64,000 bases of DNA, from the IMG/VR virus record IMGVR_UViG_3300046791_000095, positions 1-64,000 of that record, one strand, 5' to 3'. Positions 1 through 64,000 of the stretch are shown here, piece after piece (the stretch's first letter is position 1; each line of letters opens with the position of its first letter). The notes under the pieces are model-generated. The model had not been told where the DNA came from, ran no database searches, and saw nothing but the letters and a program-made list of their open reading frames with translations. The DNA comes from a virus. The translations under genes were made by a program, and so were the position numbers.

Positions 1-45
1 TATGACGCCCACCTCGTGAAGATCGTGGCGAGTGGGCATCACTGA
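1..45 (+). CDS. 3' end of a truncated rightward gene
   Basis: Only the last 14 codons and the TGA stop of an open frame that enters from outside the window are present. The visible C-terminus reads YDAHLVKIVASGHH. Function cannot be judged. It may belong to the same rightward early operon as the genes at the right edge of the window if the genome is circular or permuted. Confidence 0.4.
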   Translation, partial: YDAHLVKIVASGHH

Positions 46-97
46 GAGCGCGCCGCACGACGACGCTCAAGGTGCTCTGCCCGCTCCCCCACACTAT

Positions 98-204
98 GGG
101 GCGGCGACGAGGATAGGACCCGTGCCGTGACAGACGGATGAGCCGGTGACGACCGTGTGCGTGACTAAGCCCGGCCACTTGTTGGTGAGAATCCAACCCG
201 CCCC
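98..204 (+). ncRNA. Candidate tRNA-like structured leader RNA
   Basis: A perfect 7-bp end helix pairs GGGGCGG (98-104) with CCGCCCC (198-204). Stacked directly on its 3' strand is a hairpin of GTTGG and CCAAC with a 7-nt loop (181-197), which is the geometry of a tRNA acceptor plus T arm. Two smaller hairpins lie inside: CCGT/ACGG (125-137) and CGGT/ACCG (144-155). It is not a standard tRNA: it is 107 nt long, the loop lacks the TTCRA consensus and no clear anticodon arm is seen. It sits in the leader of the first small gene. Folding was by eye. Confidence 0.4.
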
Positions 205-218
205 CTACTTCTACAAAC

Positions 219-244
219 AACGAGGCGCTAGTGCGCGCCTACAA
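219..244 (+). promoter_or_regulatory. Conserved AGGCG leader hairpin, copy 1
   Basis: The element is AACG, a 6-bp stem AGGCGC/GCGCCT with a 6-nt loop, then ACAA, and it ends 29 nt before the ATG at 274. A 26-nt copy lies at 18138-18163 before the Sak4-like gene. The stem-closing pair is C-G here and T-A there, which preserves pairing, while the loops differ. That pattern suggests a conserved RNA hairpin acting in the 5' leader, for example in mRNA stability or translation. Confidence 0.6.
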
Positions 245-273
245 GGCCCGCGAGGGCTGGAGGTAGAAGGTAC

Positions 274-459
274 ATGAGTACCCTCGAAGTTCTCATCCGC
301 GAGAAGCAGAAGCAAGAGGGTGACACCGCAGTCAAGCAGGCCGTCGCTGAACTCAGACGCGCTGCTGGCAACTACGCCAACGCCAACCGTATCTCCCACT
401 CTCTCGCTGTCCGGGCGTGGGCCAACATGCTCTGCGACTTCCTCATCAGGGGGCTTTAG
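274..459 (+). CDS. Hypothetical small protein (61 aa)
   Basis: The start is supported by GGAGGT 14 nt upstream, after the structured leader. The protein is soluble, charged and mostly predicted helical, with a Glu/Lys-rich N-terminus and alternating Ala/Arg segments. I recognise no family. As the first gene after an elaborate leader it may be expressed early and strongly; this is inference only. Confidence 0.65.
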   Translation: MSTLEVLIREKQKQEGDTAVKQAVAELRRAAGNYANANRISHSLAVRAWANMLCDFLIRGL

Positions 460-461
460 TC

Positions 462-710
462 ATGGCACGCAAGCACAATCTCAAGCGCACCCGCATCAAG
501 GCTGCTGTCCAGCAGATTCTCGTCACGCCCGCAACCGATGAGCGCAAGGTCGTGACCGGTGCTGATGGCGCGTACACCGTCATCAAGGGTGCGCCCGCTG
601 TCTACAAGCAGGGCAAGGCGCTCGACACGACCAAGACGAAGGAGTTCGGCAACGGCAGCAACGACCCCAAGAACATGGCACCGCGTGGCAAGGCCGGACA
701 GAAGTCGTAG
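462..710 (+). CDS. Hypothetical basic protein (82 aa)
   Basis: The frame is open further upstream, but the start two bases after the preceding stop (MARKHNLKR) is preferred because the earlier Met lies inside the previous gene. The protein is rich in Lys, Arg, Gly and Thr and ends in KAGQKS. Its composition would suit a nucleic-acid-binding protein, but no family is recognised. Confidence 0.65.
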   Translation: MARKHNLKRTRIKAAVQQILVTPATDERKVVTGADGAYTVIKGAPAVYKQGKALDTTKTKEFGNGSNDPKNMAPRGKAGQKS

Positions 711-789
711 CCTCGCGCGTCCACCCAGGAACTTCCTCGACGTGCTCGTCGAGATGCATGACCTCAACCCGATCAACAGGAGCGCACGC

Positions 790-1167
790 ATGAAGCGCAA
801 GATGAAGAAGCTCGAAGCGGACCTTGCCAAGGTGAAGAAGCCCGAGAAGGTGAAGATGACCAAGGCCCGCCTCGTGGGTGGTCCTCTCGACGGTGCCCTA
901 CTGGAGGTGCCCAAGAGTATCGAGACTATCGCCTTCGGTCCGAAGGGCTGTGCTTTCTGGCACTACGACTTTGCGGGCTACGATGGCACCGTGTCGATGT
1001 TCGCCAAGCGTCGCACCGAGCGCATCGCTCGCCGTTTCATCATGTGGTACATCGGTGAGCACAAGCGTCACCCGGACGTGATGCGCGAGGGTGGCAAGGA
1101 GAAGCCGATGCGCAACCCGGATCGACAGGCTCATGGTCGGGGTGCAGCGAAGCGTCGTGCTGCATGA
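790..1167 (+). CDS. GGPLDG-motif phage protein (125 aa)
   Basis: The start follows AGGAGCGCACGC. After a lysine-rich N-terminus (about residues 1-25) comes LVGGPLDGALLEVP; GGPxDG motifs of this kind recur in small uncharacterised phage proteins. The C-terminus is strongly basic (GRGAAKRRAA). The next gene starts within the stop codon (ATGA), so translation is probably coupled. Function is unknown. Confidence 0.65.
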   Translation: MKRKMKKLEADLAKVKKPEKVKMTKARLVGGPLDGALLEVPKSIETIAFGPKGCAFWHYDFAGYDGTVSMFAKRRTERIARRFIMWYIGEHKRHPDVMREGGKEKPMRNPDRQAHGRGAAKRRAA

Positions 1168-1430
1168 CCACCATCATCCTCACTGGAATCCAGAAGCCCG
1201 CAGGCAGGAAGACCGAGTACCTCCGTGTCTTCGGCCACGACGTGAACGACACGGCTGCGCGGGTTGTTGAGGTTGCACTCCCTGTCAAGGAGGTGGAGGA
1301 CATCCTCCAAGAGATGAAGAGAACGCGCGCTTTCCCCGAGATCACCATCCCTGACTGGGGCTGGTGTCGCGTTCTCAACACGGGCGTGATCGACATCCTC
1401 AAGATCGACCCGATGGGCGGCCTAGCATGA
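1164..1430 (+). CDS. Hypothetical protein (88 aa)
   Basis: ATGA overlaps at both ends place this gene in a tightly coupled operon. The protein looks like a small alpha/beta fold with an N-terminal beta segment (TTIILTGIQ), a central acidic helix (VKEVEDILQEMKRT) and a Trp-containing turn (PDWGWCRV). No family is recognised. Confidence 0.65.
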   Translation: MTTIILTGIQKPAGRKTEYLRVFGHDVNDTAARVVEVALPVKEVEDILQEMKRTRAFPEITIPDWGWCRVLNTGVIDILKIDPMGGLA

Positions 1431-1849
1431 CGCGCGACTTCCTTCCCTCACCGGGTGGACATGCAGTGCATGCGCCCATCGAGAAGAGTGCTCAGGGTCA
1501 CCCTGTCGTGGACAACAAGGTCCTGCCGCTCGACACCGGGCAGCAGGACAATCGTCTTGGCAGGATGGACAAGGAGTTCGCGACGATGGAGGAGTGGTAT
1601 CATCCCTTCCTCGAAACGACTCTCCACGAGATCGGACAGGAGATTCAGGAGATGAAGTTCAACGGCAAGCTCAGACCCTTCACCGAGGGTGAGCCCATCG
1701 GGGGCCTCCCTCGTCGAGTTCGACAGAAGCCGATGTCGAAGGCCATGATTCATATCTACCACACCGAGAGGATGGAGCGTCATCGTGCCGACATGCTTGC
1801 GGCGCGGAAGAAGAACGATCTATCTATGCTGGAGGTGTTGAATGGATGA
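1427..1849 (+). CDS. Hypothetical protein (140 aa)
   Basis: The chosen start (MTRDFLPSPGG) overlaps the previous stop as ATGA. The N-terminus is polar and likely disordered. The second half is rich in Met, His, Arg and Glu and probably helical (HIYHTERMERHRADMLAARK). It overlaps the next gene by 8 nt. No recognised domain. Confidence 0.6.
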   Translation: MTRDFLPSPGGHAVHAPIEKSAQGHPVVDNKVLPLDTGQQDNRLGRMDKEFATMEEWYHPFLETTLHEIGQEIQEMKFNGKLRPFTEGEPIGGLPRRVRQKPMSKAMIHIYHTERMERHRADMLAARKKNDLSMLEVLNG

Positions 1850-2297
1850 GGACCTGCGTGCGTTTCGGAACAAGCTGCTCGAAGCGCGCACCGAACTGAT
1901 CGCCGAGTTGCGCAAGATCACTGGCCCGGTGTACAAGCTCATCAACGCCATCGATTCCGAGACCGGCGTGATGCTCAAGGAACTGAGTGACAGTGAGAGT
2001 GCACCAGTCACTCGCAAGATCACTGTACGTCCGGGTGAACCGTTGGAGCAGGTGCCGATGCCATTGCCGGCGCCCAAGCTGGAGCCAGGAAAGCGCGCAT
2101 GCAGTCTATGCCATCATCCCGGACATCGAGCGACCAACTGTCCCAACGCACACATCGTCCGTGAGCAGGAGGTGGCGAAGAAGATTGAGTCGCCCGCCAA
2201 GAAGGCTCGCGCACCGATGTCACCCGAGCGCAAGGCTCAACTCGTCGCTGCCTTGAAGAAGGCTCGTGCAGCCCGGGGCAAGAAGGGAAGAAAGTGA
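1842..2297 (+). CDS. Zinc-knuckle (CCHC) protein
   Basis: This 151-residue protein has an N-terminal predicted coiled coil (about 1-55), a linker, then CSLCHHPGHRATNC at about residues 87-100, an exact C-x2-C-x4-H-x4-C zinc knuckle. The final 45 residues are lysine-rich (KKARAARGKKGRK). Zinc knuckles of this form bind single-stranded nucleic acid in retroviral nucleocapsids and cellular RNA-binding proteins. The knuckle plus basic tail suggests a nucleic-acid-binding role. The partner is unknown. Confidence 0.7.
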   Translation: MDEDLRAFRNKLLEARTELIAELRKITGPVYKLINAIDSETGVMLKELSDSESAPVTRKITVRPGEPLEQVPMPLPAPKLEPGKRACSLCHHPGHRATNCPNAHIVREQEVAKKIESPAKKARAPMSPERKAQLVAALKKARAARGKKGRK

Positions 2298-2410
2298 TCC
2301 CGGCCCTCGTGGTAGTTGGCTTCATCTGGCTCGCAATCCACAATCACCGCAACCCTGAACCTCGTCACCCTTGGTGGGAGACGTGGGAACGCATGAAGGA
2401 GAAGTCATGA
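2294..2410 (+). CDS. Single-pass membrane micropeptide (38 aa)
   Basis: It starts with a GTG that overlaps the preceding stop (GTGA) and ends in an ATGA overlap with the next gene, so it fills the gap between two genes exactly. The N-terminus IPALVVVGFIWLAIHN is one hydrophobic span, followed by a polar, Trp-rich tail ending WWETWERMKEKS. The topology fits a small inner-membrane protein. Evidence is the coupled overlaps and composition only. Confidence 0.6.
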   Translation: MIPALVVVGFIWLAIHNHRNPEPRHPWWETWERMKEKS

Positions 2411-2661
2411 CGAGCTACGATGCAAAGGCGCAGATCAAGGCTGGCATCACGCAGCACCTCGCGGGCGCTATCACTCGACTCGCTCTCGACGAGATCGTGA
2501 ATGGGACGGTGGACGACCTCGTGAATGAACACACTGACTTCCTCGATGATGATGATGACTGGGACGTTGAGGACTACCTCAATGACATCGTCGATGAGGA
2601 CGACGAGCGAGGAGACTTCATCAATCCCCTGAGAGAGCGTCTCGATGACGACAATCGCTAG
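2407..2661 (+). CDS. Highly acidic protein (84 aa)
   Basis: The start overlaps the micropeptide stop (ATGA). The C-terminal two-thirds is dominated by Asp and Glu (HTDFLDDDDDWDVEDYLND), giving a strong negative charge. Such proteins can act as DNA mimics or inhibitors of DNA-binding proteins, but there is no recognisable family, so that is only a possibility. It overlaps the next gene by 17 nt. Confidence 0.6.
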   Translation: MTSYDAKAQIKAGITQHLAGAITRLALDEIVNGTVDDLVNEHTDFLDDDDDWDVEDYLNDIVDEDDERGDFINPLRERLDDDNR

Positions 2662-2842
2662 CCTCATTCCTCTCATCCACGCGGTTCCTCATGGGTGTGT
2701 TGTCACCCTCACCTCGATCAACCTCCCCGATAACCAACGAGGGAGCATCTACGGCAGCGTCATCTACGGCAGGGGTCCTACCTCGCGTGTGTTCCACAGC
2801 GAAGAGGAACTCCTGACGATCTTGAAGGGAGCGGCAAAATGA
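2645..2842 (+). CDS. Hypothetical protein (65 aa)
   Basis: Short frame between two overlapping neighbours, ending in an ATGA overlap. It looks like a small beta-rich fold (VVTLTSINLP, SIYGSVIYGR) ending in a short helix (EEELLTILKG). No recognised domain. Confidence 0.55.
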   Translation: MTTIASLIPLIHAVPHGCVVTLTSINLPDNQRGSIYGSVIYGRGPTSRVFHSEEELLTILKGAAK

Positions 2843-3264
2843 GTAACGACGGAGAACTCAGTGTCGGTGGAGTGGTGGCAATCGTGTTGGTCTCGATCAT
2901 CCTCCTCATCGGCGCGGTCTGCGGCTGTCTGATCGGTGGTCCGCAGTATCGCGTGTGGCAGCAGCGTCTCGAAGGTGAGGCCGAGTTGGCGCGCGCATCG
3001 TACAACCGGCAGGTGAGCGTGCAAGAGGCGAACGCCAAGATGGAAGCGGCGAAGTCTCTCGCTCAGGCTGACATCATCCGGGCCGAGGGCGCTGCAAAGG
3101 CGAACGTGATCCTCGGGAACAGCCTCAAGGGCAACGAGGACTACCTGCGCTACCTCTGGATTCAGGGTCTCGACTCGGGGAAGAATGCGCCGAGCGTGAT
3201 CTACGTGCCGACCGAAGCTGGTCTACCGATCCTCGAAGCGGGCAAGCGCGCGGAGGTCAAGTGA
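2839..3264 (+). CDS. Membrane protein with SPFH/prohibitin-like tail
   Basis: One transmembrane helix (about residues 11-33) is followed by a long helix rich in Ala, Glu and Lys (AAKSLAQADIIRAEGAAKAN) and then NEDYLRYLWIQGL. The helix and following turn resemble the C-terminal part of stomatin/prohibitin/HflK proteins, where AEA-type repeats lead to a conserved oligomerisation segment. The beta-rich SPFH core itself is absent at 141 residues. Similar short membrane proteins occur in other phages. It may assemble in the inner membrane; the target is unknown. Confidence 0.6.
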   Translation: MSNDGELSVGGVVAIVLVSIILLIGAVCGCLIGGPQYRVWQQRLEGEAELARASYNRQVSVQEANAKMEAAKSLAQADIIRAEGAAKANVILGNSLKGNEDYLRYLWIQGLDSGKNAPSVIYVPTEAGLPILEAGKRAEVK

Positions 3265-3692
3265 GCGAGGAACCGATCATCGACCCGAAGGAAGCGAATG
3301 GCTGGATCGGGGTGGACTTCGATGCCACCCTCGCCGAGTATCACGGGTGGGACATCTCGAAGGGCGCCCTCGGACCGGCGATTCCCAGGATGATGGCCCG
3401 TGTGCGTGCGTGGCTCAAGGCTGGTCGCGAGGTGCGCATCATGACGGCCCGCACTGGCGAGGAGCAGGAGCTTCTCATCCAGACGTGGCTCCATGACAAC
3501 GGGCTGCCCAAGCTCCCGATCACGAATCAGAAGGATCGGATGATGTACCAGCTTTGGGATGACCGCGCGATTCAGGTCCGCTCGAACACGGGCGAGACTG
3601 TGGACGAGGAAGTCATCCGACTGAAGCGGGAACTCAAGCGGGTCTACGACTCGCTGCGTGCGTTCAAGCAGACGCTGGAGGAGATCGAATGA
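3261..3692 (+). CDS. HAD-superfamily phosphatase-like protein
   Basis: DFDATLAEY (residues 19-27) is the HAD motif I (DxDxT/V) carrying the nucleophile Asp. A Thr-containing motif II follows (VRIMTART, about 57-64) and Asp residues of motif IV lie in LWDDRAIQV. The C-terminal 30 residues form a predicted helix. The family hydrolyses phosphate esters in the cytoplasm through a phospho-aspartate. Lying next to the CCA-adding enzyme, an end-processing role in RNA repair is conceivable but unproven. Confidence 0.75.
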   Translation: MSEEPIIDPKEANGWIGVDFDATLAEYHGWDISKGALGPAIPRMMARVRAWLKAGREVRIMTARTGEEQELLIQTWLHDNGLPKLPITNQKDRMMYQLWDDRAIQVRSNTGETVDEEVIRLKRELKRVYDSLRAFKQTLEEIE

Positions 3693-4423
3693 AACTCTAC
3701 CTCGTAGGCGGGGCGGTTCGTGACTACGCCCTCGGTGTGAAGGGGACGAAGGACTACGACTTCGCTGTCGAGGCGGATTCGTACAAAGACATGGTTGTTG
3801 GCTTGCGCGCTGCTGGTGCAACCATCTGGCAGGAGCGACTTGAGTTCGTGACGGTCCGGGCTCAGTTCCCTGTGGTGCTCGGCTCTTTCGGCGGGCTGCT
3901 CCCGACGGGCAGTCGTGTCGTTGATGCTGACTTCACGCTCTGCCGGGCTGAGACTCAGTATTCGGACCTACGTCATCCTGACACGGTGACGCCTGCCACT
4001 CTCGATGTCGATCTCAGCCGGCGTGACTTCACGATGAATGCGATGGCTGTGGGTGAGAATGGTCAGTGGCACGATCCGTACAACGGATGGGATGACGCTG
4101 AGGATCATGTCCTCAAGACGGTCGGACATCCTCAAGACCGGTTCACCGAGGACCCACTTCGGATGCTGCGGGCTCTCCGCTTCGCCATCAAGTACAACCT
4201 GCGCTTCAACGCTACTCTCGCGGCTGTGCTGGACGACAGGAGGCTTCTACGCGGGATCGAGACTCTTCCGGCCGAGCGGGTGCGCGAGGAGTTGAACAAG
4301 GCTTTCAGTGCGGACAGCTACCGCACGATGTATTACCTGATGACCCGCTTCCCGGAACTTGGTGCAGCCGTCGCCACCTATCACCCGAACCTCAAGCTCA
4401 AGGTGGTTCAGGAGGGAATGTGA
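3689..4423 (+). CDS. cca: CCA-adding enzyme / tRNA nucleotidyltransferase
   Basis: Class II nucleotidyltransferase of the poly(A) polymerase head family. The motifs are in order: GGAVRD (7-12), the catalytic KDYDF (21-25), RRDFTMNAMA (111-120), the EDPLRMLRALRFA ribose/base-recognition block (154-166) and ERVREELNKAF (196-206). It would add or repair the 3' CCA of tRNAs. At 244 residues it has head and neck but little of the body and tail of the roughly 400-residue cellular enzymes. With phage tRNAs, RtcB and a second RNA ligase in the same window, a tRNA-maintenance role is likely. Confidence 0.9.
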   Translation: MKLYLVGGAVRDYALGVKGTKDYDFAVEADSYKDMVVGLRAAGATIWQERLEFVTVRAQFPVVLGSFGGLLPTGSRVVDADFTLCRAETQYSDLRHPDTVTPATLDVDLSRRDFTMNAMAVGENGQWHDPYNGWDDAEDHVLKTVGHPQDRFTEDPLRMLRALRFAIKYNLRFNATLAAVLDDRRLLRGIETLPAERVREELNKAFSADSYRTMYYLMTRFPELGAAVATYHPNLKLKVVQEGM

Positions 4424-4665
4424 GCAGATACACGAAACGAGAGTGGGTCGGCTTCACTCTCAACATCGCCGCGTGGTTGTTCTTCATCTGGCTGGCCTCG
4501 ACCGAACATCGAACCTGGCCGACGACCAAGCCGGTGCTGGTGCAGCGAAGCGTGCAGGAGTTCTCGACGCGCCTCGATGCGGATGAGCGGCTCTGGTACC
4601 TGATTCCGGCCGACAGCATCGAGGTTCTCCCCGATCCGCGCTCCCTCGCTTGGCGCGGCTTCTAA
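4420..4665 (+). CDS. Small membrane protein (81 aa)
   Basis: It starts at GTG overlapping the cca stop (GTGA). One hydrophobic segment (FTLNIAAWLFFIWLAS, about 12-27) follows a basic N-terminus, then a soluble tail of about 50 residues with RLDADERLWYL. The topology fits an N-in inner-membrane protein. No family is recognised. It is the last gene before a short regulatory gap. Confidence 0.6.
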   Translation: MSRYTKREWVGFTLNIAAWLFFIWLASTEHRTWPTTKPVLVQRSVQEFSTRLDADERLWYLIPADSIEVLPDPRSLAWRGF

Positions 4666-4677
4666 CTTGTAATGTAA
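4659..4677 (+). repeat. 19-bp intergenic repeat, copy 1
   Basis: The sequence CTTCTAA[C]TTGTAATGTAA is matched at 59582-59600 with one mismatch ([G]). Both copies are AT-rich in a GC-rich genome and lie mainly in non-coding DNA; this copy begins at the end of the preceding gene. The core TTGTAATGTAA could be a protein-binding site or promoter element. Confidence 0.55.
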
Positions 4678-4699
4678 GGGAGACGAGAACAAGAAGATA

Positions 4700-4720
4700 G
4701 GGCGGTCTTCACCGCCGCCC
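4700..4720 (+). terminator. Weak stem-loop between operons
   Basis: GGCGGT pairs with ACCGCC around a CTTC loop, with a further G-C pair after a bulge, followed by a pyrimidine-rich but not T-only run. It sits between two genes and just before a promoter-like sequence, so an attenuating or terminating role is plausible but weak. Confidence 0.35.
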
Positions 4721-4759
4721 CTCTTCTCCCTGTTCTCCCGCGCCTAACAACTTCTTGTC

Positions 4760-4797
4760 TTGCCCTCCGGGGCTGGACGTGAGACTATGGTCTGGGG
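4760..4797 (+). promoter_or_regulatory. Promoter-like element (TTGCCC-17-GACTAT)
   Basis: TTGCCC and GACTAT are 17 bp apart, followed by GGTCTGGGG and then the GGGGAGG ribosome site of the next gene. The same arrangement, with a GTGAGA spacer end and an RGTCTGGG discriminator region, occurs at 17701-17737. The shared layout supports a repeated phage promoter for middle genes. Confidence 0.5.
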
Positions 4798-4805
4798 AGG
4801 TATCC

Positions 4806-5159
4806 ATGCCATCACAACATCCGGGCGATGACGGGCGGAGCGCGTGGAACCGTGGCCCCGAGATCATCGCTGCTGAGCAACGCATCCTGACGTACGCCGA
4901 CGCACTCCTCTCGTGGTGTCGGGCTTCTACGTTCGATACGCAGTACATGGTCAAGCTCGCAGACTTCTTCACGCACACCCGCAAGTACAATCCTGGGGGT
5001 GAGCCTGTGCCGATGGGTGAGACCACGGCATGGATGCTTGAACGGCTTGATCCCGACGCGAACCGTTTTCTTGTTGAACTCATGAGGGCTGCATGGGAAC
5101 TGAGATGCTGGAAGGAACGCTACGGAGAGATCACGAAGGAGGAGAAGGATCGGCTATGA
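4806..5159 (+). CDS. Hypothetical protein (117 aa)
   Basis: The start MPSQHPG follows GGGGAGGTATCC and the promoter-like element. The protein is soluble and mostly predicted helical (MVKLADFFTHTRKY, RFLVELMRAAWELRCWKERY) with an acidic-basic C-terminus. No recognised domain. The downstream phosphoesterase start overlaps its stop (ATGA). Confidence 0.65.
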   Translation: MPSQHPGDDGRSAWNRGPEIIAAEQRILTYADALLSWCRASTFDTQYMVKLADFFTHTRKYNPGGEPVPMGETTAWMLERLDPDANRFLVELMRAAWELRCWKERYGEITKEEKDRL

Positions 5160-5899
5160 AGCGGACCTTCGTTGTCGGTGACGTGCATGGCAGCATCGAG
5201 CGTCTCATCGAACTGCTCCTCAAAGCTGGATGCATGCGAGAGACCTACCCGAACTCTGACATGCAGATTGACTGGGATGGCTACAAGATGAATCCCGGGA
5301 TCGAGGTCGTGCAGGTGGGCGACCTTGGTGACTTCGGACAGCAGGACCCGACGCGTGACTGGATGTGCTACACGTTCGCGAGAGCACTCGGCATCACCGT
5401 CCTCATGGGCAATCACGACGCCGCGTGCTTCGACACCTTCTCTCATTCGTTCCGAGGTTATCGTACACCTTCATTCCAAACGCTCATGGTGATGCGAGAG
5501 GTCAGTCCCAAGCTGGCAGTAGCGCGCAGTGGGTACCTGATCACTCACGCCGGTCTCCATCCGTCCTACATGCCGGTGAAAGCTACGCCGGAAGAACTGG
5601 CTCTGGCCTTGAGTTCAGCGGGTCAGCTTCCTGTCGTCACGGACATCGGCCCTCCTCGGGGTGGGTTCGCGAAGCAGGGTGGAATCCTCTGGCGTGATGA
5701 TCGCGAGGACCTCTACGACGTACCGCAGATTTACGGACACACCTCGGGCATGATGCGCAAGCACGGACGATCCTACTGTATCGACGTGGGCAACAAGACC
5801 AACGGGTCTCTCGCCGGCATCTGGCTCGACACGCAGCAGATCGTCGCCATTGGTCCCGATGCGAAGATGCACGAGACCCCTTTCCCGGAGGATGCGTGA
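5156..5899 (+). CDS. Calcineurin-like metallophosphoesterase
   Basis: The dimetal motifs are in order: GDVHG (residues 8-12), GDLGDFG (about 57-63), GNHDA (about 85-89), a His in THAGLH (about 131-136) and GHTSG near the end. This is the bacterial Ser/Thr phosphatase / diadenosine tetraphosphatase type, 247 residues, as in phage lambda phosphatase. The substrate may be a phosphoprotein or a dinucleoside polyphosphate; the sequence does not decide. It overlaps its neighbours at both ends, in the same operon as the helicase. Confidence 0.85.
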   Translation: MKRTFVVGDVHGSIERLIELLLKAGCMRETYPNSDMQIDWDGYKMNPGIEVVQVGDLGDFGQQDPTRDWMCYTFARALGITVLMGNHDAACFDTFSHSFRGYRTPSFQTLMVMREVSPKLAVARSGYLITHAGLHPSYMPVKATPEELALALSSAGQLPVVTDIGPPRGGFAKQGGILWRDDREDLYDVPQIYGHTSGMMRKHGRSYCIDVGNKTNGSLAGIWLDTQQIVAIGPDAKMHETPFPEDA

Positions 5900-7113
5900 A
5901 GAAGTCTCATCCACTCCTCGTCGGAATCGAGAACGTCAAACCCTACAAGCTGACCGAGGGCCACGAGATGTACAGCGTGCGCCCTCCTGCCATGCAGATC
6001 GAGGACTTCCTCCCTGTTGGCGGCGTGATGGGCATGACCTCGTATCCCGGCGTAGGCAAGACCTGGCTCGCTCTGGAGATCGCCCGGTCCGTAGCATCAG
6101 GCACACCGTTCCTCGGCCGATACAAGGCGATGAGGGGCGGTGTTCTTTTCGTTGGTTCCGACTCCTCTCTCTACGACTACGCTCGACAGTGGACGCGCCT
6201 CACGCGCAACACCGAGGACGCAGTCAACGTGTTCGAGCCGGTTCGCTTCCTCGTGCAGTCCACCTTCATGTTCGAGGACCGCGACGAGATCAGGAAGCTC
6301 ATCCGCACGCACCAGAAGTTCGAGTGGGGCGAGACTACCATCGGTCCGAAGGGACCTGAACGCGAGCATGGCTTCCACACGCTCGTCTTCGACACGGTCT
6401 CTCGCCTCACTCGCGCGAATCAGAACGACAACACCGAGATGGAAGAGGTCTTCCGGAACATCCGCATGCTGGCCGAGGCGACCGACTGTGCCATCGTCCT
6501 GCTGCACCACAACTCGAAGAAGAGCGAGTACAACGACGGCTCCGATTGGCGTGGTGCCATGTCGCAGATCGGCGCCCTCGATTCGTGGGTGCAACTCTCG
6601 CCGCACCGGAAGGACAAGCACCTCGTCGGAATCCAGTTCAAGAAGTTCCGTGGCATCACGCCACCCGACTTCTCTTACCGCATGGCAGTGAGTGATCCGG
6701 CGTCCGCGAGTCTCTCCATCACGGATGAGCCCGTGACTACCGCACAGAAGATGCAGCATGACGTGGTCGCAGACGCCGTGAAGGAGTTCATCGTACAGCA
6801 TCCGGGAAGACGGGCGTGCGAGATTCGCGATGCTCTGTGGCCCAAGTTTCAGGTTGGCGTTGCTGAGGTCAATGGCACGACGACGGCCTTCCCGGTGATC
6901 AAGGATTTCACCACCGCAGTGAACAACCGCCTCGCAGCGATGATGCAGGTACAAGTGATCAAGCGTCGGCAGAACAATGAGGGCAAGGCGGTCTACACCG
7001 TCGTTACTCCACAATCAACCGAGGGAGCCCCGGCTCCTGCTACGGGAGAACAGAGTGAAGTCAGAACATCTCGGCGTCGTCGTCGTAAGGCTGCAAGTCC
7101 CGCGTCTGCATGA
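5896..7113 (+). CDS. RecA-fold replicative helicase (RepA/DnaB-like)
   Basis: Walker A is MTSYPGVGKTW (about residues 47-57), Walker B is HTLVFDTVSRL (about 160-170), and a downstream IVLLHHNSKK fits the motif H3 region of hexameric RecA-fold helicases such as plasmid RSF1010 RepA. The C-terminal 110 residues look like a winged-helix-type segment and end in a basic RRRRRKAA tail. It would unwind the replication fork. GTG start, overlapping the phosphoesterase stop; the next gene starts inside its 3' end. Confidence 0.75.
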   Translation: MKKSHPLLVGIENVKPYKLTEGHEMYSVRPPAMQIEDFLPVGGVMGMTSYPGVGKTWLALEIARSVASGTPFLGRYKAMRGGVLFVGSDSSLYDYARQWTRLTRNTEDAVNVFEPVRFLVQSTFMFEDRDEIRKLIRTHQKFEWGETTIGPKGPEREHGFHTLVFDTVSRLTRANQNDNTEMEEVFRNIRMLAEATDCAIVLLHHNSKKSEYNDGSDWRGAMSQIGALDSWVQLSPHRKDKHLVGIQFKKFRGITPPDFSYRMAVSDPASASLSITDEPVTTAQKMQHDVVADAVKEFIVQHPGRRACEIRDALWPKFQVGVAEVNGTTTAFPVIKDFTTAVNNRLAAMMQVQVIKRRQNNEGKAVYTVVTPQSTEGAPAPATGEQSEVRTSRRRRRKAASPASA

Positions 7114-7963
7114 TGGGCATCGGTACCTGCTGAACGCCGTCACGGCGATTCATGAGGATGTCCTTGTTGTCATCGGCGAGTCTGAGGCACGCGGAACGAT
7201 GAAGAACCCGTTGCCCTTCTCTGTCCGTGAAGCTATGGTCAGAGAAGCATACCCGAAGGTGAAAGTCGTGCAGTTGCGTGACTGCTCCTCAGACGAGAAG
7301 TGGTCGTACAATCTCGATACGCGAATTTGGGACGAACGAAGCGGATACGAACTTGGAAAAGGAGCGATGCTGTACGGTGGCCGTGACAGTTTCCTCAATC
7401 ATTACCAAGGAGAGTATCCGACGTTTGAACTTCCTCCGGTGCGGCCGATGTCAGGCACAGAAATTCGTGAGGCTGTTTGCCAGCGGGATAGTGAAGAGTT
7501 CCGTGCCGGAATGATCTTCGCAGCGAAGAATCGCTATCCCACATCGTACCAGACGGTGGACGTAGCCATCTTGAATCAAAGCGAGCAGATTCTCCTCGGA
7601 AGAAAGAAGGGTGATGGCGACGCGTGGAGATTCATTGGGGGCTTCGTTAGTCCCAAGGACCCCACGCTTGAATACACGGTGATGCGTGAAGTACGAGAAG
7701 AGACTGGTCTAGAGGTCGGGTCTCCCCGCTACATCGGTTCTTTCCAGGTGGAGGACTACCGATACCCTTCGGACGGTCCAGATAGAATCATGACTGCCCT
7801 CTTCACCGTCAAGTACGTATTCGGTTCACCCGAGCCGTCTGACGACATCGACGATTGTTGTTGGTTCTCGTTACATGATCTTCCTGACATCGTTCCACAA
7901 CATCATCCGCTGGTGCATCTACTCCTCGGCTATCGTGCCATGAAAGGACTACCCGATGCTTGA
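7055..7963 (+). CDS. Bifunctional NMN adenylyltransferase / Nudix hydrolase
   Basis: Residues 1-170 resemble the NadM-type nucleotidyltransferase: VVVRLQVPRLHDGHRYLL carries the HxGH signature and RPMSGTEIREAV the C-terminal ISxTxIR-type motif. Residues 170-302 are a Nudix domain with box GGFVSPKDPTLEYTVMREVR followed by EETGLEVG. NadM-Nudix fusions occur in some bacteria and large phages. The first domain makes NAD+ from NMN and ATP; the second hydrolyses ADP-ribose-like compounds. GTG start after GGGAGAACAGA, with a 59-nt overlap with the helicase gene. It precedes NAMPT, so the two form an NAD+ salvage pair. Confidence 0.85.
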   Translation: MKSEHLGVVVVRLQVPRLHDGHRYLLNAVTAIHEDVLVVIGESEARGTMKNPLPFSVREAMVREAYPKVKVVQLRDCSSDEKWSYNLDTRIWDERSGYELGKGAMLYGGRDSFLNHYQGEYPTFELPPVRPMSGTEIREAVCQRDSEEFRAGMIFAAKNRYPTSYQTVDVAILNQSEQILLGRKKGDGDAWRFIGGFVSPKDPTLEYTVMREVREETGLEVGSPRYIGSFQVEDYRYPSDGPDRIMTALFTVKYVFGSPEPSDDIDDCCWFSLHDLPDIVPQHHPLVHLLLGYRAMKGLPDA

Positions 7964-9332
7964 GAACAACATCATCCTCGCGACCGACAGCTACAAGGTC
8001 ACCCACTGGAAGCAGTATCCGAAGGGAACGCAGCGTGTGTTCTCCTTTCTCGAATCTCGGGGTGGCGAGTTCAAGACCACGACCTTCTTCGGTCTCTCCT
8101 ACATCATCAAGCGGTTCCTCGCTGGCAAGGTTGTCACTCACGAGAAGATCGCGGAGGCGCGCGAGTTCTTCAAGCTTCACTTCGGTGACGACACCCTCTT
8201 CAATCTGGACGACTGGAACTACATCCTCGCCATGCATGGTGGACAACTCCCGGTCTCCATCCGTGCCATCCCTGAAGGCACTACCGTTCCCACTGGTAAC
8301 GTCCTCATGACCATCGAGAACACGGACCCGAACGTGCCGTGGCTCACGAACTACCTAGAAACGATCCTCATGCAGGTGTGGTACCCGACGACCGTCTGCA
8401 CCCAGTCGCGTGCGATGAAGCAGGACATCAGTGAGGCAATGAGGTTGTCGGGCGCCGACATGGCTGGTCTCCCGTTCAAGCTCCACGACTTCGGCTACCG
8501 GGGCAGTACTTCGTTCGAGTCGGCCGGCATCGGCGGCTGCGCGCACCTCGTGAACTTCATGGGCACCGACACGATGGCTGCCTTGCAGGTCGCTCGAAAC
8601 TACTACAACGAGCCGATGGCTGGCTTCAGTATCCCCGCTGCCGAGCACAGTACGATGACGGCATGGGGAAAGACGAACGAGGCCGAGGCGTACCGGAACA
8701 TGCTGGAGCAGTTCCCGAAGGGCTTGGTTGCGGTCGTCAGCGATAGCTACGACATCTATCACGCGTGCAGTGAAATCTGGGGTGACGAGTTGAAGGATCA
8801 GGTCCTCAACCGTGACGGTGTCGTCATCATCCGCCCGGACAGTGGTGATCCTGTCAAGGTCATCCTGAGTCTGCTGAGCATCCTGGGTGACAAGTTCGGG
8901 GTCTCGACGACGAGTACGGGCGACAGAGTTCTGAATCCGAAGGTGCGCCTGATTCAGGGCGACGGGATCGACCGAGAGATGTTGACTCACATCCTCGATG
9001 CAATGCTCGATGAGAAGTGGTCCATCGACAACATCGCGTTCGGTTCTGGTGGTGGCCTACTCCAGAAGGTGAACCGCGATACCTGCAAGTTCGCTCTGAA
9101 GTGCAGTGCCATCGAAGTCAATGGCAAGTGGCTTGACGTGATGAAGGACCCGATCACGGACAGTGGGAAGCGGTCGAAGGCGGGCCGGCTGATCCTCGTC
9201 AAGGATAAGGGTGGATACCGGACTGTGCAGGAAGGGAGTAGTGGCTCGAACCTTCTCGAAGAGGTCTTCCGTAACGGTCAGCACATCCTTCCTCCGACGC
9301 TGTCGGGGATTCGGGAGCGAGCTTCGCGCTAA
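7956..9332 (+). CDS. nadV: Nicotinamide phosphoribosyltransferase (NAMPT)
   Basis: Full-length (458 residues) member of the NAMPT/NadV family, which makes NMN from nicotinamide and PRPP. Conserved blocks are DSYKVTHWKQYP (about 11-22), DFGYRGSTSFESAGIGG, the catalytic-His region IPAAEHSTMTAW, VSDSYDIYHA, the phosphate-binding RPDSGDP and FGSGGGLLQKVNRDT. The start overlaps the upstream NMN adenylyltransferase by 8 nt, so the two steps nicotinamide to NMN to NAD+ are translationally coupled. Confidence 0.93.
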   Translation: MLENNIILATDSYKVTHWKQYPKGTQRVFSFLESRGGEFKTTTFFGLSYIIKRFLAGKVVTHEKIAEAREFFKLHFGDDTLFNLDDWNYILAMHGGQLPVSIRAIPEGTTVPTGNVLMTIENTDPNVPWLTNYLETILMQVWYPTTVCTQSRAMKQDISEAMRLSGADMAGLPFKLHDFGYRGSTSFESAGIGGCAHLVNFMGTDTMAALQVARNYYNEPMAGFSIPAAEHSTMTAWGKTNEAEAYRNMLEQFPKGLVAVVSDSYDIYHACSEIWGDELKDQVLNRDGVVIIRPDSGDPVKVILSLLSILGDKFGVSTTSTGDRVLNPKVRLIQGDGIDREMLTHILDAMLDEKWSIDNIAFGSGGGLLQKVNRDTCKFALKCSAIEVNGKWLDVMKDPITDSGKRSKAGRLILVKDKGGYRTVQEGSSGSNLLEEVFRNGQHILPPTLSGIRERASR

Positions 9333-9604
9333 TGAAGATCAAGCGGATGAAGTTCCTTGGCTACTGCCCGAAGTGTGGTAAGGACGTAGCTTCGGATTAC
9401 TGCGATGAGTGTCAGGCATACACCCAGGAACCTGAGGAAGAGGAACCATGCCGGTCTTCACGTACCGATGCCCCGAAGGGCACGAGTGGGATGAGTTCAG
9501 ATCGAAGTCGGAAGGCTCAGAAGTATCAGAAGGAAGCTGTCCGACGTGCTCGCCGAGAGAAGAACGCTTCGAGGCAAACGGACGAAAAGTCCCGGCCAGA
9601 GTGA
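9332..9604 (+). CDS. Zinc-ribbon protein (overlaps next gene)
   Basis: The ATG overlaps the TAA of the NAMPT gene by one base. The N-terminus has YCPKCGKDVASDYCDEC, a CxxC-x8-CxxC zinc ribbon, followed by an acidic linker and a basic tail. From residue 39 onward it is overlapped in another frame by the FmdB-like gene, so the C-terminal half may or may not be selected as protein. Function unknown. Confidence 0.55.
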   Translation: MKIKRMKFLGYCPKCGKDVASDYCDECQAYTQEPEEEEPCRSSRTDAPKGTSGMSSDRSRKAQKYQKEAVRRARREKNASRQTDEKSRPE

Positions 9605-9666
9605 ACGCATCATTCAAGGGTCGCGGTTGGACTCCAAAGTTCTACCCGAATCGGGAGGGAAAGTGA
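9448..9666 (+). CDS. FmdB-like zinc-ribbon protein (72 aa)
   Basis: MPVFTYRCPEGHEWDEF has the opening pattern of the FmdB/CxxC putative regulatory family (MPxYxYxCxxCG), here with CPEGHE replacing one CxxC, and a later CPTC completes a zinc site. The C-terminus KGRGWTPKFYP also fits that family. The RBS is GAGGAAGAGGAACC. It overlaps the previous gene by about 157 nt. Likely a small metal-binding or nucleic-acid-associated protein. Confidence 0.65.
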   Translation: MPVFTYRCPEGHEWDEFRSKSEGSEVSEGSCPTCSPREERFEANGRKVPARVNASFKGRGWTPKFYPNREGK

Positions 9667-9803
9667 GCACTGATGTCTGGGACAAGATCGCAGAAAAAGC
9701 GTTCCGCGAAGCATGCGCCGTCAAGTGCTCCCTCGCTGAGTTCAAGCAAGGACTCAATAGGATTGCGGAGAGGTTCGCAGAAGAAGCAGAGTACGCAGGC
9801 TAG
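9663..9803 (+). CDS. Hypothetical small protein (46 aa)
   Basis: GTG start overlapping the previous stop (GTGA). Mostly one predicted amphipathic helix (DKIAEKAFREACAVK, FKQGLNRIAERFAEEAEYAG). No recognised family. Confidence 0.5.
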   Translation: MSTDVWDKIAEKAFREACAVKCSLAEFKQGLNRIAERFAEEAEYAG

Positions 9804-9804
9804 A

Positions 9805-9818
9805 TGTAGTTGCAACTA
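9805..9818. repeat. 14-bp perfect palindrome
   Basis: GTAGTTGCAACTAC is its own reverse complement and lies in the 66-bp gap between two genes. The same gap contains a possible 14-codon Cys-rich frame (MACGGCAECRGVKS) at 9829-9873 without a clear ribosome site. The palindrome could be an operator or chance. Confidence 0.4.
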
Positions 9819-9869
9819 CTGGATCATCATGGCATGCGGCGGATGCGCCGAGTGCCGAGGAGTAAAATC

Positions 9870-10097
9870 ATGAGCAACTCTCAGCAGTCGTACCAGAGCG
9901 GAGGCGTCGGGTTCACCGGCCTTCTCGCCGTTGCGTTCATCGTCCTGAAGCTCATCGGAGTCATTCACTGGTCGTGGTGGTGGGTCACTGCTCCCCTCTG
10001 GGGCGGTCTTGCGATCTTCATCGCGATCATGATCGTCCTGCTTCTCGTCTTGGGCATTGGCGAACTCATTGGTGGACATCAGCGTCCGCCTCGGTAA
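9870..10097 (+). CDS. Two-helix membrane protein (75 aa)
   Basis: Start MSNSQQS follows GGAGTAAAATC. Two hydrophobic segments (GFTGLLAVAFIVLKLIGVI; LAIFIAIMIVLLLVLGIG) flank the aromatic loop HWSWWWVTAPLW. This layout resembles the small phage membrane proteins annotated as transmembrane Fragile-X-F. Probably in the inner membrane, role unknown. It precedes rtcB by 13 nt. Confidence 0.65.
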   Translation: MSNSQQSYQSGGVGFTGLLAVAFIVLKLIGVIHWSWWWVTAPLWGGLAIFIAIMIVLLLVLGIGELIGGHQRPPR

Positions 10098-10110
10098 GAA
10101 AGGAAATTCT

Positions 10111-11400
10111 GTGAGCAACATTCGCTGGTTCACCGACATCAACGAGGTTGAGCCCGAAGCGCGTGCGCAGGTGGAACGGACGGCGAGCATGCCCTTCGTC
10201 AAAGGCGTAGCCGTCATGCCTGATGTTCACTTCGGCAGAGGCTCGACTGTGGGCACCGTTGTGGCTACGAAGGGTGCAGTCATGCCTGCCTGTGTGGGCG
10301 TGGACATCGGCTGTGGGATGATCGCGGTCCGGACGAATCTCAAGCCCGAGGCTGTGCGCCCGCATCTCGTGAAGATTCGTGAGGGCATCGAACGACGCAT
10401 CCCGCTCGGGATCGGCCAGCGGGGGATGAACTCGAAGATTCTCCCGACGGCCGAGTCACGCATTGCGATGCTCGAAGCTGAGGCTGCGCACGCGTGGGCC
10501 GATGTGAATCACATGAACGCCCGCGCGAAGGACTGGCGGAGTCAGTTGGGCTCCCTCGGTGGGGGTAATCACTTCATCGAGGTGTGCGTGGGACGCTCCT
10601 TCGACAACTACGACGCCGATAGTGTTGGATTTCCTTTTGGCCCGGAGGAGGTCTGGGTCATCCTTCACTCTGGCTCGCGCGGTGTTGGCAACAAGACGGG
10701 AACTCACTGGACCCAGGTTGCCAAGAAGCAGGCGGCCCGGTACAAGTACGACACGTACCTGCCTGATGCTGATCTCGCGTACCTTGTGCAGGAGAGCGAG
10801 GAGTACCATCAGTACATGAAGGAGTTGTACTGGTGTCAGTCCTTCGCGCAACTCAACCGTGACGAGATGATGGATCGGGTTATCAATGAACTGTCTTACA
10901 CACTGTGCGGTGGATACGGAACTCCTGCTCTTCCGTTTGACATCGATCTGCGGAAGGACATGGAGTCTGACAGGCTCATTGAAGTCGAGCGCATCAACTG
11001 TCATCATAACTACGTCAGCAAGGAGCATCATGATGGCGACAACGTCCTCATCACCCGGAAGGGCGCAATACTGGCGTCTGATGGAACGCGCGGGCTCATT
11101 CCCGGTTCGATGGGGGCGAGCAGTTTCATCGTTACGGGCCTTGGGCATTCCGGAGCGTACTGTAGCGCACCTCATGGGGCTGGCCGCAGAATGTCTCGAA
11201 CGGCAGCACGAAAGCAGTTCACTCTCGAAGGAGTCACGCAAGAGATGGCGTCGCTCGGCATTGAAGCCCGAGTCCGCGAAGCAATCGTTGACGAAGCTCC
11301 GGGCGCGTACAAGAACATCGACATCGTGATGTTCGATGCGCGGGAGCTTGTGCGTCCGACGCACGTCCTGAATCAACTCATCAGCGTGAAGGGAGACTGA
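10111..11400 (+). CDS. rtcB: RtcB-type RNA ligase
   Basis: Family hallmarks of the GTP- and Mn-dependent 3'-phosphate/5'-OH RNA ligase: MPDVHFGRGSTVG, ACVGVDIGCGM (metal-binding Cys and Asp), LGSLGGGNHFIE, LHSGSRGVG, HHNYVSKEHH, and SAPHGAGRRMSR with the guanylylated-His region. GTG start after AAGGAAATTCT; 429 residues, near the bacterial length. It joins ends left by metal-independent ribonucleases, including many anticodon nucleases and toxins. It lies close to a second RNA ligase and shares an operon direction with cca. Confidence 0.93.
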   Translation: MSNIRWFTDINEVEPEARAQVERTASMPFVKGVAVMPDVHFGRGSTVGTVVATKGAVMPACVGVDIGCGMIAVRTNLKPEAVRPHLVKIREGIERRIPLGIGQRGMNSKILPTAESRIAMLEAEAAHAWADVNHMNARAKDWRSQLGSLGGGNHFIEVCVGRSFDNYDADSVGFPFGPEEVWVILHSGSRGVGNKTGTHWTQVAKKQAARYKYDTYLPDADLAYLVQESEEYHQYMKELYWCQSFAQLNRDEMMDRVINELSYTLCGGYGTPALPFDIDLRKDMESDRLIEVERINCHHNYVSKEHHDGDNVLITRKGAILASDGTRGLIPGSMGASSFIVTGLGHSGAYCSAPHGAGRRMSRTAARKQFTLEGVTQEMASLGIEARVREAIVDEAPGAYKNIDIVMFDARELVRPTHVLNQLISVKGD

Positions 11401-11402
11401 GG

Positions 11403-11594
11403 ATGAACTGCCCGGGCGACCGGCACAACTGGCGCAGAATCTTCTGGTGGACATCACGGCTCCTTTCGTGCGTCGCTTGCGGAAGAATTGCTGTGAAGAC
11501 GAGTCAGGTCACGTACAGTATGTTCAAGCACGAGGCTGTGCAGATCGGTGGCTACGCACCCGACCACACCTCTTCTTGGCACAGAGGAGCGTAA
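11403..11594 (+). CDS. Hypothetical CxxC protein (63 aa)
   Basis: Start two bases after rtcB, with GGGAGACTGAGG upstream. Contains CVACGRI and several Trp and His residues (HNWRRIFWW). It may bind one metal. No family recognised. It lies between the two RNA ligases. Confidence 0.5.
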   Translation: MNCPGDRHNWRRIFWWTSRLLSCVACGRIAVKTSQVTYSMFKHEAVQIGGYAPDHTSSWHRGA

Positions 11595-11595
11595 G

Positions 11596-12615
11596 ATGTC
11601 TTCTTGGACTTCATACCCGAAGGTGTGGTCGATGGGCCACCGGCTCGTGCAGGACCTCCTGCTAGATGACGTGATCGTCGAGGAGAAGGTAGATGGGAGT
11701 CAGTTCTCGTTTGGCCTCATCGATGGAGAACTCAAGATCAAGTCGAAGGGCGCGATCATCTACCCCGATGCTCCTCCTGCCATGTTTCGGGGCGCAGTGG
11801 AAACAGTCCTCTCGATCCAGGACAAGCTCATTCCTGGGTGGACGTATCGCGCTGAAGTACTCAGCCGGCCGAAGCACAACGTACTGGCCTACGACCGCGT
11901 CCCGCAGGGGAACCTCATCCTATTCGACATCGCGGTCGGTCTCGAAGACTACATGCTGCGTAGCATGAAAGTAGCAGAAGCTCAGGTGCTCGGTCTGGAG
12001 ATCGTGCCTGTCGTCTACACGGGCAAGGTCACCTCGGCTGAGCAGGTGATCGCGCTCCTTGACCGTACCAGCATCCTCGGCGGCCAGAAGATCGAAGGCG
12101 TCGTCGTCAAGAACTACAGCCGCTTTGGAATCGACGGCAAGCCGCTCATGGCGAAGTACGTCGCCGAGGCGTTCAAGGAGGTCCACAAGGGTGAGTGGCG
12201 GAAGGAGAACCCGACAAACAACGATGTCGTGACTCTCCTCGTCAACTCGCTCCGCACTCCTGCACGGTGGTCCAAGGCGGTGCAGCATCTCCGCGAAGCC
12301 GGGACGCTCACCGACTCTCCGAAGGACATCGGTCCTCTGCTGCATGAGATGCAGAAGGACGTGGAGGAGGAAGAGAAGCAGTTGATCATCGAGCGGCTCT
12401 ATAAGTGGGCGTGGCCCCATATCCGTCGAGGGATCACCCACGGGTTCCCGGAGTGGTACAAGGAGCAGCTTCTCGTGAAGCAGTTCGAGACGATGCGGGA
12501 TCAAGGGATTGTCGTGGATGATGCTGTCCGCTCGCTCGCTGACATTCCCCTTGGTGTCCGTGAGCCTTGGTGTACGTGCCGCGAAGGACACGAGTGTGAA
12601 GGACACCGCGCATGA
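11596..12615 (+). CDS. ATP-dependent RNA ligase (Rnl2-like)
   Basis: Nucleotidyltransferase-superfamily ligase. Motif I is EEKVDGSQF with the AMP-accepting Lys at about residue 31; motif III-like segments are in YRAEVLSRPK and LILFDIAVG; motif IV is EGVVVKNY (167-174) and motif V includes LMAKYV (about 185-190). The ~120-residue C-terminal region is helical and ends CTCREGHECEGH. It seals 3'-OH/5'-phosphate ends, complementary to RtcB. RBS GAGGAGCGTAAG. Substrate preference (nicked tRNA is likely) is inferred from family and context. Confidence 0.85.
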   Translation: MSSWTSYPKVWSMGHRLVQDLLLDDVIVEEKVDGSQFSFGLIDGELKIKSKGAIIYPDAPPAMFRGAVETVLSIQDKLIPGWTYRAEVLSRPKHNVLAYDRVPQGNLILFDIAVGLEDYMLRSMKVAEAQVLGLEIVPVVYTGKVTSAEQVIALLDRTSILGGQKIEGVVVKNYSRFGIDGKPLMAKYVAEAFKEVHKGEWRKENPTNNDVVTLLVNSLRTPARWSKAVQHLREAGTLTDSPKDIGPLLHEMQKDVEEEEKQLIIERLYKWAWPHIRRGITHGFPEWYKEQLLVKQFETMRDQGIVVDDAVRSLADIPLGVREPWCTCREGHECEGHRA

Positions 12616-12710
12616 CGAGGCTCTCTGATCGAATCCCCTATTCCTGGGGCTGGTGGTGGCGATACCTCCTCGACTGGTGGTATCGGTTTATCGGACGGAG
12701 GAAGCGATGA
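12612..12710 (+). CDS. Trp-rich cationic micropeptide (32 aa)
   Basis: The frame fills the space between two genes with ATGA overlaps at both ends, which is the best evidence that it is translated. It carries six Trp, three Tyr and eight Arg/Lys in 32 residues, with core SWGWWWRYLLDWWYRF and tail RRKR. The composition resembles membrane-active or host-inhibitory peptides. There is no homology evidence. Confidence 0.55.
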   Translation: MTRLSDRIPYSWGWWWRYLLDWWYRFIGRRKR

Positions 12711-12985
12711 GTCACCCGACAGTTCTCGGTCCGTGGTACGTGGTGCAACGACTCGTTGTTCTCCCGGACGGTGCTACTGCTGAAGCCTGGGAGAAGATGA
12801 AGACGGACACTATCGAGTACTACACCGCAATGGAAGATGGAGACCGGTCGTGGCAGAGCAACAAGAAGCTCGCTCTCCTCTTCATGTCTCTTCACAGTGC
12901 AGCGCGTGTTCGCGAGTCTGAGGTTGCAGAGATTCGCGTGCTCACGACGCGGGAGGAAGCCAATGAGTTCGGACGTGGAGAGTAG
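12707..12985 (+). CDS. Hypothetical protein (92 aa)
   Basis: The start MSHPTVL overlaps the micropeptide stop and has GGACGGAGG upstream. Predicted alpha/beta fold with an N-terminal beta strand pair (WYVVQRLVVLPDG) and helices (SAARVRESEVAEIRVL). Overlaps the next gene by 23 nt. No recognised domain. Confidence 0.6.
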   Translation: MSHPTVLGPWYVVQRLVVLPDGATAEAWEKMKTDTIEYYTAMEDGDRSWQSNKKLALLFMSLHSAARVRESEVAEIRVLTTREEANEFGRGE

Positions 12986-13277
12986 TTTCAACGAGTTGAA
13001 GACGGTCACTCGTGTTCGGGCTGAACTCGAACGCGCACAGGAGAAGCACCCCCGATGGCCGAGCGACCTTGGCCGGCAGCTTCTCGTAGTCTCTGAGGAG
13101 ATGGGTGAAGCGGTGCAGGCGGGCGTGTCACTCATGGAGTACGAAGACACGGGTGTCGATCTCGATGACTCCGCAGACCGTACTGTGTGGCACGAGTTGA
13201 ACGACAAGATCAACAACGAGATGATCCAGGTCGCCGCAATGGCGCTACGTTTCCTCATGAACAGGACGGTCAGATGA
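12963..13277 (+). CDS. MazG-like nucleotide pyrophosphohydrolase
   Basis: The all-alpha NTP pyrophosphohydrolase signature is visible: QEKHPRWPSDLGRQLLVVSE followed by EEMGEAVQA (ExxE metal-binding pair), then ELNDKINNEMIQVAAMALRF with the second acidic cluster. At 104 residues it is the single-domain form. These enzymes hydrolyse (d)NTPs to monophosphates; phage versions may tune nucleotide pools or ppGpp. It lies in an ATGA-coupled run of small genes. Confidence 0.75.
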   Translation: MSSDVESSFNELKTVTRVRAELERAQEKHPRWPSDLGRQLLVVSEEMGEAVQAGVSLMEYEDTGVDLDDSADRTVWHELNDKINNEMIQVAAMALRFLMNRTVR

Positions 13278-13462
13278 TGAATCTCAAGGAGCTATGGGCT
13301 CAGGTGGCAGGTGCGCCACTTGACGCGGAAGTGGTCATTGCGTTTACCGAGACGACGTACGAGGATGACTCCGAGATCGAGGAGGACGTTCTTGTCCCGG
13401 TCGGGCATGTCAACTTCGACCGGCAGACGAACACGATCACGATCTACGAGGTGAAGCAGTGA
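13274..13462 (+). CDS. Hypothetical protein (62 aa)
   Basis: ATGA overlap with the MazG-like gene and GTG overlap with groES. Predicted beta-rich protein with an acidic patch (TYEDDSEIEEDVLV). Its pattern resembles small conserved phage proteins that accompany nucleotide-metabolism genes, but I recognise no family. Confidence 0.55.
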   Translation: MMNLKELWAQVAGAPLDAEVVIAFTETTYEDDSEIEEDVLVPVGHVNFDRQTNTITIYEVKQ

Positions 13463-13737
13463 TCCGCCCCCTCGGTCCTCGTCTCGTGGTGAAGCGTCTG
13501 GAAGCACCGAAGCTGGCATCGGAGCACATCCTGATCCCGGAGACGATTGAGCAGAAGGCATCGCCCTTCGCCCTCGTTCTCGCTGTGGGAACTCTTCAGC
13601 AGGGTGGCATCAGTGTTGGTGACACGGTGATCCTCACCGACTACTGTGGCGCTCCATGCGTCGTTGAACTCGATGGTGAGCGAATCGACGCGATCCTCGT
13701 CCCGGAGCACGATGTACTGGCGGTCGTGGAGGAGTAA
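13459..13737 (+). CDS. groES: GroES-like co-chaperonin
   Basis: The whole 92-residue chain follows the GroES pattern: N-terminal IRPLGPRLVVKRLEAPK, a mobile-loop region (ASEHILIPETIEQKASP), LVLAVGTL, VGDTVILTDYCGAPC and the C-terminal AILVPEHDVLAVVE. No GroEL partner is in the window, so it probably caps host GroEL to fold phage proteins, as T4 gp31 does. GTG start overlapping the upstream stop. Confidence 0.9.
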   Translation: MIRPLGPRLVVKRLEAPKLASEHILIPETIEQKASPFALVLAVGTLQQGGISVGDTVILTDYCGAPCVVELDGERIDAILVPEHDVLAVVEE

Positions 13738-13739
13738 CC

Positions 13740-14153
13740 ATGAAGGTGCTAACCATCGGGACCTTCGATCTTTTCCACGAGGGTCACCTACATCTGCTTC
13801 AAGCCTGCCGTAAACTTGCGGGAGGTGACATCGTCGCCGTCGGCGTCAATACCGATGAGTTCGTGAAGAAGTTCAAGGGCGAGTACCCGGTCAACACGGA
13901 GAGAACGAGAGCGGCTGTCGTTGATAGCTGTAGGTACGTCAACCAGACGAAGTACAACACCGACGGCGGTGAATGGCTAATCAAGCTAGTCCGTCCTGAC
14001 ATCCTCGTCATCGGTAGCGACTGGGCAAAGAAGGACTACCTCGGTCAGATCGGTATGACACAGCATGCACTGGACAGTCTTGGAATCCTCCTCGTGTACG
14101 TTCCCTACACGGAAGGGATCAGCAGCACGATGATCAAGGAACGCATGCGATGA
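13740..14153 (+). CDS. TagD/cytidylyltransferase-like nucleotidyltransferase
   Basis: TIGTFDLFHEGHLHLL holds the HxGH nucleotide-binding signature; NTERTRAAVVDSCRYV and the final EGISSTMIKERM (ISSTxI motif) complete the glycerol-3-phosphate cytidylyltransferase family pattern. 137 residues, the usual length. It would activate a small phosphorylated sugar or polyol with CTP. The next gene is a GT-A glycosyltransferase whose start overlaps its stop, implying that the activated donor is used there. Confidence 0.8.
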   Translation: MKVLTIGTFDLFHEGHLHLLQACRKLAGGDIVAVGVNTDEFVKKFKGEYPVNTERTRAAVVDSCRYVNQTKYNTDGGEWLIKLVRPDILVIGSDWAKKDYLGQIGMTQHALDSLGILLVYVPYTEGISSTMIKERMR

Positions 14154-14734
14154 GCCTCACTGCCATCATCACTGCGCACCGTGCTGTCCCTTGGGGGATC
14201 ATGGAGAATCTGGCGAGGCAGACGAAGCTTCCCGGGCAGGTGCTCGTGGGAGTGTCGGAGATGCCGACCTCGATTGTTCCGAGCTTTCCTTTCCCCTTCG
14301 TCCTCACACAGTCGGCAAACGAGAACGACTTCGGCTACCGGAAGAGGAATCGTCTTCTCAGTCTCGTGACCGAGGAGTTCGTCGGGTTCTTCTGTCACGA
14401 TGACAGCTACGACAACGACTACATCGAGAGGATGTTGGAAGCAGCGAAGTCGATGGAGGCAGACGCGGTCTACTGCTCCTGGAACCAAATCCCGAACTGT
14501 GAGTTCAAGGGATGTAGCTCTACGCTCGGAAACTTCATCGTGAAGGCATCCATCCTCGAAGAGATCGGTGGCTTCCCTCCGTGCAAGAACGAAGGGCTCA
14601 GAGACGCAGAACTCATCAACGCGATTCGAGAGAAGGCTAGCCGTATCGCCCGAGTCAACATCATGCTGTACCAGCACAACGTGCCCTACTGGAAAGACAT
14701 CCAGCCGAGCGTATGGGGAGTGATTCAGCCATGA
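14150..14734 (+). CDS. GT-A family glycosyltransferase
   Basis: Short GT2-like protein with N-terminal SLTAIITAHRAVPWG and QVLVGVSE (nucleotide-binding strands) and FCHDDSYD carrying the Asp cluster expected at the metal-binding DxD site (about residues 78-85). The N-terminus has no transmembrane segment. Coupled to the TagD-like gene. It may decorate phage DNA, virion proteins or a host surface polymer; the acceptor is unknown. Confidence 0.75.
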   Translation: MSLTAIITAHRAVPWGIMENLARQTKLPGQVLVGVSEMPTSIVPSFPFPFVLTQSANENDFGYRKRNRLLSLVTEEFVGFFCHDDSYDNDYIERMLEAAKSMEADAVYCSWNQIPNCEFKGCSSTLGNFIVKASILEEIGGFPPCKNEGLRDAELINAIREKASRIARVNIMLYQHNVPYWKDIQPSVWGVIQP

Positions 14735-15015
14735 CGGCATTCGAAAAGCAGCTTGAAGCAATCGGCTCGGCACTGCTCCGCATTCCGAACTTGCCTGATG
14801 GTTCTGTTTGGTCACTGACTTGTACGAACGACGATGATGCCGAATCACCGTCGGTCCTCAACATCTTTGTCCCAGAATCTGAGTGGCTCATTCTTCAAGG
14901 CCGACTGAAGCTTGGAAAATCAGTGGACAGAAGTACGAGCGGCATCGGAGACCAGTTCATCTCTTACCGAGTGGGGACGCTCCTCATCTCGTTCATCGAA
15001 GTGGAGAACACATGA
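14731..15015 (+). CDS. Hypothetical protein (94 aa)
   Basis: ATGA overlaps at both ends. Small alpha/beta pattern with helix (TAFEKQLEAIGSALLRI), strands (VWSLTCTND, VLNIFVPES) and C-terminal beta (FISYRVGTLLISFIEV). No recognised family. Confidence 0.6.
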   Translation: MTAFEKQLEAIGSALLRIPNLPDGSVWSLTCTNDDDAESPSVLNIFVPESEWLILQGRLKLGKSVDRSTSGIGDQFISYRVGTLLISFIEVENT

Positions 15016-15770
15016 CCATCGAAGACAACACCCCTGTTGATGAGACTCCCCAGGTCGCTGAGGTTCCGGCTTCTCTCGCTGGCGTTGACGCGGAGAAGCT
15101 CGCAGCCCTGAAGGAGAAGCTCAAGAAGTTCACTGCCCGCGCTGAGGAGCAGCCCGTCGAGGCAGCGCCCACGGAAGAGGAGACCAAGGCTCCTGTCAAC
15201 GAAGGCAAGGATGTGGACTGGAGCGAGTACGACCTCGACTTCAACGTGCGCCATCTGTACCCTCAGGCGAAGTTCCGTATGACTCCGCAGGGTCCGAAGT
15301 GGGTCGTGCTCGTGGACGAGTTCCTGTCTACCACGCGTAACTTCGGCAGTCATGGGAAGACGGTCAAGGCGCTCAAGGGTGACGGCGAGGAGCCGCTCAA
15401 CATGGGCGAGTATCTCGGCAATCTTCTGAACTCCCCCGAAGGCTGGCGCCTCGTATCGGTGCTCCCCATGAGCGGTGGACAGGCAGGCATCATGCTTCAG
15501 CGGGCTGTGCCGGTGGTCCTGCCGGACCCGGTGCCCCTGAAGAAGGAGACGGAAGTCGAAGCTCCGGTCGACGCGGAACTCAAGACGGTCGAGGACGCTG
15601 CTCTCGACTTCATGCGCACTGAGGGGATCGATGAACCGATCCTAATGGAAGAGGAAGTTGAAGGCGCGCGTGATGCGGAGCATTCGACCGAGTCCTTCGA
15701 TCCTGTGGAGTCTCCCGGCATGACGGACCTGATGGTGGCTCCGGAGAGCATTCCTGATCAGGAGGTCTGA
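15012..15770 (+). CDS. Acidic hypothetical protein (252 aa)
   Basis: A folded core (about residues 75-175: DLDFNVRHLYPQAKFRM, PKWVVLVDEFLS, WRLVSVLPMSGGQAGIMLQR) is flanked by long acidic, Pro/Glu/Ala-rich arms that look disordered. The C-terminal tail repeats EEEVEGA-type acidic stretches. It lies directly before the PD-(D/E)XK-like protein, with which it may work in replication or recombination. No family recognised. Confidence 0.6.
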   Translation: MTIEDNTPVDETPQVAEVPASLAGVDAEKLAALKEKLKKFTARAEEQPVEAAPTEEETKAPVNEGKDVDWSEYDLDFNVRHLYPQAKFRMTPQGPKWVVLVDEFLSTTRNFGSHGKTVKALKGDGEEPLNMGEYLGNLLNSPEGWRLVSVLPMSGGQAGIMLQRAVPVVLPDPVPLKKETEVEAPVDAELKTVEDAALDFMRTEGIDEPILMEEEVEGARDAEHSTESFDPVESPGMTDLMVAPESIPDQEV

Positions 15771-16690
15771 TGTACCGGGTGAACGTATCGAGCGTTCAGG
15801 ACTTCATGCAGTGCCGCTTCCGCTGGTGGGCAAAGTGGATCATGAACAGAGTGCCGGTGGTGTCCGCGCCGGCACTCGATGCGGGCAAGCTCCTTCATCA
15901 GGCGTTCGAGCTTCATGAGAAAACAGGAGACCCACTCGACCTGAGTCTCAAAGCCTGTTGTCTTGCTTTCCGTACCAAGATTCCGGATGAGCATCCTGCG
16001 GCTCATGTCAACCTCTACAAGTCCGTAGAGACGATGGAAGACCTGATCGAAGCGATGCCGCTCTGGAAGGACAAGTTCCCGATCACGGAGGTCCTCGAAG
16101 TCGAGCAGCCCTCCGAATGGCAAGACCCAGTACAGCTAGATGTGATGTGGCTAGTGCGACCCGACAAAGTCATCGTCCTGAACAAGCGTATCTGGCACCA
16201 GCAACGACGAGGGCTCGCTGCTTCTGTGAACTTCGGGATGTACACTCGTCTTGCAAAGCGTCACTACCACGAGCATCTCTACGGTCTTGTGCTCAGTGAC
16301 AAGTACAAGAGTAGGAGACTCAAGTACGGTGGAACTCTCTTCGATCTCACGCGCAAGCTGAAGTTCAGGACGAACGTGGGGAAGAAGAACGAGGCGACGA
16401 AGACGGCTGAGGAGATGTTCTATCAGCAGCCGGTGACGTATGACCTCAAGAGTCCGCTGCACAAGTCAGTGATGTGGGCTCTCCGCGAGCATGTTCGAGG
16501 TATGCGGGAGGTCACGCGTAACTGGGAAGAGAAACAGATCATCCCGGCGCCCAACGACAAGATGAATGGAGGATACGGTGGCAACAGCGAAGACCCATAC
16601 TTCCGCGTCCTCATCGGGGAGATCGGGCTCGACAACGACGAGGTCTTCAAAGCGCGGGAAGACACCTACGCCAACCTCGTCACGGAGTGA
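15770..16690 (+). CDS. PD-(D/E)XK nuclease-like (Cas4/RecB-type) protein
   Basis: N-terminal SSVQDFMQCRFRWWAKWI and DAGKLLHQAFELHEK (GxxxHxxxE) match the opening of RecB/Cas4-type nucleases, and KYGGTLFDLTRKLKF matches the segment seen in phage members. The catalytic part is less clear: LDVMWLVRPDKVIVLNKRIW has D and K in register, but the expected acidic residue before the Lys is Asn. It may therefore be a divergent or inactive exonuclease. It sits in the replication/recombination cluster upstream of the primase-like gene. Confidence 0.6.
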   Translation: MYRVNVSSVQDFMQCRFRWWAKWIMNRVPVVSAPALDAGKLLHQAFELHEKTGDPLDLSLKACCLAFRTKIPDEHPAAHVNLYKSVETMEDLIEAMPLWKDKFPITEVLEVEQPSEWQDPVQLDVMWLVRPDKVIVLNKRIWHQQRRGLAASVNFGMYTRLAKRHYHEHLYGLVLSDKYKSRRLKYGGTLFDLTRKLKFRTNVGKKNEATKTAEEMFYQQPVTYDLKSPLHKSVMWALREHVRGMREVTRNWEEKQIIPAPNDKMNGGYGGNSEDPYFRVLIGEIGLDNDEVFKAREDTYANLVTE

Positions 16691-16709
16691 GGTTGATGCT
16701 CTGTGGCGG

Positions 16710-17696
16710 GTGCTTCCACATCCTCCTGGGTCTGTTGTGCGTCTATTTGCTCGCGGGGGTGATCACAGGGAAGGGGATTTTGCTCGGACGCCGGCCGAAG
16801 TCCGTCGGTTCATCAAAGCGTACCCGGACCACAATATCTACGTGGCTCCGAACCCGACGGGACAGACGGGCGGGGCAAGGCACTCAGCGAAAGACGTGAC
16901 GCACTGGTCTTACCTTCTCATTGACATGGACCCGATCTGTACCTGTAAGCCGACGAAGAAATCGTGTGCCAAGTGTCTCAAGGCAGCACGACCTGCTGAA
17001 GCACTGGAGGAAGCTCTCCTCTGGCTTGGTGAGTGGATCGGGAAGGACTTCAGTAAGAATCGACCGCTCACCCTCGACTCAGGGAGGGGCGTGCAGGCGT
17101 GGATCAGACTTGAAGACTGGAAGTTTGCCGACGACAAAGCTGACGTAGCAGCACATCGATCAGGTGGTCCAGTCTGTATTGGTAGAACAATCGCTCGCCG
17201 AGTGAATGGCTACTGGTTGAAGAAGCTTGATGAGAAGCTCGGGGTAACACATGGATGTCGAATCGACACGAGCGTATCGGACCTCCCTCGGGTGATGCGG
17301 TGCCCCGGTTCGATCAACGTGAAGACAGGGAGGATGTCGAAGTTCATCAACGTGACGGATCGTGTGTTCGTGGGCCTGGCTCAGTTGCTCACAGTAGGAA
17401 CGCCAACATCGGCAATGAGTGACCCAGAATCTCCGAAGGATGTCGTAGCGGGACAGTCGTGGCAGATGGTGTTCCCGCACCTCACGATGATGGCTCAGGT
17501 CTACCTGACACAAGGACAGGCTGAACCGGGCCGGCACAAGGTGATGTGGCATACAGCAAAGAAGTTCAGAGAACTCGGTGTCTCGCGTCGTGAAGCTTCT
17601 CGTGCTCTGAAGTGGGCAAATCGGCTACAAGGAGAAGAAGAAGAACTCCCGACCGATCAGATAACCCACGCTCTGGACACAGCTTACAACGGCTAG
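16710..17696 (+). CDS. AEP-like DNA primase
   Basis: The order and spacing fit an archaeo-eukaryotic-type primase as in phage prim-pols: DHNIYVAPNPTG, then LLIDMDP (metal-binding DxD), SGRGVQAWIRLEDW (SGRG phosphate-binding motif) and LPRVMRCPGSINVKTG (the RxPGSxNxKTG block). A CTCKPTKKSCAKC insert after the DxD may bind zinc. The C-terminal 110 residues form a helical PriCT-like region. The start is uncertain: the frame is open upstream but has no good Met. The GTG at 16710 is listed, without a strong Shine-Dalgarno site, and an upstream non-ATG start is possible. Confidence 0.7.
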   Translation: MLPHPPGSVVRLFARGGDHREGDFARTPAEVRRFIKAYPDHNIYVAPNPTGQTGGARHSAKDVTHWSYLLIDMDPICTCKPTKKSCAKCLKAARPAEALEEALLWLGEWIGKDFSKNRPLTLDSGRGVQAWIRLEDWKFADDKADVAAHRSGGPVCIGRTIARRVNGYWLKKLDEKLGVTHGCRIDTSVSDLPRVMRCPGSINVKTGRMSKFINVTDRVFVGLAQLLTVGTPTSAMSDPESPKDVVAGQSWQMVFPHLTMMAQVYLTQGQAEPGRHKVMWHTAKKFRELGVSRREASRALKWANRLQGEEEELPTDQITHALDTAYNG

Positions 17697-17700
17697 ACAC

Positions 17701-17737
17701 TTGACATCTACCCCGGACTGTGAGATGCTAGTCTGGG
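17701..17737 (+). promoter_or_regulatory. Promoter (TTGACA-17-GATGCT)
   Basis: A consensus -35 TTGACA is followed at 17 bp by GATGCT and then AGTCTGGG. It shares its -35, spacer end (GTGAGA) and RGTCTGGG segment with the element at 4760-4797. It lies in the only clear gap between the primase-like gene and the small gene before the Sak4-like ATPase, so it probably drives the recombination/replication set. Confidence 0.6.
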
Positions 17738-17784
17738 ATAGGAACCCACTGGAACGAAGTACACCACAACGAGGAGGCTTCATC

Positions 17785-18036
17785 ATGGCTACTGGCACTG
17801 GCACGACGACCACGGGACGCGTGAGCACGACTACTCCGAACTCGACGCGGGTCACTGCGCCGACGACGACTCGGCCCACGGTCTACAACATCATCGAGGA
17901 CTTCTCTTACGGATTCGCGGTCGAGATCAATGGGGTGTTGGCTCGCAATCGTACGGGAGAGATCAGTTGGTACTCGACCCGGAGCGGCGCACGGAAGCGC
18001 ATCACGCGGGAGCGCGTCAGTAGCTTCAATAGCTAG
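17785..18036 (+). CDS. Thr-rich hypothetical protein (83 aa)
   Basis: Start MATGTGTTTTGRV follows AGGAGGCTTCATC. About 35 N-terminal residues are almost entirely Thr, Gly, Pro and Arg and likely disordered. The rest is a short folded segment (VYNIIEDFSYGFAVEINGVLA, WYSTRSGARKRITRERV). First gene after a strong promoter. Function unknown. Confidence 0.65.
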   Translation: MATGTGTTTTGRVSTTTPNSTRVTAPTTTRPTVYNIIEDFSYGFAVEINGVLARNRTGEISWYSTRSGARKRITRERVSSFNS

Positions 18037-18057
18037 GAGAGGCAGACCGCGTCTCTT

Positions 18058-18138
18058 TGTGCGGGCAGTAGTGTAAATGCTCGCGCATTCAGACTACGGA
18101 GTCTGAGGTGGTAGGGTGGCGACTACCCTGCCCGCGCA
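18058..18138 (+). ncRNA. Four-way-junction (cloverleaf) leader RNA
   Basis: An 11-bp end helix pairs TGTGCGGGCAG (18058-18068) with CTGCCCGCGCA (18128-18138), with one G-U pair. It encloses three perfect hairpins: AATGC/GCATT with a TCGC loop, CAGACT/AGTCTG with an ACGG loop directly adjacent, and GGTAG/CTACC with an 8-nt loop stacked directly on the end helix. There is no 7-nt anticodon loop and no T-loop consensus, so it is not a tRNA. It lies in the leader of the Sak4-like gene. Paired by eye. Confidence 0.7.
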
Positions 18139-18163
18139 ACGAGGCGTCGGTACACGCCTACAA
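18138..18163 (+). promoter_or_regulatory. Conserved AGGCG leader hairpin, copy 2
   Basis: AACG, stem AGGCGT/ACGCCT with a 6-nt loop, then ACAA. It matches the element at 219-244 with a compensatory T-A for C-G change at the closing pair and a different loop. It follows the cloverleaf immediately and precedes the AGGAGG ribosome site. A role in mRNA stability or translation control is likely. Confidence 0.6.
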
Positions 18164-18179
18164 CCTAGCAGGAGGTACT

Positions 18180-19070
18180 GTGGCGAAGAAGGAAAGTGAG
18201 AACATCCTCAACTTCTTTCACGGCTCGGACATCAACGAGACGGCGAAGGAGAGGATTCTGATCTACGGCCGAGCGGGCGTCGGTAAGACGCGCTTCGGTC
18301 TGTCGATCCCTGAGCACTGGGGTCGCATCGCGTACTACGCGGCTGACAAGAACTCGTGGCTCCTGAGTTCGATCAGTCAGAAGAAGCGGGATCGCATCGA
18401 GGTTGTGCGCCCCGAGGGACCTGATCCTACGTCGCAGTTCATGCAGTTCTGCATGATGGACCTGGATGAGCTTGGTCCCGACATTGGTGTCATCGTCGTG
18501 GACACGTACACGAAGGTCGCGATGGACGGTGTCTCGTACACTGCGAACTCTCTGTCGGTGGACCGCGAGAAGCACTACATCATCGGGGAACTCGGCAAGG
18601 GGGGCATCGCGATTCCGAACCGTGGCGACTATCAGGGTATCGATGGTCTCTCGAAGAGCTACCTCGATACGCTGTTCGACTCGCATCCCGACAAGCACAT
18701 CATCTTCATCATGCACGAAGAGAGCAAGATGGTCGGTGGTGCCAATGGGACGATGATCGGTGGTCCGCAGCATCCGGGCTGGACGATGATCGACTACCTG
18801 CCGGCACAGTTCAGCACCATTGTTCGTCTCATCCGTGACGAGGTCCTCGTTCCGGGAGCGGACGATGTTACGCCGGTCGTGGTCGCAATCACGGAGTACG
18901 ACGGTAAGTTCCCGGCGAAGCTCCGCACCTGCGATGAAGAAGCTCCGAATCCGCTGGCCCGTCGTGAACTGGCTCGTAACCCATCGTCTTGGTGGGAAGA
19001 CTACGAGGCGTACATGACCGATCTATCCACGCCAGTCGTCAAGAAGAAGAAACCGAAGAAGACTGCATAG
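18180..19070 (+). CDS. Sak4-like RecA-fold ATPase (AAA_24 type)
   Basis: Walker A is IYGRAGVGKTRFG (about residues 29-41) and Walker B is IGVIVVDTYTKV (about 105-116). 296 residues with a lysine-rich C-terminus (KKKKPKK). This P-loop type includes the Sak4 single-strand annealing ATPases of phages, and the next gene looks like the ssDNA-binding partner such proteins need. GTG start with AGGAGG seven bases upstream. The elaborate leader suggests strong or regulated expression. Confidence 0.75.
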   Translation: MAKKESENILNFFHGSDINETAKERILIYGRAGVGKTRFGLSIPEHWGRIAYYAADKNSWLLSSISQKKRDRIEVVRPEGPDPTSQFMQFCMMDLDELGPDIGVIVVDTYTKVAMDGVSYTANSLSVDREKHYIIGELGKGGIAIPNRGDYQGIDGLSKSYLDTLFDSHPDKHIIFIMHEESKMVGGANGTMIGGPQHPGWTMIDYLPAQFSTIVRLIRDEVLVPGADDVTPVVVAITEYDGKFPAKLRTCDEEAPNPLARRELARNPSSWWEDYEAYMTDLSTPVVKKKKPKKTA

Positions 19071-19177
19071 TTCGGAATCACCGGAACTGAAAGAGCATAG
19101 AGATCGCCGAACAGGGGCATCTGAGCCTAAGAAGCTCTCTCTGTCGGGGTTATGCAGTCATCACTCAGGAGGAATTC
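19071..19177 (+). promoter_or_regulatory. Structured 107-nt leader before SSB-like gene
   Basis: Nested helices are seen: GCATA (19095) with TATGC (19151), CCG-ACAG (19107-19114) with CTGTCGG (19141-19147), and an inner GAGC/GCTC hairpin with a 7-nt CTAAGAA loop. The ribosome site AGGAGG lies beyond the fold. No ORF is credible here. Probably a stabilising or regulatory 5' leader; paired by eye. Confidence 0.45.
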
Positions 19178-19909
19178 ATGGCCAAGCAGACGAAGAGCAG
19201 CACCCCAGTCACCCCGAATTTCCGTGACGTTGATCGCGTCGCGACCGCCCGCGCGCAGGCCGCTGTTGCCGGTGGCAAGCAGGACCCGCTGAAGGTTCCG
19301 GCTGGTGCGAAGACGAGCACCGACAAGAAGGGCGTCGAGTACACCCGGTGGGTCGAGCGCGTCACCGTGACCCAGGCGTACCGTACGATCACGAAGAAGG
19401 GCCTGATGGACGTGGTCGTCGTGACCAAGATTCGTCAGTCGAAGGAGAACAACGGCTCGCGCGCTTTCGGTCACTTCTACATCAACCACAGCCCGGAGAT
19501 GCCTGAAGGCCATGCGGAGATGAACGACCGCAGTATGGGCGCGCTCATCACGCTCCTCACTGCCACTGGCTACATGCCTGCGGGCGGTACGCTGAAGGGC
19601 TCGATGCTCGACAAGATGTTCCCGTCGAAGGGTCAGCCGGGCGTGGCGTCGCCTCTGAATGGCAAGGCTGTCGTCGCCAACATCGTTCAGCAGCTTGCTC
19701 CGCAGAAGGACCAGAAGACGAACAAGCCGGTTCTCGACGATGAGGGCGAGCCGATTCTGGAGAAGCGCGACAACATCGAGTCGTTCCTGCCGGATGCTCC
19801 GAGCGACAACGACGAGGCGGAAGAGGACGAGATCGCTGGTGAAGAGGAAGAGGAGGAGGAAGCTCCTGCTCCTGCCCGCACTCCTGCGAAGCCGGCCCGG
19901 AGGAAGTAA
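19178..19909 (+). CDS. Candidate single-stranded DNA-binding protein
   Basis: A beta-rich central region (VEYTRWVERVTVTQAYR, MDVVVVTKIRQS, SRAFGHFYIN) is followed by an acidic, Glu-rich tail (EEDEIAGEEEEEEEAP) and a short basic end (KPARRK). A soluble beta core plus acidic tail next to a Sak4-like ATPase is the usual arrangement for phage SSB-type proteins. The acidic run is not the very C-terminus, unlike classic SSB. No specific family is assigned. Confidence 0.6.
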   Translation: MAKQTKSSTPVTPNFRDVDRVATARAQAAVAGGKQDPLKVPAGAKTSTDKKGVEYTRWVERVTVTQAYRTITKKGLMDVVVVTKIRQSKENNGSRAFGHFYINHSPEMPEGHAEMNDRSMGALITLLTATGYMPAGGTLKGSMLDKMFPSKGQPGVASPLNGKAVVANIVQQLAPQKDQKTNKPVLDDEGEPILEKRDNIESFLPDAPSDNDEAEEDEIAGEEEEEEEAPAPARTPAKPARRK

Positions 19910-20556
19910 TGGCTGTTCACCATCCCGACAACGAACTCACTCGGATGATCGAGATGGCTGCGGCTCAGAATCGTAGCGGTGTGCGCGGAGGAGTGGCCTC
20001 AAGCACTCCTCTGCCTACCGCGCGCAGTGCTGACCTCGGCCATGAAGTTCCTGATCTTCCTCCGTTGACTATGGAAGAGCAGGCGGAACTGAACCAGCTT
20101 GCAGCAGCGGCCGGTGTCAAGGACGACCGCATCGGTACGGCCGAGCCCGAGGGAGCGTATCCGACAATGGAGGCTGCCCTCGCTGCGTCTGCACCTGTCC
20201 ACGGTGGGATGCTTCCAGCTAGCAAGAATCTTTTCGAGCGTCCCGGGCGGCACATCATGGTCAATGCTGCTCCTCGTATGCCGGACTTCAGTCGGCCTGC
20301 GACCTTTGACCTCGCGGACGGTGTGGTCATCATCGATGGCATGGAGTTCGTACTCCCGGATCAGTTGCGTGATGAACTCCGAGTGAAGGCTGTTGAGGTC
20401 GCTCGCGAGTATCTCATGAAGAAGCTGACCGAGGCACTGGATTTCATGCGCACCACGCCGATGACGGCGGAGGTCGAGAATGGGGGCACCGAGTCGCGAG
20501 TGGATGAGGCAGTACAACAGCAGCCCCCGGGGAGTAGCGCGGAACCTCAGGTCTGA
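19909..20556 (+). CDS. Hypothetical protein (215 aa)
   Basis: Starts inside the preceding stop. Ala/Pro-rich N-terminal half, then a short folded region (PATFDLADGVVIIDGMEFVL, LRVKAVEVAREYLMKKLTEA) and a polar tail. Its place between the SSB-like and HNH genes suggests a DNA-metabolism accessory. No family recognised. Confidence 0.6.
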   Translation: MAVHHPDNELTRMIEMAAAQNRSGVRGGVASSTPLPTARSADLGHEVPDLPPLTMEEQAELNQLAAAAGVKDDRIGTAEPEGAYPTMEAALAASAPVHGGMLPASKNLFERPGRHIMVNAAPRMPDFSRPATFDLADGVVIIDGMEFVLPDQLRDELRVKAVEVAREYLMKKLTEALDFMRTTPMTAEVENGGTESRVDEAVQQQPPGSSAEPQV

Positions 20557-20599
20557 ACATGGACTGGATAGACCAACCTCCGAGGAGTGGACTAGGAGA

Positions 20600-21049
20600 A
20601 TGTTTGCTCCCGGTTCTCGCTGTGCGATCTGTGGCCTGCCGACTTACCTTATCACGGTCTACCGTGATGGAGGTTGGCCCTGGTTCCTCGGTCGTCGTTA
20701 CGGTGCCGGGTCTCATCCTCGTCTAACGCTCGACCATGTTGTTCCCGGCTGCAATGAAGGTGGTTTCCGGTTGCTCTGCTTTGCGTGCAACTCGCTGCGC
20801 GGAGCCAACCAACTGACTGATGAAGAAGTTCTCGTGAATGTTCGTGACAAGTGGCGCTGGTTCTCTGGACTCCGCTTTCTCTGGTGGTTGAACACCAGTC
20901 CCGGAGTTGGTGGCCGCCTGCACAGGAGCGTGCGATGCCAGAAGAGAGATGCACAGTTTGCGGCCGGGGCTACACCCGAGGAGCCGCCACAGACGAACGA
21001 CCCGAGTTCCACATCGAGTATCGATCCCTTTGCGAACTATGTGGGCTAA
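20600..21049 (+). CDS. HNH endonuclease
   Basis: Contains CAICGLP, then LTLDHVVPGCNEGG (the DH of the HNH motif) and LLCFACNSLRG (CxxC and Asn), the beta-beta-alpha metal fold with two structural CxxC pairs. ATG preceded by AGGAGA at short spacing; no better in-frame start exists downstream of the previous stop. It could be a homing nuclease, a recombination nuclease or part of DNA processing. The last 115 bases overlap the next gene in another frame. Confidence 0.8.
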   Translation: MFAPGSRCAICGLPTYLITVYRDGGWPWFLGRRYGAGSHPRLTLDHVVPGCNEGGFRLLCFACNSLRGANQLTDEEVLVNVRDKWRWFSGLRFLWWLNTSPGVGGRLHRSVRCQKRDAQFAAGATPEEPPQTNDPSSTSSIDPFANYVG

Positions 21050-21198
21050 CGCTCACGAAAGCTCTGGAGGGGATCATGGAGATGCTTCGTCAATCACACG
21101 GCGAACGGCGAGAGCGAGTCCTAGACAGACTCATGGTGCGTCTTGAATCCCAGGGTTTCTCAACGGACTCGTTTCCCCGGCGTCGGAGGTCAGCATGA
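20935..21198 (+). CDS. Zinc-ribbon protein (87 aa)
   Basis: MPEERCTVCGRGYTRG and LCELCGLTLTKAL give two CxxC pairs about 35 residues apart, followed by a long basic helix (RQSHGERRERVLDRLMVRLE). RBS GGAGCGTGCG. It overlaps the HNH gene 3' end by 115 nt. A small DNA- or RNA-binding protein is likely. Confidence 0.6.
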   Translation: MPEERCTVCGRGYTRGAATDERPEFHIEYRSLCELCGLTLTKALEGIMEMLRQSHGERRERVLDRLMVRLESQGFSTDSFPRRRRSA

Positions 21199-21344
21199 AG
21201 GAAGTACATATGTGGGAGAGCGAGGAGCTTGGCCTTGTTCTCCTTGAGCAAGAGATGAAACCAGTTCTCGCAGAAGAGATCAGTCGATACATCAAGTACC
21301 TTGAAACTGAGCTTGCCCATGCTCGACTACGGAGGTTCGCATGA
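21195..21344 (+). CDS. Helical micropeptide (49 aa)
   Basis: ATGA overlaps with the zinc-ribbon gene and the polymerase gene at the two ends. The sequence is one long amphipathic helix (ESEELGLVLLEQEMKPVLAE, YIKYLETELAHARLRRF). It may pair with the polymerase or act in coupling. No family. Confidence 0.55.
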   Translation: MKEVHMWESEELGLVLLEQEMKPVLAEEISRYIKYLETELAHARLRRFA

Positions 21345-23809
21345 AAGCATACGGCAAGGCCAACGCGCCATACCTCTTCGTGATGGTCAGTAAGCCAAGC
21401 GAGGGAATGGAAGCGTGGTTCTGGCGCCATCTACACAAGGTTGGAATTCTGAAGTCGCAGTGCCGGATCGTCTACATGATCAACGAGCCTCCGGCCGGCG
21501 CGAACAACAAGCCTCTGAAGGCTCAAATCCGTGATGCGCGTGACCGCTTCGAGAACGAGATCAGACGCTCTTCTCCACAGGTCGTGATCCCGATGGGAAC
21601 GGAGCCGTTCTACCTTCTCACCGGAATCAACGAAGGAATCTTCGATGCGCGTGGTTACCTGATCCGGGCGCATCTGTTCCATCAGATGCCGAAGGAAGTC
21701 TGGAAGCAGATCGGTACCTACAAGAACGCGAGCAAAGCATCGGGCGCCAAGAAGGGTGACCCGAAGATGAAGTGGGTCTCTGAAGATCAGCCGGGACTAC
21801 TCGGCGTGGACTTCAAGGGCGTCGTGATCCCGACGTTCACTCTGGAGCACATTCGGACCGAATCATTCTCGGTGAGCCCGGCATTCATCGAAGACATCAA
21901 GCGCATGAAGCGTGCGTTCGACGGTGACCTCCGTGAGGTCGGGAAGAAGATGAAGGTCATCACGACCTTCGACAAGCTTCCGCCCGTGTCGCGTATGGGC
22001 GAGATGATTGCTGTGGACATCGAGACGCACGGGATCGACAACGAAGTGATCGACCTCGTATCGTTCAGCGATGGCAAGACCACGGCTGTCATCGAGTGGG
22101 ACAAGGACATTCGGGACTACCTATCGAGGATGTTCGCGCTGCCGAAGCGCATCTTCGTGTTCCACAACTCTCCGTTCGACCTCCCTCGTTTGGTCGCGAA
22201 CGGGGTCAACATTGCCCCGTCCGTGATCGAAACGTCAACCTTCGACACCATGTTCGGGGGCGTGCAGGTGCAGCCAGACCTCCACAAGGCGCTCGGGCGG
22301 ATGGCGTCGCTGTACCTCGACATCGAGCCGTGGAAGACCTCCTCTCGTAAGGAGACTTCTCACTGGCGTGCGATGGTCAAGTCGGACCCGAAGATGTACG
22401 CAGCGAAGGACTCCTTCAACACCTACTGGATTGCTGTCCAGTTGATCGCGATCATGAAGGACCTCGGCGTGTGGAACTACTTCATGGGACAGAACGGACA
22501 TCCTGGCCCGGGAGTCATGGCGACGCTGCCCGAGCTTGCGGAGATGTCGCGCGGTGGACTCCGTACGAACCGAGAGTATGCGCGTGAAGTCTGCCCGAAA
22601 CTGGAGAAGCGCCTGATGCGCTACCTCACGCTCTGGACGCAGATGTTCCCGAACATCAGGTTCTCGTCGAACCCGCAGTTGCAGAAGCTCCTCTACAGAC
22701 AGTGGGGATTGCCGATCCAGCGGAACAAGGAAGACGGTGTCAGTGTGGACGAACTCGCGCTCGTCAAGCTACAGGCGTTCGTTCGGGACAACCGCGAGAA
22801 TGGGATGCTCCCCGGCAAGTGGCAGACTGATCCTCGGGCTGTGCCACGTACATTCGATCTGATGTACAAACTGCGCAAGACGAGCAAGATGCTCTCGACT
22901 TACGTTCAGCCCGTGATGTTCTCTGAGGAGTCGTGGGTGCATCCGAGTTACCTGCCCGCGTCGAAGGATGACGAGCGGGGAGGAAAGAAGATGGACAATA
23001 AGGGCGCCACGGCGACGGGGCGTCTTGCGAGCTTCAAGCCGAACATCCAGAACCAGATGAAGGAGAAGATCGGCAATGTTAGCGTCCGACACCTCTACGT
23101 TCCTGACTCCGAAGATATGTGCTTCGTTCAGGCGGATTACAAGTCTGCCGAGTTGTACGTGCTTGCCGGGGTGTCTGGCGACAAGCGACTGTTGGCTGAT
23201 CTCGCGGGTGACATGCACCAGCGGAATGCGGATCGTCTCACAGAGGTACTGGGTGAGCTTGTAACGCGCAAGGTTGCGAAGAACGTGACGTACGCGTCTC
23301 AGTATCTTGCGAGCCCGGCGAAGCAGAGCGAGATGATCCTGGAGCAGGAGCATCTGTACATCTCTCCGGCGCAGTGTCTGTCAGTATCGGAAGGAATCTG
23401 GGGCTACTACACGAAGGCGACAGCGTACAAGCAGTTGCTCGTCGAGCTTTGTGAGTCGCAGAGGTACATCACCAATCCGTTCGGGCGTACTCGGTTCTTC
23501 CATGCTGGCCGTGCTCCCGCAGCGGTGGACTTCATCCCGCAGAGTGTTGTTGCAGACATCCTCTGGTGCGTCCTGAAGGACGTAGCGATGATGTTGCGAT
23601 CTTACGGAGGACGGCTCGTAACTACAGTTCATGATTCGATCCTCGGCTGTGTTCCTGCGATACATCGTGAAGAGGCAGCGTACATGATGAAGGAAATCAT
23701 GGAGCGTCGCTTTGATTGTGTTCGCAAAGGTTTCTACATCCCGGTTGAGATCGAGATGGGAGAAGCTGGTGCGTCGTGGGCTGAACTGAAGAAGTGGGAG
23801 GCGGCGTGA
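21341..23809 (+). CDS. polA: DNA polymerase I (family A) with N-terminal UDG-like domain
   Basis: Three parts. Residues 1-190 look like a uracil-DNA glycosylase superfamily fold (YLFVMVSKPSEGMEAW, RSSPQVVIPMGTEPFYLLTG, VVIPTFTLEHI). Residues 225-390 are a 3'-5' exonuclease with IAVDIETHG, FHNSPFDLPRL and YAAKDSFNTYW, so the DEDD set looks intact. Residues 400-822 are the polymerase: motif A QADYKSAELYVLAG, motif B RKVAKNVTYASQYLASP and motif C TTVHDSIL. Motif A has Lys-Ser-Ala where cellular enzymes have Ser-Gln-Ile and motif B has Tyr for Phe, both seen in phage polymerases. Replicates the genome; the UDG-like part may sense or remove uracil. Confidence 0.9.
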   Translation: MKAYGKANAPYLFVMVSKPSEGMEAWFWRHLHKVGILKSQCRIVYMINEPPAGANNKPLKAQIRDARDRFENEIRRSSPQVVIPMGTEPFYLLTGINEGIFDARGYLIRAHLFHQMPKEVWKQIGTYKNASKASGAKKGDPKMKWVSEDQPGLLGVDFKGVVIPTFTLEHIRTESFSVSPAFIEDIKRMKRAFDGDLREVGKKMKVITTFDKLPPVSRMGEMIAVDIETHGIDNEVIDLVSFSDGKTTAVIEWDKDIRDYLSRMFALPKRIFVFHNSPFDLPRLVANGVNIAPSVIETSTFDTMFGGVQVQPDLHKALGRMASLYLDIEPWKTSSRKETSHWRAMVKSDPKMYAAKDSFNTYWIAVQLIAIMKDLGVWNYFMGQNGHPGPGVMATLPELAEMSRGGLRTNREYAREVCPKLEKRLMRYLTLWTQMFPNIRFSSNPQLQKLLYRQWGLPIQRNKEDGVSVDELALVKLQAFVRDNRENGMLPGKWQTDPRAVPRTFDLMYKLRKTSKMLSTYVQPVMFSEESWVHPSYLPASKDDERGGKKMDNKGATATGRLASFKPNIQNQMKEKIGNVSVRHLYVPDSEDMCFVQADYKSAELYVLAGVSGDKRLLADLAGDMHQRNADRLTEVLGELVTRKVAKNVTYASQYLASPAKQSEMILEQEHLYISPAQCLSVSEGIWGYYTKATAYKQLLVELCESQRYITNPFGRTRFFHAGRAPAAVDFIPQSVVADILWCVLKDVAMMLRSYGGRLVTTVHDSILGCVPAIHREEAAYMMKEIMERRFDCVRKGFYIPVEIEMGEAGASWAELKKWEAA

Positions 23810-24219
23810 CCCCCAAAGAACTCGATGCCCTCTGGATGGAGTTTTCCGAGAGGCTTTATCTTGCAGGAGGTATTTGCGACATGGGATTCATCGTGAAAGA
23901 CAGCGGTGAGCGGAAGGAGTTTGCGAGCGGGATGAAGCGCGACGTGACGGAAGGGAAGATCGACTACACCCTCGTGTTCGATGGCCCTATGCTGGAACGT
24001 CTTGCGGTTCATCTCACGAAGGGCGCGAAGAAGTACGATGCCCGGAACTGGATGAAGGCAGCCGGTGAGGAAGAGATGAACCGGTTCCGTGAGTCTGCTG
24101 TCCGGCACTTCGTGCAGTGGATGCGCGGAGACACGGATGAGGATCATGCCGCAGCCGTCATGTTCAACATCAACGGATACGAGTACGTGCGTGGACGCCT
24201 GCGCGAAGACAAGGTGTAA
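23806..24219 (+). CDS. dATP/dGTP diphosphohydrolase-like protein
   Basis: Matches the phage dATP/dGTP diphosphohydrolase N-terminal family pattern: SGERKEFASGMKRDVTEGK, FDGPMLERLAVHLTKGAKKY, NWMKA, RFRESAVRHFVQWMRG and DEDHAAAVMFNI. 137 residues. It would hydrolyse purine deoxynucleotides and shape the dNTP pool for the coupled polymerase. There is no PurZ or DatZ gene in the window, so a base-Z genome is not indicated. GTG start overlapping the polA stop. Confidence 0.75.
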   Translation: MTPKELDALWMEFSERLYLAGGICDMGFIVKDSGERKEFASGMKRDVTEGKIDYTLVFDGPMLERLAVHLTKGAKKYDARNWMKAAGEEEMNRFRESAVRHFVQWMRGDTDEDHAAAVMFNINGYEYVRGRLREDKV

Positions 24220-24502
24220 CAAGCCCGCTATCATCGGGTCTCGCTGCGTGAGACACTGGCTGCACCGGCAGTACCGGTACCGCAGATGTCTCCCTATCCA
24301 GCGTGACTGGTGGCAGAAGTTCGAGCCAAGTTTCGTTCAGGGGATAGAAGCACGACTGTCTGGATTTGCGGTGGGGCCGGCGCAGTGGAGCCTCAACCCG
24401 ACGCAGCAGCGGTGGATTCCCTACCTAGATGAACTTGTACTTGCTGCTGAGGCAGCGTGGAGGAGACGTGCAGAACATCGTGTTGGCAACAAAGAAGTAT
24501 GA
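24191..24502 (+). CDS. Cys/His zinc-finger protein (about 103 aa)
   Basis: MDACAKTRCNKPAIIGSRCVRHW has a C-x4-C-x9-C-x3-H arrangement typical of small phage zinc fingers, then a basic aromatic stretch (LHRQYRYRRC) and a C-terminal helix. The start is uncertain; the in-frame GTG inside the end of the previous gene is used because it keeps all Cys residues. Confidence 0.5.
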   Translation: MDACAKTRCNKPAIIGSRCVRHWLHRQYRYRRCLPIQRDWWQKFEPSFVQGIEARLSGFAVGPAQWSLNPTQQRWIPYLDELVLAAEAAWRRRAEHRVGNKEV

Positions 24503-24701
24503 GGATGAGTGGCGTGGAACCCTCATCGTGGACAACCAGTTCCGCGAGATTCTGGTCGATTATTCCTTGGCCGACCTTGTGGGTGAAGCGGTACGAACGC
24601 TGAGTGCTGTCGAGCATGAATTCTCTCGGGGACAAGAAGTCATCGTCGAGATCAACATCAAGCCCCTCCGAGGACAGAATGGACCGACTCCGACTGCGTG
24701 A
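24468..24701 (+). CDS. Hypothetical protein (77 aa)
   Basis: The GTG start is preferred over an ATG 13 codons earlier because GGAGGAGAC precedes it directly. Predicted alpha/beta fold (QNIVLATKKYEDEWRGTLIV, LADLVGEAVRTLSAVEHEF). It overlaps the endolysin start by 23 nt. Function unknown. Confidence 0.55.
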   Translation: MQNIVLATKKYEDEWRGTLIVDNQFREILVDYSLADLVGEAVRTLSAVEHEFSRGQEVIVEINIKPLRGQNGPTPTA

Positions 24702-25110
24702 GGAACTCATCCGGGATGAGGGTGAACGTCTCATCGCGTACCGGGACAATTCAGCAGAGAAGAACTGGACCATCGGAGTTGGTCACCTTCTCGGCTCAAC
24801 GCCACGGATGTCATCGATCACGAAGCACGAATCGAGGGCACTCCTTGAGGCCGACATCGATGAGGCTCTGGGTGTAGCCCACGTCCTCGTCCCGAAGTAC
24901 AGTTTCTTCGCAGAGGATCGGCAGCGGGCTTTGGTGAACATGGCCTTCAATCTCGGGATGCGCCTCGCCGAGTTCAAGAAGTTCTTGGCAGCACTCAACG
25001 CGGAGGACTGGAACTTGGCTGCGACTGAGATGATGGACTCGAAGTGGGCAGGGCAGGTGAAGGACCGGGCTGAACGTCTCAAGCAGATGATCCTCCGAGG
25101 TGTCGCGTGA
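24679..25110 (+). CDS. Endolysin, GH24 lysozyme (T4/lambdoid type)
   Basis: The catalytic region is visible at the N-terminus: ELIRDEGERLIAYRDNSAEK followed by NWTIGVGHLLG, giving the Glu ... Asp/Thr triad of phage lysozymes. AFNLGMRLAEFKKFLAALNA matches the second conserved block. 143 residues, no signal peptide, so it needs a holin. It cuts the N-acetylmuramic acid to N-acetylglucosamine bond of peptidoglycan. It lies in the rightward block, away from the holin candidate on the other strand. Confidence 0.9.
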   Translation: MDRLRLREELIRDEGERLIAYRDNSAEKNWTIGVGHLLGSTPRMSSITKHESRALLEADIDEALGVAHVLVPKYSFFAEDRQRALVNMAFNLGMRLAEFKKFLAALNAEDWNLAATEMMDSKWAGQVKDRAERLKQMILRGVA

Positions 25111-25301
25111 CGAGGAGACTCTTCGATGCAACTCTTCGCATCCGGTTGAGTGGAGAAGAGGCGGTTCTCATCAAGAACTACCTGAAGGAAACAGCCGGGA
25201 AGAAGGCTGAGATCGGACACCTCCTCGAAGAGGTGGCTCAGAACGCCATCGATGCTCTTGCCGCACAGGCGGTGATGTACTCGGAAAGGAAGGACGCATG
25301 A
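25107..25301 (+). CDS. Hypothetical protein (64 aa)
   Basis: GTG start overlapping the lysozyme stop. A beta strand (LFDATLRIRLSGEEA) followed by two helices (VLIKNYLKETAGKKAE, LLEEVAQNAIDALAAQ) gives a possible ribbon-helix-helix-like pattern. Identity uncertain. Confidence 0.55.
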   Translation: MTRRLFDATLRIRLSGEEAVLIKNYLKETAGKKAEIGHLLEEVAQNAIDALAAQAVMYSERKDA

Positions 25302-25699
25302 AGTTCGGATTCGATCTCGATGGTACGCTCGACAAGCCGGCACTACGTGACCTCGCCAACATCCTCATCTCAGCCGGACATGAGGTTCATGTCATCACGG
25401 GAACCTTTCCTGAGGCTGGTGATTGGCAGAACGCAGATGCGAAGATGGCAAAGATGAGGCGACTCGGGATTCCTTTTACGCAGGGATTCTACGATCCGCT
25501 CGTTCGGGTGGCTCAGTTGCACATTCTGTACGCAGTCAATCAGGAGTATCCTCGTGACTACCGTCTTGCAGACCTGGGTCTCCGCAAGGGTGCCCTTTGT
25601 GAGACGCTTGGACTCACGATGATCTTCGACGACAGCATGACGTACTGCGAGATGATTCCGAAGATGGCCGGGAACACCGTCGTACTCCAGGTGCGCTGA
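25298..25699 (+). CDS. HAD-like phosphatase
   Basis: KFGFDLDGTLDKP at the N-terminus is HAD motif I; VHVITGTFPE gives the Thr of motif II and LTMIFDDSMTYC the Asp pair of motif IV. 133 residues. It may be a 5'-nucleotidase or polynucleotide-type phosphatase; the sequence does not decide. ATGA overlap with the previous gene. Confidence 0.75.
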   Translation: MKFGFDLDGTLDKPALRDLANILISAGHEVHVITGTFPEAGDWQNADAKMAKMRRLGIPFTQGFYDPLVRVAQLHILYAVNQEYPRDYRLADLGLRKGALCETLGLTMIFDDSMTYCEMIPKMAGNTVVLQVR

Positions 25700-26268
25700 T
25701 GAAGCGCAAGGTACTGGTGATCGATACGGAGACGGGTGGCCTCGATGCTTCTCTGTTCTCACTTCTCTCTGTCGCAGCTATCGTCCTCAATGAGGGTGTG
25801 GTCGAGGAAGAATACTACACTCTCGTGAATGAAGATGTGATCATCGTCGAGGATGAGGCGATGAAGATCAACAGACTCGATCTTGAACGGAACCGCTCAG
25901 AAGGAAAGAACCCTCGTCAGGTTGTGAACGAACTCAACAACCTTATCCTGAAGCATGGCATCAGGCGTGGTGTGACCATCGTAGCTCACAACGCACCCTT
26001 CGACGTGAGCTACATGAAGCGGCTCTACCGGCTGGCCGGCGTGGACTACTCGAAGTGGTTTGCATACCGGTCGCTCTGTACGGTTACGGGCGCTCTGCTT
26101 CTCGATCAGGCCGGGAGGATTACGCTTCCGGGAGGCTCGGCTTCCCTCGACAACTTGACCACGCTCTGGAACCTGAAGCTCGACCGTCCTGATGGACACA
26201 ACGCGCTCGACGATGCGCGTGCAACCGTGCTGGTCTACAACAAGCTGATTCAGATGCTGAAAGGGTAG
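25699..26268 (+). CDS. DnaQ-like 3'-5' exonuclease (DEDDh)
   Basis: Exo I is VIDTETGGLD (about residues 7-16), Exo II is IVAHNAPFDVSYM (about 93-105) and Exo III is DGHNALDDARATV (about 165-177), all with the catalytic acidic residues and His. It is RNase T/polymerase III epsilon-like, 189 residues. It may trim RNA or DNA 3' ends. Since tRNA genes follow, a role in tRNA 3' trimming is possible besides replication. Confidence 0.85.
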   Translation: MKRKVLVIDTETGGLDASLFSLLSVAAIVLNEGVVEEEYYTLVNEDVIIVEDEAMKINRLDLERNRSEGKNPRQVVNELNNLILKHGIRRGVTIVAHNAPFDVSYMKRLYRLAGVDYSKWFAYRSLCTVTGALLLDQAGRITLPGGSASLDNLTTLWNLKLDRPDGHNALDDARATVLVYNKLIQMLKG

Positions 26269-26269
26269 G

Positions 26270-26512
26270 ATGTCCTACGTCTGGATCAAACTCGTGACGG
26301 CGTGTGGCTGTTCAAAGGAGTGGTTGAGTCCAGAGAACTGGACCAGATCAAAGTACGTTGTTTCACTCCCGACACCTGTCAAAATAAGTGGAGGAGAACC
26401 TGATCTAGCGAACACCTTTCCTCGGACTCGTACTTTCAAATTGTACAACGAGTACTGGGATAATGTTCGGAAGATTCGTGTTGTCGTCTATGAAGAGTCT
26501 TTAGGGGAGTAG
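26270..26512 (+). CDS. Hypothetical protein overlapping tRNA-Pro (80 aa)
   Basis: A small protein with CGCSKEWLSP near the N-terminus and a beta-rich C-terminus (KIRVVVYEESLGE). Its last 10 bases form the acceptor strand of the following tRNA, so processing of the tRNA would cut the end of this coding sequence. No family recognised. Confidence 0.55.
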   Translation: MSYVWIKLVTACGCSKEWLSPENWTRSKYVVSLPTPVKISGGEPDLANTFPRTRTFKLYNEYWDNVRKIRVVVYEESLGE

Positions 26513-26578
26513 CGCAGAGGCCAGCGTGCCCGTTTTGGAAACGGGCGGTCGTGGGTTCGAATCCCACCTCCCCTGCCA
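26503..26578 (+). tRNA. tRNA-Pro (UGG)
   Basis: Acceptor AGGGGAG pairs with CTCCCCT, D arm GCGC/GCGT, anticodon arm CCCGT-TTTGGAA-ACGGG with anticodon TGG, and T arm GTGGG-TTCGAAT-CCCAC. The 3' CCA is encoded (26576-26578). 76 nt, all canonical. The 5' end overlaps the upstream coding sequence. Confidence 0.95.
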
Positions 26579-26581
26579 AAG

Positions 26582-26659
26582 TGCGAGGGATACCATAGGT
26601 GAAAAGGCCGAGCCGGTCAGGGGAAAGTTGTGGTAGCGAGTACCCCCACCTCCCTCGCA
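26582..26659 (+). ncRNA. tRNA-sized structured RNA unit A
   Basis: TGCGAGGG pairs with CCCTCGCA at the two ends (8 bp), continued by AGGTG/CACCT after a 7-nt 5' bulge. The inside holds a GGTA/TACC hairpin. 78 nt, starting four bases after the tRNA-Pro CCA. No anticodon arm or TTCRA loop is found and CCA is absent, so it is not a normal tRNA. Confidence 0.5.
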
Positions 26660-26664
26660 TTATC

Positions 26665-26738
26665 AGTGTGTGCTTTCCAGAAACCACCACGCAGAAGCGT
26701 GAGCGAACTGGATTAGGCTCCAGAGGGAGCAGCACACT
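26665..26738 (+). ncRNA. tRNA-sized structured RNA unit B
   Basis: A 10-bp end helix (AGTGTG-TGCT with AGCA-G-CACACT, one bulged G) encloses two perfect hairpins, CACGC-AGAA-GCGTG and CTGGA-TTAGGC-TCCAG. 74 nt. It has three-way-junction geometry without tRNA signatures. It is separated from its neighbours by 5 and 7 nt. Confidence 0.55.
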
Positions 26739-26745
26739 ACAGCGA

Positions 26746-26825
26746 CCCAAGAGTAAACGTGACGGGCTAAAGCAATCGCGAGGTCGCGGGCGTAACCCGC
26801 GCTAAGCCCGCAGACCTATCTTGGG
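26746..26825 (+). ncRNA. tRNA-sized structured RNA unit C
   Basis: A 7-bp end helix CCCAAGA/TCTTGGG, a second helix CGGGCT/AGCCCG and an inner 6-bp hairpin CGCGGG/CCCGCG with loop CGTAA. 80 nt, six bases before tRNA-Leu. No T-loop or anticodon loop. Very stable by inspection. Confidence 0.55.
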
Positions 26826-26831
26826 CATCTT

Positions 26832-26914
26832 AGCTCCCTGATGGAATGCAGACATGCCAGCCTTAGAAGCTGGTGCCTTCGGGCGTGAGGGTTCGAATCC
26901 CTCGGGAGCTACCA
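26832..26914 (+). tRNA. tRNA-Leu (UAG)
   Basis: Acceptor AGCTCCC/GGGAGCT, anticodon arm CCAGC-CTTAGAA-GCTGG with anticodon TAG, a long variable arm around GCCTTCGGGC as expected for a class II leucine tRNA, T arm GAGGG-TTCGAAT-CCCTC, discriminator A and encoded CCA. 83 nt. Confidence 0.93.
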
Positions 26915-26916
26915 TC

Positions 26917-26991
26917 GTGACGGAGGGTGAAGAGTGGAACCGGAGGGCTGTGAATCCTCTTTAGCGGATGCGACTTCCGCCCGTCACTCCA
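26917..26991 (+). tRNA. tRNA-His (GUG)
   Basis: Acceptor GTGACGG/CCGTCAC, D arm closed by GGT/ACC, anticodon arm GAGGG-CTGTGAA-TCCTC with anticodon GTG, T arm GCGGA-TGCGACT-TCCGC, and encoded CCA. Oddities: the T-loop has G where nearly all tRNAs have T55, the discriminator is T, and there is no genomic G-1/C73 pair expected of bacterial tRNA-His. It starts two bases after tRNA-Leu. Confidence 0.8.
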
Positions 26992-27017
26992 TGCAGTACA
27001 ACCAACCAGGAGGCAGC

Positions 27018-27176
27018 ATGAGCATGTTCGAGGTTAGCATCGAGAAGACGGACGACAAGTACAAGTCGGTGTACGTTCTTGCCGGCAGTTTCGGTCAGGC
27101 GGCCGACAAGGTTGCTCTCCGATACCCGGACTACAAGGTGACGGACGTTCAGCTTCGAGGCGAGTACATTCAGTAG
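27018..27176 (+). CDS. Hypothetical protein (52 aa), possible readthrough
   Basis: Start MSMFEVSIEKT after AGGAGGCAGC. Small alpha/beta protein with YKSVYVLAGSFGQAADKVAL and a C-terminal beta strand. It ends in CAG-TAG. The same frame stays open for 38 codons after the TAG and a pseudoknot begins seven bases after it, so a longer readthrough product is possible. Confidence 0.65.
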   Translation: MSMFEVSIEKTDDKYKSVYVLAGSFGQAADKVALRYPDYKVTDVQLRGEYIQ

Positions 27177-27293
27177 ATCGGCTGGCACCGGGACTCTCGG
27201 CTCCCAATCCCGATGCCAAGCTTAGGGAGCCAAGAGGGTATCCGCATGGAGATCGTGTTGCTTCTTGATCTGCTGTGGTGGGTGCGCCGGTAA
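27177..27293 (+). other. In-frame 38-codon extension after UAG
   Basis: After the TAG the frame continues without stops to a TAA just before the terminator. It contains the hydrophobic end MEIVLLLDLLWWVRR, which could also be translated on its own from the ATG at 27246. Whether it is expressed is unknown. Confidence 0.3.
27184..27231 (+). promoter_or_regulatory. Predicted H-type pseudoknot
   Basis: Stem 1 pairs GGCA-C-CGGGA (27184-27193) with TCCCG-A-TGCC (27208-27217), nine pairs and one mismatch. Stem 2 pairs GGCTCCC (27199-27205), in the loop of stem 1, with GGGAGCC (27225-27231). Loops are 5, 2 and 7 nt. It begins seven bases after a stop codon, the position used by viral stop-codon readthrough pseudoknots. 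Paired by eye. Confidence 0.5.
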
Positions 27294-27297
27294 CAAA

Positions 27298-27333
27298 AAA
27301 GCCCCTCATGTCCTTGCGGACGTGGGGGGCTTT
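27298..27333. terminator. Strong bidirectional intrinsic terminator
   Basis: A 16-bp stem (AAAGCCCCTCATGTCC with GGACGTGGGGGGCTTT, two G-U pairs) closes on a TTGC loop. A-rich sequence precedes it and T-rich sequence follows it, so it can end transcription from both sides. It marks the convergence of the rightward and leftward transcription blocks. Confidence 0.92.
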
Positions 27334-27340
27334 CGTGTTT

Positions 27341-27445
27341 CTAGTCACCGAACTGGTCGTGGAACCAAGCATCGGCAACGATGTATGCAGAGATGATGAA
27401 GGACCACTTGATGTAGTTCCACATCGTCAACTGTGGGCTTGGCAT
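27341..27445 (-). CDS. Small membrane protein (34 aa)
   Basis: Last gene of the leftward block, with a strong AGGAGG site. MPSPQLTMWNYIKWSFIIS begins the chain and YIKWSFIISAYIVADAWF is a single hydrophobic span. It ends just before the terminator. Adjacent to the lysis genes, it could be a holin accessory; unproven. Confidence 0.6.
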   Translation of the reverse strand: MPSPQLTMWNYIKWSFIISAYIVADAWFHDQFGD

Positions 27446-27453
27446 CTTTCCTC

Positions 27454-27708
27454 CTAAGCTGTGGTGTTGGGCTTCTTGAATCCGACGACCTTAGCTCCCT
27501 CGACGATTGGTGGAGGGTTCTTGGCGCGACGGCGTTTCTGGATCGCACTGTCGATGACACGCCGGCCCTGCTCTAGCATGTTGGGGAACATACGCTCGGA
27601 CTGGGGGACGTTCTGTCGATCCTCCAAATCCTTGACCATCTGCTCCTTCTGCTTCCGCAAGTCCAACGGGTTACTCCGCTGATATGGCCTACTGGCTCGC
27701 GACGCCAT
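27454..27708 (-). CDS. Hypothetical basic protein (84 aa)
   Basis: The start overlaps the 3' end of the holin gene by 20 nt. Polar helical protein (DLRKQKEQMVKDLEDRQNV) with a basic block (QKRRRAKNPPP). The RSNPLDL segment near its N-terminus recalls the N-terminal NP motif of the small virion-cluster proteins. Function unknown. Confidence 0.55.
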   Translation of the reverse strand: MASRASRPYQRSNPLDLRKQKEQMVKDLEDRQNVPQSERMFPNMLEQGRRVIDSAIQKRRRAKNPPPIVEGAKVVGFKKPNTTA

Positions 27709-28096
27709 TCTTCTTCTCGTAGGTGCGCATGCCGCCGATACCAAGCATCGAGATGACCATCGTGGTCAACAGTTCGACACTCATCACGGGTGCCGGCACA
27801 GGTTTGCCAGCGAGGTTTGCACCGTAAACCGCAAGAGGGATGATGATCAGTTGAAGCGCCAGAGCCGCTCCGCAAACCCACCCGATGAACGGGCGCCAGC
27901 CAGAAACGAAGAGCCTCGGGCTAGCCGCCTCGATCTTGTTGATCTCGATCTGGTTCGCAATGACCTGAAGGTCACCACTCTGCTCCATCTCTCTTAGCTT
28001 CAGGAGAGCTTCCGCCTTCTGCTTCGGGTCAGGGATGAAACGCTCGATGAGTGTCTTCCCTACATCCAGTACTGCACTAATCGGGTCAAGAGCCAC
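27689..28096 (-). CDS. Holin, 3TM GTA-type
   Basis: GTG start with GGGAGGT upstream. The central and C-terminal part has SGWRPFIGWVCGAALALQLI, then a second span around IIIPLAVYGANL and a third around LLTTMVISMLGIGGM, followed by RTYEKKNG. This is the pattern of the three-helix holin family linked to gene-transfer-agent release, where SxxRP-type residues precede the first span. The N-terminal 60 residues are a soluble helix. It would permeabilise the inner membrane for the lysozyme encoded on the other strand. Confidence 0.8.
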   Translation of the reverse strand: MALDPISAVLDVGKTLIERFIPDPKQKAEALLKLREMEQSGDLQVIANQIEINKIEAASPRLFVSGWRPFIGWVCGAALALQLIIIPLAVYGANLAGKPVPAPVMSVELLTTMVISMLGIGGMRTYEKKNGVASQ

Positions 28097-28250
28097 TTGG
28101 AGTACCTCCCTTCGGCTTGGGAGCCTTCCGCTTCGCCTGCATCTCCTGGAAGTCCTTCGGCATGCGCGCCATCATCGTGCTGTCCACAGCCGCCATGCCT
28201 TTCTTCACCCGGTCCACGAGATTCATGACAGGGTTACTTCGCTTTGCCAT
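28086..28250 (-). CDS. NP-motif small protein (54 aa)
   Basis: MAKRSNPVMNLVDRVKK opens with the Lys/Arg-x-Asn-Pro-Val motif shared by five small genes at 45.0-46.1 kb. The rest is a basic amphipathic helix and a Lys/Pro-rich tail. It overlaps the holin start by 11 nt. Unknown role, possibly a minor virion protein. Confidence 0.55.
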   Translation of the reverse strand: MAKRSNPVMNLVDRVKKGMAAVDSTMMARMPKDFQEMQAKRKAPKPKGGTPSGS

Positions 28251-28252
28251 CA

Positions 28253-28468
28253 CTACCTCCGACGCTCGATCAAACGGTCGAGCTTGCTATCAATGCTCTT
28301 GAGAGACTTGTCGATCCCTTCCTGATGGTCTTCCAACACAGAGATACGGGTCTCGTGCTTCTCAGCCTTGCCAGAGAGGTTCGCACCCCAGGCAAGGATT
28401 ACTCCAAACAGCGCCGTGACGAGAGCCGTCACGATGGTTCTCACCAACCATCCGGGTAGAGCGTTCAT
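28253..28468 (-). CDS. Membrane protein with coiled coil (71 aa)
   Basis: N-terminal transmembrane helix (WLVRTIVTALVTALFGVILA, about residues 7-26) followed by a coiled coil (RISVLEDHQEGIDKSLKSID). RBS GGAGAAGCC. The topology fits an inner-membrane spanin or a holin accessory of XhlA-like type; it is short for an i-spanin. Position in the lysis cluster supports a lysis role. Confidence 0.6.
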   Translation of the reverse strand: MNALPGWLVRTIVTALVTALFGVILAWGANLSGKAEKHETRISVLEDHQEGIDKSLKSIDSKLDRLIERRR

Positions 28469-30717
28469 GGCTTCTCCGCAGGGGGCGTCAACGGAATCGT
28501 CTTCTGCCCCGCTTTCTTCGCTTGAGCGTAGGCTCCTTGGTTCGCCTTGATCCACGCGATCCTGGCCTTCATGCGCTCGGCCTTCACAAAGTTCCGTAGC
28601 ACGGCTTTCGCAGCCGCCTCTCCGAGGTTCTTCGTCTTGAGCATGGCCTTGGTCGCAGCAATCGTGTCGGCCTGCTGAATCAGCTTTGCGTACTCAGCCG
28701 CCTTCTCTCCTGGAACCTGGCCCTGAACTCCGATGAAAGGAATCTCCTCGTGCGCCGGCTTAGGCGCGTAGGTCTGGATACCGACACCAACAATCGCCGG
28801 CACGGAGAAAGCCAGGCCCTCGATCCCTCGATCCTTGATCACGTCGTACGTGTCCTGCATGGCCAGAGGAGTCACTCGCGTGAGCACCTCGTCGGTGAGG
28901 TCGAACTTCTTCCCCGCCATGTCCTTTCCGCGCAACCAGTCCGTCACGAACGATGCCACGGGGGCTTCCTTCGCGATGATGAAGTTGGTTGCCACGTCAA
29001 GACCGGTAGGAGCACCGAACTTCTCTCCGAGCTTCGAGACCACACCGGTCTCAGAGTTCATCCGGGACTGGGTCACAAGTTGCGTGAAGAGACGCATGAA
29101 CTGGAAGTGTCCACCACCGAGATCGAATCGAGTATTCCCAACGCGAATCTTACCTGCATCCGGGTTGCGGAAATCCCACGTCACCTTCGCTCCGCCCATC
29201 GCAGCCAGAGACACGAGCCCGTACACGATGGCCGCTGCCGACATGCTCGCCTTGATGGCCTGCTGTCGAACGAACGGATTCATCTTGTAGTAGTAGTACG
29301 GATTGAACGTCTGGAAACGTGCAACCGCAAGTCGAGGGGAGAACAGGACCGAGGAGAGAACTCCTGGGTTGAAGTTTCTACCACCACGCCCGCTACTCGT
29401 GTTGATCCACTCAGCGAGGGAGGCGGTGAATTCCGGGTCGCTCACATCCACACCAGCCGCCGTCGCCTCCTTCAAGGAGTTCGAAAAGATGTCGAGACGG
29501 AGACGGTTGAGGAACGTCGTATACGCCTGTTCCGAGGACCTCACAAGGGGACCTAGAAGAGGAACGCGCTCAGCCAGTTGTGACTGGAACGCTTCTTCCC
29601 GAGGAGCGAGCTTCGAGTGAATGTCGGTCAGGGCAAGGCCCGCCTCCTGAGCAGCAGGGAAGTCCGGGTGCTGCCGGATGTAGCTCTGGCTCTCCAAGTA
29701 CTTCTCTGGGCTCCAAGCCTGAATCATCGGCGCCATGTTCGCCCAGTACTCCGGGCGTGCGATCATCAGGAGACCCTGCCGACCCGGGGCTGAGAGGTCT
29801 GCACTCGACATGATGGCGCGAGGTACACCTAGAGCCTGACCAGCAACGTCCATCAGAGTGCCGGGCTTCTGCGCATCGGCCCACGCATCGAATCGGTCCA
29901 CAACTTCCCGGATGTGTCGGGGAAGAGGAACCGTGTCGATCTCGGACTGGTTGTGGTAGTCCTGCACGTTCTGCGACCACTGTTCATTCGGAACCTTGAG
30001 AGCCCTCCACTGGGCAGCCTGCGCTTCCAGACCGCTCATGTAGTCGAGTGCCCGCTGCCACTCGGGAGTCTCGCCCGGCTTCGCGTTGACACTGTCCGAA
30101 TCGTGAAGTGCCTTGATCTGTTCAAGGGCTGCGTCGATACGAGGACCATCCTGGGACTCCATCGAGACAGCAAACTCGTTCCACGCTGCAACCTGTTGCT
30201 GCTTTGCAGCGGCTACCAAGGACGGCTTGAGAGGCGCCGGCTTGGCGGGCGGAAGAGACGAGGTCGTCTCGGGGACTTCCACGCTCTGCGCCTGCTGCTT
30301 CGGACCAGTGTCCTTGTTGACTCTGATCGTGGTGACATCTGGGTCTTTCGGCGTGTTCGATCCGATGAACATCGTCTTGAGTGCTTCCTGAACTTCTGGG
30401 TCCTGATCCACCTTCTGCTGAAGGAAATTCTGAGTCTTCTCCCACACAGGCACACTAATATCGCGAACATGCGTTACCCCAGTCGTCTTGGCCTCCTGAA
30501 GTGCAGCATGCCCGCGAAGATAGTCGTGGATGAGAGGAACCTGCTTCTCGGGAGTCGAAAGCGGGCCTAGCCAGCGTTCAACGTCGGTTGGAGCGTGCGC
30601 CGTGCCACCACGGATCGCGCCCTTCCCTGTTCCCTCGGCAGCTTTCCCAGACTCACCGATCTTGCCGGTGGCCCCGATGAGGTCTGAGATGCTCTTGATA
30701 AGCGGTTCGAAGTTCAT
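28465..30717 (-). CDS. Internal virion / polyvalent-type protein (750 aa)
   Basis: Large protein with a disordered Gly/Ala-rich N-terminus, helical middle regions, a segment rich in aromatic and Pro residues (FQTFNPYYYYKMNPFVRQQA) and a short hydrophobic region (ASMSAAAIVYGLVSLAAMGG). The C-terminal part resembles large polyvalent protein associated regions of phages. ATGA overlap with the 1433-residue gene. In podoviruses such genes encode inner-core proteins ejected with DNA. Exact function inferred from place and size. Confidence 0.65.
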   Translation of the reverse strand: MNFEPLIKSISDLIGATGKIGESGKAAEGTGKGAIRGGTAHAPTDVERWLGPLSTPEKQVPLIHDYLRGHAALQEAKTTGVTHVRDISVPVWEKTQNFLQQKVDQDPEVQEALKTMFIGSNTPKDPDVTTIRVNKDTGPKQQAQSVEVPETTSSLPPAKPAPLKPSLVAAAKQQQVAAWNEFAVSMESQDGPRIDAALEQIKALHDSDSVNAKPGETPEWQRALDYMSGLEAQAAQWRALKVPNEQWSQNVQDYHNQSEIDTVPLPRHIREVVDRFDAWADAQKPGTLMDVAGQALGVPRAIMSSADLSAPGRQGLLMIARPEYWANMAPMIQAWSPEKYLESQSYIRQHPDFPAAQEAGLALTDIHSKLAPREEAFQSQLAERVPLLGPLVRSSEQAYTTFLNRLRLDIFSNSLKEATAAGVDVSDPEFTASLAEWINTSSGRGGRNFNPGVLSSVLFSPRLAVARFQTFNPYYYYKMNPFVRQQAIKASMSAAAIVYGLVSLAAMGGAKVTWDFRNPDAGKIRVGNTRFDLGGGHFQFMRLFTQLVTQSRMNSETGVVSKLGEKFGAPTGLDVATNFIIAKEAPVASFVTDWLRGKDMAGKKFDLTDEVLTRVTPLAMQDTYDVIKDRGIEGLAFSVPAIVGVGIQTYAPKPAHEEIPFIGVQGQVPGEKAAEYAKLIQQADTIAATKAMLKTKNLGEAAAKAVLRNFVKAERMKARIAWIKANQGAYAQAKKAGQKTIPLTPPAEKP

Positions 30718-33700
30718 TTCTTCTCCTCGGTACGAAGTAGATCATTGAGAGACTCGTAGAGCTTCGACTCATGAGTGCCATCCATCGAGGTAACGATACC
30801 TCGGAAGTGACGGCCCTTCTGCATCGTCGCAAGAGTCTGGCGGACTGCTCCACTGGGCTCAGCACCCAACTGGGCAGTCACCTGATTGTTGAAGAGTTGG
30901 ACACGCACGAAACCACGCTGTAGCATTGCGTGATTGTCCCATCGACCCAGGCCCTTGTAGCCTGTGTCCTTCTCCTTGATCTTCAGTGCCTTGACGACTC
31001 GATCCGAAACGTCTTCGTGATCCAGCACCGAGTACAGCTTCCCGTCTGGAGCAACCCAGTAGGGAGTTGATCGGGCTGACTTCACCGGAAGCTTCGAGGG
31101 ATCAACCTGAGCGCCCCTGTTCTTCAGGATTGCCGTGGCCGTTTTCTTCTCCTGTGCAGACGTATCGACGGCCTGAACAAAGCCCCGCTCGTCCTTCAGG
31201 ATGTCGCCGACATTCAGACTACCGGAGTTCCCAAGCGTCTTGTTGACGTAGGCCCGAGCGCGATTCATCTGCTGCTTGTGCCACGCGTCACGCTTGAGGA
31301 AGTCCGTAGGCGGAAGGAACTGCTTCCCGTTCACGGAAGGATCGTAGCCGGTGTTGATGTTCTGCTCCCAGGCCCCACCCTCACCAAGCTTGGCGATGGC
31401 GAAGTTCCGGTTGAGCCGGCCCAGTTCGAGCGCCTTGGCTTCATCAGGAACCATGATGTTCAGATCGATGGAGAAGTTGCCCGACGGCTTTTCACCGTTG
31501 GACTCCTGCCACACACCAATCGTAGGCTTGAGACCTCGATCTTCCATCTCCTTGATCAGGGGCTTCACGTCATCCCGGAACTTCAGGAGCCGTGCAGGGT
31601 AGAGGTGATTGCGTGCCGTCGAGTTGCTAACGAGCGAGACCACGTAGCCCTTGTGAGCCGCAGGCTCAAAGGAGACAGGATCGAACGTATGACCAGACGG
31701 TGCTTCTGGATCAGCTTCCCAGTCACCCGTCTTCTTGTCTTTCACGATGCCTCTACGGACGGGCTCCAGAGACTGATACAGATTCTGCATCATCTGAAGA
31801 TGACCTTCCGTTTCCTTGGCGTACTGCTCTGGAGTGAGTCCCCCGAGCTTGCGCTCGACGAGGTCTTCCAGTGGCCGGGCAGAGCCGGTCTTGGTCGAGA
31901 GTTGCCGACCACCCTTTGCTTCCTTCGTCTGGATCGAACGAACTCGTGCGCCTTCCCAGATAGCAGCCTGGAACTGGCGTGGAGTCATTCCATTATCACG
32001 CGCGAGATCACGGACAACCCGTTCGTAGATTCGGTAGTCCTTCTCTCGAAGAGCACCGCCCTTGTCCTTCAGACCAAGCGCGTCGATCATCCAACGGTCG
32101 AGGACTACAGCATTCGAATCACCACGGAGTGCGCGTAGGAAGTTCTCGATCTTGGTGAACTCACCGAGATTCTCTCCCTTGACGCCCCGCTCAAGCTGAC
32201 CCACCATCGACTGACCACGGAAGCCCGTGAAGGGCATTCCCATCTTCCACTGCGAGAAAGCCTTGAGGGCCATCGCAGCACCAGACTCGGTCTGACCATT
32301 GGCAGAAGTGATCGCGAGGAAGCGCAGGAACATATCGGCATCTTCACCGAATCGCTCCTTAGCCCAGTCGGCCGTGCGCTCGTACCAGCCCATTCCATAC
32401 TTGCCAGACTCGTGGAGCGCCATCAACTCGTCGAGGTTCTTCTCGGCGGTTCCAGTCTCCTTGAACATCCGGACGAAGTGTTTCTGTGCCGTGTCGATCA
32501 GCTTGTCGAGGAAAGGTTTGACGACCTCTCCCCACTTCTGAACTGCCCACGTTGCGATCTCTTCACGAGACCGAAGACGTTTGCTGAACGAGTCAGCCGC
32601 GAGTTCGAGAGCGTAGTCGCCGATGAGGCTTGGATCGAAACCAGAGTTCAGTCGGCCAGTCTTCTGGGCGATGCGCTGACGTGCTCCTTCAGCCGCCTTC
32701 TCCAGAGCTTCGGCCACCTTGGTCTGGTGCTCACCGATAGGCTCACGGACAAGCTTCGCAGTTGCTAGGTTGCCCTCAGGAATCTTGGTCGTCTCAACGA
32801 CCTTGAATCCCCGAGCCTCATACCACGGAATGACCTTCTCCAGTGGAATGCGACCACCCTTGATCCCTGGTGGGGGAACAAGGTCAGTCTCGATCTTCAC
32901 AGCATGGCGATCAGCCGCCTTCACGATCTCTTCTAGATCACCCGCAGTACCACCTGGCTTGCCCACCTTCGTGAGCTTGGTGATCTTGAGGTTGCCTTCC
33001 GGCGTAGCCTCGACAGCAGAGTGAGGAAGTCCCTCAAGAGACTTCGCTGCTGCATGAGCGGGACTTTGTGCAGCGGATGCTTCAGGAGATGAAACCGCCT
33101 GTTGTGCAGGTTCAGACGGCTTCAGGACGCTCTCCTCCTTCGGAGGTGCGCTTGGGGCTGCTCCCTCGGTTGGTTTCTCAACCGGAACTGGAGCAGGAGC
33201 AACAGGAGCCGCTGGAGCCACCGGCTTCACTGGCTTCGTCTTCGCCGGCTTCTCTGGTGCTGGTGGAGCAGGAGGTGCCGTTACAGCCGGCTCAACCTTG
33301 GCCTTCGGCTCTAGGCGTGGTGCGATCTCCTCGGGAGGAGGAAGAGGCCGACCGCCTCTTTCGAGAGGACCGAGCGGCTGACCCGGAGTCACAGTTGGTG
33401 CTGGCTCCGTTGGAGCATTGCTCGCGAGTTCCAGAGGAACCGGTGCGCTCGTTGGAGCGGGCGTCCCTTCCAAGCCCTCCATCCGAGGGAGCCCCGGACG
33501 TTCGACAGGGGCCTGCACTGGAGCAGGGGCATTCGGTTCGAGGGCTCCTTCGACAGGAGTACCACCCGAGACACCTTCCGCAGGAAGATTGACGTTACCT
33601 TTCAGAGCTACATTGGCGTCCTGATAGAGCTTGATCTGATCGGCGATCTTGGTAGCCGCACGTAGACCCGCCTCACTCATGACGGCGTTTTCACCGTGGC

Positions 33701-35015
33701 GAGACTGGATGATCGTCGTTGCGATGTCGGCCGGATCACCTTCGAGCGGGACACGAGAGGTATGTGGGTTGAACGTGTCGGCCGTCTTCGAGATGGCAGC
33801 CCGGAGTTCGTTCTCGCCCTTGACAGCCATGTCGCGCTGCTTGGCGTTGTACTCCTGCCAGCCCTTGAGACGTGCGTTGTCAACTTCAGCCTGGGCCGCA
33901 GTCTCGATGAACTTCTTCTTCAGGACTGCCTTGCCGACCGTGGCGCCGAGGCCGGCTTCGAGAGTACCGGCAGTAGCACCGATGATAGCACCACCGGCAG
34001 CGCCCATCTTGGCGCCTTCGATACCGCCCTTCACGAGGGCCTGCCCGATCTCCTGTGGGGTCTTGTTTTCCGCAGCCGCCTGTACGCCGTGCTCGATAGC
34101 TCCCTGAACACCGATGGCCGGAGCACCGACGATGGCGCCGGTCTTGATGTGCGAAGCAACTCGTGCAATAGCAGAAGGAGCCTTGACAGCCGCAGCCCGT
34201 GCAGCGGGGGCTAGGCCAAGACGCTCCATTCCCTTAGTGAGCACACCCTCGATTGCGGGCGCACCGACACCGAGGAAGAAAGCATCGGTCGCAGCGTGCG
34301 CCGGCTCCTGAACAGTGGCAGCCTGCTGAGCTTGGGCAACCTGCTCGTCGATGGACTCGGTCGTCTTCTGGTATCCGCTCGCGACGTTCTGCGCGCGGTT
34401 ACGAGCTTCCTGCATGATCTGATCGTCAGAGTAACCACGAGCAGACAGGCCGGGCTGGAGCTTGGTGAAGTACTCCTGAGCTTTCTCGTCCACGTTCGGA
34501 ACGGGAAGTTCAGATGCCGTCTTCTCCAGAGCCTGCGCGGTCTGCGTATCAACAGCCGCATTGATCGCGTGACCGCCGAGGAACGCAGCCTGTGAGACGA
34601 AGGGAATGGACTTCGACACAGTTGCAGCCGCAGCCTTCGTAGCAGGTAGTACGGCTGCTGCAACCTTAGGAAGCTCAGGAACGAGGAATGGAACGATGCC
34701 CTTCCCGAATTCCTTGGCGCCCTCGGCGACCTTCTCTCCAGCGCCCTGCACCTTCTCACCGAGAGTCTCGGTTGGGGCAGCAGGGGCTGCGTAGTTCTTC
34801 CCGTAGACTTCCTCCAGCTTCTTGCCGTAGTCCTCGGGCTTCATGTCCTTGCCGAAACGAGAGTAGTGGCGCTGAATGACCTCCTGATCCGAGAGGCCGG
34901 AGAAGTCGAACTCGTCCGCAAACTTCTTGCGGATACCTTCCGCGATGAACTTCTTCTTCGCGGTCGGCTCATCGACTTCCTGGTATTGCTTCAGGCGATC
35001 TTCGAAGGTGGCCAT
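30714..35015 (-). CDS. Giant multidomain internal virion protein (1433 aa)
   Basis: Residues 1-90 are helical; 90-350 are Ala/Gly-rich with amphipathic or hydrophobic helices; 460-680 are Pro/Ala-rich and disordered. Around 690-770 is a small domain with LEKVIPWYEARGFKVVETTK, resembling the end of a GNAT acyltransferase fold. Around 830-1080 a helical domain (MGWYERTADWAKERFGEDAD, VVLDRWMIDALG) recalls DUF7178-type phage domains. The C-terminus has further alpha/beta segments. The mosaic fits a polyvalent protein injected with the genome. Catalytic roles are not shown. Confidence 0.65.
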   Translation of the reverse strand: MATFEDRLKQYQEVDEPTAKKKFIAEGIRKKFADEFDFSGLSDQEVIQRHYSRFGKDMKPEDYGKKLEEVYGKNYAAPAAPTETLGEKVQGAGEKVAEGAKEFGKGIVPFLVPELPKVAAAVLPATKAAAATVSKSIPFVSQAAFLGGHAINAAVDTQTAQALEKTASELPVPNVDEKAQEYFTKLQPGLSARGYSDDQIMQEARNRAQNVASGYQKTTESIDEQVAQAQQAATVQEPAHAATDAFFLGVGAPAIEGVLTKGMERLGLAPAARAAAVKAPSAIARVASHIKTGAIVGAPAIGVQGAIEHGVQAAAENKTPQEIGQALVKGGIEGAKMGAAGGAIIGATAGTLEAGLGATVGKAVLKKKFIETAAQAEVDNARLKGWQEYNAKQRDMAVKGENELRAAISKTADTFNPHTSRVPLEGDPADIATTIIQSRHGENAVMSEAGLRAATKIADQIKLYQDANVALKGNVNLPAEGVSGGTPVEGALEPNAPAPVQAPVERPGLPRMEGLEGTPAPTSAPVPLELASNAPTEPAPTVTPGQPLGPLERGGRPLPPPEEIAPRLEPKAKVEPAVTAPPAPPAPEKPAKTKPVKPVAPAAPVAPAPVPVEKPTEGAAPSAPPKEESVLKPSEPAQQAVSSPEASAAQSPAHAAAKSLEGLPHSAVEATPEGNLKITKLTKVGKPGGTAGDLEEIVKAADRHAVKIETDLVPPPGIKGGRIPLEKVIPWYEARGFKVVETTKIPEGNLATAKLVREPIGEHQTKVAEALEKAAEGARQRIAQKTGRLNSGFDPSLIGDYALELAADSFSKRLRSREEIATWAVQKWGEVVKPFLDKLIDTAQKHFVRMFKETGTAEKNLDELMALHESGKYGMGWYERTADWAKERFGEDADMFLRFLAITSANGQTESGAAMALKAFSQWKMGMPFTGFRGQSMVGQLERGVKGENLGEFTKIENFLRALRGDSNAVVLDRWMIDALGLKDKGGALREKDYRIYERVVRDLARDNGMTPRQFQAAIWEGARVRSIQTKEAKGGRQLSTKTGSARPLEDLVERKLGGLTPEQYAKETEGHLQMMQNLYQSLEPVRRGIVKDKKTGDWEADPEAPSGHTFDPVSFEPAAHKGYVVSLVSNSTARNHLYPARLLKFRDDVKPLIKEMEDRGLKPTIGVWQESNGEKPSGNFSIDLNIMVPDEAKALELGRLNRNFAIAKLGEGGAWEQNINTGYDPSVNGKQFLPPTDFLKRDAWHKQQMNRARAYVNKTLGNSGSLNVGDILKDERGFVQAVDTSAQEKKTATAILKNRGAQVDPSKLPVKSARSTPYWVAPDGKLYSVLDHEDVSDRVVKALKIKEKDTGYKGLGRWDNHAMLQRGFVRVQLFNNQVTAQLGAEPSGAVRQTLATMQKGRHFRGIVTSMDGTHESKLYESLNDLLRTEEKK

Positions 35016-35027
35016 CAGAACTCCTCG

Positions 35028-36170
35028 TTAGAACTGCTCTTTCGTAGCAGCCTTGGGTTGGCGACGCTTGGTAGGGTGAGTCCGGAGGTATGTCTCGGAA
35101 CTTCCATCTCCGTACTGCTGATCGTGGAACATCTCCGCGAGATGCTCGACCATTGCGGTGATCGAGTCGAGATCAGCCGGAGTGTACTCCTTGGTGAGAT
35201 CGCGAGGACCTAGGAGGCGAGCAACAGCCTTCGCCGACTCCTTCTGGAACTGCTGAAGGAACGAACCAGAGAGACCATGAGTCTCACCAATCGCGTTGGT
35301 CCGAATCTCCGCCGTGCGCTTCATCGCATCAGCACGGATGTTCGCGCGCTTGGTCTGACCTTCCTGGGTCACTTCCTGCTTCCGTAGATCACGCTCGTGC
35401 GAGAGCGCAGCCTCATCAGACTTGAGCAACGCGAGCTTCTCCTGCTCCGCGAGAGCCTTCTTCCAGTTGCCTTCCGCCTCGGCATCCTTGGCGGTCTGCT
35501 CGTGCATCTTCATCCTGAGAGCCAGACGAGACTGGAATCCCTCGTCACTGCGCGCCTGCTTCTCATTGACGCCCTTCTCATACTCGGCGAGGTTGCTCCG
35601 TCCGGACTGACGAACAGCCGGATTGAAGTCCCCCAGAGCGAGGGCTGCCCGAGCTAGAGGGCTGCCCTGAGGACGCTCGTCTTCATGCTGCTTGAGTTCA
35701 GCGAGCGACTGCTGATACTCCTTCTGAAAGTCGCGGCCCGGGTGGGCCTGACTGTAGATCGCATCGAGATCGGTGAACGCCTTGTGGATGTCCTGCTTGT
35801 GCTGGTACTCTTCCGCCGCACGCGCGTACTTGTCCGCACCACCGTCGCCCTGAAATTCCGGAGCATTCTGATCGGGTGCAGGACCAATATCAGGAAGAGA
35901 GAAACCCTTAGGGGCTGGTGCAGTCGGAGCCGCAGCCGGAGCCGCACCACCAGCAGCCGGAACTGGAGCAGGCGCTCCCTCGCTTGGTGCCGTGGGCGAC
36001 TGCGCCTGAACTTGTGCATCTGGGTTGGGAGCCACGATTGGGACGGGAGAGGCCGCCTGAGCTTGTGGGCCGGCGACAGACTCGTCGAGCTTACGCGAAG
36101 CGTTCTGAACGGCACGTCCGACAGAGGCAACGCCCTTGCCGGCACTACGAAGGATGCTTGAGAAACCCAT
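35028..36170 (-). CDS. Coiled-coil internal virion protein (380 aa)
   Basis: A Pro/Ala-rich disordered N-terminal third is followed by a long charged coiled coil (about residues 120-290, such as AKDAEAEGNWKKALAEQEKL) and a compact C-terminus. Such proteins form inner cores or ejection components in podoviruses. It is co-oriented with the two giant proteins. Confidence 0.6.
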   Translation of the reverse strand: MGFSSILRSAGKGVASVGRAVQNASRKLDESVAGPQAQAASPVPIVAPNPDAQVQAQSPTAPSEGAPAPVPAAGGAAPAAAPTAPAPKGFSLPDIGPAPDQNAPEFQGDGGADKYARAAEEYQHKQDIHKAFTDLDAIYSQAHPGRDFQKEYQQSLAELKQHEDERPQGSPLARAALALGDFNPAVRQSGRSNLAEYEKGVNEKQARSDEGFQSRLALRMKMHEQTAKDAEAEGNWKKALAEQEKLALLKSDEAALSHERDLRKQEVTQEGQTKRANIRADAMKRTAEIRTNAIGETHGLSGSFLQQFQKESAKAVARLLGPRDLTKEYTPADLDSITAMVEHLAEMFHDQQYGDGSSETYLRTHPTKRRQPKAATKEQF

Positions 36171-36174
36171 GTGA

Positions 36175-36783
36175 TTACCCCTGCTCTCCTGGCTTTTTCG
36201 TCTGCTTCTTCATCATGGAACCGAGACCGCCAGCACCAGCAGCGCCAGCCGCTGCCGAGAGCTTTTGCCAAATGTCTGGTTCAGCGTTGCGAGCCGCGTT
36301 GTTGGCAAGAGCCAAGTCCTGATAGCCTGCGTTCTGCTGTGCAGCAATCGGTAGGGCTGCCTGCCAGACGTTGGCCTTGACTCCGCGCTCCAAGCCGGCC
36401 TGAGCCTGTGGAGCCGCAGCCGCAGCGAAGTCGCTAGCCCCTGAAGAGGCACCCGTGTCGGGAGAGAGACCCGAGGCCGCAGCGTTGCTCGCGAGGTTGG
36501 TCTGTAGCTCCTGTCCCTGTGTCGCGGCCGAAGAGAGCAACTGCTGGCCGTACGGAGAGTTCAGGATGAAGTTCGAGAGCTTCTGCGCATCACCCGCGAC
36601 CGCAGCCGGACCGTACTTCGCCTTCAGTTCTTCGGGATCGATGTACTTGTTCTTCTTGCCGAAGATACCCCCGAGGGCGTTGAGGATGTACGGGGAAGCC
36701 ATGAGAGCAGCCTGAATGAAGCCGCCCTCTCCGGACGCGAGACCGTCCCACGCGAAGAACTTCTTGATGAGATTTCGGATCAT
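36175..36783 (-). CDS. Ala-rich internal virion protein (202 aa)
   Basis: N-terminal amphipathic segment (GFIQAALMASPYILNALGGI), a central Ala/Gln-rich helical region and a Gly/Lys tail (SMMKKQTKKPGEQG). The size, composition and position before the coiled-coil protein resemble P22 gp7- or T7 gp14-like ejection proteins. Sequence identity is not shown. Confidence 0.6.
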   Translation of the reverse strand: MIRNLIKKFFAWDGLASGEGGFIQAALMASPYILNALGGIFGKKNKYIDPEELKAKYGPAAVAGDAQKLSNFILNSPYGQQLLSSAATQGQELQTNLASNAAASGLSPDTGASSGASDFAAAAAPQAQAGLERGVKANVWQAALPIAAQQNAGYQDLALANNAARNAEPDIWQKLSAAAGAAGAGGLGSMMKKQTKKPGEQG

Positions 36784-36791
36784 GATGCCTC

Positions 36792-37172
36792 TTACGCGGA
36801 CGTGTAACCGAACACGTCTACAGTGACCGTGATGGCTGCACCGGTCGTGGTCGTGAGGACGACAGCAGTTGCGGCTGCGATCTCAGTTCCTTGCACTGGG
36901 GTTTGGGGAGTCGCTGCGGCCGAGTCAGCACCAACGCAGACGTAGCCCGTGTTGGCCGTGATGAGGTTCGCGAGTGAGATCGTTCCTGGGAATCCCGTAC
37001 AACTGATGTTCGTGGCGGCTGCTGCTGTGGCTGACGGGTCGCGGAACACGATGTGCGTGATTCGGGTGACCTTTCCAGCCGGAGTCGTGAAGAGCGTTGG
37101 ATTCGCCCCCGTGGCAATCGAACCTGTGAATGAGCCAAGGAGTGAGATGCTCTTGTCTTTCAGAGATGGCAT
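36792..37172 (-). CDS. Beta-rich structural protein (126 aa)
   Basis: Almost entirely Ala, Thr, Gly and Val with alternating hydrophobic strands (AVVLTTTTGAAITVTVDVFG), typical of a small virion beta-sandwich. It resembles in style the protein next to the capsid gene. It may be a tail or head accessory. No family. Confidence 0.55.
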   Translation of the reverse strand: MPSLKDKSISLLGSFTGSIATGANPTLFTTPAGKVTRITHIVFRDPSATAAAATNISCTGFPGTISLANLITANTGYVCVGADSAAATPQTPVQGTEIAAATAVVLTTTTGAAITVTVDVFGYTSA

Positions 37173-37181
37173 GAGGCTCTC

Positions 37182-38888
37182 CTACTGGTAGGTTGGATGA
37201 TAGAACACAGCGTCATCGTCGTACGAGACTGCGTCGCCTTCGTAGAACACGTTGGCAGAAGGACCGTAGATCGTACCGTCCGACTGAATCGCTGCGACGA
37301 CGGCATTGCTGCTATTGACTGCTTCGAGGAAGTCTCCGGTCTGACCGGCGCGGCTCGTCTGGAGTTTCAGTACGACAGAGCCATCGGCACCAGCCGTACT
37401 CGTGTTGAGGATTCGACAGACCGAAGGAGTCGTCTCGGGAGCCGGAAAAGCTCCGCTTGCACCACCAGCCTGTCCGTTCGAAATGAGCGTGTAGGCCGAG
37501 GAGATGCCAAAGCGAGTGAATGGAGAGAAGCCGCCCGAGTTGAGGAACCATGAACGCTGTCCAGCGATCAGATCACCGAGACACATGAAACGACTGTTCA
37601 CGAGCGTGTCGCCCCAGGCCGTCACGTTTCCAATGCCCATGTAGTTGAAGGTATCCGTACCGGTCATCTGGAATACCGAGAGCGTACCGCCCGCAGGATT
37701 CGATGCATCAATCAAACTCTGCGGAGTCGTCCCGGTGCAGAGGAACAGCTTGCCGTCGTGGCGGAAACCCCCCGAAGGAGAGTTCATCGCCTTCGTAGGA
37801 TCGCTTCCAATAGACTGGTCAGCGATGCCGAAAGCGACCTCACTCCCGTTCGTGCCCTCGACGATCATTGTTGCAACACCCGTCGCCTCTCCGACTCGAC
37901 GAGCTACGATCAAAGACCCAGGAATCTGGGCCGGCGATGCGTTGCTTCTGAAGTTGAATGGATCGTCATTGATCCCGACCCGCGCCGTACCTGAGAGTCC
38001 CGAGCCAGTCCAGGTGTTGAAGCTCATGTACGAGAAGAGTGCATGGAGGGAAGTCCCGGTTGCGCCGTTCGTTCCCGTGAGGGCCATGCTGTCCGATCCA
38101 GGACCAGCCTCGACGAACGCTCGGATGAGGGCTCCGATTGCCGTCTGTGCAGTGATTCGGATCGCACTTCCCTGTCCGCCCGACAAACTGCTTCCGATGA
38201 TCTGAAGACCATTCGTGGTTCGGAAGACCATGTCGGTTCCAGAACCATTCGTCTCGATGGCGAGATCGAGTATGTGGTAGAACGTCAGCGTCTTGGTCCC
38301 GGTCGTGATTGAGGAGGAGACCGAGAGACTTCCATCATTCGTGATCGAGGAGATCAGTGTCCCCTCGGTAACGCCAGACCCTCTCACGCCCATGCCGACA
38401 GTGAGGGCAGCAAAGCCGTGCGTAGCGTGCGTGACTGCCGTCGTGCCATTGCAGATACAGTTCGTTACGTCAGTACCCGGACCTTCCCACCGCTGCATCT
38501 TCTCGACGGCCGAGTGCTTCTGATGTAGCCGGTAGAGCGGAATCGTGTTGAGCCCGATGCGCTGGTTGGCCTCATCGTACATCGAGGTCTTGGCATTCCC
38601 GAGGTAGATGAAGCCCTTCGACGTAGCAGCGGTTGAAGAGAGCACGAGGTTCTCTGCCGAGTTCACACCGCCGAAAGCGATCTGACCGCCAGAGAGACCC
38701 GGCTTGTAGAAGAACTTCCCGGTATCCACAAGGGGATTTCCGGACCCGTCCGGTGCTTCACCGCGAGTTACCGACGCGAGTCCCTGAGAAGCGGACGTGG
38801 ATGACCGATTGAGACGCTGAAGCGTCTCGTACAGCCACCCAGGACACTCCTCAGGATCGCGGGGAATTTGGAACGGTACGTACGTCAT
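37182..38888 (-). CDS. Tail fibre / appendage protein (568 aa)
   Basis: The N-terminus (PRDPEECPGWLYETLQRLNR) looks like a virion-attachment helix. The body is beta-rich and Gly/Ser-rich, with a GMGVRGSGVTEGTLISSITN module related to repeats in the nozzle-like protein. Downstream of tail genes, it is most likely an adhesin or tail appendage. Receptor unknown. Confidence 0.65.
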   Translation of the reverse strand: MTYVPFQIPRDPEECPGWLYETLQRLNRSSTSASQGLASVTRGEAPDGSGNPLVDTGKFFYKPGLSGGQIAFGGVNSAENLVLSSTAATSKGFIYLGNAKTSMYDEANQRIGLNTIPLYRLHQKHSAVEKMQRWEGPGTDVTNCICNGTTAVTHATHGFAALTVGMGVRGSGVTEGTLISSITNDGSLSVSSSITTGTKTLTFYHILDLAIETNGSGTDMVFRTTNGLQIIGSSLSGGQGSAIRITAQTAIGALIRAFVEAGPGSDSMALTGTNGATGTSLHALFSYMSFNTWTGSGLSGTARVGINDDPFNFRSNASPAQIPGSLIVARRVGEATGVATMIVEGTNGSEVAFGIADQSIGSDPTKAMNSPSGGFRHDGKLFLCTGTTPQSLIDASNPAGGTLSVFQMTGTDTFNYMGIGNVTAWGDTLVNSRFMCLGDLIAGQRSWFLNSGGFSPFTRFGISSAYTLISNGQAGGASGAFPAPETTPSVCRILNTSTAGADGSVVLKLQTSRAGQTGDFLEAVNSSNAVVAAIQSDGTIYGPSANVFYEGDAVSYDDDAVFYHPTYQ

Positions 38889-38897
38889 TGGGACCTC

Positions 38898-41800
38898 TTA
38901 GCTCTCGTTGCGATTCGAATCCGGGAAGCCCGCTTCACTGAGAACGTAGGTGAGCGTGTGAATCCGCATGTTCACTCCCAGATCAGCCCAGGTGAGAGTA
39001 TCTCCGTTGCTGTCGAAAGTAAGAGGAACCTTCTCGATTTGGATTTCAAAACCACGACGCATCTTCGTGTTGTTGTAGCTGGCCAAGTCTCCAACGAGGG
39101 TAGAGATGTAGTCAGTACGAAGACCCTTGACAGCTTCTCCTAGGCCGCTCCCTCGTAGGGTTACTCCGAGGGTTCCGGTGTCGAAGGTCAGGGTAGCAGA
39201 CCCACTCGCGTTGGCTGCCCGAGAGATCGTGATGCTGCTGCTGCTGGCTTTCGAAACGACGATGGTCCCCGGGTCGATTCCAGTTCCCAGTACGCGCATG
39301 CCGGGCAGAACCGAGGCGAAAGCTGCTGACGAGGTCACCGTCGTCGTGTTGATTACGGTAGTTGAAAGTGCCGTCACAGAGTTCGATCCGAAGGGAGCGA
39401 AGTGCAAGTAGACCTTCTCACCGAATCCATCACGGTCGAGAGTGATCGGGTAGAACTTACGAGTCCGGATCAGCGGAATGATCTTCACGTCCACTGCGGA
39501 CGCGGTCTTTCCGTCTCCGTTGGCGGAGTCATCGTTCAGACGGGCTTGATAGCCCGAAGGAATCGTGAGGCCGCTATCTTCGACGTAGACCTTGCCATCT
39601 GCTTCATGGCCGGTGAAGATGTACGGAGTTCCGTTGAGGTATGCTTCGCAGGCTGAACGGGCAGAGGCGACGCTTGGACCCACCGCAGGCATTCCCGAGT
39701 TGTCCTTCAGCTTGTCGGCCTGATAGCAGAAGTACATGACACGAGTGTTCTTGTTGTGGGTAGCGCCGGCTGGACAGTAGAAGAGGGCGAGCCACTTCTG
39801 CTTTGGGTACACGCGAAGAACGGCCGTACCGAGCGCCGAGATTTTCACCGTGTTCTCCCAATCGAGGTCCAGATTCAGAGGCATCGTCCAGATACCGTTC
39901 GTGAGGAACATGCCGACCGTCGAGGCGTAGGCAAGCATGATTCCCTTGCCCGGCATATCGAACTTCACGCCGCAGAACGGCCCCGGGATACCGTGATCCG
40001 TCGCAACGTCCTCATGAGCCAGACCGGTGTCGAGCTTGGTGTCCGACTCCTTGGGCAGGTAGTTCACCCGCTTGATCGAGTTCTCCATGCCAACAAGGAG
40101 CATGCCGTTCAGAGTCTTGATGAACGTCACCTTGTCCTTCTTACGCGTGTTGAACGTAAGCTCGTACGGCTTCGGCCACGCCTCCGGATCACCTGGGAGT
40201 GAGAAGCGAATCTGGTTCTCCTGAATCCGGTTGTTGAGAACGAACGAACCCTGAAAGAAGTCACCCGTCGTTGGCTGTGGGGGAAGAAGACGGGCCGGGT
40301 CACTGATCGTGGTTCCCACCTGATCCTGATACGTCACTACACGGTACGCGGGACCATTGAAGTCCACGTTCGTAGTCGTGTAGTAGATTTTGATCGCAAC
40401 ACCATCGAGGAAGAGCGCGTCCTTGTGCCCTCGGTTGGCGATGCCTACTTCCACTTCGAGGTTGGGCGTGTCAGCAAGAACCCACGCAACACCCATCGTG
40501 TCCATCGGACCACCGTGGTAGTTGGTGTGATTCCCCTGCCCACCAAATTCTCCATAGTACGTATCGGTGGACTTCGTTGCCCCGGTCGTCATCAGACGTA
40601 CCCAGTAGCGCGCGGTCGGCGTGGTGTCACCGCTTGGGTCCGCATAGCCACGGACTTGCAACTCGATACCGAAGATCAGCTTGGCCAAGTACGCTCCGAC
40701 CACTGAGAATCCGTAGGTCGTGAGTCCGTTCGCAGCATTGTCCGGCATGTTCTTGTTCGAGCCGCCGACCTTACTCGCAGCGTCCGAGTTGTCGAAGACC
40801 CCAAGCAGCCGCTCGGCAGCCCCGAACTCAGGACGACCAGCCGCAGTCCGCTTGGCGGTTGGGTACTTGATCTGGGTTAGCGTGTTCTCGGTGAGCGTGA
40901 AGGTTGCCCCGGCAGCGAAGGTCGTGATCGGAACCGTCGCACACCGACGTAGCTGAGCCAGCGAGGGAAGGTCCGTGGACGGACCATAGATGTAGACTCC
41001 CCAGTGAGTGGCGATGTAGCCGTCACGGCCATCATTGGTCACAGCGGGGAACGTGATGAGGATGTTGTCACTCGCCGGAGTCACAATAGTGGCGCCGATG
41101 GGCAGACCGATACCAGACTGGGAACCATTGTCACCGGTAGTCGAATTGTCGGCCGCAAGGTAAGACGACTCGACAATCTGAGACCGTAGAGCCGGGTCCT
41201 TCAAGGCAGTCGCGATGTTCGCTTCCGGAGAGAAGATTTCCGTGATCAGGAGCCAGTACTTGCCTGCACCCTTCACAGCGTTCCAGCCGGTAGCTTGCGC
41301 GGTCTGAACCGTGATCGTTGGTGCAGTTTCAACCGGTCTCAGACCAACTGGGCGAATCCCTAGGACAGAGCCGAGGGTGGCGTCGCTTGCAGTCGCGCGA
41401 GCTTTCCACTCGACGCACTGGAGATTTCCGATGCCGTCCCACATATAGTAGCGACGAGCACCGTACTGGACGAAGTCGAGAATCTCTCCGCCCGTGTTGT
41501 TCCAGTCGTAGACCGAACCGAAGGTGATGATGAAGTTGTAGTTTCCGTTTCCGCTCGCCGGAGCAACCGAGAGGGTTGCAGTTCGGTAGTGTCCAGTCGT
41601 GCCATCCTGATTCGAAACAGCCGTAATTCGGACGTTCGTTCCGATGCCGGTCCCGATGAGTCTCGCTCCGATAGCCGTGATCAGAAATGGGTACTGGGTG
41701 AACGTCAGAGTCACAGTACCAGCAGAACCAGCCGTATCGAGCGTGATCTGGGTAGCACTGTCAACAGAGAGGACACGCGTGCCGGCCGTGATCCCGGTAC

Positions 41801-42296
41801 CACTCACGACCGCGCCCGGAGACACGTTCGAAAACGAGTTACTGGTCGTCACGACAGTGCTCGCAATGGTGCAAGAGGCCACCGTGAATTGCGTATCGAG
41901 AGTCGTACCAGTAACCACACCGAACCACCGACCCTGACCACCGATCTCAGTCGGAGAAAGGCCAGAGACGGCAGTGAAGTCTGCGCCATAGAGATGGAAG
42001 CCCGGGTAGGTCCGATCAGGACCACTGAACCACGTTGGAGAACCATCGGTGCGGCGAGTGAGTTCGACGAACTGATCGACGTATGCACCGTCGAAAGAGA
42101 GATGTCCCACGCCCCGGATGTCGGTGCCAAGAGCCGTGGTAGTCAAGGCAGTACGGCCAGGAGCCCGCCAGATGGACGGGTCCTTCTCGCGATACACACA
42201 GTCGTCGGCTCGCTGGAGTTCTCCAGAGTCGAGCATCGAACCAACGCGTGCGGTCACGATACCACCGTTGAGTAGTTCGGTCATGGGCTTTGGCAT
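38898..42296 (-). CDS. Tail nozzle-like protein (1132 aa)
   Basis: The N-terminus LLNGGIVTARVGSMLDSGEL, followed by the RAPGR pattern, resembles podoviral nozzle/tail tubular B-type and P22 gp10-type proteins, which start with a GGI...-type segment and an RPP-like motif. A long beta-rich body follows, with blade-like segments such as GIMLAYASTVGMFLTNG and RTRKFYPITL. Two SGTGITAGTRV-type modules (about residues 170-210 and 1000-1060) are likely insertions. It would close or extend the short tail. Function is by analogy. Confidence 0.65.
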   Translation of the reverse strand: MPKPMTELLNGGIVTARVGSMLDSGELQRADDCVYREKDPSIWRAPGRTALTTTALGTDIRGVGHLSFDGAYVDQFVELTRRTDGSPTWFSGPDRTYPGFHLYGADFTAVSGLSPTEIGGQGRWFGVVTGTTLDTQFTVASCTIASTVVTTSNSFSNVSPGAVVSGTGITAGTRVLSVDSATQITLDTAGSAGTVTLTFTQYPFLITAIGARLIGTGIGTNVRITAVSNQDGTTGHYRTATLSVAPASGNGNYNFIITFGSVYDWNNTGGEILDFVQYGARRYYMWDGIGNLQCVEWKARATASDATLGSVLGIRPVGLRPVETAPTITVQTAQATGWNAVKGAGKYWLLITEIFSPEANIATALKDPALRSQIVESSYLAADNSTTGDNGSQSGIGLPIGATIVTPASDNILITFPAVTNDGRDGYIATHWGVYIYGPSTDLPSLAQLRRCATVPITTFAAGATFTLTENTLTQIKYPTAKRTAAGRPEFGAAERLLGVFDNSDAASKVGGSNKNMPDNAANGLTTYGFSVVGAYLAKLIFGIELQVRGYADPSGDTTPTARYWVRLMTTGATKSTDTYYGEFGGQGNHTNYHGGPMDTMGVAWVLADTPNLEVEVGIANRGHKDALFLDGVAIKIYYTTTNVDFNGPAYRVVTYQDQVGTTISDPARLLPPQPTTGDFFQGSFVLNNRIQENQIRFSLPGDPEAWPKPYELTFNTRKKDKVTFIKTLNGMLLVGMENSIKRVNYLPKESDTKLDTGLAHEDVATDHGIPGPFCGVKFDMPGKGIMLAYASTVGMFLTNGIWTMPLNLDLDWENTVKISALGTAVLRVYPKQKWLALFYCPAGATHNKNTRVMYFCYQADKLKDNSGMPAVGPSVASARSACEAYLNGTPYIFTGHEADGKVYVEDSGLTIPSGYQARLNDDSANGDGKTASAVDVKIIPLIRTRKFYPITLDRDGFGEKVYLHFAPFGSNSVTALSTTVINTTTVTSSAAFASVLPGMRVLGTGIDPGTIVVSKASSSSITISRAANASGSATLTFDTGTLGVTLRGSGLGEAVKGLRTDYISTLVGDLASYNNTKMRRGFEIQIEKVPLTFDSNGDTLTWADLGVNMRIHTLTYVLSEAGFPDSNRNES

Positions 42297-42306
42297 GGAT
42301 TACCTC

Positions 42307-43248
42307 TTATCGGTAAGGATCAAACTGTCCGTTGCCCCAGAGTGGGCGACCGTAGTCACCGACTTCCCACTGCGACTTCATGCAGTTCTCGGCGTCGTTG
42401 TCGTCCGTCGGCTCTTCGTCAGTCTCGGCTGCTCCCTCGGAGGCTTCTTTGACCGAGGCTGCGTAACCTGCTGGATCATCCTGGGCTCGCTTGGTTTCGA
42501 GAAGGATGTTTCGGCAGTAGTCGAGGAACTGGTAGACGAAGTCATCGATCATGTCGATGTTCGTTCCGTTCGTGATGAACTTCCGATAGTACCGGAAGAG
42601 CATCGTGTCGTTCACATCAGGGATGCGATCAAACTTGATTCGAGTCGTTCCCTTGTTCTGCGTGAGGTCTGAGAACGTATTGTACGTGGTGTACTCGGAT
42701 GGAGTTCCACGCACGGTCTGGTCGATGATGGTACGATCCCACCACCGCTGATCTCGCCACACGAGTGGGCGCTTGTTCGTTAGCAACAGTGCCGAGAATG
42801 CAGCACTGAAGTCGTTAGGCACACCGTAGTCATTGCTTCCCGCGATGATCGGAATGTTGGCGCTGAAGATCATCACTGACGCCGACGAGGTGAGGGCGTT
42901 CTTATCCACCGTGATCGAAGATACGACACCGTCCGTTCCGCGCGTTACGAAGAGAACTGTTGCCGTTCCGGTGTAGGCAGAGGAGGTCAGAGTCTGTCCA
43001 ACATTCACGAAGTCGAGATCACCTGCCGTGACGGGAGTGATCGTAGCAAATCCCGACAGAGGAGTAGCCGTGATCGTGAAGGTGTTCGACGTGTCCTTCA
43101 GGAGGAATCGCCAGAACCGCTTGTTCTGCCAGTCCTGGTATCCTCGGAGGATAGCCTCGTTCGCCATGTCGAGAGATTCCTGGCTCTCGGCACCACCACC
43201 GATGATACGGGCGACGTAGATTCGTGCGTTGACAACAGTGATGGCCAT
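42307..43248 (-). CDS. Gatekeeper / head-tail adaptor-like protein (313 aa)
   Basis: The N-terminal helices (ESLDMANEAILRGYQDWQNK, FWRFLLKDTSNTF) fit the T7 gp11/P22 gp4-type adaptor pattern. A beta module (TITPVTAGDLDFVNVGQTL) interrupts the fold. The C-terminal helix region (IDMIDDFVYQFLDYCRNILL) is followed by an acidic tail (TDEEPTDDNDAEN). It connects portal and nozzle by position and pattern. Confidence 0.65.
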   Translation of the reverse strand: MAITVVNARIYVARIIGGGAESQESLDMANEAILRGYQDWQNKRFWRFLLKDTSNTFTITATPLSGFATITPVTAGDLDFVNVGQTLTSSAYTGTATVLFVTRGTDGVVSSITVDKNALTSSASVMIFSANIPIIAGSNDYGVPNDFSAAFSALLLTNKRPLVWRDQRWWDRTIIDQTVRGTPSEYTTYNTFSDLTQNKGTTRIKFDRIPDVNDTMLFRYYRKFITNGTNIDMIDDFVYQFLDYCRNILLETKRAQDDPAGYAASVKEASEGAAETDEEPTDDNDAENCMKSQWEVGDYGRPLWGNGQFDPYR

Positions 43249-43251
43249 GTG

Positions 43252-44538
43252 TTACCTCAGAGCAACTCCTACCTTCTTGATCTGTTCGAGGGTAGGTTGC
43301 TGAATGATGGGGCGTCCGATTTCTCGGCGTTGACGTGCCCGTGTCTCTTCATAGAATTCGAAGAGGCCAGGGATCGTCGCCTTTGGTGTGCGATTTTCCA
43401 AGACCCATCGTCTCGCCCCAGAAGCAACATGAGCGCGAAGAGCAGGGTCTTCGATGAGCCGAGAGAGCTTCTGAACGAACTCTTCGGGAGTGTCGTAGAG
43501 GAGTCCAGTTTCGCCATCGATGATCTCCTTGTATGGACCGAAGTTCGACGCAAGGGTGGCCTCGGGCTGTTCCCAGATGGAGCCTTCGTACCACTTGATG
43601 GCAGACTTGCCGGCGTTGAACATATTCTTCTTCAGCGGGCAGAGGTTGATGTCGATGTTCAGAAGACCACGCTTGAGCTTGTACGCGTCGTACTCGTTCC
43701 AAGCATGATGCTCAACCATGTGATCAGGGATCGTCTCGTGAATCCACTTGAACCACTCACCGTAGATCACGAACTTCACGTTCGGATACTTCTGGCAAAT
43801 GACCTTGAGGGCATCGCGGAGAGGGTACCAGTCCACCCAGTGGCTCATACCACCCTGCCATAGGATGCGAATGGAGTCGTCTTCACGTACTGCACGAATT
43901 TTCTCGTAGTGCTCAGGGATGATCGTGTTCGGGAAGACGTAGACGTTCGGCTGGCCGATGACTTCCTTGAAGTACCGGGCGAGATTCGGGGTGGTCACGG
44001 TCGCACCGTGGCACGTCCGGATGATCTCGTGGCGAACCTTCATCTGGTGAAGGTTGCGTGCGATGTCGAACTTGAGCCCATCGAGGTGGGTCTCCTGATC
44101 GACGATCTGCCAGATTTTGTTCCCCTCGGCGTCGAAGATTTCCATGCCATCTCCTGGGGTCAGGAGGTGGGCATCGGGATAACTGCGGATACCCATGCTT
44201 ACGTAGCTCGTGTTGAATGGGTGAACGAAGTCATTGTTGTCGTCGATGTCGTAGATCAGAGCCGGAGGGTAGATGTCGTTGCCATCACGGATCGCGGGCT
44301 TGATGTTTTTCAGGACCTGCATCTTGTGCAGGATCGATTCACCAGCCACTGCGTAGAAGTGCGAGATGTCAGAGTACATCTGTGCGATGTGGGAGTCGGG
44401 CGTACCACCCTTGTCCTCGAAGACCTTGGCTAGGCCGAACGACATCAACTGCGTCATTGGTGCTTCAATCCGGTAGTACGAGCAGGCGCTCCGCTTTCCG
44501 AAATTGAGGGTCCAGACGTGGAAGGGATTGGCAGACAC
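43252..44538 (-). CDS. GT-B glycosyltransferase (GT4-like)
   Basis: 428 residues. C-terminal Rossmann part has SIRILWQGGMSHWVDWYPL, NVKFVIYGEW, the EPATLASNFGPYKEI-like block around PEATLASNFGPYKEIIDGET and GLLYDTPEEF, as in GT4 enzymes with the E-x7-E phosphate site. GTG start after AAAGGAGTCACCC. Placement inside the virion operon suggests it glycosylates a structural protein, or cell-wall material, late in infection. Donor and acceptor unknown. Confidence 0.8.
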   Translation of the reverse strand: MSANPFHVWTLNFGKRSACSYYRIEAPMTQLMSFGLAKVFEDKGGTPDSHIAQMYSDISHFYAVAGESILHKMQVLKNIKPAIRDGNDIYPPALIYDIDDNNDFVHPFNTSYVSMGIRSYPDAHLLTPGDGMEIFDAEGNKIWQIVDQETHLDGLKFDIARNLHQMKVRHEIIRTCHGATVTTPNLARYFKEVIGQPNVYVFPNTIIPEHYEKIRAVREDDSIRILWQGGMSHWVDWYPLRDALKVICQKYPNVKFVIYGEWFKWIHETIPDHMVEHHAWNEYDAYKLKRGLLNIDINLCPLKKNMFNAGKSAIKWYEGSIWEQPEATLASNFGPYKEIIDGETGLLYDTPEEFVQKLSRLIEDPALRAHVASGARRWVLENRTPKATIPGLFEFYEETRARQRREIGRPIIQQPTLEQIKKVGVALR

Positions 44539-44557
44539 GGGTGACTCCTTTCTACAG

Positions 44558-45016
44558 TTAGTTCAGCTTGATCTTCCCGCGCATGTCGCAGGAAATGCCT
44601 TCGGATTCGAAGTAGGAGAGCAGGGCGAAGAAGAAGTCCTTGTTCAAGCGAAGACAGCCCTTCTCATGATCCCACTTGTACAGCAGACCATCATCGCGAA
44701 GTTCTTCGCGCTCGATCCCAGTAACGGGGTCCTTCACGGTCTCATACTTCGCAAACATTTCGAGAACGAGGGTCCAGATTTCGGTGTCGTAGTTCGCGAC
44801 GTGCTGAAACTTGCGCGTTGGATCGAAACCATTCGCACGGACGTATGCACCGAGGGCGCTCATCGAGTCCGCCATATTGCGGAACGCGACCCGATTCTCC
44901 GCCGTGCGACGGAGCTTGGGAACAGCCGACTGAGCCAACTTGACGGTGTCGCCAAGAAGGCTCAGTTCAGACTGGTGCTGCGCTCTGATGCGAGTGATTT
45001 TGAGATCACCGCTCAT
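44558..45016 (-). CDS. Hypothetical protein (152 aa)
   Basis: Start with AAGGAGG upstream. Largely helical: VKLAQSAVPKLRRTAENRVA, AFRNMADSMSALGAYVRAN, then LNKDFFFALLSYFESEGIS. No recognised domain. It sits between the glycosyltransferase and the small tagged proteins. Confidence 0.6.
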   Translation of the reverse strand: MSGDLKITRIRAQHQSELSLLGDTVKLAQSAVPKLRRTAENRVAFRNMADSMSALGAYVRANGFDPTRKFQHVANYDTEIWTLVLEMFAKYETVKDPVTGIEREELRDDGLLYKWDHEKGCLRLNKDFFFALLSYFESEGISCDMRGKIKLN

Positions 45017-45027
45017 GTACAGCCTCC

Positions 45028-45213
45028 TTACTTCTTGACTCCACTCACACGAGCGAGTCGGGGGTTGTTCTTCACAGCACGCTTCGACGCCTTGCGAGCG
45101 CCGGCAGCGACCATCGCCCGACCTGCGGCGAGGGACTCACCAGACTCTTCGGCCGCATGTTCCGCAGCAGCCTTGAACCCGATGTGCTTGGTAGTGGGAT
45201 TGGACCGAGCCAT
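45028..45213 (-). CDS. NP-motif small basic protein (61 aa)
   Basis: Opens MARSNPTTKHIGFK, with the shared [KR]-x-N-P-[TV] N-terminus. The rest is Ala/Lys/Arg-rich and helical (AMVAAGARKASKRAVKNNPR), like a small DNA-binding protein. One of five tandem genes with this N-terminus; a virion or capsid-interior role is plausible. Confidence 0.6.
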   Translation of the reverse strand: MARSNPTTKHIGFKAAAEHAAEESGESLAAGRAMVAAGARKASKRAVKNNPRLARVSGVKK

Positions 45214-45214
45214 G

Positions 45215-45400
45215 TTACTTTCTCGATGCCGACGGGGTGCCCACACCCTTGACGATGTTCTTCGCCTTGCCCTTCGGAACGCGCATCGCAGCCGGATTGC
45301 CCGAATCAGTGTTCGAGGAATCAGCGACCGGATGAACGACGCTCTGGGAAATGGCCTTTCGGCTACCGTGACCCATCACGGGATTGCCTCTCTTGCTCAT
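45215..45400 (-). CDS. NP-motif small basic protein (61 aa)
   Basis: Opens MSKRGNPVMGHGSRK, a variant of the shared motif. Polar, basic, low in predicted structure, ending GVGTPSASRK. Neighbours on both sides share the N-terminal motif. Unknown function. Confidence 0.55.
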   Translation of the reverse strand: MSKRGNPVMGHGSRKAISQSVVHPVADSSNTDSGNPAAMRVPKGKAKNIVKGVGTPSASRK

Positions 45401-45402
45401 GG

Positions 45403-45636
45403 TTACTTCTCCGCCTTGAAGGCTTTGTGGAGACGAGCGATGTGCTTTCGCGCCACTCGTGCTTCCGGTTTCTCCGCTTCACGGAGGTTCGCTGGCAGGA
45501 GCTTCTCGCCGTTTCGAGGGAACGGTTTGCGAATCTTGTCCCGGAGGGTGTAGACCGCGTCGTTCATCTCGTCACACATCTGCTCGTGCTTGTCCTGTTT
45601 CGGGATGTCCGAAATGGTTGGATTCTTCCGGGCCAT
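45403..45636 (-). CDS. NP-motif small protein (77 aa)
   Basis: Opens MARKNPTISDIPKQDK. Helical C-terminal two-thirds (EQMCDEMNDAVYTLRDKIRK; ARVARKHIARLHKAFKAEK). The last helix is strongly basic. Tandem paralogue-like arrangement with its neighbours, but similarity beyond the N-terminus is not obvious. Confidence 0.55.
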   Translation of the reverse strand: MARKNPTISDIPKQDKHEQMCDEMNDAVYTLRDKIRKPFPRNGEKLLPANLREAEKPEARVARKHIARLHKAFKAEK

Positions 45637-45639
45637 GAC

Positions 45640-45864
45640 TTACTCCTCAGGACGAAGGGGTGGCTGCTTGTTGGCCTTGCGGGCACGCCGGACAGCTTCA
45701 GTCGCAGAGACCTTGTTCTTGGCCCCCTTCAGATAACTGGATTCCGTCTTGTCCATCTTGGTCCCAAACATCTGAGCCTTCATCTCCGGGTCCATGCCGG
45801 TCGAATCCACTTCCTGCGCGTAATTGCCCACACGCGCCACTGGGTTCCCTCGCTTGCTGGCCAC
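45640..45864 (-). CDS. NP-motif small protein (74 aa)
   Basis: Opens MASKRGNPVARVGNYAQEV. Contains DPEMKAQMFGTKMDKTESSY and a basic helix (SATEAVRRARKANK). Fourth member of the small-gene run. Role unknown. Confidence 0.55.
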   Translation of the reverse strand: MASKRGNPVARVGNYAQEVDSTGMDPEMKAQMFGTKMDKTESSYLKGAKNKVSATEAVRRARKANKQPPLRPEE

Positions 45865-45866
45865 GG

Positions 45867-46127
45867 TTACGCTCCCGGCATGTCCGGAGTCGGGTTCGAC
45901 TTCGGGCTGGAGCCGTAACTGCGCACGTCGCGACCATTCGCGAACGCGGGACTGGAAAACGAGGGATTGTCTCCGTCGTTCTCCTTCATGCTCACGTCGG
46001 GCATCGCATTGCCCTCTTCCTGAACGCTCATGTTCTTGCCGATGGGATTGGGCAGATTGTCGATGCCTGGCATCACCGGCTTGAGATTCGCGCTGGAAGT
46101 CGTGATGGTTGGATTCTTCTTGGCCAT
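45867..46127 (-). CDS. NP-motif small protein (86 aa)
   Basis: Opens MAKKNPTITTSSANLKP. Low-complexity polar sequence rich in Asn, Ser, Pro and Gly (MKENDGDNPSFSSPAFANGR), probably disordered. First of the five-gene run in the direction of transcription, after a terminator-like hairpin that follows the structural gene upstream. Confidence 0.55.
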   Translation of the reverse strand: MAKKNPTITTSSANLKPVMPGIDNLPNPIGKNMSVQEEGNAMPDVSMKENDGDNPSFSSPAFANGRDVRSYGSSPKSNPTPDMPGA

Positions 46128-46149
46128 TGTTACCTCTTGAGAACAGAAA

Positions 46150-46179
46150 GGGGAGGAAGAGTATGCACCCCTCCTCCCC
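46150..46179 (-). terminator. Intrinsic terminator after capsid cluster
   Basis: On the minus strand GGGGAGGA pairs with TCCTCCCC around a 14-nt loop and is followed by TTTCTG. It lies just after the stop of the 159-residue structural gene. Probably a partial terminator that lowers expression of downstream genes relative to capsid. Confidence 0.6.
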
Positions 46180-46185
46180 ACTGAG

Positions 46186-46665
46186 TTACTCGCCGATCTT
46201 CTCCAGGATGACGTTCAGGTTCACAGACCCGACCGTACGACCCGAAGTACCGACCACGTTCTTCACCGCAACCACGACAGAGCCAGCAGCGAGGGCGCGG
46301 AAAACACCCACCCAGTTCGCAACCGCAGCAGCCGTCTTCAGGTTGAGAGTGGTATTCGCAGAAGCGTTCGAGTTGTTGAGATCGACCGCAGACTTCGTAC
46401 CGACCGCATCGGTGTAGGTGAGCACGAACTGCCCGGTTTCCGTACCGGCGTCAGACGCGACGTTCACCGCCATGTAGGCAGTCACGCGGTACAGACCAGC
46501 ATCAGGGACCGTGAAGGTCGCCTTGTCGGTACCTTCCGTGACACCAGTGTTGGTCGCAACCGTGTTGATGAGTGTGGCAACCTGCTTGCTGAAACCAGAC
46601 AGGGGCGAAGCGTAGGGAATGGTCCCGTAATTGAGAGGCCAGTTCCCCGAACCGAAATGAGGCAT
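46186..46665 (-). CDS. Capsid-associated beta protein (159 aa)
   Basis: Start MPHFGSGNW after GAGGAACTCAAC. Beta-rich (ATFTVPDAGLYRVTAYMAVN, GQFVLTYTDAVGTKSAV, SVNLNVILEKIGE), with strand order resembling a TNF/C1q-like jelly roll. Directly follows the major capsid gene and may decorate the capsid. No specific family. Confidence 0.6.
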   Translation of the reverse strand: MPHFGSGNWPLNYGTIPYASPLSGFSKQVATLINTVATNTGVTEGTDKATFTVPDAGLYRVTAYMAVNVASDAGTETGQFVLTYTDAVGTKSAVDLNNSNASANTTLNLKTAAAVANWVGVFRALAAGSVVVAVKNVVGTSGRTVGSVNLNVILEKIGE

Positions 46666-46681
46666 GTTGAGTTCCTCGTAA

Positions 46682-46707
46682 GGGAGAGGCCCCGAAGGAC
46701 CTCTCCC
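46682..46707 (-). promoter_or_regulatory. 11-bp UUCG hairpin between capsid genes
   Basis: The minus-strand RNA reads GGGAGAGGTCC, loop TTCG, GGGCCTCTCCC, a perfect 11-bp stem (one G-U) with the highly stable UUCG tetraloop. No T tract follows, so it is more likely an mRNA-stabilising or processing hairpin than a terminator. Confidence 0.7.
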
Positions 46708-46729
46708 CAAGTTGGAATCCCGTCAACTA

Positions 46730-47752
46730 CTAGGTAACGGAACTCTTGTTGTTGACGGACCGGATGATGCCGTTCGCCTTCTCGGCGAGAACCTCCAGCG
46801 TCACCTCGCCCACGACCAGACCAGCAACCGAGTCACCTCGCTTGCCGACAAGCTCGTGATGCACAGGGCGCAGCCACGCCAGACGATTGATCGCGCGAGA
46901 CAGGAAGAACATCTGACCACCAGTCGCAGTCGCCGAAGCGGTCGCGGTCGTGGTGTTGGTGCTCTCCGGAACCCACCGGTCGAGGACGATCTGGATCAGA
47001 CCGAAGTCCGAGTCGTAGAAATCGATGGCGCCGATCAGCTTCTTGTCCACCGCCGCGATGTTCTTGGCGTAGACGTTGCCGGCCGCAGCACCAGGGATCG
47101 AGAACGCACTGACCTGACGCTTCACCTTCGGGCTGACATACACCTGCTCCGGATTGCCGCCCGCAGCGTAGATGGTGTTCAGCATGTCGTTGAAGTCGCC
47201 AACCGTCACGATACCGTCGTGAGTCGCATCACCAACCGTACCACCGTTGGTTCCCGCGAGCGAGGTATTGGACGTGACGAACGACTGAAGGCCGCGCATC
47301 ACACGGGCAGTACCGGAAGCACCGGTCGCCGTGGTCAGAGCACCGAAGACGATGGTCTCCAGCTTGATCGCGAGTTCCTTGGTCGCCTTCTGAACTTCGT
47401 AGGCGTACTGATCCGCGAAACCAGCGGTGTCCACTGCGCGCTGCGACTCCGACAGACCGATGTCCTTGCGGAGAATCATGGTCACGTTGAAGACGCGGCT
47501 TGGAGCAGTGGTCGTGTCCAGCGACCAGTCGGCACCTTCCACAGCACCCGCAGTCGTCTGCGTGCCAAGGGTGTCGATGAGCCACTGGTGGTAGATGTGA
47601 CGGCAACCGACCTTCGGAGCCTGCGACACGAACGGCGTGTCATATGGAGAGATGTTGGTAATCTGCTCCAGCAGGTCCTCACGGGCGACGCCACTCTTCA
47701 GATCGGAGCCATCGAAGGCATACGAGCCGAAGTTGAAAGTGGTACCAGCCAT
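46730..47752 (-). CDS. Major capsid protein (DUF5309/SU10-like)
   Basis: 340 residues. The N-terminal DLLEQITNISPYDTPFVSQA followed by KVGCRHIYHQWLIDTL matches the DUF5309 (SU10-type) HK97-fold capsid family, as does the central FNDMLNTIYAAGG/EQVYVSPKVKRQVSAF region and the C-terminal E-loop-less beta arm. It comes after a scaffold gene and before a capsid-associated protein. Hairpins flank the gene on both sides of its mRNA. Confidence 0.85.
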   Translation of the reverse strand: MAGTTFNFGSYAFDGSDLKSGVAREDLLEQITNISPYDTPFVSQAPKVGCRHIYHQWLIDTLGTQTTAGAVEGADWSLDTTTAPSRVFNVTMILRKDIGLSESQRAVDTAGFADQYAYEVQKATKELAIKLETIVFGALTTATGASGTARVMRGLQSFVTSNTSLAGTNGGTVGDATHDGIVTVGDFNDMLNTIYAAGGNPEQVYVSPKVKRQVSAFSIPGAAAGNVYAKNIAAVDKKLIGAIDFYDSDFGLIQIVLDRWVPESTNTTTATASATATGGQMFFLSRAINRLAWLRPVHHELVGKRGDSVAGLVVGEVTLEVLAEKANGIIRSVNNKSSVT

Positions 47753-47763
47753 TGATGTACCTC

Positions 47764-47777
47764 GCAGCTTTCGCTGC
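47764..47777 (-). promoter_or_regulatory. GNRA hairpin in capsid mRNA leader
   Basis: The minus-strand RNA GCAGC-GAAA-GCTGC is a 5-bp stem with a GNRA tetraloop, immediately upstream of the GAGGTAC ribosome site of the capsid gene. Likely protects or positions the highly expressed mRNA. Confidence 0.6.
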
Positions 47778-47801
47778 TAGTGAGTGTTACTCCTTCCTGG
47801 C

Positions 47802-48998
47802 CTACTGTGGGCCGAAGACGGATGGGTCGAGAGGGATGATGGCTCGTCTGAACGCAGCCGCAGCGGGACTGCCCGGAGAATCGCCTTCACGACGCATTGC
47901 CTCGCGAAGCTGATCGATGTGCTCTCGGGTCGGACCTGACGCGTTCTGGTTCTCGTGCGCACCAGCACCACCAGCGGAACCAGTCACAACGCCCGCGTCT
48001 CTACGGGCTCGTTCGACTGCTTCCTTACGGACTTGCTCACGGGCGGCGAGATCGACTTCCTTCTCTTCCGCCTTCGTCTGCGCCGTCGCAGCAATCTGAT
48101 CTCCGTGAGACTGGGCAAAGCCCTTCCACGCGAGTTCAGTTGCCTGAAGACGCTTCCCCTTTGCGAACAGCGCATCAACTGCGCTGGCAAGCAGCGGATC
48201 ACTCTGAAGATTCAGAGCAATCTCCTCGGAGAACCGTTCAGAACCTGGATACTTGGTCTTCATGTGCTGATCGACCTCATCCCAAGCTGCACGGTCGGCC
48301 TCTTCCTGCTGATTACGGGAAGAAGCCACCTCCTGCGCTCTACTGTCGGCAATGGCTTCACTCAGATCACGCTGAGCCCTGCTCATGGCCTTCGAAGAAT
48401 CCGCATCGAGAACGCCTCCGTTCTCGGTGATGTCCGACAGCACCTTGTCGTACTTCGCCTGGGCCTCGTCCACACGCGCTCGCGAAGCGGTGAGTTCGGG
48501 CTTGGGCTGCGGAACCACGCCACCAGGGGTGGGCGCGGGCGCCTGACGTAGTCGGTCATTCATCTCGGCTAGCTGCTTGCGCAGACTGTCGGCCTCAGAG
48601 AATGCCTGCTTCGCCATATGCGTGAGGTGAACGCCTCCCTTGATCGCTTCCGTAACCGTCGCGTACTTGCGTGCGATGAGTCCCGTCTCCGGGTCACGCA
48701 TCGACTCGTACACCGCGATCAGGTCTTCGATCTTCGGGGTGTCCGCCTTGGGACTGCCAGCATTTCCTGGAGCGGCTGGCGTGGGCGCGGGTTGTCCGGC
48801 CTTCGGCTGCGCTGCGGGGGCTGCTGCATTCCCGGGTGCTCCCTCGGCTGGAGCGGGTTGTCCGCTATTGTCCGGGGGTGGTGGGGTACCATGACCCCAG
48901 TTGATCTTGCTCATGGGTTCCATGACCTCTTTCTGAACCAAGGTCTTGGCGAGAAGGTCAGTGAGTTCCTGCTCTTCTCTACTGCGTCCGATGGACAT
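47802..48998 (-). CDS. Scaffolding protein (398 aa)
   Basis: Pro/Ala-rich disordered N-terminal region, then long charged helices (EADSLRKQLAEMNDRLRQAP; QAKYDKVLSDITENGG) and a C-terminal helix-turn-helix-like basic end (HIDQLREAMRREGDSPG). Located directly upstream of the capsid gene. Composition and place are those of phage scaffolds, which direct capsid assembly and leave before packaging. Confidence 0.75.
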   Translation of the reverse strand: MSIGRSREEQELTDLLAKTLVQKEVMEPMSKINWGHGTPPPPDNSGQPAPAEGAPGNAAAPAAQPKAGQPAPTPAAPGNAGSPKADTPKIEDLIAVYESMRDPETGLIARKYATVTEAIKGGVHLTHMAKQAFSEADSLRKQLAEMNDRLRQAPAPTPGGVVPQPKPELTASRARVDEAQAKYDKVLSDITENGGVLDADSSKAMSRAQRDLSEAIADSRAQEVASSRNQQEEADRAAWDEVDQHMKTKYPGSERFSEEIALNLQSDPLLASAVDALFAKGKRLQATELAWKGFAQSHGDQIAATAQTKAEEKEVDLAAREQVRKEAVERARRDAGVVTGSAGGAGAHENQNASGPTREHIDQLREAMRREGDSPGSPAAAAFRRAIIPLDPSVFGPQ

Positions 48999-49213
48999 TA
49001 CGACTCCTTTCGGCCCCGAGGTCGTCTCGTGCCTTCGAGAGGGTTACGCCGCTCACCACTGGAGACATACTCTCCACCGTGCGCAGCTTCGTTACGCTGC
49101 TCCGACAACATGATAGCGATGGCTTGCTTCCGGTTCTTCACCTTGGCGCCATGCTTTGAGCCGGAGTGGAGCGTCCCCGACTTGAACTTGTGCATCACTT
49201 CGCTTGAGGGCAT
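48998..49213 (-). CDS. DUF6496-like small protein (71 aa)
   Basis: MHKFKSGTLHSGSKHGAKV followed by NRKQAIAIMLSEQR matches the DUF6496 pattern of small phage and bacterial proteins. The C-terminus is basic (GTRRPRGRKES). One-base overlap with the upstream gene. Role unknown; it may be packaged. Confidence 0.7.
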   Translation of the reverse strand: MPSSEVMHKFKSGTLHSGSKHGAKVKNRKQAIAIMLSEQRNEAAHGGEYVSSGERRNPLEGTRRPRGRKES

Positions 49214-49617
49214 CAGAATTCGTCCGGGTCCGCCTGCTCGGGCATAGCCGACTGATCGAGACCCACGACAGGCTTGACTTCACCGGTCGCACGTTTATGG
49301 TCGTAGAGTTGTTCGTTCGACATGCTCTCCATTGACTGATGGATTCTCTCCATGTTCGTCTCGGAGATGAGAAGATCGAAGAACTTCAATAGACCTTCAC
49401 CGAAGGTGACGCCTCCTGCGAGGAAGTCATCCGGATACTGGTCCTTGCGCTGTTGTGAACGATCCTTCCAGAGAGTAGAGAGACTCCGGAGGATGTCCTC
49501 CATGTACGGCTTGAAGCTCTCCTGATACGCGGGAGAGTTGAGAACGAACTCGATCTGTCCAAGTTGAAGGGGATCGAGCTTGCGTAGATCGAAGTATTCT
49601 CTGAAGTCACCCACCAT
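49213..49617 (-). CDS. Hypothetical protein next to portal (134 aa)
   Basis: Mostly helical with EFVLNSPAYQESFKPYMED and FGEGLLKFFDLLISETNMER. Followed by an acidic C-terminus (MPEQADPDEF). Lies between portal and scaffold and could act in prohead assembly. No family. Confidence 0.6.
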   Translation of the reverse strand: MVGDFREYFDLRKLDPLQLGQIEFVLNSPAYQESFKPYMEDILRSLSTLWKDRSQQRKDQYPDDFLAGGVTFGEGLLKFFDLLISETNMERIHQSMESMSNEQLYDHKRATGEVKPVVGLDQSAMPEQADPDEF

Positions 49618-49633
49618 TGGGCGACCTCCTTTC

Positions 49634-51607
49634 TTACGCGGCTACGCCGGCTGGAGGAAGATTCTGGTTGAGGCTCGGAGGAGTGAGCAACGACGCCGGA
49701 GCGCCCATGCCCGCTGAACCAGCCATCCCCGACATGACCGACGGACCACCATTCGAAATCTGTCCCGAAGTCGGAATGCCCGAAACGCCACGCCCCATCA
49801 TCATCTGCTGGAGTTGTGGGTTCTGGAGCATCTGCTGGAGCATCGGGTTGACAGCGAAGATTTCGTTGATGTTCGGGACTTCGAACGTGCGGAAGATGCC
49901 ACGGAAGAAGTTCACTGCATTGATCTGTCCCATCAGAGACTGACCGAGAGGAGTACCAAGGGCCTGAAGCAACGAGAGCAGATTCTGCTGCTGCATCTGC
50001 TTCGAGAGACCCATCGTCGCACCAAGGGCTCGTGCGGTGTACGACGGGAATAGGTCGTACGCGCTGAGCGTCTCTCGCGACGCGGGGATCGGCATGTTCG
50101 TGACTGGATCGATCTGAGAACCATCGCCGAGGATGAGCACTTCGACGGGCGGTTCGAGGAACTGCTTGGAGAGGGCAGCGAACATATTCGCCATCGGCTC
50201 CAGCATCGTCTCCTCGTAGATACGGGACTCCAGCATCAGGCGCGTGCCTGCTGCTTCACGGCGACCGATGAACTCTCGGGCCGTCTGTCGTGAGTCTCCG
50301 CCAATACCCTGGACTGCATCGTCCACGATACCGGTACCCATCTGTAGGAACTCTCGAATCTGCGAAATCTTCTGATCCGCAACCGAGAGACCCTGCATGT
50401 ACGGCTGCATCGGCATGATCGCGTTGCTCGGATTGCCGTTGAGACCAACGAAGCGTCCCGGGCGCGAGTAGAGATTGCGCGTCACGAGTCCGGCTCCACG
50501 GTCGTAGAACCACATCGGATCGATCATCAGGTCAGCCGCATCGAGCGACTGGTTCAGGTAGCGGTTGCCGACGATCTGGAGCTTCTCGACGATCTCGGCC
50601 TTGCCCGGGGCGTAGAAGTAGTGCAGGTCCGGCGTAGGCGAGTAGGCGAGGAACGGAATCTGTCCGTGGTTGTACGGGTTCGGGCGATTCCTCATCATGT
50701 AGCGACGGTTTGCGACAGTGACCACGCGCGAGAGCACGCCATCCGGCGAAAGCTCGCTCGGGACCTTGCCCCAGAACTCCAGAATCTCGATAGGGCGCGA
50801 GTACTTGTCCATGAACCGGGCAGTCTCGTCATCCATCCCTGTGCGAACCTGGAACCGCTGGATCGACGTAACGAGGGCACCCTGACCACCGCCGAGCGCG
50901 CCATCGCGCTCCAGCCGGCTGAGGGCTGCCTTGTCGAACGTGCCGATGGACGCGAGGTAGCGACAGTCATCGAGATCGAGGAAGTACCGGCGAACGACCC
51001 ACTTCATGTCGCGTAGACGCGCGACCGTAGGCTGCGGGAAGAAGTCGAGCAAGTCCACCATGATGGACTCGGGGCCGTCGAACATGACGACCTTACCCTT
51101 GCGGATGTGGCGCACGACCTTGCCCGATAGGGGCATCCGGTCGATCTGCTCCATGATCCGTTCCTGCTCGTCGCGCTTCCATCCCACCTGCATCACGCAG
51201 ACGCCGTAGAGTGAGCCGGCGACGATGGCATCCACCTGCTTGAGGAAGCCGTTGTCGTCCTTGAACTGAGCCGCGTTGAGCGCCTCCTGCTTGCGCGCGA
51301 TAGCTGCATCCTCGGGTCCGTAGCCCATGAAGTTGACGGGCGGGTAGGACGAAAGTGAGGAAGCTGCCTTGCGGGCTGCATCAGCCCAGATCGCCGAGAA
51401 GATCAGCGGGATGTGTACGTTGTTCTTGTGCGGGTGGAAACGGCCGGACCAGGTTCCGCGCCAGAGATCGTAGAGGCGAGGGAACTTCGACCGGATGCCG
51501 TTGAACTGAGACTCGGAATGCTGTACGCACTCCACCACCATGTTGCACATCTGCTGCTCGTAGGCATAGGCCCCGGCTGCACGTTCGATGATCATCGACG
51601 AGATCAC
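49634..51607 (-). CDS. Portal protein (657 aa)
   Basis: Large podovirus-type portal. An N-terminal helical region with WSGRFHPHKNNVHIPLIFSA is followed by the wing/stem core, VVRRYFLDLDDCRYLASIG, FWGKVPSELSPDGVLSRVVT, NRYLNQSLDAADLMIDPMWF, and a C-terminal Met/Gln-rich tail (MLQQMLQNPQLQQMMMGRG) likely forming the barrel or a disordered end. It forms the dodecameric vertex through which DNA is packaged and ejected. Confidence 0.85.
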   Translation of the reverse strand: MISSMIIERAAGAYAYEQQMCNMVVECVQHSESQFNGIRSKFPRLYDLWRGTWSGRFHPHKNNVHIPLIFSAIWADAARKAASSLSSYPPVNFMGYGPEDAAIARKQEALNAAQFKDDNGFLKQVDAIVAGSLYGVCVMQVGWKRDEQERIMEQIDRMPLSGKVVRHIRKGKVVMFDGPESIMVDLLDFFPQPTVARLRDMKWVVRRYFLDLDDCRYLASIGTFDKAALSRLERDGALGGGQGALVTSIQRFQVRTGMDDETARFMDKYSRPIEILEFWGKVPSELSPDGVLSRVVTVANRRYMMRNRPNPYNHGQIPFLAYSPTPDLHYFYAPGKAEIVEKLQIVGNRYLNQSLDAADLMIDPMWFYDRGAGLVTRNLYSRPGRFVGLNGNPSNAIMPMQPYMQGLSVADQKISQIREFLQMGTGIVDDAVQGIGGDSRQTAREFIGRREAAGTRLMLESRIYEETMLEPMANMFAALSKQFLEPPVEVLILGDGSQIDPVTNMPIPASRETLSAYDLFPSYTARALGATMGLSKQMQQQNLLSLLQALGTPLGQSLMGQINAVNFFRGIFRTFEVPNINEIFAVNPMLQQMLQNPQLQQMMMGRGVSGIPTSGQISNGGPSVMSGMAGSAGMGAPASLLTPPSLNQNLPPAGVAA

Positions 51608-52209
51608 AGATATTCCTCCATGCCCTTACGGTAGAGGTCGGGCACGATGAGCGACGTGAAGCCGCTCAGATTGATGAGACCGCCGTCTCGACAGATGACT
51701 GCGAACAGGTCGCGTGTTAGGTGGACATCGTCCGCGCAGTAGTTGAAGAGTTGTCCCCAGAATCCTCTCCGGGCGAGTTCTTTTGCGTTGGAGCCGTGGT
51801 TGATCTTCCCTCGACCGAGGTTCTGTCGTGAGATTCGATCCAGCGTAAGATCGCCTTTTTGTCCACGTTTACTTTGAGATGCATTCTTCCTCATCAGTTC
51901 TGCGAAGATGTCGTAGTGCTGAACGATCTTGAGTCGCCGTCCCACGAGTCCTTCGAGGCAAGGGAGATCGAAGTTCTCTGAGCAGAAACCTACGACTAGG
52001 TCTGCTGCCTCTAGGTGACGTGCGCACTTTGTTGCGCAATGATCGTCGTAGAGGTAGAGAAACCGCTCGTGCGTATCGTAGACGGCAATCGCTGAAGCAC
52101 CACCTCTACCGGTACGGAGTTCATCCCAACCGGCTTCGTTGTCTTCTGGCCGAAGGTCCTCGGCCCAGAGCCGGGACTCGATGTCAAAGAAGACGATACG
52201 CGGTCTCAT
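51604..52209 (-). CDS. RNase H-fold 3'-5' exonuclease-like protein (201 aa)
   Basis: IVFFDIESRLWAEDL (Exo I DxE), ADLVVGFCSENFDLPCLEG (Exo II-like NxxFD) and NYCADDVHLTRDLF (Exo III YxxxD-like) fit the RNase_H_2/YprB-type DEDD family. LTLDRISRQNLGRGKINHGS also matches. Unusual place, between the portal and the fibre gene in the late operon, with ATGA overlap to portal. It may process DNA ends during packaging. Confidence 0.75.
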   Translation of the reverse strand: MRPRIVFFDIESRLWAEDLRPEDNEAGWDELRTGRGGASAIAVYDTHERFLYLYDDHCATKCARHLEAADLVVGFCSENFDLPCLEGLVGRRLKIVQHYDIFAELMRKNASQSKRGQKGDLTLDRISRQNLGRGKINHGSNAKELARRGFWGQLFNYCADDVHLTRDLFAVICRDGGLINLSGFTSLIVPDLYRKGMEEYL

Positions 52210-52222
52210 GCGAGCCCTTTCT

Positions 52223-52250
52223 GTTAGAAAAAGACACCAGTTTTTCTAAC
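52223..52250. repeat. AT-rich 10-bp inverted repeat
   Basis: GTTAGAAAAA and TTTTTCTAAC are perfect arms 8 nt apart, overlapping the stop of the 67-residue gene. Both strands can form a hairpin. It lacks a GC-rich stem, so it is more like a protein-binding site or RNA-processing element than a classic terminator. Confidence 0.55.
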
Positions 52251-52449
52251 GTAGTCCTTCTGGACTGTCGGCGATGGTGATGCAGGAGATTCCGAAGTTG
52301 TTGTAGAGGACAACCACGTCATCTTCCATGACGAACTTGTGGAACGTGTCGGCCGGTTGGCCGATGATGTCGTGCGAGCGACACACGAAACTTGTGTCGA
52401 TTCCCGTTCCCACGAGCCGTACGTAAATGGGTTTGACTGGTCTGGCCAT
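52246..52449 (-). CDS. Hypothetical protein (67 aa)
   Basis: Beta-rich small protein (PIYVRLVGTGIDTSFVCR, DDVVVLYNNFGISCITIADS). It begins one base from the end of the fibre gene and ends in the inverted repeat. May be a fibre chaperone by position; unproven. Confidence 0.55.
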   Translation of the reverse strand: MARPVKPIYVRLVGTGIDTSFVCRSHDIIGQPADTFHKFVMEDDVVVLYNNFGISCITIADSPEGLR

Positions 52450-53792
52450 CAGGTAGTCCTCATGAAGCGGTGGTCATTGTGAGCAATCTTGGCCGCAACT
52501 TCGGGGGTGACTGGGTTGGAGATGTCGGCCACCGTGAGCCCCAGGTCGTACGAAGTGTAACCACCGAGGGAGATAGCAGGGCCGGTCGAGTTGGTAAACT
52601 GGACGAAGATCATCGTCCGGTAGAGTGGGTAGGCATCTTCAGCAGCACACGAGTCAATCGTAACAGTGGTTGCTTGGTTCGTCGCCGTTGCAGAGTCCAC
52701 ACTCCAATCGTGGATGTGCGATGCATCCGGAGTATTGTTCAGACTGTCTTTTCCGGTGCTTAGCTGCTGAGGACCACCATCTGTCGCCGTGTGAGTATGT
52801 GCATCCTGAATCGGTTGACAGTTGGAGGCAGTGTGCGAGTGACTCGATGAGCCTCCCGTTGTGAGCACATCTCCATTGACACTTGAGCACTTCGCCCATC
52901 TTCCATCGAGGGCGGTGTAGCGTGCCCAAAGGGATGGAATCGAAGCGTTCGTGCTACTCCAAAGGCAGATGACATTCACCGGGAGATCAACGATTGAGGG
53001 CGTGATCGCGTTCAAGAACGTGAAGAGTGGTTCGTGGTTCGTTGAATCGATGGTCGTCGTGACGGACTGGTTCGTTGCAGTTACACTACTGAACGTGAGA
53101 TGATGGTTGTGCGTATGTGCAGAGAAGGTCGTCGTGAAGGTGTTGTTGACGACCGTGAACGTGTCACTGTTCCCAGTAGTCGCCGTACCAGTGTGCGCAT
53201 TTTGCGTGTGGGTGTGGGCAGGGGAGGTGTGGACGTGCGTGTTCGCTCCACCACTTGCCCCACCATTTCCTGCCGCAGCAGCCCCCTTTAGATACTTGCC
53301 AGCAGCAGTACGCGACCAGTTCGTGGGGAGCGAGTCGCTCGCGAAGAAGGCGATACATCCGATGGGAAGACCGAGCGGTGTACCATTGCTCTTGATCCAG
53401 ATGACTTCAAGATACCCGAGGTCGTTGACCGTCGTGTTGACCGTGATCGTGACGCTGTTGTTCGTCGCGATCTTTGCATCCGAGTCAGCAGAACCGTGTT
53501 GATGGATACTATCTGCGACATTATGTCGAGGGGTATTGGCAGCAGAGAAGTTGTCTGGCCCTAAATATCCATTATCCGTCACGAGGTGCGTGTGGGAGTT
53601 CTGGATCGGGGTGTGTGCTGGAGAGGTGTGCGTGTGGTTGGCGTTCCCTCGGCTGGTCGAGAGATCAGTATCAGCGCCGGTTGCAGCACCTGCGACGTAG
53701 CGGCTATCGAGTTCCGTGACCCGTGTCCATCCTGCGGGGATGGATGCAGCAGTCGAGGGCCATGCGACTACTACGTTAGCTGGAACCGCCAT
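52449..53792 (-). CDS. Triple collar-domain fibre protein (447 aa)
   Basis: Three tandem copies of a tail-collar-like unit begin near residues 8, 168 and 275: VVAWPSTAASIPAGWTRV, GCIAFFASDSLPTNWSRT and VICLWSSTNASIPSLWARYT, each followed by a Gly/Ala stretch and HTHTSPAHT-type His motifs. Collar tips of phage fibres normally use such HxH motifs to bind iron in homotrimers. Here all three are in one chain, so the tip may fold as a pseudo-trimer. Likely the receptor-binding protein, unusually located between portal and terminase. Confidence 0.75.
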   Translation of the reverse strand: MAVPANVVVAWPSTAASIPAGWTRVTELDSRYVAGAATGADTDLSTSRGNANHTHTSPAHTPIQNSHTHLVTDNGYLGPDNFSAANTPRHNVADSIHQHGSADSDAKIATNNSVTITVNTTVNDLGYLEVIWIKSNGTPLGLPIGCIAFFASDSLPTNWSRTAAGKYLKGAAAAGNGGASGGANTHVHTSPAHTHTQNAHTGTATTGNSDTFTVVNNTFTTTFSAHTHNHHLTFSSVTATNQSVTTTIDSTNHEPLFTFLNAITPSIVDLPVNVICLWSSTNASIPSLWARYTALDGRWAKCSSVNGDVLTTGGSSSHSHTASNCQPIQDAHTHTATDGGPQQLSTGKDSLNNTPDASHIHDWSVDSATATNQATTVTIDSCAAEDAYPLYRTMIFVQFTNSTGPAISLGGYTSYDLGLTVADISNPVTPEVAAKIAHNDHRFMRTT

Positions 53793-54021
53793 GACGACTC
53801 TCCTTCAGGTAGTCCTGAAGTTCCGTGAGAGATTGAGTGATCTCTTTCACGAGTTCTCGAACATTGCTTCCCCAGGAGAATGAGGTCGTGTCGATGTTAC
53901 GCGTGGGATTTTCACCGGCTAGGTCAGTGAGGACCTTGACCTGTCGAACCACGACGTACACATCGGAGACTTCGTTGAATACGGTGATCTGGCCAGGCTC
54001 TCGTTCGATGGTGATCTTCAC
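53776..54021 (-). CDS. Hypothetical protein (81 aa)
   Basis: GTG start overlapping the previous stop (GTGA). Beta-rich N-terminus (KITIEREPGQITVFNEVSD, VYVVVRQVKVL) and a C-terminal helix (VRELVKEITQSLTELQDYLK). Overlaps the fibre start by 17 nt. Possibly a fibre-related chaperone or virion protein. Confidence 0.55.
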   Translation of the reverse strand: MKITIEREPGQITVFNEVSDVYVVVRQVKVLTDLAGENPTRNIDTTSFSWGSNVRELVKEITQSLTELQDYLKESRHGGSS

Positions 54022-54251
54022 ATCGCCGCCAGTGCGTTGATGGCGCTCTGGATGGCATTTACTGCCGCCTGCATGTCGGCGGTGAGAGCGTTCTTCGCAG
54101 CGGTCTGGTTCTGAACCGTCAGGAGACTCCAAACGGAGGCACCAAGTCCGTCGTCGAACCAGTCGTTGATGCGTTCCCGGTCGGCGACGATCTTGTTGAG
54201 ATTGACGTTGATGATGACGACTTGAGCAGCTACGCCAGCAGGAAGAGCCAT
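54018..54251 (-). CDS. Hypothetical protein (77 aa)
   Basis: Start MALPAGVAAQV after GAGGTTCC. Short hydrophobic beta segment then helices (NLNKIVADRERINDWFDDG, AAVNAIQSAINALAAM). Lies between the large terminase and fibre. No family. Confidence 0.55.
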   Translation of the reverse strand: MALPAGVAAQVVIINVNLNKIVADRERINDWFDDGLGASVWSLLTVQNQTAAKNALTADMQAAVNAIQSAINALAAM

Positions 54252-54258
54252 TGGAACC

Positions 54259-56211
54259 TCAGACAGGGTCTCGTGGAAGGATGTAGTCGTTATCCAGTCC
54301 GTCGCCACGGAGTCCGTCGCCGAAGAAACCCGCAGAGGCTAGCTCGTCACGGTCGGCCATCATCACGAGGAGTTCCTCGTTGGTGGGCGGCTTGCCGATG
54401 CTCTTGAGGTCTTGGTCCCACGGACGGATAGGCACAGTGCCTTCCTGACTCGGGATGCCTGGATTGGTGTCGGGTGGTCGCCAGAGTTGTGAGGTGAAGC
54501 CGTCGGCACCAGCGTCTGCAAGGTCGTCGAACATCGTCGTGTCCACTTTGACGATCTGATTGATCATCTTGCGGGCAGGGATGGGAAGGACGAAGTGCGG
54601 ACACTGACGCTGCTTGTACGCGTTGCGCGTCGGATCAAACTCTGGAGGAGGACAGTTGCAGTTGTTCTTGTGAAGGAGGAGACGAACGTAACCTTCGGAC
54701 CAGTGGCCGGCTGCGGTACGGATGCGGGCCTTCTTGTCCTTGGTGCGGTTCAGTTGGATGAACTGCTCGTCGCCGAACTGGAAGCCGGCAGTACGGAGGA
54801 TGCCGAGGATTCGGTTCTTGTAGGTGCCAGACTTGCCGCCCGGCTCGACCTCGTCGGTGATGGCACGGATGTAGATACCTCGACGACGGAGGTTTAGGCA
54901 GACCTTGATCAGTTCTTTGTTGAAGTCCTCTTCGCGCCATTCGTTCGACGCGCAGAGAAGGTCCGTGTCGAGGTAGAGAACGCCGTTGTTGCGGGCGTCT
55001 TTGAGCCAGACCACGATGGCGGAGTCGTCACCGTGTCCGATGTTCTCCTTGTTCTTGAAGGCCGTGTCGATGTGAATGGTGGCCCATTCCACTTGTACAT
55101 CCCACATGAAGTCGTGGTACGAGAGATAGAGCCACGGGATTTGATTTTCGACGAGCGGGGCATGCTCGCTTGCGCCCGGGTTGTTCTGCTGCTGGCAGGC
55201 GAAGTCTTCTGCATCGATCCGCTTGCGCTCCTCGATCATCTTCCGCGTCCAGAGCTTCGGATGCGTTGGTTCGCCAGTCAGTTCGTCTTCGGTCTGGTAG
55301 TAGTAGACGTGCCAGAGACCTTCACCGAACGGGACCTTGTCGAACATATTCATGTGGGGGCAGTCCATGCCCGACCATGAAGCGACACCTTCCTCGCGGA
55401 AGTGGCGACCAGCGATGTCGTCGTCGAGGTAACGGGTGGCCGTGAGGACACGGAGTCCGTTGACGTGGAGCGAGTTCGCCGAGGCGTTGAAGGCTTCGTG
55501 CTGACCACGGAGATAGGCGGTGCGGTCAGCCTTCAGCTTGTTCTTCTCCAGCGGGTCATCCCACCACGACTGGCGAGGATGGTAGCCGGTGGCTCCGATG
55601 CCGGCAGAGGAGGCATCGAAGGAGGGTTCGGAGATGTTGCGGGCACGACGGTAGCCGTGCTTGATGTAGTTTCGCGTACGCTCGTGCGCACCCGAGACCC
55701 AGTCGCCGTAGAGCCAGACGAACCACGAATCAGGATCGTGCTCTTTTCCCCCAGACATTACGGACAACTGTGATTTGAGGATGTCGATGGAAAGGTCGTC
55801 AGTGGCCGATTGGATCAGCGTCGTCATGTCTGGATCATCAAGATGAGTCCAGAGTGATGCTGCCTTCGTCGAGGAGACGGTCTTACCGTAGCCACGAGGG
55901 AGGATCGAGGCGATGCAGTACTGTCCCGGCATGCCGGAGAGCGCATGCTTCTTCCACGCAAGTAGATGCATCTGAAGCCACTGCGTGTAGGGAACGTGGA
56001 TCGGAGCGTAGAGCCACTGAGGTTCTGCTGGATGCGACTTGAGGAAGTACTCTGCTCCCCATGCCTTGTTCAGGAAGTACCAGAGGGAGTAAGGGTGCGT
56101 CCCCTTCTTTACTCCGTCTTCTCGGTGCCAGGAGTTGGGGGCGCAGATGGAGCGCCAAAGGAGCCTTTCCGCTTCAAGGTTCCAACCAATCGTCTGAGTA
56201 GCTTCCGCCAT
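54259..56211 (-). CDS. terL: Terminase large subunit (650 aa)
   Basis: ATPase domain with ASILPRGYGKTVSSTKA (Walker A, about residues 102-118) and a Walker B-like segment in ATGYHPRQSWWDDPLEKN. The nuclease domain has WATIHIDTAFKNKENIGHGD with its catalytic Asp and downstream acidic residues (IRAITDEVEPGGKSG). It resembles T7 gp19-type enzymes: podoviral, coupled to a small terminase. Its first 103 bases overlap the upstream gene in another frame, with an internal CTGGAG ribosome site. Confidence 0.85.
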   Translation of the reverse strand: MAEATQTIGWNLEAERLLWRSICAPNSWHREDGVKKGTHPYSLWYFLNKAWGAEYFLKSHPAEPQWLYAPIHVPYTQWLQMHLLAWKKHALSGMPGQYCIASILPRGYGKTVSSTKAASLWTHLDDPDMTTLIQSATDDLSIDILKSQLSVMSGGKEHDPDSWFVWLYGDWVSGAHERTRNYIKHGYRRARNISEPSFDASSAGIGATGYHPRQSWWDDPLEKNKLKADRTAYLRGQHEAFNASANSLHVNGLRVLTATRYLDDDIAGRHFREEGVASWSGMDCPHMNMFDKVPFGEGLWHVYYYQTEDELTGEPTHPKLWTRKMIEERKRIDAEDFACQQQNNPGASEHAPLVENQIPWLYLSYHDFMWDVQVEWATIHIDTAFKNKENIGHGDDSAIVVWLKDARNNGVLYLDTDLLCASNEWREEDFNKELIKVCLNLRRRGIYIRAITDEVEPGGKSGTYKNRILGILRTAGFQFGDEQFIQLNRTKDKKARIRTAAGHWSEGYVRLLLHKNNCNCPPPEFDPTRNAYKQRQCPHFVLPIPARKMINQIVKVDTTMFDDLADAGADGFTSQLWRPPDTNPGIPSQEGTVPIRPWDQDLKSIGKPPTNEELLVMMADRDELASAGFFGDGLRGDGLDNDYILPRDPV

Positions 56212-56606
56212 CTGAACTCCAGAGGACCGATGAGCTTCCGGTCGAAGGCTGCTTCGAGAGACACTTCAACGACTGCCGGCGTCCCACCTGCGGCGTAGGC
56301 GTCGTCGATTGCCTCGTTGCGCTTGATCTCGGTGATCTCATCACGGTACTTGTTCTCGGGTAGATCACCCTTGATACCGTAGGCACGAGCGAGTTCGAGG
56401 ATGTGCTCGGCCGGGATTGCAGCCGCCATGTACTCGGTGACCTGTTCCTTCTCGGTCATGTGGGAGAGTTTCTCGCGCTCTTCAGCGCGGTACTTGTCCC
56501 ACTTCTCCAGCGTCCTCTGAGCGTGAATCGGGATGAGCTTGTGCTGTCGAGTCGCTTCCTGCTGAATGGAAATCTCAGCCGGCTTCGGAACGATTGGGTC
56601 TTTCAT
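56109..56606 (-). CDS. Candidate small terminase or assembly protein (165 aa)
   Basis: Helical, charged protein (AQRTLEKWDKYRAEEREKLS, AAIPAEHILELARAYGIKGD) with a basic C-terminal stretch (RWRKLLRRLVGTLKRKG) and Pro-rich end. It lies directly before terL and overlaps it by 103 nt. A small-terminase role is one possibility; the HTH-bearing first gene of the operon is the other candidate. Confidence 0.5.
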   Translation of the reverse strand: MKDPIVPKPAEISIQQEATRQHKLIPIHAQRTLEKWDKYRAEEREKLSHMTEKEQVTEYMAAAIPAEHILELARAYGIKGDLPENKYRDEITEIKRNEAIDDAYAAGGTPAVVEVSLEAAFDRKLIGPLEFRWRKLLRRLVGTLKRKGSFGAPSAPPTPGTEKTE

Positions 56607-56746
56607 GGATGCCTTTCTTCCAAGTACCGATCAGGATCAGCACCGTACTTGTAGATGAATTTCAGGGCTTCGTTGAAGTGTTCGAGCGTGATGACGCCGG
56701 GCTCTACCGGTGTCGGTGGCGCGGGCGTGGGCTCGGGCTCGGACAT
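56603..56746 (-). CDS. Small hypothetical protein (47 aa)
   Basis: ATG start; the gene stop overlaps the next start (ATGA). A Pro/Glu-rich N-terminus (SEPEPTPAPPTPVEPG) is followed by HFNEALKFIYKYGADPDRYL. Overlaps the lipoprotein gene upstream by 43 nt. No recognised family. Confidence 0.5.
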   Translation of the reverse strand: MSEPEPTPAPPTPVEPGVITLEHFNEALKFIYKYGADPDRYLEERHP

Positions 56747-56892
56747 GGGACCCTGATGGTGTCGGGTGGGCTCGGGACGAAGATCGTGTCGGCAGGAGCG
56801 CCGGGGGCAGTCACGTAGATGTAGCGATGCTTCTCACAGGAGGCGACGCAGAGTCCGGTGAGGACGAGGATGACGATGAGGAAGGTCTTCAT
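56704..56892 (-). CDS. Pro-rich lipoprotein, candidate o-spanin (62 aa)
   Basis: MKTFLIVILVLTGLCVASC is a lipoprotein signal with lipobox VASC before the modified Cys (about residue 19). The mature part is short and Pro-rich (PGAPADTIFVPSPPDTIRVP). That is the pattern of Rz1-type outer-membrane spanins, which fuse inner and outer membrane at lysis of Gram-negative cells. It lies about 28 kb from the holin. An i-spanin is not obvious here; the coiled-coil membrane protein in the lysis cluster is a possible partner. Confidence 0.6.
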   Translation of the reverse strand: MKTFLIVILVLTGLCVASCEKHRYIYVTAPGAPADTIFVPSPPDTIRVPCPSPSPRPRHRHR

Positions 56893-57206
56893 TGGTTCTC
56901 CCGATCACAGATGTCTGCGATCATTCGGTGGATGGAAAACAGGGCGGTCTGAACCGCCATCGTGTACGTGTCTTTGTACGACTCGACCTCTCGGTGATCA
57001 ACGAAGATGTTGACAGAGAAAGAAGAGATTGGCATGAAGGCAGGAAGCTGAACATCACACGAAACTAATCCCCGAGGACTACTCTCTGGTGAAGTACGAG
57101 TGATAGTGTGTCGCGTAGGCTTGATGAAGATGAGATTCGGGTACCGCTTCATCAAGTCAGTTGGGACACACTCGTCGAGTGTCGGAATTTTGCACTCCAA
57201 ATTCAT
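56889..57206 (-). CDS. Hypothetical protein (105 aa)
   Basis: Alpha/beta pattern with VSCDVQLPAFMPISSFSVNI and a C-terminal helix (MAVQTALFSIHRMIADICDR). Four-base overlap with the lipoprotein gene. No recognised domain. Confidence 0.55.
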   Translation of the reverse strand: MNLECKIPTLDECVPTDLMKRYPNLIFIKPTRHTITRTSPESSPRGLVSCDVQLPAFMPISSFSVNIFVDHREVESYKDTYTMAVQTALFSIHRMIADICDRENQ

Positions 57207-57490
57207 TCCGGCACCGAGCCTCGGTCTCCGCGCACTGGCGGGATTGGGATCATCCCTCGACTGGCGCTAAAGCCGCGAGGGTCCTGGAAGTTCTTGTGAG
57301 CGTGATGGGCTTTCTGGAGGAGAGCTTGGCGGCCGGCGTAGAGGATGTCCGATTCGCTCGCGTCCTTGTGCTCGGCAGCGTACGCCTGCTCAGCTTCAAG
57401 GCGCGTGGTCTTGCAGGAGCCACAGGTGTTGGCAGAGTACTCGGACGGTTCCTTCGGGGCTCCGCAGTTCTGGCAGTAGGCAGTAAGCAT
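57203..57490 (-). CDS. Zinc-ribbon protein (95 aa)
   Basis: YCQNCGAPKEPSEYSANTCG followed by SC gives CxxC-x12-CxxC at the N-terminus, a compact zinc ribbon, then a helix rich in Ala and Glu (LEAEQAYAAEHKDASESDIL). A DNA-, RNA- or RNAP-binding regulator is possible. Early in the late operon. Confidence 0.6.
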   Translation of the reverse strand: MLTAYCQNCGAPKEPSEYSANTCGSCKTTRLEAEQAYAAEHKDASESDILYAGRQALLQKAHHAHKNFQDPRGFSASRGMIPIPPVRGDRGSVPE

Positions 57491-57876
57491 TAGCTCACAC
57501 TCTCTTCGGCCAGGAGGAAGGCGTCGTGGAGATGTCCGTCGCCCGGAGCACCGATCACACCGTGCGTCATGGCTGCGATGGTCTGACGCAGGAGCGGGGA
57601 GTCCATGCTACTCGCGTTGAAGCTGTTGGCCATGTCGTTGAAGCGACCGACCCAGGCAAGCAGGATCATGAGGGCTCGCGAGGCATCGTCACCGAGGAGG
57701 GCCTGCTCCATGAATCCGGGGAGAGCGCGCTCGGGGATGAGGAAGATGATGCGAGCAGGATCGGAGTGGTCCTGAATGAACTCAGGCGAGTTGATCTTCT
57801 CGTGGGTCCACGCATTGGCGCACCAAGGGCGGACGAGATCGAGATAACGGCGCATGGCAGAGCGAGTGAAGAGCAT
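57490..57876 (-). CDS. Hypothetical protein (128 aa)
   Basis: Helical protein with IIFLIPERALPGFMEQALLG and a C-terminal HDAFLLAEESVS. One-base overlaps at both ends with neighbours. Contains LVRPWCANAWTHEKINSPEF. No recognised domain. Confidence 0.6.
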   Translation of the reverse strand: MLFTRSAMRRYLDLVRPWCANAWTHEKINSPEFIQDHSDPARIIFLIPERALPGFMEQALLGDDASRALMILLAWVGRFNDMANSFNASSMDSPLLRQTIAAMTHGVIGAPGDGHLHDAFLLAEESVS

Positions 57877-58196
57877 CAGAGGTTCCTTTCGTTCGGGTCT
57901 TGCTTCGAGTCGGGTGGAATGGGGACGGCGTCGAGAGTGCGGGTGATCCAGGGTGCGTCGATTCCCCAGTGGACACTCGTGGGGGAGACGAAGAGCTTGT
58001 CGCGCTCACGGCAGGCAAGGAGTGTGCGGTAGTGCATCAGCGTGTTGTCGTTGTGCTCAACGACGAGAACATTGACGCCATGCTTGTTCTTGACCCACTG
58101 GACTGCGGATGGTTCACACCAGCAGTCGGTCGAGTTGAGATGACCGTTCTCGGCATTCATGACATGGACTTCGTTTCGTTCCATGTTGCGCCTCAT
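57876..58196 (-). CDS. Hypothetical protein (106 aa)
   Basis: Start MRRNMERNEVHVMN after AAAGGAAAGTAC; an upstream extension of the frame is not supported. Small alpha/beta protein with NVLVVEHNDNTLMHYRTLLA. Cys-rich segment TDCWCEPSAVQW may bind metal. No family. Confidence 0.55.
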   Translation of the reverse strand: MRRNMERNEVHVMNAENGHLNSTDCWCEPSAVQWVKNKHGVNVLVVEHNDNTLMHYRTLLACRERDKLFVSPTSVHWGIDAPWITRTLDAVPIPPDSKQDPNERNL

Positions 58197-58585
58197 GTAC
58201 TTTCCTTTCGCTGGAGCTTCGTGTTGATCGCCTCTTCCCAAAGGTGGAGGCGCTTGGGCGACTTGCGAATGTACTCCATCATGTGCGCGTCGAGAGCGAG
58301 GATGCAAACCTCTTCGAGTGAGCCATCGACGATGCCGATGAAGGTGGAGATGAAAACGACGTGGAGGAGTTCGTGGATGACGGTGGAGATGTGATCCATG
58401 ACGCCCGTTTGCTGATTCGCGTCTACCTTGATGACGATGTTGGTCGGCGGGGTGATCTCATCCCAGAGGCTGAGGCCCTGCTGTGCCACCATCGGGCCGA
58501 AGGTCAGGTGGACTTCCGGGTGATTGAGGAGTTCCAGGAGGACTGAGTGGAGCTTCTGGCGCGTCAGTGGATACTTTCCCTTCAT
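58193..58585 (-). CDS. HExxH metalloprotease-like protein (130 aa)
   Basis: ISTVIHELLHVVFISTF carries the zincin HExxH motif (about residues 68-72), followed by GSLEEVCILALDAHMMEYI with possible third-ligand Glu, as in gluzincin/SprT-like folds. It is a compact single domain. It could process a capsid or host protein late in infection; substrate unknown. Its start overlaps the upstream gene by 128 nt. Confidence 0.65.
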   Translation of the reverse strand: MKGKYPLTRQKLHSVLLELLNHPEVHLTFGPMVAQQGLSLWDEITPPTNIVIKVDANQQTGVMDHISTVIHELLHVVFISTFIGIVDGSLEEVCILALDAHMMEYIRKSPKRLHLWEEAINTKLQRKEST

Positions 58586-59210
58586 CGGAGGGCTCCACGG
58601 TGAATGCTTCGTTCACAGCAGCGAGGGTGATCGTGGGGCCGCATGCAACCATCATTTCCTTGAGACGCGAAGTCGCCTCCGCACGGGTCATCGGAACCGA
58701 TGGGCCGAGGTCCTTCGCCTTCGCCTTCTCCTTGAGCTTCTGCCAGAGCGTCGATGCGCTCATGCGCGTGTCGGGATGGAGGCGTGGGTCGAAGATGAAG
58801 CGGAGACACTGCTTGATGACGCGCTTCTCGATCTCCTCTTCCGTGAGATCGCCCGCGTCGTACATATCGATCATGTCCGACATGGCCTTCATGGCTTCAT
58901 GGTCGAGCATCTTCGATGGCTTGCTCGGATTATCGAGGGCCGGCTCTGCTGATTCGCTAGAGGGCTCAGATACCTCCGCAGCGCGTGGAGTCGTTGGACG
59001 CGACGGGCGCGTCTTCGGAGCCTTTGCTACGGTCTGAGGCTTGCGCGAGGGCGGGAGCCGGCTCTCGGAAATCAGAGCGCGACGTGCGATGGCGATTGTG
59101 GCAGTCGAGACTTTTGCCCCGATTGCCTGCTGCTCCTTCGTTTCGTCCGGATGGGCCAGGATGTACTCTGTGGCCTGCTTGAACTTCAGTTCACGAAGCG
59201 TTGTCATCAT
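58458..59210 (-). CDS. HTH protein, first late gene (about 250 aa)
   Basis: N-terminal helix-turn-helix-like segment TKEQQAIGAKVSTATIAIAR (about residues 20-40), then a Pro/Ser-rich linker, a helical middle (MSDMIDMYDAGDLTEEEIEK, IKQCLRFIFDPRLHPDTRMS) and a Pro-rich tail. Its DNA-binding head and helical body fit a small terminase or a late regulator. The start is either of two adjacent ATGs (59210 or 59207); no strong Shine-Dalgarno is visible. Its 3' end overlaps the HExxH gene. Confidence 0.6.
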   Translation of the reverse strand: MMTTLRELKFKQATEYILAHPDETKEQQAIGAKVSTATIAIARRALISESRLPPSRKPQTVAKAPKTRPSRPTTPRAAEVSEPSSESAEPALDNPSKPSKMLDHEAMKAMSDMIDMYDAGDLTEEEIEKRVIKQCLRFIFDPRLHPDTRMSASTLWQKLKEKAKAKDLGPSVPMTRAEATSRLKEMMVACGPTITLAAVNEAFTVEPSDEGKVSTDAPEAPLSPPGTPQSPGSPPDLRPDGGTAGPQPLG

Positions 59211-59222
59211 ATACGTCCGTAT
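59211..59222. repeat. Short dyad at late-operon start
   Basis: ATACG and CGTAT are inverted around TC, directly abutting the start of the first late gene. Its place fits an operator, but it is short and could be chance. Confidence 0.35.
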
Positions 59223-59306
59223 TTTTGGGTGGCCTGGGGGCTGCGCACATTTCGCGCCATCGTTGGGGGGTCTCCGGGACCCTCCCATGCGAGCAGGCGC
59301 CCACGT

Positions 59307-59340
59307 TGGCACGAGTCTTGCTACAGCAAGTAGCGTGCCA
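59307..59340. promoter_or_regulatory. 34-bp dyad 1 (TGGCACG-N4-TTGCT)
   Basis: TGGCACG-N4-TTGCT is followed after 2 bp by its inverted partner AGCAA-N4-CGTGCCA. Each half fits the sigma-54 promoter pattern (GG-N10-GC) in its own direction. The minus-strand half points at the late operon about 95 bp away. It may alternatively be an operator for a dimeric protein or an origin iteron. Confidence 0.65.
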
Positions 59341-59375
59341 GCATGCATGCACCCCGCGCAGGCTCGCGCGCTCGT

Positions 59376-59409
59376 TGGCATGGTTCTTGCCATAGCACAT
59401 ATCGTGCCA
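59376..59409. promoter_or_regulatory. 34-bp dyad 2
   Basis: TGGCATG-N4-TTGCC, 2 bp, AGCAC-N4-CGTGCCA: the same 34-bp architecture as dyad 1, centre 69 bp away. Both GG-N10-GC signatures are kept in both directions. Confidence 0.65.
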
Positions 59410-59412
59410 GCG

Positions 59413-59446
59413 GGCGACCCAGACCAGCGTAGCATAGATCGTGCCG
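59413..59446. promoter_or_regulatory. Degenerate third dyad
   Basis: Only the right half is well kept (AGCAT-N4-CGTGCCG), 37 bp from dyad 2 in the same register. The left half is degenerate. The minus-strand reading is CGGCACG-N4-ATGCT. Confidence 0.45.
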
Positions 59447-59581
59447 GGATGCAAGCTGGAACAGTCAAGCGCGCGCAAAGCTTTTCCCGCCCCGAATTGC
59501 GTGTTGTCACACAGAACTGAGGGCGCGGCGAGTCGAATGCGGAACAGGGCGAGCCCACCCACAAGCAAGCCGAGTGCCAGT

Positions 59582-59600
59582 CTTCTAAGTTGTAATGTAA
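59582..59600 (+). repeat. 19-bp intergenic repeat, copy 2
   Basis: CTTCTAA[G]TTGTAATGTAA, one mismatch from the element at 4659-4677. It overlaps the left arm of the AT-rich inverted repeat described next. Confidence 0.55.
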
Positions 59601-59618
59601 TAGAACAAATAATTACAA
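59590..59618. repeat. AT-rich inverted repeat, origin candidate
   Basis: TTGTAAT and ATTACAA are perfect 7-bp arms around a 15-bp AT-rich centre, an AT island in an otherwise GC-rich non-coding region with dyad repeats. It could serve as an easily melted site at a replication origin. Function inferred. Confidence 0.45.
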
Positions 59619-59637
59619 GCATAAGGTGGCACAGTTC

Positions 59638-59671
59638 CACTGTAGCCCGCCCCATCCGGGGCTACACAGTG
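59638..59671. repeat. 11-bp imperfect hairpin
   Basis: CACTGTAGCCC pairs with GGGCTA-CA-CAGTG, a 2-nt bulge, around a 10-nt loop. It lies between the AT-rich inverted repeat and dyad half 4. May be a terminator or a binding site. Confidence 0.45.
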
Positions 59672-59720
59672 AAAGCCTGTGCAACACCTAAGGCGCATGC
59701 AATGACTATGCCAAGAACTC

Positions 59721-59743
59721 TGGCACGCCGCTTGCTAGTCCGC
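59721..59743 (+). promoter_or_regulatory. Isolated half-site TGGCACG-N4-TTGCT
   Basis: Exact match to the half-site of the dyads, on the plus strand, without the second arm. It has the -24/-12 sigma-54 spacing and points toward the rightward operon. Confidence 0.5.
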
Positions 59744-60120
59744 GAAAACGCTCCAACCCTCTGTCCCCCAACGCGTTACACCATTCGTTCGAGAAGGCCC
59801 CTAGCGTGCCCGCTGGCCGCGCCAATATGGCCGCGTGCCTCCCCATAGCCGCGCCCACCTGTGCAGTAGCGTAACCCCAACTCGCACATCACGTTGCGCC
59901 GTTTCCCCGACCCATCGAGGGAACAAAAACTCGCCGCGCTCCGTCGATCCTAGGAGCCCGCCCTCGCTGCTCGCCTGCGCACCCGGGCGCTCCCTCGTTC
60001 AGTTTCGCAACAGTGCCCCGAGAGGGCGTGTCCAAATTGACACACTCGCCCCGATTCTGACCTGTGCCACGCGCCCCTATCTAATGAGTAGAAGTCAAAA
60101 TCACGTCGTGCAGAAAAGTG

Positions 60121-60150
60121 TTGCATCACTCGCACTCTGCATGCTACACT
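60121..60150 (+). promoter_or_regulatory. Promoter (TTGCAT-18-TACACT)
   Basis: TTGCAT and TACACT are 18 bp apart, both close to the sigma-70 consensus. It reads rightward into the hairpin-dense gene-free region and the early operon at 60.86 kb. This is the best promoter in the divergent region. Confidence 0.55.
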
Positions 60151-60159
60151 GGTCTGAGC

Positions 60160-60815
60160 AGCACGAGGTCGCAAGAGGTTACACTGTGGCATCACCCTTG
60201 CACTCTACTTCGTCAGTCACACGATCCGAAGCGCCAAGAGCCCGAAGGACCCGCAAGGTCCCGTGGGACGATAGAGCGGACGGAACGACAGGAGCGGCCC
60301 GGAACGGGCCATAAGAGTAGCCCAAGCCTAACGGAACAGGTGCGCGTCCTGCCTCTTCACCAGTGGCGGCGAACCCATCGACCAGCGGCGAAAGCGCCTC
60401 CACCCAGTGCAGCGCGAAGCGGTAGTCGGAACGCACGCCCCATCGGCACTCGCACTCGCCACACCTCGATGCAGCCCCGCAACGGGCCGCCCGGGTGGAA
60501 GCGACCGCGAAGGCCACGACGACATGGGAGAGCGAGAAGGCGCAGAGCCTCCACGAGAGGCGGCACACAAGCGGCAGGGCAAACGCACCTAGAGCGGAAT
60601 GCGCGCGACCAACAGATCGGCCGAAGCTGGCCGGATGCGCGCACACTGCGATGATGCCGGGATACCGGCGAGCGGTGAAACGCGACGACCTTAGGAACGA
60701 GCCCGAGCCGAATGAGTCGTGAGATGGTGTAGGTCTCGGCGACGGCTGCATCAAGAACGAGGAGCACTGGGTTCGAAGCCCGTGCTCGGATGCTAGCCCG
60801 AGAGACCTCACCGCC
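60160..60815 (+). ncRNA. Candidate ~0.65-kb structured non-coding RNA
   Basis: Downstream of a promoter, this stretch has no credible ORF but many perfect hairpins: GGACC/GGTCC (60247-60261), GGCCCG/CGGGCC (60296-60310), GCCTC/GAGGC (60547-60561), a nested TGCGCGC...GCGCGCA (60600-60643) around CGGCC/GGCCG, and GCCGG/CCGGC with a GATA loop (60656-60670 region). It ends in a long hairpin of about 85 nt (60725-60812) with helices GGTG-AGGTCTC, GGCT-GCATC and GAGCAC-GGG and a TTCGAAG loop. No known RNA family is assigned; the boundaries are approximate. Confidence 0.45.
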
Positions 60816-60863
60816 TCTCACCTGACGAGCCCCAGAAGGGCGAAACTCAACCTAGGAGGCGTT

Positions 60864-61202
60864 GTGGCCCTCACCATCGATTGTCGCACCAGCCCGGACC
60901 AGTCCGAGGTCGCCATCTACACGCGGCAGCAGTGGCTTCAGATCGTCGCCTTCATGATGATGTTCGTGGGCATCTCGGACATCACCGAAGCGAACCTCGA
61001 CGAGACTTACCGTCGCATGCACCTCTGGGAGAGCACTGGCGGCCCGCTCGCGGGCGACATCCACGGTCCGGTCACCGAGGCCACGCTCCGCTACTTCATC
61101 GGCGCCCACGCGAACGTCAGCACGATGACCAAGCGTCAGTTCACCGCCCGCTTCAAGTGCTACGCTGCGGACGTGGCGACGCGCAAAGCGAAGGCGGCCT
61201 GA
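60864..61202 (+). CDS. Hypothetical early protein (112 aa)
   Basis: GTG start with CCTAGGAGGCGTT upstream, a ribosome-site context shared with the Sak4-like gene. Alpha-helical protein with a hydrophobic segment ([17 protein letters not shown]) and a polar C-terminus ending RKAKAA. No recognised family. It follows the structured leader. Confidence 0.65.
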
Positions 61203-61203
61203 C

Positions 61204-61371
61204 ATGCCCGACATCGACCTCATCATCCGCTACGAGCAGGGCGAACTGGACCACGACGAGACCGTCGCCCTCTTCCAATCGCTCGTGAGCAGCGGCCTCG
61301 CGTGGACGCTCCAAGGTCACTACGGCCGCATGGCCATGCACCTCATCGAGGAAGGACTGGTGACCCGGTGA
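61204..61371 (+). CDS. DUF7417-like small phage protein (55 aa)
   Basis: [20 protein letters not shown] followed by [19 protein letters not shown] matches a common small phage protein family (YEQGEL...LFQ.LV.SGLAW.LQGHYGR), named DUF7417. Starts one base after the previous stop. Function unknown. Confidence 0.7.
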
Positions 61372-61520
61372 GAACCTACTTCATCGCCGTCAAGCGTCTC
61401 GGCAGCCCCGCACTCCACTTCGAGGCGAAGGGCCGCCCCGGTGTCCTACTCTCCTCTCTCTGGGGTTTCTACCCGTGGGCAACCACCATCGAGATCGTCC
61501 GGGAGGTCAAGCGTGGATAG
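61368..61520 (+). CDS. Hypothetical protein (50 aa)
   Basis: GTG start overlapping the previous stop (GTGA). Short beta-rich protein ([19 protein letters not shown]) with a hydrophobic turn ([14 protein letters not shown]). No recognised family. Confidence 0.55.
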
Positions 61521-61737
61521 CCTCGCAGTCATCAACTCCATCGGTCGCACGCGTCGCACGCGTCGGCCTCGCACCCCGAAGCGCGCCCGGTACTACTGGC
61601 GCGTCGTCTTCGGCCCGAACTGGTGCCGCTACGGTCGCACCTTCGCGAAGTCTGACACGGTGCGAACCGTTCTCGACACCCTCGAATCCAAGTATCCTCA
61701 CGCCCGGCGCGTGGAAGTCACCACGCACCCCTTCTAG
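61513..61737 (+). CDS. Basic hypothetical protein (74 aa)
   Basis: GTG start with GGAGGTCAAGC upstream. Arg-rich N-terminus (RTRRTRRPRTPKRARYYW), then a beta-alpha unit (FAKSDTVRTVLDTLESKY). May bind nucleic acid. No family. Confidence 0.55.
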   Translation: MDSLAVINSIGRTRRTRRPRTPKRARYYWRVVFGPNWCRYGRTFAKSDTVRTVLDTLESKYPHARRVEVTTHPF

Positions 61738-61748
61738 GAGGCACCACC

Positions 61749-61988
61749 ATGCATCCCGTTCGCGTGTGCGTCGAGACCACTGACGCGAGCATCGAGTACC
61801 TCGTCCACGTCCGCAACCACTCGCGCCACGCCCTGACCGGCGCGGTGCGCAGCGGCTGGAGACGGTACCCTGCGGCCCGCTCGGTCATCGCCGAGTTCAC
61901 CGAGCACGACTGCGCGACCTGTGCGCGCACTCACACCGTCGCCCCGGTGCGTCGCGTCTTCAAGCGCACCAGCAAGCGGGTGGCCTGA
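61749..61988 (+). CDS. Hypothetical protein (79 aa)
   Basis: Strong AGGAGG site. Beta-rich N-terminus and a central Arg/His-rich part, with a CATCARTHT motif (CxxC) near residue 55. The end is basic (FKRTSKRVA). Shares its last base with the next start. Confidence 0.55.
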   Translation: MHPVRVCVETTDASIEYLVHVRNHSRHALTGAVRSGWRRYPAARSVIAEFTEHDCATCARTHTVAPVRRVFKRTSKRVA

Positions 61989-62209
61989 TGCAAGGCCGTC
62001 ATCTCTCGCACCGAGTGCGGTGGATATGCGAGCCGGTCATCAACCGCATCGCTGGTCATCTCTACTACCGGGTGACCTCACGCAACGGCTCCATGCAGTA
62101 CGCTGAGGTTCGCGCGACTCGGCGCATGGCTTCGTACTGGGCAACTCACATCGTCACGTTCACCAACGCGGTCTCGGCCGAACAGATGGCCGACGACTCG
62201 ATGTGGTAG
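61988..62209 (+). CDS. Hypothetical protein (73 aa)
   Basis: Short protein with YYRVTSRNGSMQYAEVRAT and RRMASYWATHIVTFTNAVS. Basic and mostly beta. Overlaps the previous gene by one base. No recognised family. Confidence 0.55.
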   Translation: MQGRHLSHRVRWICEPVINRIAGHLYYRVTSRNGSMQYAEVRATRRMASYWATHIVTFTNAVSAEQMADDSMW

Positions 62210-62217
62210 GAGGCATC

Positions 62218-62439
62218 ATGAGACTGCTCGAACTGGCCACACTGCTCAACGTGTCGCAGGCTCAGATCGTTGAGGTCCTCAAAACTCCTGAGGGGTGCAT
62301 GCCTCAATACCATGTCACCGTGACCCGGCACATGCTCGAAAGCTGGAAGCGTGAGATGCGCGAAGCCGAGATGTACCTCAGACAGCAGTTGCCTGTGGAA
62401 GTGGAACGCGACGAGAACAACCTTCCCCCCGCGAGGTGA
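62218..62439 (+). CDS. Small HTH-like protein (73 aa)
   Basis: Start MRLLELATLLNVSQAQIVEV after TAGGAGGCATC. LLELATLLNVSQAQIVEVLK looks like a helix-turn-helix, and the rest is a charged helix (ESWKREMREAEMYLRQQL). It could be an early regulator. No specific family. Confidence 0.55.
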   Translation: MRLLELATLLNVSQAQIVEVLKTPEGCMPQYHVTVTRHMLESWKREMREAEMYLRQQLPVEVERDENNLPPAR

Positions 62440-62441
62440 AC

Positions 62442-62762
62442 ATGAAACGCACTCCGATGTTTCTGCACCTGTTCCACGGGCGCAACGCACCCGACGAGGA
62501 CATGAGCGACTGGGGCTTCGAAGGCCCGGTGCTCAAGATCGAAGGCTTCCACGTCACCTACGAGAGCACCTACCGGATCGGCATTCCCGCTGAGATCGGC
62601 TCGGACCATGACTGGGAGGAGTTGCACTTCGATGGCGGTTGCCTGTACTATGCAGGCAAGTGGTACGGCGACTGGAGCATCTTCGCCGCTGGAACTGACC
62701 CCGACCTCGAAGCGCGTGTCGAGCGGGTCGTCGTGAAGTCTCTCGCTCCGGAGGTCAAGTGA
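62442..62762 (+). CDS. Hypothetical protein (106 aa)
   Basis: ATG after GAGGTGAAC; a GTG two codons earlier is less likely. Beta-rich with many acidic and aromatic residues (MFLHLFHGRNAPDEDMSDWG; ELHFDGGCLYYAGKWYGDWS). Resembles a common phage small protein of unknown role. Overlaps the next start by 4 nt. Confidence 0.6.
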   Translation: MKRTPMFLHLFHGRNAPDEDMSDWGFEGPVLKIEGFHVTYESTYRIGIPAEIGSDHDWEELHFDGGCLYYAGKWYGDWSIFAAGTDPDLEARVERVVVKSLAPEVK

Positions 62763-63046
62763 ACCCCAGAATGAAACGACTCGACGCGCTCGAAGGACCT
62801 GTCCTCGCCGCACGCCTGCGTGATGCGGTGAATGCAGACATCTACACCGAAGCGCCCGAGTGCATGTCCTACGTCGATGAGCACACCGACGTGATGCTCG
62901 CAGTGGTGAAGCGCCTCACCGAACTCGACAAGATGGTCCGCGACCTCGCGGACGTGATCGAAGCGCACCAAGTTCACGGCGACGTGGACTTCACCCAGTG
63001 GGTGATCGATGCTCGCATGCTCACGAAGGAACATCCGGGCTCGTGA
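62759..63046 (+). CDS. Hypothetical protein (95 aa)
   Basis: GTG start overlapping the previous stop. Helical (MLAVVKRLTELDKMVRDLAD, VIEAHQVHGDVDFTQWVI) with an acidic middle. No recognised family. Confidence 0.55.
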   Translation: MNPRMKRLDALEGPVLAARLRDAVNADIYTEAPECMSYVDEHTDVMLAVVKRLTELDKMVRDLADVIEAHQVHGDVDFTQWVIDARMLTKEHPGS

Positions 63047-63191
63047 CCTCGCGCTGAGAGTCTTTGTCTTCCTCCTCATCCTCGCTCACTGGACCGTGGC
63101 CATCACGGCCGTGGTCTACGTCAAACACCACCCGGAGGTTCTGCATGCGCAACAACCAGCGCACCTCACGCGTCACCACGACGCTCCCTGA
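63009..63191 (+). CDS. Small membrane protein (60 aa)
   Basis: One hydrophobic span (VFVFLLILAHWTVAITAVVY) in the middle after a basic N-terminus. Start is uncertain: the ATG used lies inside the previous gene and lacks a clear ribosome site. It overlaps the next gene by 47 nt. Confidence 0.45.
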   Translation: MLACSRRNIRARDLALRVFVFLLILAHWTVAITAVVYVKHHPEVLHAQQPAHLTRHHDAP

Positions 63192-63360
63192 GCACGAGAT
63201 CGTGTATCAGGGTTTCGACATCCTCGCGGCCCTCGACACTCAACTGCTCAACGGCCTGCGCCACTGCGACACGATCCTCACGAAGGAGCGCGTCACCGGC
63301 AGCACCCTCCGCGACCCGAATCCGTGGTTCTACGAGGTCGTCGCGTACCCCAACCAGTAG
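63145..63360 (+). CDS. Hypothetical protein (71 aa)
   Basis: Start MRNNQRTSRVTTTL after GGAGGTTCTGC. Alpha/beta pattern with ILAALDTQLLNGLRHCDTIL. No recognised family. Precedes the DUF932-like gene. Confidence 0.55.
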   Translation: MRNNQRTSRVTTTLPEHEIVYQGFDILAALDTQLLNGLRHCDTILTKERVTGSTLRDPNPWFYEVVAYPNQ

Positions 63361-63399
63361 TTCACCCTCACTCAACCTCAACGAGAAGGAGTTCACGTC

Positions 63400-64000
63400 A
63401 TGGCACACGAGATCATGGGCAACCGCTTCCTCGCGCGTAGCAAGTCGGCGTGGCACAACCTCGGCACCATCTTCAACGAAGACGAGAAGCTCACCGCCTC
63501 GCAGGCGATGGAGCAGGTGGCAGGTGGGCTCAGCTTCGACCGTGCGCCCGTGTCGTACACCCTCGATGGGGTGACGCACGAGATGCCCGACACGAAGGTC
63601 ATCATCCGGCGCCCCACTGCCGACGACCCGAAGCCACTCGTGCTCGGCATGGCCTCGGATTCGTGGGCGGCCGACACATACCCGGACCTCGCGAAGACGC
63701 TGGACCCGCTGCATCCCTCCTACCCTGTCGAGACTGCTGGCATCCTCAAGGGTGGCGGCCTCGCGTTCCTCTGCTTCCGTGGTGAGGACTGGGCGGTCAA
63801 GGGCGACGAGATGCGCAGCTACTTCGCGGCCAACTTCAGCCTGACGCCGGGCGAAGGTCACCGTATCTTCCACTCGCCCGTCCGTGTTGTCTGCTGGAAC
63901 ACGAACACGATGGCGCAGGGGCAGGCGAGCATCAACCTGCGCATCTCGCACTCGGCCGACGCCAAGGCGCAGATGAATCTCGCGGCCAGGTTGGTGACCC
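63400..64000 (+). CDS. DUF932-like phage/plasmid protein (5' part)
   Basis: The first 200 residues are in the window and the gene runs past the edge. MAHEIMGNRFLARSKSAWHN, LGTIFNEDEKLTASQAMEQV and GKGWALRI-type segments follow the phage/plasmid-like DUF932 (TIGR03299) pattern: a Trp-His near the start, SFDRAPVSYTLDG and a CWNTNTMAQGQA core. Function unknown; family members occur widely in phages and are thought to be DNA-related. Confidence 0.75.
   Translation, partial: MAHEIMGNRFLARSKSAWHNLGTIFNEDEKLTASQAMEQVAGGLSFDRAPVSYTLDGVTHEMPDTKVIIRRPTADDPKPLVLGMASDSWAADTYPDLAKTLDPLHPSYPVETAGILKGGGLAFLCFRGEDWAVKGDEMRSYFAANFSLTPGEGHRIFHSPVRVVCWNTNTMAQGQASINLRISHSADAKAQMNLAARLVT

Follow-up and report, generated by a model that had tools for sequence, protein, structure and literature searches.

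The control region between two divergent gene blocks of an uncultured phage contains face-to-face pairs of a half-site, TGGCAYG-N4-TTGC, that follows the consensus of sigma-54 (RpoN) promoters. The same dyads recur in many viruses and are almost absent from cellular genomes. With somewhat more confidence than doubt, they can be read from their sequence as bidirectional, mutually exclusive promoters for host sigma-54, or as a switch, serving both gene blocks.

Sites and gene context in the window phage

The window, i.e., the whole stretch of 64,000 nucleotides analysed here, covers nearly all of a 64,672-bp IMG/VR virus record. Half-sites deviating from the pattern by no more than one mismatch were considered good matches, and all eight of them in the record fall within 59307-60201, less than 900 bp (Table 1). 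The 1.65-kb gap contains four exact half-sites, compared with a mean of 0.004 and a maximum of 1 in 20,000 first-order Markov copies. When two mismatches are allowed, the record contains 34 matches versus 31 by chance, and thus near-exact half-sites alone carry the signal.

Table 1. Half-sites and surrounding genes in the window
Feature	Coordinates	Strand	Remarks
Divergent non-coding control region with all sites	59211-60863		Bounded on the left by the ATG of ORF 58458-59210
Dyad 1	59307-59340		Halves 59307-59321 (+), TGGCACGAGTCTTGC, and 59326-59340 (-), TGGCACGCTACTTGC, face to face; both exact; span 34 bp
Dyad 2	59376-59409		Halves 59376-59390 (+), exact, and 59395-59409 (-), one mismatch; span 34 bp
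Degenerate half-site	59432-59446	-	Third dyad of the sequence-only reading; two mismatches; left partner not recognisable
Lone half-site	59565-59579	-	TGGCACTCGGCTTGC; one mismatch; oriented toward late genes
Lone half-site	59699-59713	-	TGGCATAGTCATTGC; one mismatch; back to back with the 59721 site
Lone half-site	59721-59735	+	TGGCACGCCGCTTGC; exact; oriented toward rightward genes
Lone half-site	60187-60201	+	TGGCATCACCCTTGC; one mismatch; oriented toward rightward genes
First leftward ORF, 250 aa	58458-59210	-	Start MMTTLRELKFKQATEY; not called by the gene finder used here
Terminase large subunit (TerL), leftward (late) block	54259-56211	-	phrog_38, E 6e-30
SU10-type portal, late block	49634-51607		PF23899, E 2e-26
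SU10-type major capsid protein, late block	46730-47752	-	PF17236, E 3e-67
First rightward gene, 112 aa	60864-61202	+	No assigned function

An earlier, sequence-only reading had described two 34-bp dyads built on a shared plan, a degenerate third dyad and a lone half-site at 59721, all intact halves having the GG-N10-GC signature of sigma-54 promoters. Both dyads are present as described, with a single mismatch in the right half of dyad 2; only the minus half of the third is recognisable, the lone half-site is an exact match, and the GG-N10-GC spacing was confirmed in the window half-sites. The three one-mismatch lone sites of Table 1 had been overlooked.

The dyads occupy a divergent gap between a leftward block, which spans 59210 to about 27,300 and includes the terminase, portal and SU10-type capsid genes, and a rightward block that begins at 60864; the DNA polymerase A gene lies on the rightward strand. 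Their placement just upstream of the late operon, as previously proposed, is correct, with the leftward ORF starting at 59210 and followed by TerL, the portal and the SU10-type major capsid protein. ORF 58458-59210 has no match in Pfam or PHROG. Among 50,697 phage records, TerL of the window phage has no tblastn relative and its portal only one distant relative, and kinship to isolates was therefore rejected. Judged by its sequence, the phage belongs to a new phage group, with a terminase that lacks relatives although capsid and portal are of SU10 type.

Two window relatives, G014 and L054, have rightward lone sites similar to that at 60187-60201, and in both the dyad is almost the sole alignable non-coding stretch in a gap that has otherwise diverged far. 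A third relative, L131, retains a degenerate facing pair at the 34-bp span. A strong inverted repeat (GTGGCACAG ... CTGTGCAAC, inner CACTGTAGCCC/GGGCTACACAGTG) lies at 59615-59700 of the window, between the dyads and the lone half-site, and folds better than shuffled sequences on both strands (z -2.9 and -3.4).

Base preferences and spacing

The half-sites of the window contain the core of sigma-54 (-24/-12) promoters, GG-N10-GC with TGGCAC and TTGC elements, and they also follow the extended base preferences outside this core, for which the textbook sigma-54 consensus served as a second standard of comparison. In 90 dyads and 169 lone halves, the positions left free by the pattern show T/C before TGG, a T-rich spacer, T/C before TTGC and A/T after it, which is the RpoN consensus, and the preferences are the same in both sets. 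The motif derived from E. coli holoenzyme is TGGCACnnTTnTTGC (PMC8743547). The 4-bp spacer is strict: 883 distinct sites have it, and each of the other lengths (1-3 and 5-8 bp) occurs at 0-23 sites. Among near-exact sites, positions 7 and 12 vary, while GG and TG are almost invariant. The sigma-54 resemblance noted in the sequence-only reading is thus much strengthened by the unforced flanking bases and the strict spacing, and by the 79 sequence clusters and the isolates on RpoN-containing hosts described below.

The distance between half-sites is less constrained. Facing halves mostly span 33-38 bp and never less, with a centre of 3-8 bp, and the gaps that separate back-to-back halves are concentrated at 5-10 bp and less frequent at 16-18, 20-21 and 26-28 bp. 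Lone or back-to-back halves are common, and arrays reach up to four alternating pairs. A dimeric operator would have a fixed half-site distance, which these sites lack; because the facing distance varies, two independently read sites fit better than one rigid dimer operator. It is accordingly unlikely that the dyads are operators, an alternative raised in the sequence-only reading, here for some other host or phage DNA-binding protein with sigma-54-like specificity. Operator-like features are the palindromic layout and the tandem arrays, and the near absence of the dyad from cellular genomes also speaks for this reading, but the variable centre, the frequent lone or back-to-back halves, the lack of a regulator common to these phages and the RpoN preferences at the free positions all speak against it.

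A palindrome could also act after transcription as an RNA hairpin, i.e., as a terminator, processing signal or regulatory stem. Although the window dyads exceed shuffled sequences in folding (z -5.1 and -5.9), this is expected of any palindrome; what is conserved is base identity together with the exact 4-bp spacer, and lone halves keep the preferences without having a partner. The spacer bases vary freely, and no T-run terminator was found at the window dyads. The RNA hairpin was rejected on the basis of lone-half preferences, general foldability and spacer variation, and is very improbable.

Distribution in viruses and cells

A scan of 2.9 million viral contigs detected the face-to-face dyad in at least 120 IMG/VR stretches, representing 79 sequence clusters. 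Facing pairs with a free centre (0-30 bp) and back-to-back halves were likewise each found in at least 120 viral stretches, and a reversed-letter control of the free-centre pattern gave no match in the viral contigs. The 34-bp dyad was found in only three stretches of 84,980 bacterial and archaeal genomes (257 Gb), and it is therefore virus-specific; exact pairs with a 3-8-bp centre were absent from 274 genomes of one bacterial class. Single half-sites occur at approximately 2-3 per Mb in three bacterial genomes, compared with about 100 exact half-sites in the approximately 1 Mb of 20 dyad-bearing phage genomes. Isolates with a TerL like that of other dyad-bearing contigs (Zobellviridae and HMO-2011 types) contain no site cluster; an uncultured Manatee Spring phage contains just one exact site.

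Genomic position and neighbouring elements

Twenty phage genomes were read besides that of the window, one of which (G027) is a near-identical relative of it. In these genomes, most clusters lie in the gap from which two opposing gene blocks diverge. In a larger set, divergent gaps hold 32 of the 41 classifiable clusters versus 58/458 of all gaps (p 2e-21), as determined with a simple home-made gene finder by which individual gaps may be wrong. Where a terminase or portal gene is recognisable, it is transcribed away from the cluster in 95 of 100 sequences (p 6e-23); both p values are upper-end figures because related phages are not fully independent. The half-sites point equally to the early and late sides (163 vs 154), and lone half-sites are oriented outward in 103 and inward in 67 cases. 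The proposal of late promoters consequently needs to be modified: the sites are not late only, but symmetric, placed in a divergent region and directed equally toward early and late genes, and elsewhere sigma-70 promoters often adjoin them.

Of 165 cluster regions, 45 contain strong sigma-70 promoters (50 matches versus 3 in the reversed control), mostly in flanking positions and directed outward. The elements enriched near the clusters are the sigma-70 -35 sequence CTTGACA, DnaA boxes and a TAAGTCRTTGA motif; no clear shared activator motif was found there. TAAGTCRTTG recurs beside clusters in L112, L119, L359, L362 and others, sometimes right after a sigma-70 -10 element.

DnaA-box-like TTATCCACA repeats lie close to the dyad clusters in L359, L237, L248, L283 and L124, and some cluster gaps may therefore also be replication origins. 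Phage origins are often located in divergent gaps. That the sites themselves are origin or packaging iterons, bound by a replication initiator or terminase, is nevertheless quite improbable. The nearby TTATCCACA repeats and terminase genes would suit such a function, but iterons are normally direct repeats with regular spacing beside an initiator gene, whereas these units alternate in orientation and are variably spaced. There is no shared initiator, pairs occupy several gaps in some genomes (G029 and G008), and the retained sigma-54-specific bases would be left without explanation; the iteron alternative of the sequence-only reading thus fits less well.

Individual genomes show further arrangements. 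In G017 (L148-L150), roughly twelve half-sites with one mismatch, almost all of them on the plus strand, are distributed throughout rightward genes at 780-13197 and 42104-44706; these are possibly single sigma-54-like promoters inside a phage gene block. In G029 (L195, L196), a gene-poor region at about 20-31 kb contains many back-to-back pairs, repeatedly offset by 24 bp. Only 43% of the 27.7-kb phage contig G012 (L170, L171) is coding by the standard code, and this phage may use a reassigned stop codon.

Dyads in cultured phages

Facing pairs are present in the Pseudomonas phages Kat, PAK_P1, PAK_P4 and phiPMW and in Vibrio phage D419; the Pseudomonas and Vibrio hosts of dyad-bearing isolates have rpoN. 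Most of the Kat region is common to at least 119 Pseudomonas phage records. Six phages with hosts among P. aeruginosa, P. putida, P. protegens and P. syringae were aligned (PAK_P1, Kat, phiPMW, NoPa, Bitten and ventosus); both halves are conserved among them, and the N4 spacers are variable. Immediately next to the dyad, this alignment (A1) also shows a conserved stretch rich in GC (GTGTTTGTCTCCGGTGCTCGG...CTGCGTTGCCCGC), which is recognisable as well in PAK_P3, where the half-sites are approximately 150 bp apart and point outward.

The deposited annotation of PAK_P4 contains an RNA-seq-based ncRNA, 55650-55850 in rounded coordinates, that begins at the dyad. By these rounded coordinates, its start precedes the sigma-70 promoter of the annotation by about 40 bp, and this promoter could therefore not make the first part of the ncRNA. 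The dyad ends about 11 bp before a -35 element.

The host factor and a proposed mechanism

The DNA-binding and core-binding domains of sigma-54 (PF04552, PF04963) and the AAA+ domain of its activators (PF00158) were detected in none of 35 records, some of them fragments, at E<=0.001, with positive controls. Weak PF04552 matches (E<10) in G008 and G014 were partial, stop-spanning or in the wrong frame and were rejected as phage-encoded RpoN, and there was no credible phage sigma-54 activator or GAFTGA motif. A search for T7-like RNA polymerase (PF00940) found none, and the control genomes gave no match either. The phages share no common regulator; the most widespread family, found in 12 of 20 genomes, is a DNA polymerase or exonuclease. 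Conservation of the cis-element without a conserved phage factor indicates a host factor, and by its sequence specificity, the RpoN holoenzyme is the host factor that matches the sites. As the phages lack a detectable sigma-54, activator or shared regulator, the sites are probably read by the host RpoN holoenzyme.

In the proposed mechanism, RpoN RNA polymerase would load on each face-to-face dyad in either of two orientations, with one holoenzyme per dyad at a time, because its footprint exceeds the dyad. Each dyad would thereby provide an exclusive leftward or rightward start where the divergent gene blocks begin, and several dyads would increase polymerase loading. The phage would supply the promoters, and the host would supply sigma-54 and its ATP-driven activator. 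With starts placed 12 nt beyond the final C in TTGC, dyad 1 is predicted to initiate at about 59333 (+) and about 59314 (-), the latter giving a leftward leader of about 104 nt. RpoN binding, initiation at the sites, use of both directions and the choice of activator are in this sense predictions.

The promoter reading has its own difficulties. Sigma-54 requires an activator, yet no common activator site was found; the face-to-face layout, rather than ordinary divergent sites, is left without explanation; and the sites are missing from several isolates whose terminases are related. A close rival assumes that sigma-54 polymerase forms a stable but silent closed complex on the dyads, which would serve as a roadblock or competitor shutting neighbouring sigma-70 (early) promoters, or as a sigma-54 decoy array. 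The sigma-70 promoters in over a quarter of the cluster regions, the short distance from the PAK_P4 dyad to the -35 element, arrays that exceed the needs of a promoter and the lack of a phage activator in the 35 records are all consistent with blocking. Still, this is rather unlikely, considering the excess of outward-pointing over inward-pointing lone half-sites, the location where operons begin, which suits promoters, and a simple scan of the window gap that found no sigma-70 promoter-like sequence.

The bidirectional promoter reading can be taken further in a tentative and more speculative form, in which many virulent phages of mixed phylogenetic origin have adopted a palindromic, virus-specific sigma-54 promoter as the two-way switch between their gene blocks, run by host RpoN and by infection-triggered host activators. 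A host damage alarm, such as RtcR sensing damaged tRNA, would then fire the phage programme.

Relation to known systems and implications

Textbook phage transcription depends on host sigma-70, phage sigma factors or phage polymerases. Pseudomonas phage YuA has reportedly been claimed to contain sigma-54 promoters, and no report of phage sigma-54 dyads was found in the open-access literature. The present data suggest that many phages may control genes via host sigma-54, a link likewise not found in that literature. The sites share half-site sequence, spacer and free-base preferences with the -24/-12 promoters of bacterial sigma-54, but differ from them in forming face-to-face pairs in phage control regions, a layout that cellular genomes almost lack.

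Palindromic bidirectional sigma-70 promoters of bacteria are also symmetric and place the polymerase in two exclusive orientations, but unlike the dyads, they are not described as sigma-54-dependent or phage-specific in the passages of the source concerned with them (e.g., PMC12825309). Henry et al. (2015) described sigma-70 repeats of PAK_P1-like phages (PMC4309531). These early promoters are found in the same phages and the same intergenic regions and adjoin the dyad, but their sequence, TTGACA-N17-TAGAAT, is unlike it, and the passages of that paper covered by the search do not mention a sigma-54-like dyad. In the PAK_P1-like phage K5, palindromes are bound by the host protein SrpA, which is needed for expression of the phage's genes (PMC5945682). 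The SrpA palindrome was rejected as the dyad, since its sequence, TATC-N0..9-GATA, is different (PMC5945682).

Use of host sigma-54 through a shared phage cis-element would add a route of transcription. It could explain the timing or division of transcription in phages without factors of their own, and would tie phage expression to host stress sensing (nitrogen, envelope or RNA damage). Since the dyad is present in cultured phages of P. aeruginosa and P. putida, the idea can already be put to the test.

An attractive candidate activator is RtcR, which responds to damaged tRNA and might fire the phage sites. In other bacteria, rtcAB is controlled by RtcR, a sigma-54 activator that senses damaged tRNA, according to the relevant passages of two studies (PMC7790460, PMC9650030). 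During PAK_P3 infection, one host operon, the RNA-repair operon rtcAB, is upregulated nearly 80-fold (PMC4933390), and the dyads may bear on this strong induction. Genes for RtcB, an RNA ligase and two tRNAs (10057-12615 and 26503-26914) give the window phage an RNA-repair theme of its own, which may be relevant given that sigma-54 controls the host Rtc system.

Follow-up and report, generated by a model that had tools for sequence, protein, structure and literature searches.

A type III hammerhead ribozyme bordering a U-poor leader, a candidate structured RNA family, in a group of related phages

Introduction

Hammerhead ribozymes are known from phages, including examples at gene borders (Perreault et al. 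2011, PMC3088659), and Perreault et al. (PMC3088659) report one where a transcript of HF2 begins at its 5' end. Haloviruses of the HF1 group likewise combine a hammerhead ribozyme with a gene for the RNA ligase RtcB in one tailed virus (PMC7230728), although these are archaeal viruses. Other phage noncoding RNAs, the VIPR vrRNAs, are built from 9-16 tandem YNNGG units and are sometimes interspersed with hammerheads (PMC13142463). Large structured noncoding RNAs are represented by GOLLD and ROOL, the former being partly phage-borne. In general, hammerhead cleavage yields a 2',3'-cyclic phosphate and a 5'-OH end, and these product ends are the ones that RtcB joins.

The locus described here was analysed within a window of 64,000 nucleotides, which is nearly all of the 64,672-base virus record IMGVR_UViG_3300046791_000095. 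Since a further contig, IMGVR_UViG_3300046656_000185, connects the end of the window to its start, this genome must be either circular or permuted in a circular manner. A first-pass annotation had described a noncoding stretch at 60160-60815 as one candidate large structured RNA behind a promoter, resembling GOLLD and ROOL in profile, and had recognised no known motif in it. Comparison with related phages, through synteny, modules held in common and compensatory changes, supports its proposal that a promoter is followed by a large structured noncoding RNA. However, the 3' part of the stretch is a hammerhead ribozyme, thus a known motif, so that the stretch comprises a leader plus a ribozyme and not one single RNA. 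With RF00008 and the phage hammerheads described so far (PMC3088659) this ribozyme has the core, the three helices, the topology, the NUH cleavage site and the gene-border phage setting in common; it differs by about 90 extra nucleotides in stem I and by ending a conserved, U-poor structured leader, an arrangement of which a limited search of the open-access literature returned no account. Phage hammerheads as such are known; the leader is a candidate for a new RNA family. The features are compiled in Table 1.

Table 1. Positions of the features at the locus and of additional hammerheads in related phages. Positions refer to the window unless a related locus (L number) is named.
Feature	Position	Strand	Basis
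RtcB RNA ligase gene, possible partner	10057..11400	+	PF01139, E 1.5e-109
-24/-12 (sigma54-like) element TGGCATCACCCTTGCA, probable leader promoter	60187..60202	+	one mismatch to TGGCAYRNNNNTTGCW
U-poor structured leader RNA of about 507 nt, putative 5' product of cleavage	60212..60718	+	T content, synteny, shared modules
Element 1 of the leader, nested helices	60225..60284	+	six-phage consensus fold
Type III hammerhead ribozyme	60713..60849	+	complete hammerhead as MFE and centroid fold; covariation of stems in ten lineages
Hammerhead stem III	60713-60717/60845-60849	+	fold of 60711-60851
Predicted cleavage site	after C60718 (60718^60719)	+	GUC triplet at 60716-60718
Extended stem I	60719..60821	+	fold; three-tier hairpin of the first-pass annotation
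Stem I, core-proximal helix	60719-60724/60816-60821	+	fold
Stem I, distal 7-nt loop UUCGAAG	60772-60778	+	fold
Hammerhead core CUGACGA	60822-60828	+	sequence
Hammerhead stem II	60829-60832/60838-60841	+	fold
Hammerhead GAAA	60842-60845	+	sequence
AGGAGG, ribosome-binding-site-like, immediately 3' of the ribozyme	60854..60859	+	sequence
First downstream gene, 112 aa, coding start of the proposed 3' product	60864..61202	+	ORF
Downstream type II hammerhead	L161 4740-4900
Downstream type II hammerheads	L163 4995-5150, 4540-4670
Downstream type II hammerhead	L160 2760-2930
Downstream type II hammerhead	L169 4245-4345	-

Genomic setting and promoter

The noncoding stretch separates a leftward block, which includes a small-terminase-like gene, the terminase large subunit and portal, from a rightward block of small genes, the first of which has no PHROG match and a weak relative in L135 (E 6e-8). 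That the region is early is a surmise from this gene order. Related loci, labelled L followed by a number, were collected by terminase-based scans, the largest of which comprised 44 distinct loci; no relatives of the large terminase were found among cultured phages or in GTDB genomes. Nucleotide matches to Streptomyces phages near 61.2 kb fall in a coding segment. Wherever the contig of a relative extends far enough, the same layout recurs: leftward terminase genes, a -24/-12 element, a U-poor leader, the ribozyme, a ribosome-binding site and the first gene. At a distance from the locus, between 5093 and 12615, genes for a metallophosphoesterase, a DnaB/RepA-like AAA protein, a Nudix/nucleotidyltransferase, a nicotinamide phosphoribosyltransferase, RtcB and an RNA ligase constitute an NAD and RNA-repair module.

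The promoter-like sequence TTGCAT-18-TACACT, to which transcription had been ascribed in the first pass, is present at 60121-60150 but is probably not used, since the relatives share the -24/-12 element further downstream, which is the probable leader promoter. An element of the form YGGCMY-N6-TGC lies directly upstream of the leader in all 14 loci compared. It combines a TGGCAC-type -24 box and a TTGC-type -12 box in the GG-N10-GC spacing characteristic of sigma54 promoters, with weaker boxes in some loci (TGGCCC in L135, CGGCAC in L060), and it would place the transcription start near 60212. Sigma54-type sites with at most one mismatch occur eight times in the window against 1.26 expected, and all eight fall within 59307-60202; among perfect matches over 13 loci, 24 are situated inside the intergenic region and a single one outside. 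These sites occupy both strands from the terminase block to the leader and are almost absent elsewhere in the contigs, a density of such promoters that seems unusual in phages. The noncoding segment 59230-59736, which also precedes the leader, has a fold much more stable than expected by chance (z -5.75); this is probably due to promoter-like repeats in opposite orientations.

A type III hammerhead ribozyme behind the leader

As RNA, the segment 60713-60849 reads UGAGUC^GUGAGA...UCUCAC-CUGACGA-GCCC-CAGAA-GGGC-GAAA-CUCA. Both the MFE and the centroid structure of 60711-60851 are the complete hammerhead, in which three helices are formed, stem III is open and holds the 5' and 3' ends, and C60718 alone is unpaired at the cleavage site; the fold energy has a z of -4.46, and none of 200 shuffled sequences folds as well. 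The core is that of a type III hammerhead with regard to the CUGANGA...GAAA sequence, the A15.1-U16.1 pair (U60717-A60845) and the NUH triplet, which is GUC. The multi-tier terminal hairpin with its TTCGAAG loop, already noted in the first pass, is therefore real but belongs to the ribozyme, and the unit does not end at 60815, as the ribozyme containing this hairpin extends to about 60849 and the predicted cut precedes it.

Standard models capture this ribozyme poorly. RF00008 scores 13.6 bits on the window, far below its gathering score of 48.5 bits. It independently matches the corresponding position in L006, whose stem I is short (25.7 bits, E 0.0025), which speaks for the hammerhead, although this score and that on the L169 genome (23.3 bits) are likewise below gathering. 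The low score and the resulting miss in the window are attributed to the greatly extended stem I, because the model allows no long arm. A sub-threshold match of the Hammerhead_HH9 model covers the core and is anchored wrongly at the cleavage side, and Hammerhead_II gives weak matches only. Since the bare core pattern is not rare, with 0.42 occurrences expected per window, the identification relies on the complete structure together with its recurrence in related phages. A search for all three permutations found no second hammerhead in the window.

The ribozyme recurs in about a dozen related phages; twelve syntenic hammerheads were tabulated, and one more is present in L207. In an alignment of ten lineages arranged according to the stems, in which filler stood in for the loops and a one-nucleotide core insertion of L144 was taken out, 96% of the stem cells are paired as opposed to 79% in shuffled controls, and 10 of 15 stem pairs have changed on both sides (3.2 when shuffled). 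Such an alignment leans towards structure because of its layout by stems; still, the controls remain far lower, and pairing falls to 21-47% when the registers are slid. Long stem I arms are also present in L060, L160, L163 and L135. Moreover, the association of ribozyme and leader was recovered from either side: L060 was retrieved by the ribozyme pattern alone and then found to contain the leader and the same gene order, while L207, with a terminase that is 47% identical, was retrieved by the leader pattern alone and then found to contain the ribozyme and the same gene order. We regard the hammerhead as a genuine conserved ribozyme motif with near certainty.

Some members of the group deviate from this scheme. 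In the L143/L146 group, the ribozyme core was not found. L144 carries its insertion in the hammerhead core, near a position at which an insertion was reported to reduce activity (PMC3088659), and the hammerheads of L150 and L175 have CCGANGA cores; these three ribozymes may be weak or inactive. Hammerhead-like motifs with the CCGANGA sequence (U4 to C) are situated in L175 at 4100-4230 and about 4475 (minus) and in L150 at 2979 (minus), and L175 features this core in both type III and type II settings, so that CCGANGA is possibly a natural core variant. In addition, type II hammerheads, each with a long stem III insert, occur among the small genes downstream of the leader in several relatives (Table 1). 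In a pattern scan of viral contigs, hammerheads of this one stem II sequence class were found in at least 120 IMG/VR stretches (L009-L128), often several per contig and mostly of type I.

The U-poor leader and its structural modules

The leader of the window contains 8.5% T, and no other stretch of this length on either strand of the window is as poor in T. Throughout 13 loci including the window, leaders comprise 280-632 nt with 5.7-15.6% T (in L143 a 481-nt stretch was measured), and each has a T content that ranks in the lowest 1.5% of windows when both strands of its own contig are considered. The U-poor tract starts behind the -24/-12 element and extends to the ribozyme wherever the latter is present. 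A search with the leader pattern returned 19 stretches, six of them in this group, while the other 13 possess neither a ribozyme nor an equally deep U-poor tract (50-92 T per 400). Conversely, no comparably U-poor leader was found in unrelated phage contigs with type III hammerheads.

Two long ORFs overlap the stretch, of 178 aa on the plus and 210 aa on the minus strand, and long ORFs are to be expected because a T content of 8.5% makes stop codons rare. The first-pass view that the region contains no credible ORF holds: in tblastn of the stretch ORFs against 12 relatives no frame is conserved, the only match being a weak one to L160 (E 1.4e-4) in a segment conserved as DNA, no further match reaches E 0.03, and a real neighbouring gene reaches 1e-27 as a control. 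The Rfam comparison proposed at that stage, performed at gathering thresholds and up to E 10, yielded no family that fits the leader, and elsewhere only tRNAs and noise. Identity with VIPR vrRNAs was rejected, the longest YNNGG run being three units in any leader and one in the window.

Fold energy turned out to be too weak to serve as proof of leader structure and was rejected as such. The stretch 60150-60860 has a z of -1.96, with one of 20 shuffles folding equally well, and the leader without the terminal hairpin has a z of -1.43; single-sequence fold energies of the leaders are mostly unremarkable, and the density of hairpins emphasised in the first pass is thus weak evidence by itself. 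It is comparison with the relatives, not fold energy, that points to structure in the leader. Whole-leader alignments are poor, with a mean column identity of 54% for five leaders and 42% for eight, and the consensus fold of five leaders is unconvincing owing to an unfavourable covariation term; therefore, locally similar modules were tested. The leader sequence is far more variable than the ribozyme, and its modules are shared as a mosaic among most relatives. For instance, the 5' end of the L207 leader is similar to the window, L160 and L161, its middle to L135 and the part close to its 3' end to L144; the L144 leader in turn ends in a segment resembling L167, which resembles L143, and L148 and L150 have other modules in common. 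At the sensitivity used, the leaders of L006, L166 and L175 share little or nothing with the rest.

Alignments of two to six sequences per module were compared with shuffled-column controls, the window's own leader being tested directly only through element 1. This element, aligned from six phages including the window, has a z of -3.7 and five compensatory pairs against 1.1 in shuffled alignments, none of 100 of which reaches that count; its inner hairpin at 60247-60261 presents a CGCAA loop inside GAGCCC...GUGGGAC. Similar support was obtained for the L060/L160 module (z -4.5, nine compensatory pairs against a shuffle mean of 2.8) and the L144/L207 module (z -4.6, six against 0.7), again with none of 100 shuffles reaching the count, and weaker support for the L135/L207 module (z -1.7, three pairs). 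The L143/L167 module and two short L160/L163 segments gave no structural signal relative to shuffled columns. Covariation in relatives, as the first-pass annotation had suggested to look for, is accordingly seen in the ribozyme stems and several leader modules, while some modules lack it. Given alignments of two to six sequences, this is good evidence and not a deep covariation analysis. A covariance model of element 1 recovered its own members and one borderline match in the L148 leader (E 0.019). Taken together, these comparisons indicate that a conserved structured RNA is very probably encoded by the leader, which makes it a candidate for a new structured RNA family.

Proposed function and alternative explanations

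The ribozyme architecture, its conservation and covariation, the position and modules of the leader and the compensatory changes in several modules are computed results. From these we infer that the region is transcribed, where its transcript starts, that the transcript is cleaved and that the leader persists as a free RNA with a role in trans. The -24/-12 (sigma54-type) promoter ahead of the rightward genes would give rise to a transcript whose first ~507 nt would fold into a modular, U-poor structured RNA. Right behind this leader, the type III hammerhead with its extended stem I would cut the transcript at 60718^60719. The 5' product would be a discrete noncoding RNA of ~507 nt with a 2',3'-cyclic phosphate end, the 3' product an mRNA that begins with a 5'-OH and carries a hairpin immediately ahead of the first ribosome-binding site, and the released leader would act in trans. 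We lean towards this model as a whole, in which the transcript cuts itself and thereby sets a structured noncoding RNA apart from the mRNA behind it. It is about as likely as not that the leader, once released, is what carries the function, and its role in trans is a best guess about as apt to be right as wrong.

A rather unlikely but substantial alternative is that the ribozyme serves the mRNA only: cleavage would exchange the 5' triphosphate for a 5'-OH behind a strong hairpin and thus protect or time the mRNA, while the leader would be a spacer or a cis-acting element that is then discarded. The positions of the leader right behind the promoter of the gene block and of the ribozyme right before the first ribosome-binding site suit this explanation, as does the far greater variability of the leader sequence, and phage hammerheads do occur at gene borders, one of them coinciding with the 5' end mapped for an early transcript of a halovirus (PMC3088659). 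On the other hand, compensatory changes have preserved helices within the leader, and the L143/L146 group retains a leader, homologous to that of L167, in spite of having no detectable ribozyme; both observations suggest that the leader itself is functional. In a cis variant, the leader would work during transcription, for example as a put-like antitermination RNA, yet put-type RNAs are much shorter than its ~500 nt.

Improbable, though of interest as a lead, is a system in which hammerheads excise the large modular RNA and parts of the mRNA and the phage RtcB seals the resulting ends, religating or circularising the leader or mRNA pieces. Six of the group's seven near-complete genomes contain the gene, compared with 640 of 50,697 phage records, a baseline that is redundant and biased, and phage RtcB may simply repair cut tRNAs. 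The ends left by the hammerhead are RtcB substrates, and in L161 and L163, where the first gene has a type II hammerhead behind it, the intervening piece would bear both required ends; L161, however, has two ribozymes and no RtcB. The co-occurrence of both components in HF1-group haloviruses (PMC7230728) fits such a system, whereas the single hammerhead found in the window does not, as the 5' end of the leader would be a triphosphate and the leader consequently not directly circularisable.

A single giant, ornate RNA of the GOLLD/ROOL kind reaching to about 60815 is very improbable: the stretch is indeed large, structured, noncoding and phage-borne, but the covariance models of GOLLD, ROOL and OLE remain unmatched at gathering and, for 59150-60920, up to E 10, so that the first-pass likeness is one of analogy only, and the terminal hairpin belongs to a ribozyme that is predicted to cut at 60718, the RNA of the window being joined to mRNA and bounded by this ribozyme. 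Finally, protein-coding or chance sequence with incidental hairpins, in favour of which the long overlapping ORFs, leader fold z values of merely about -1.4 to -2 and the one translated match to L160 might be cited, is scarcely credible, given the expectation of long ORFs at this T content, the lack of a conserved frame and the contradicting covariation in ribozyme and leader modules.

Conclusions

The self-cutting transcript that we favour would assign the ribozyme to the boundary between a noncoding RNA and an mRNA. Because of their long stem I arms, such ribozymes escape detection by standard models. Phages with this ribozyme mostly also encode a ligase for its product ends, and sealing by RtcB, if true, would generate natural circular or respliced phage RNAs. 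The place of the ribozyme is clear and repeated, namely where the conserved structured RNA gives way to the first gene, which bears on the purpose of phage hammerheads.
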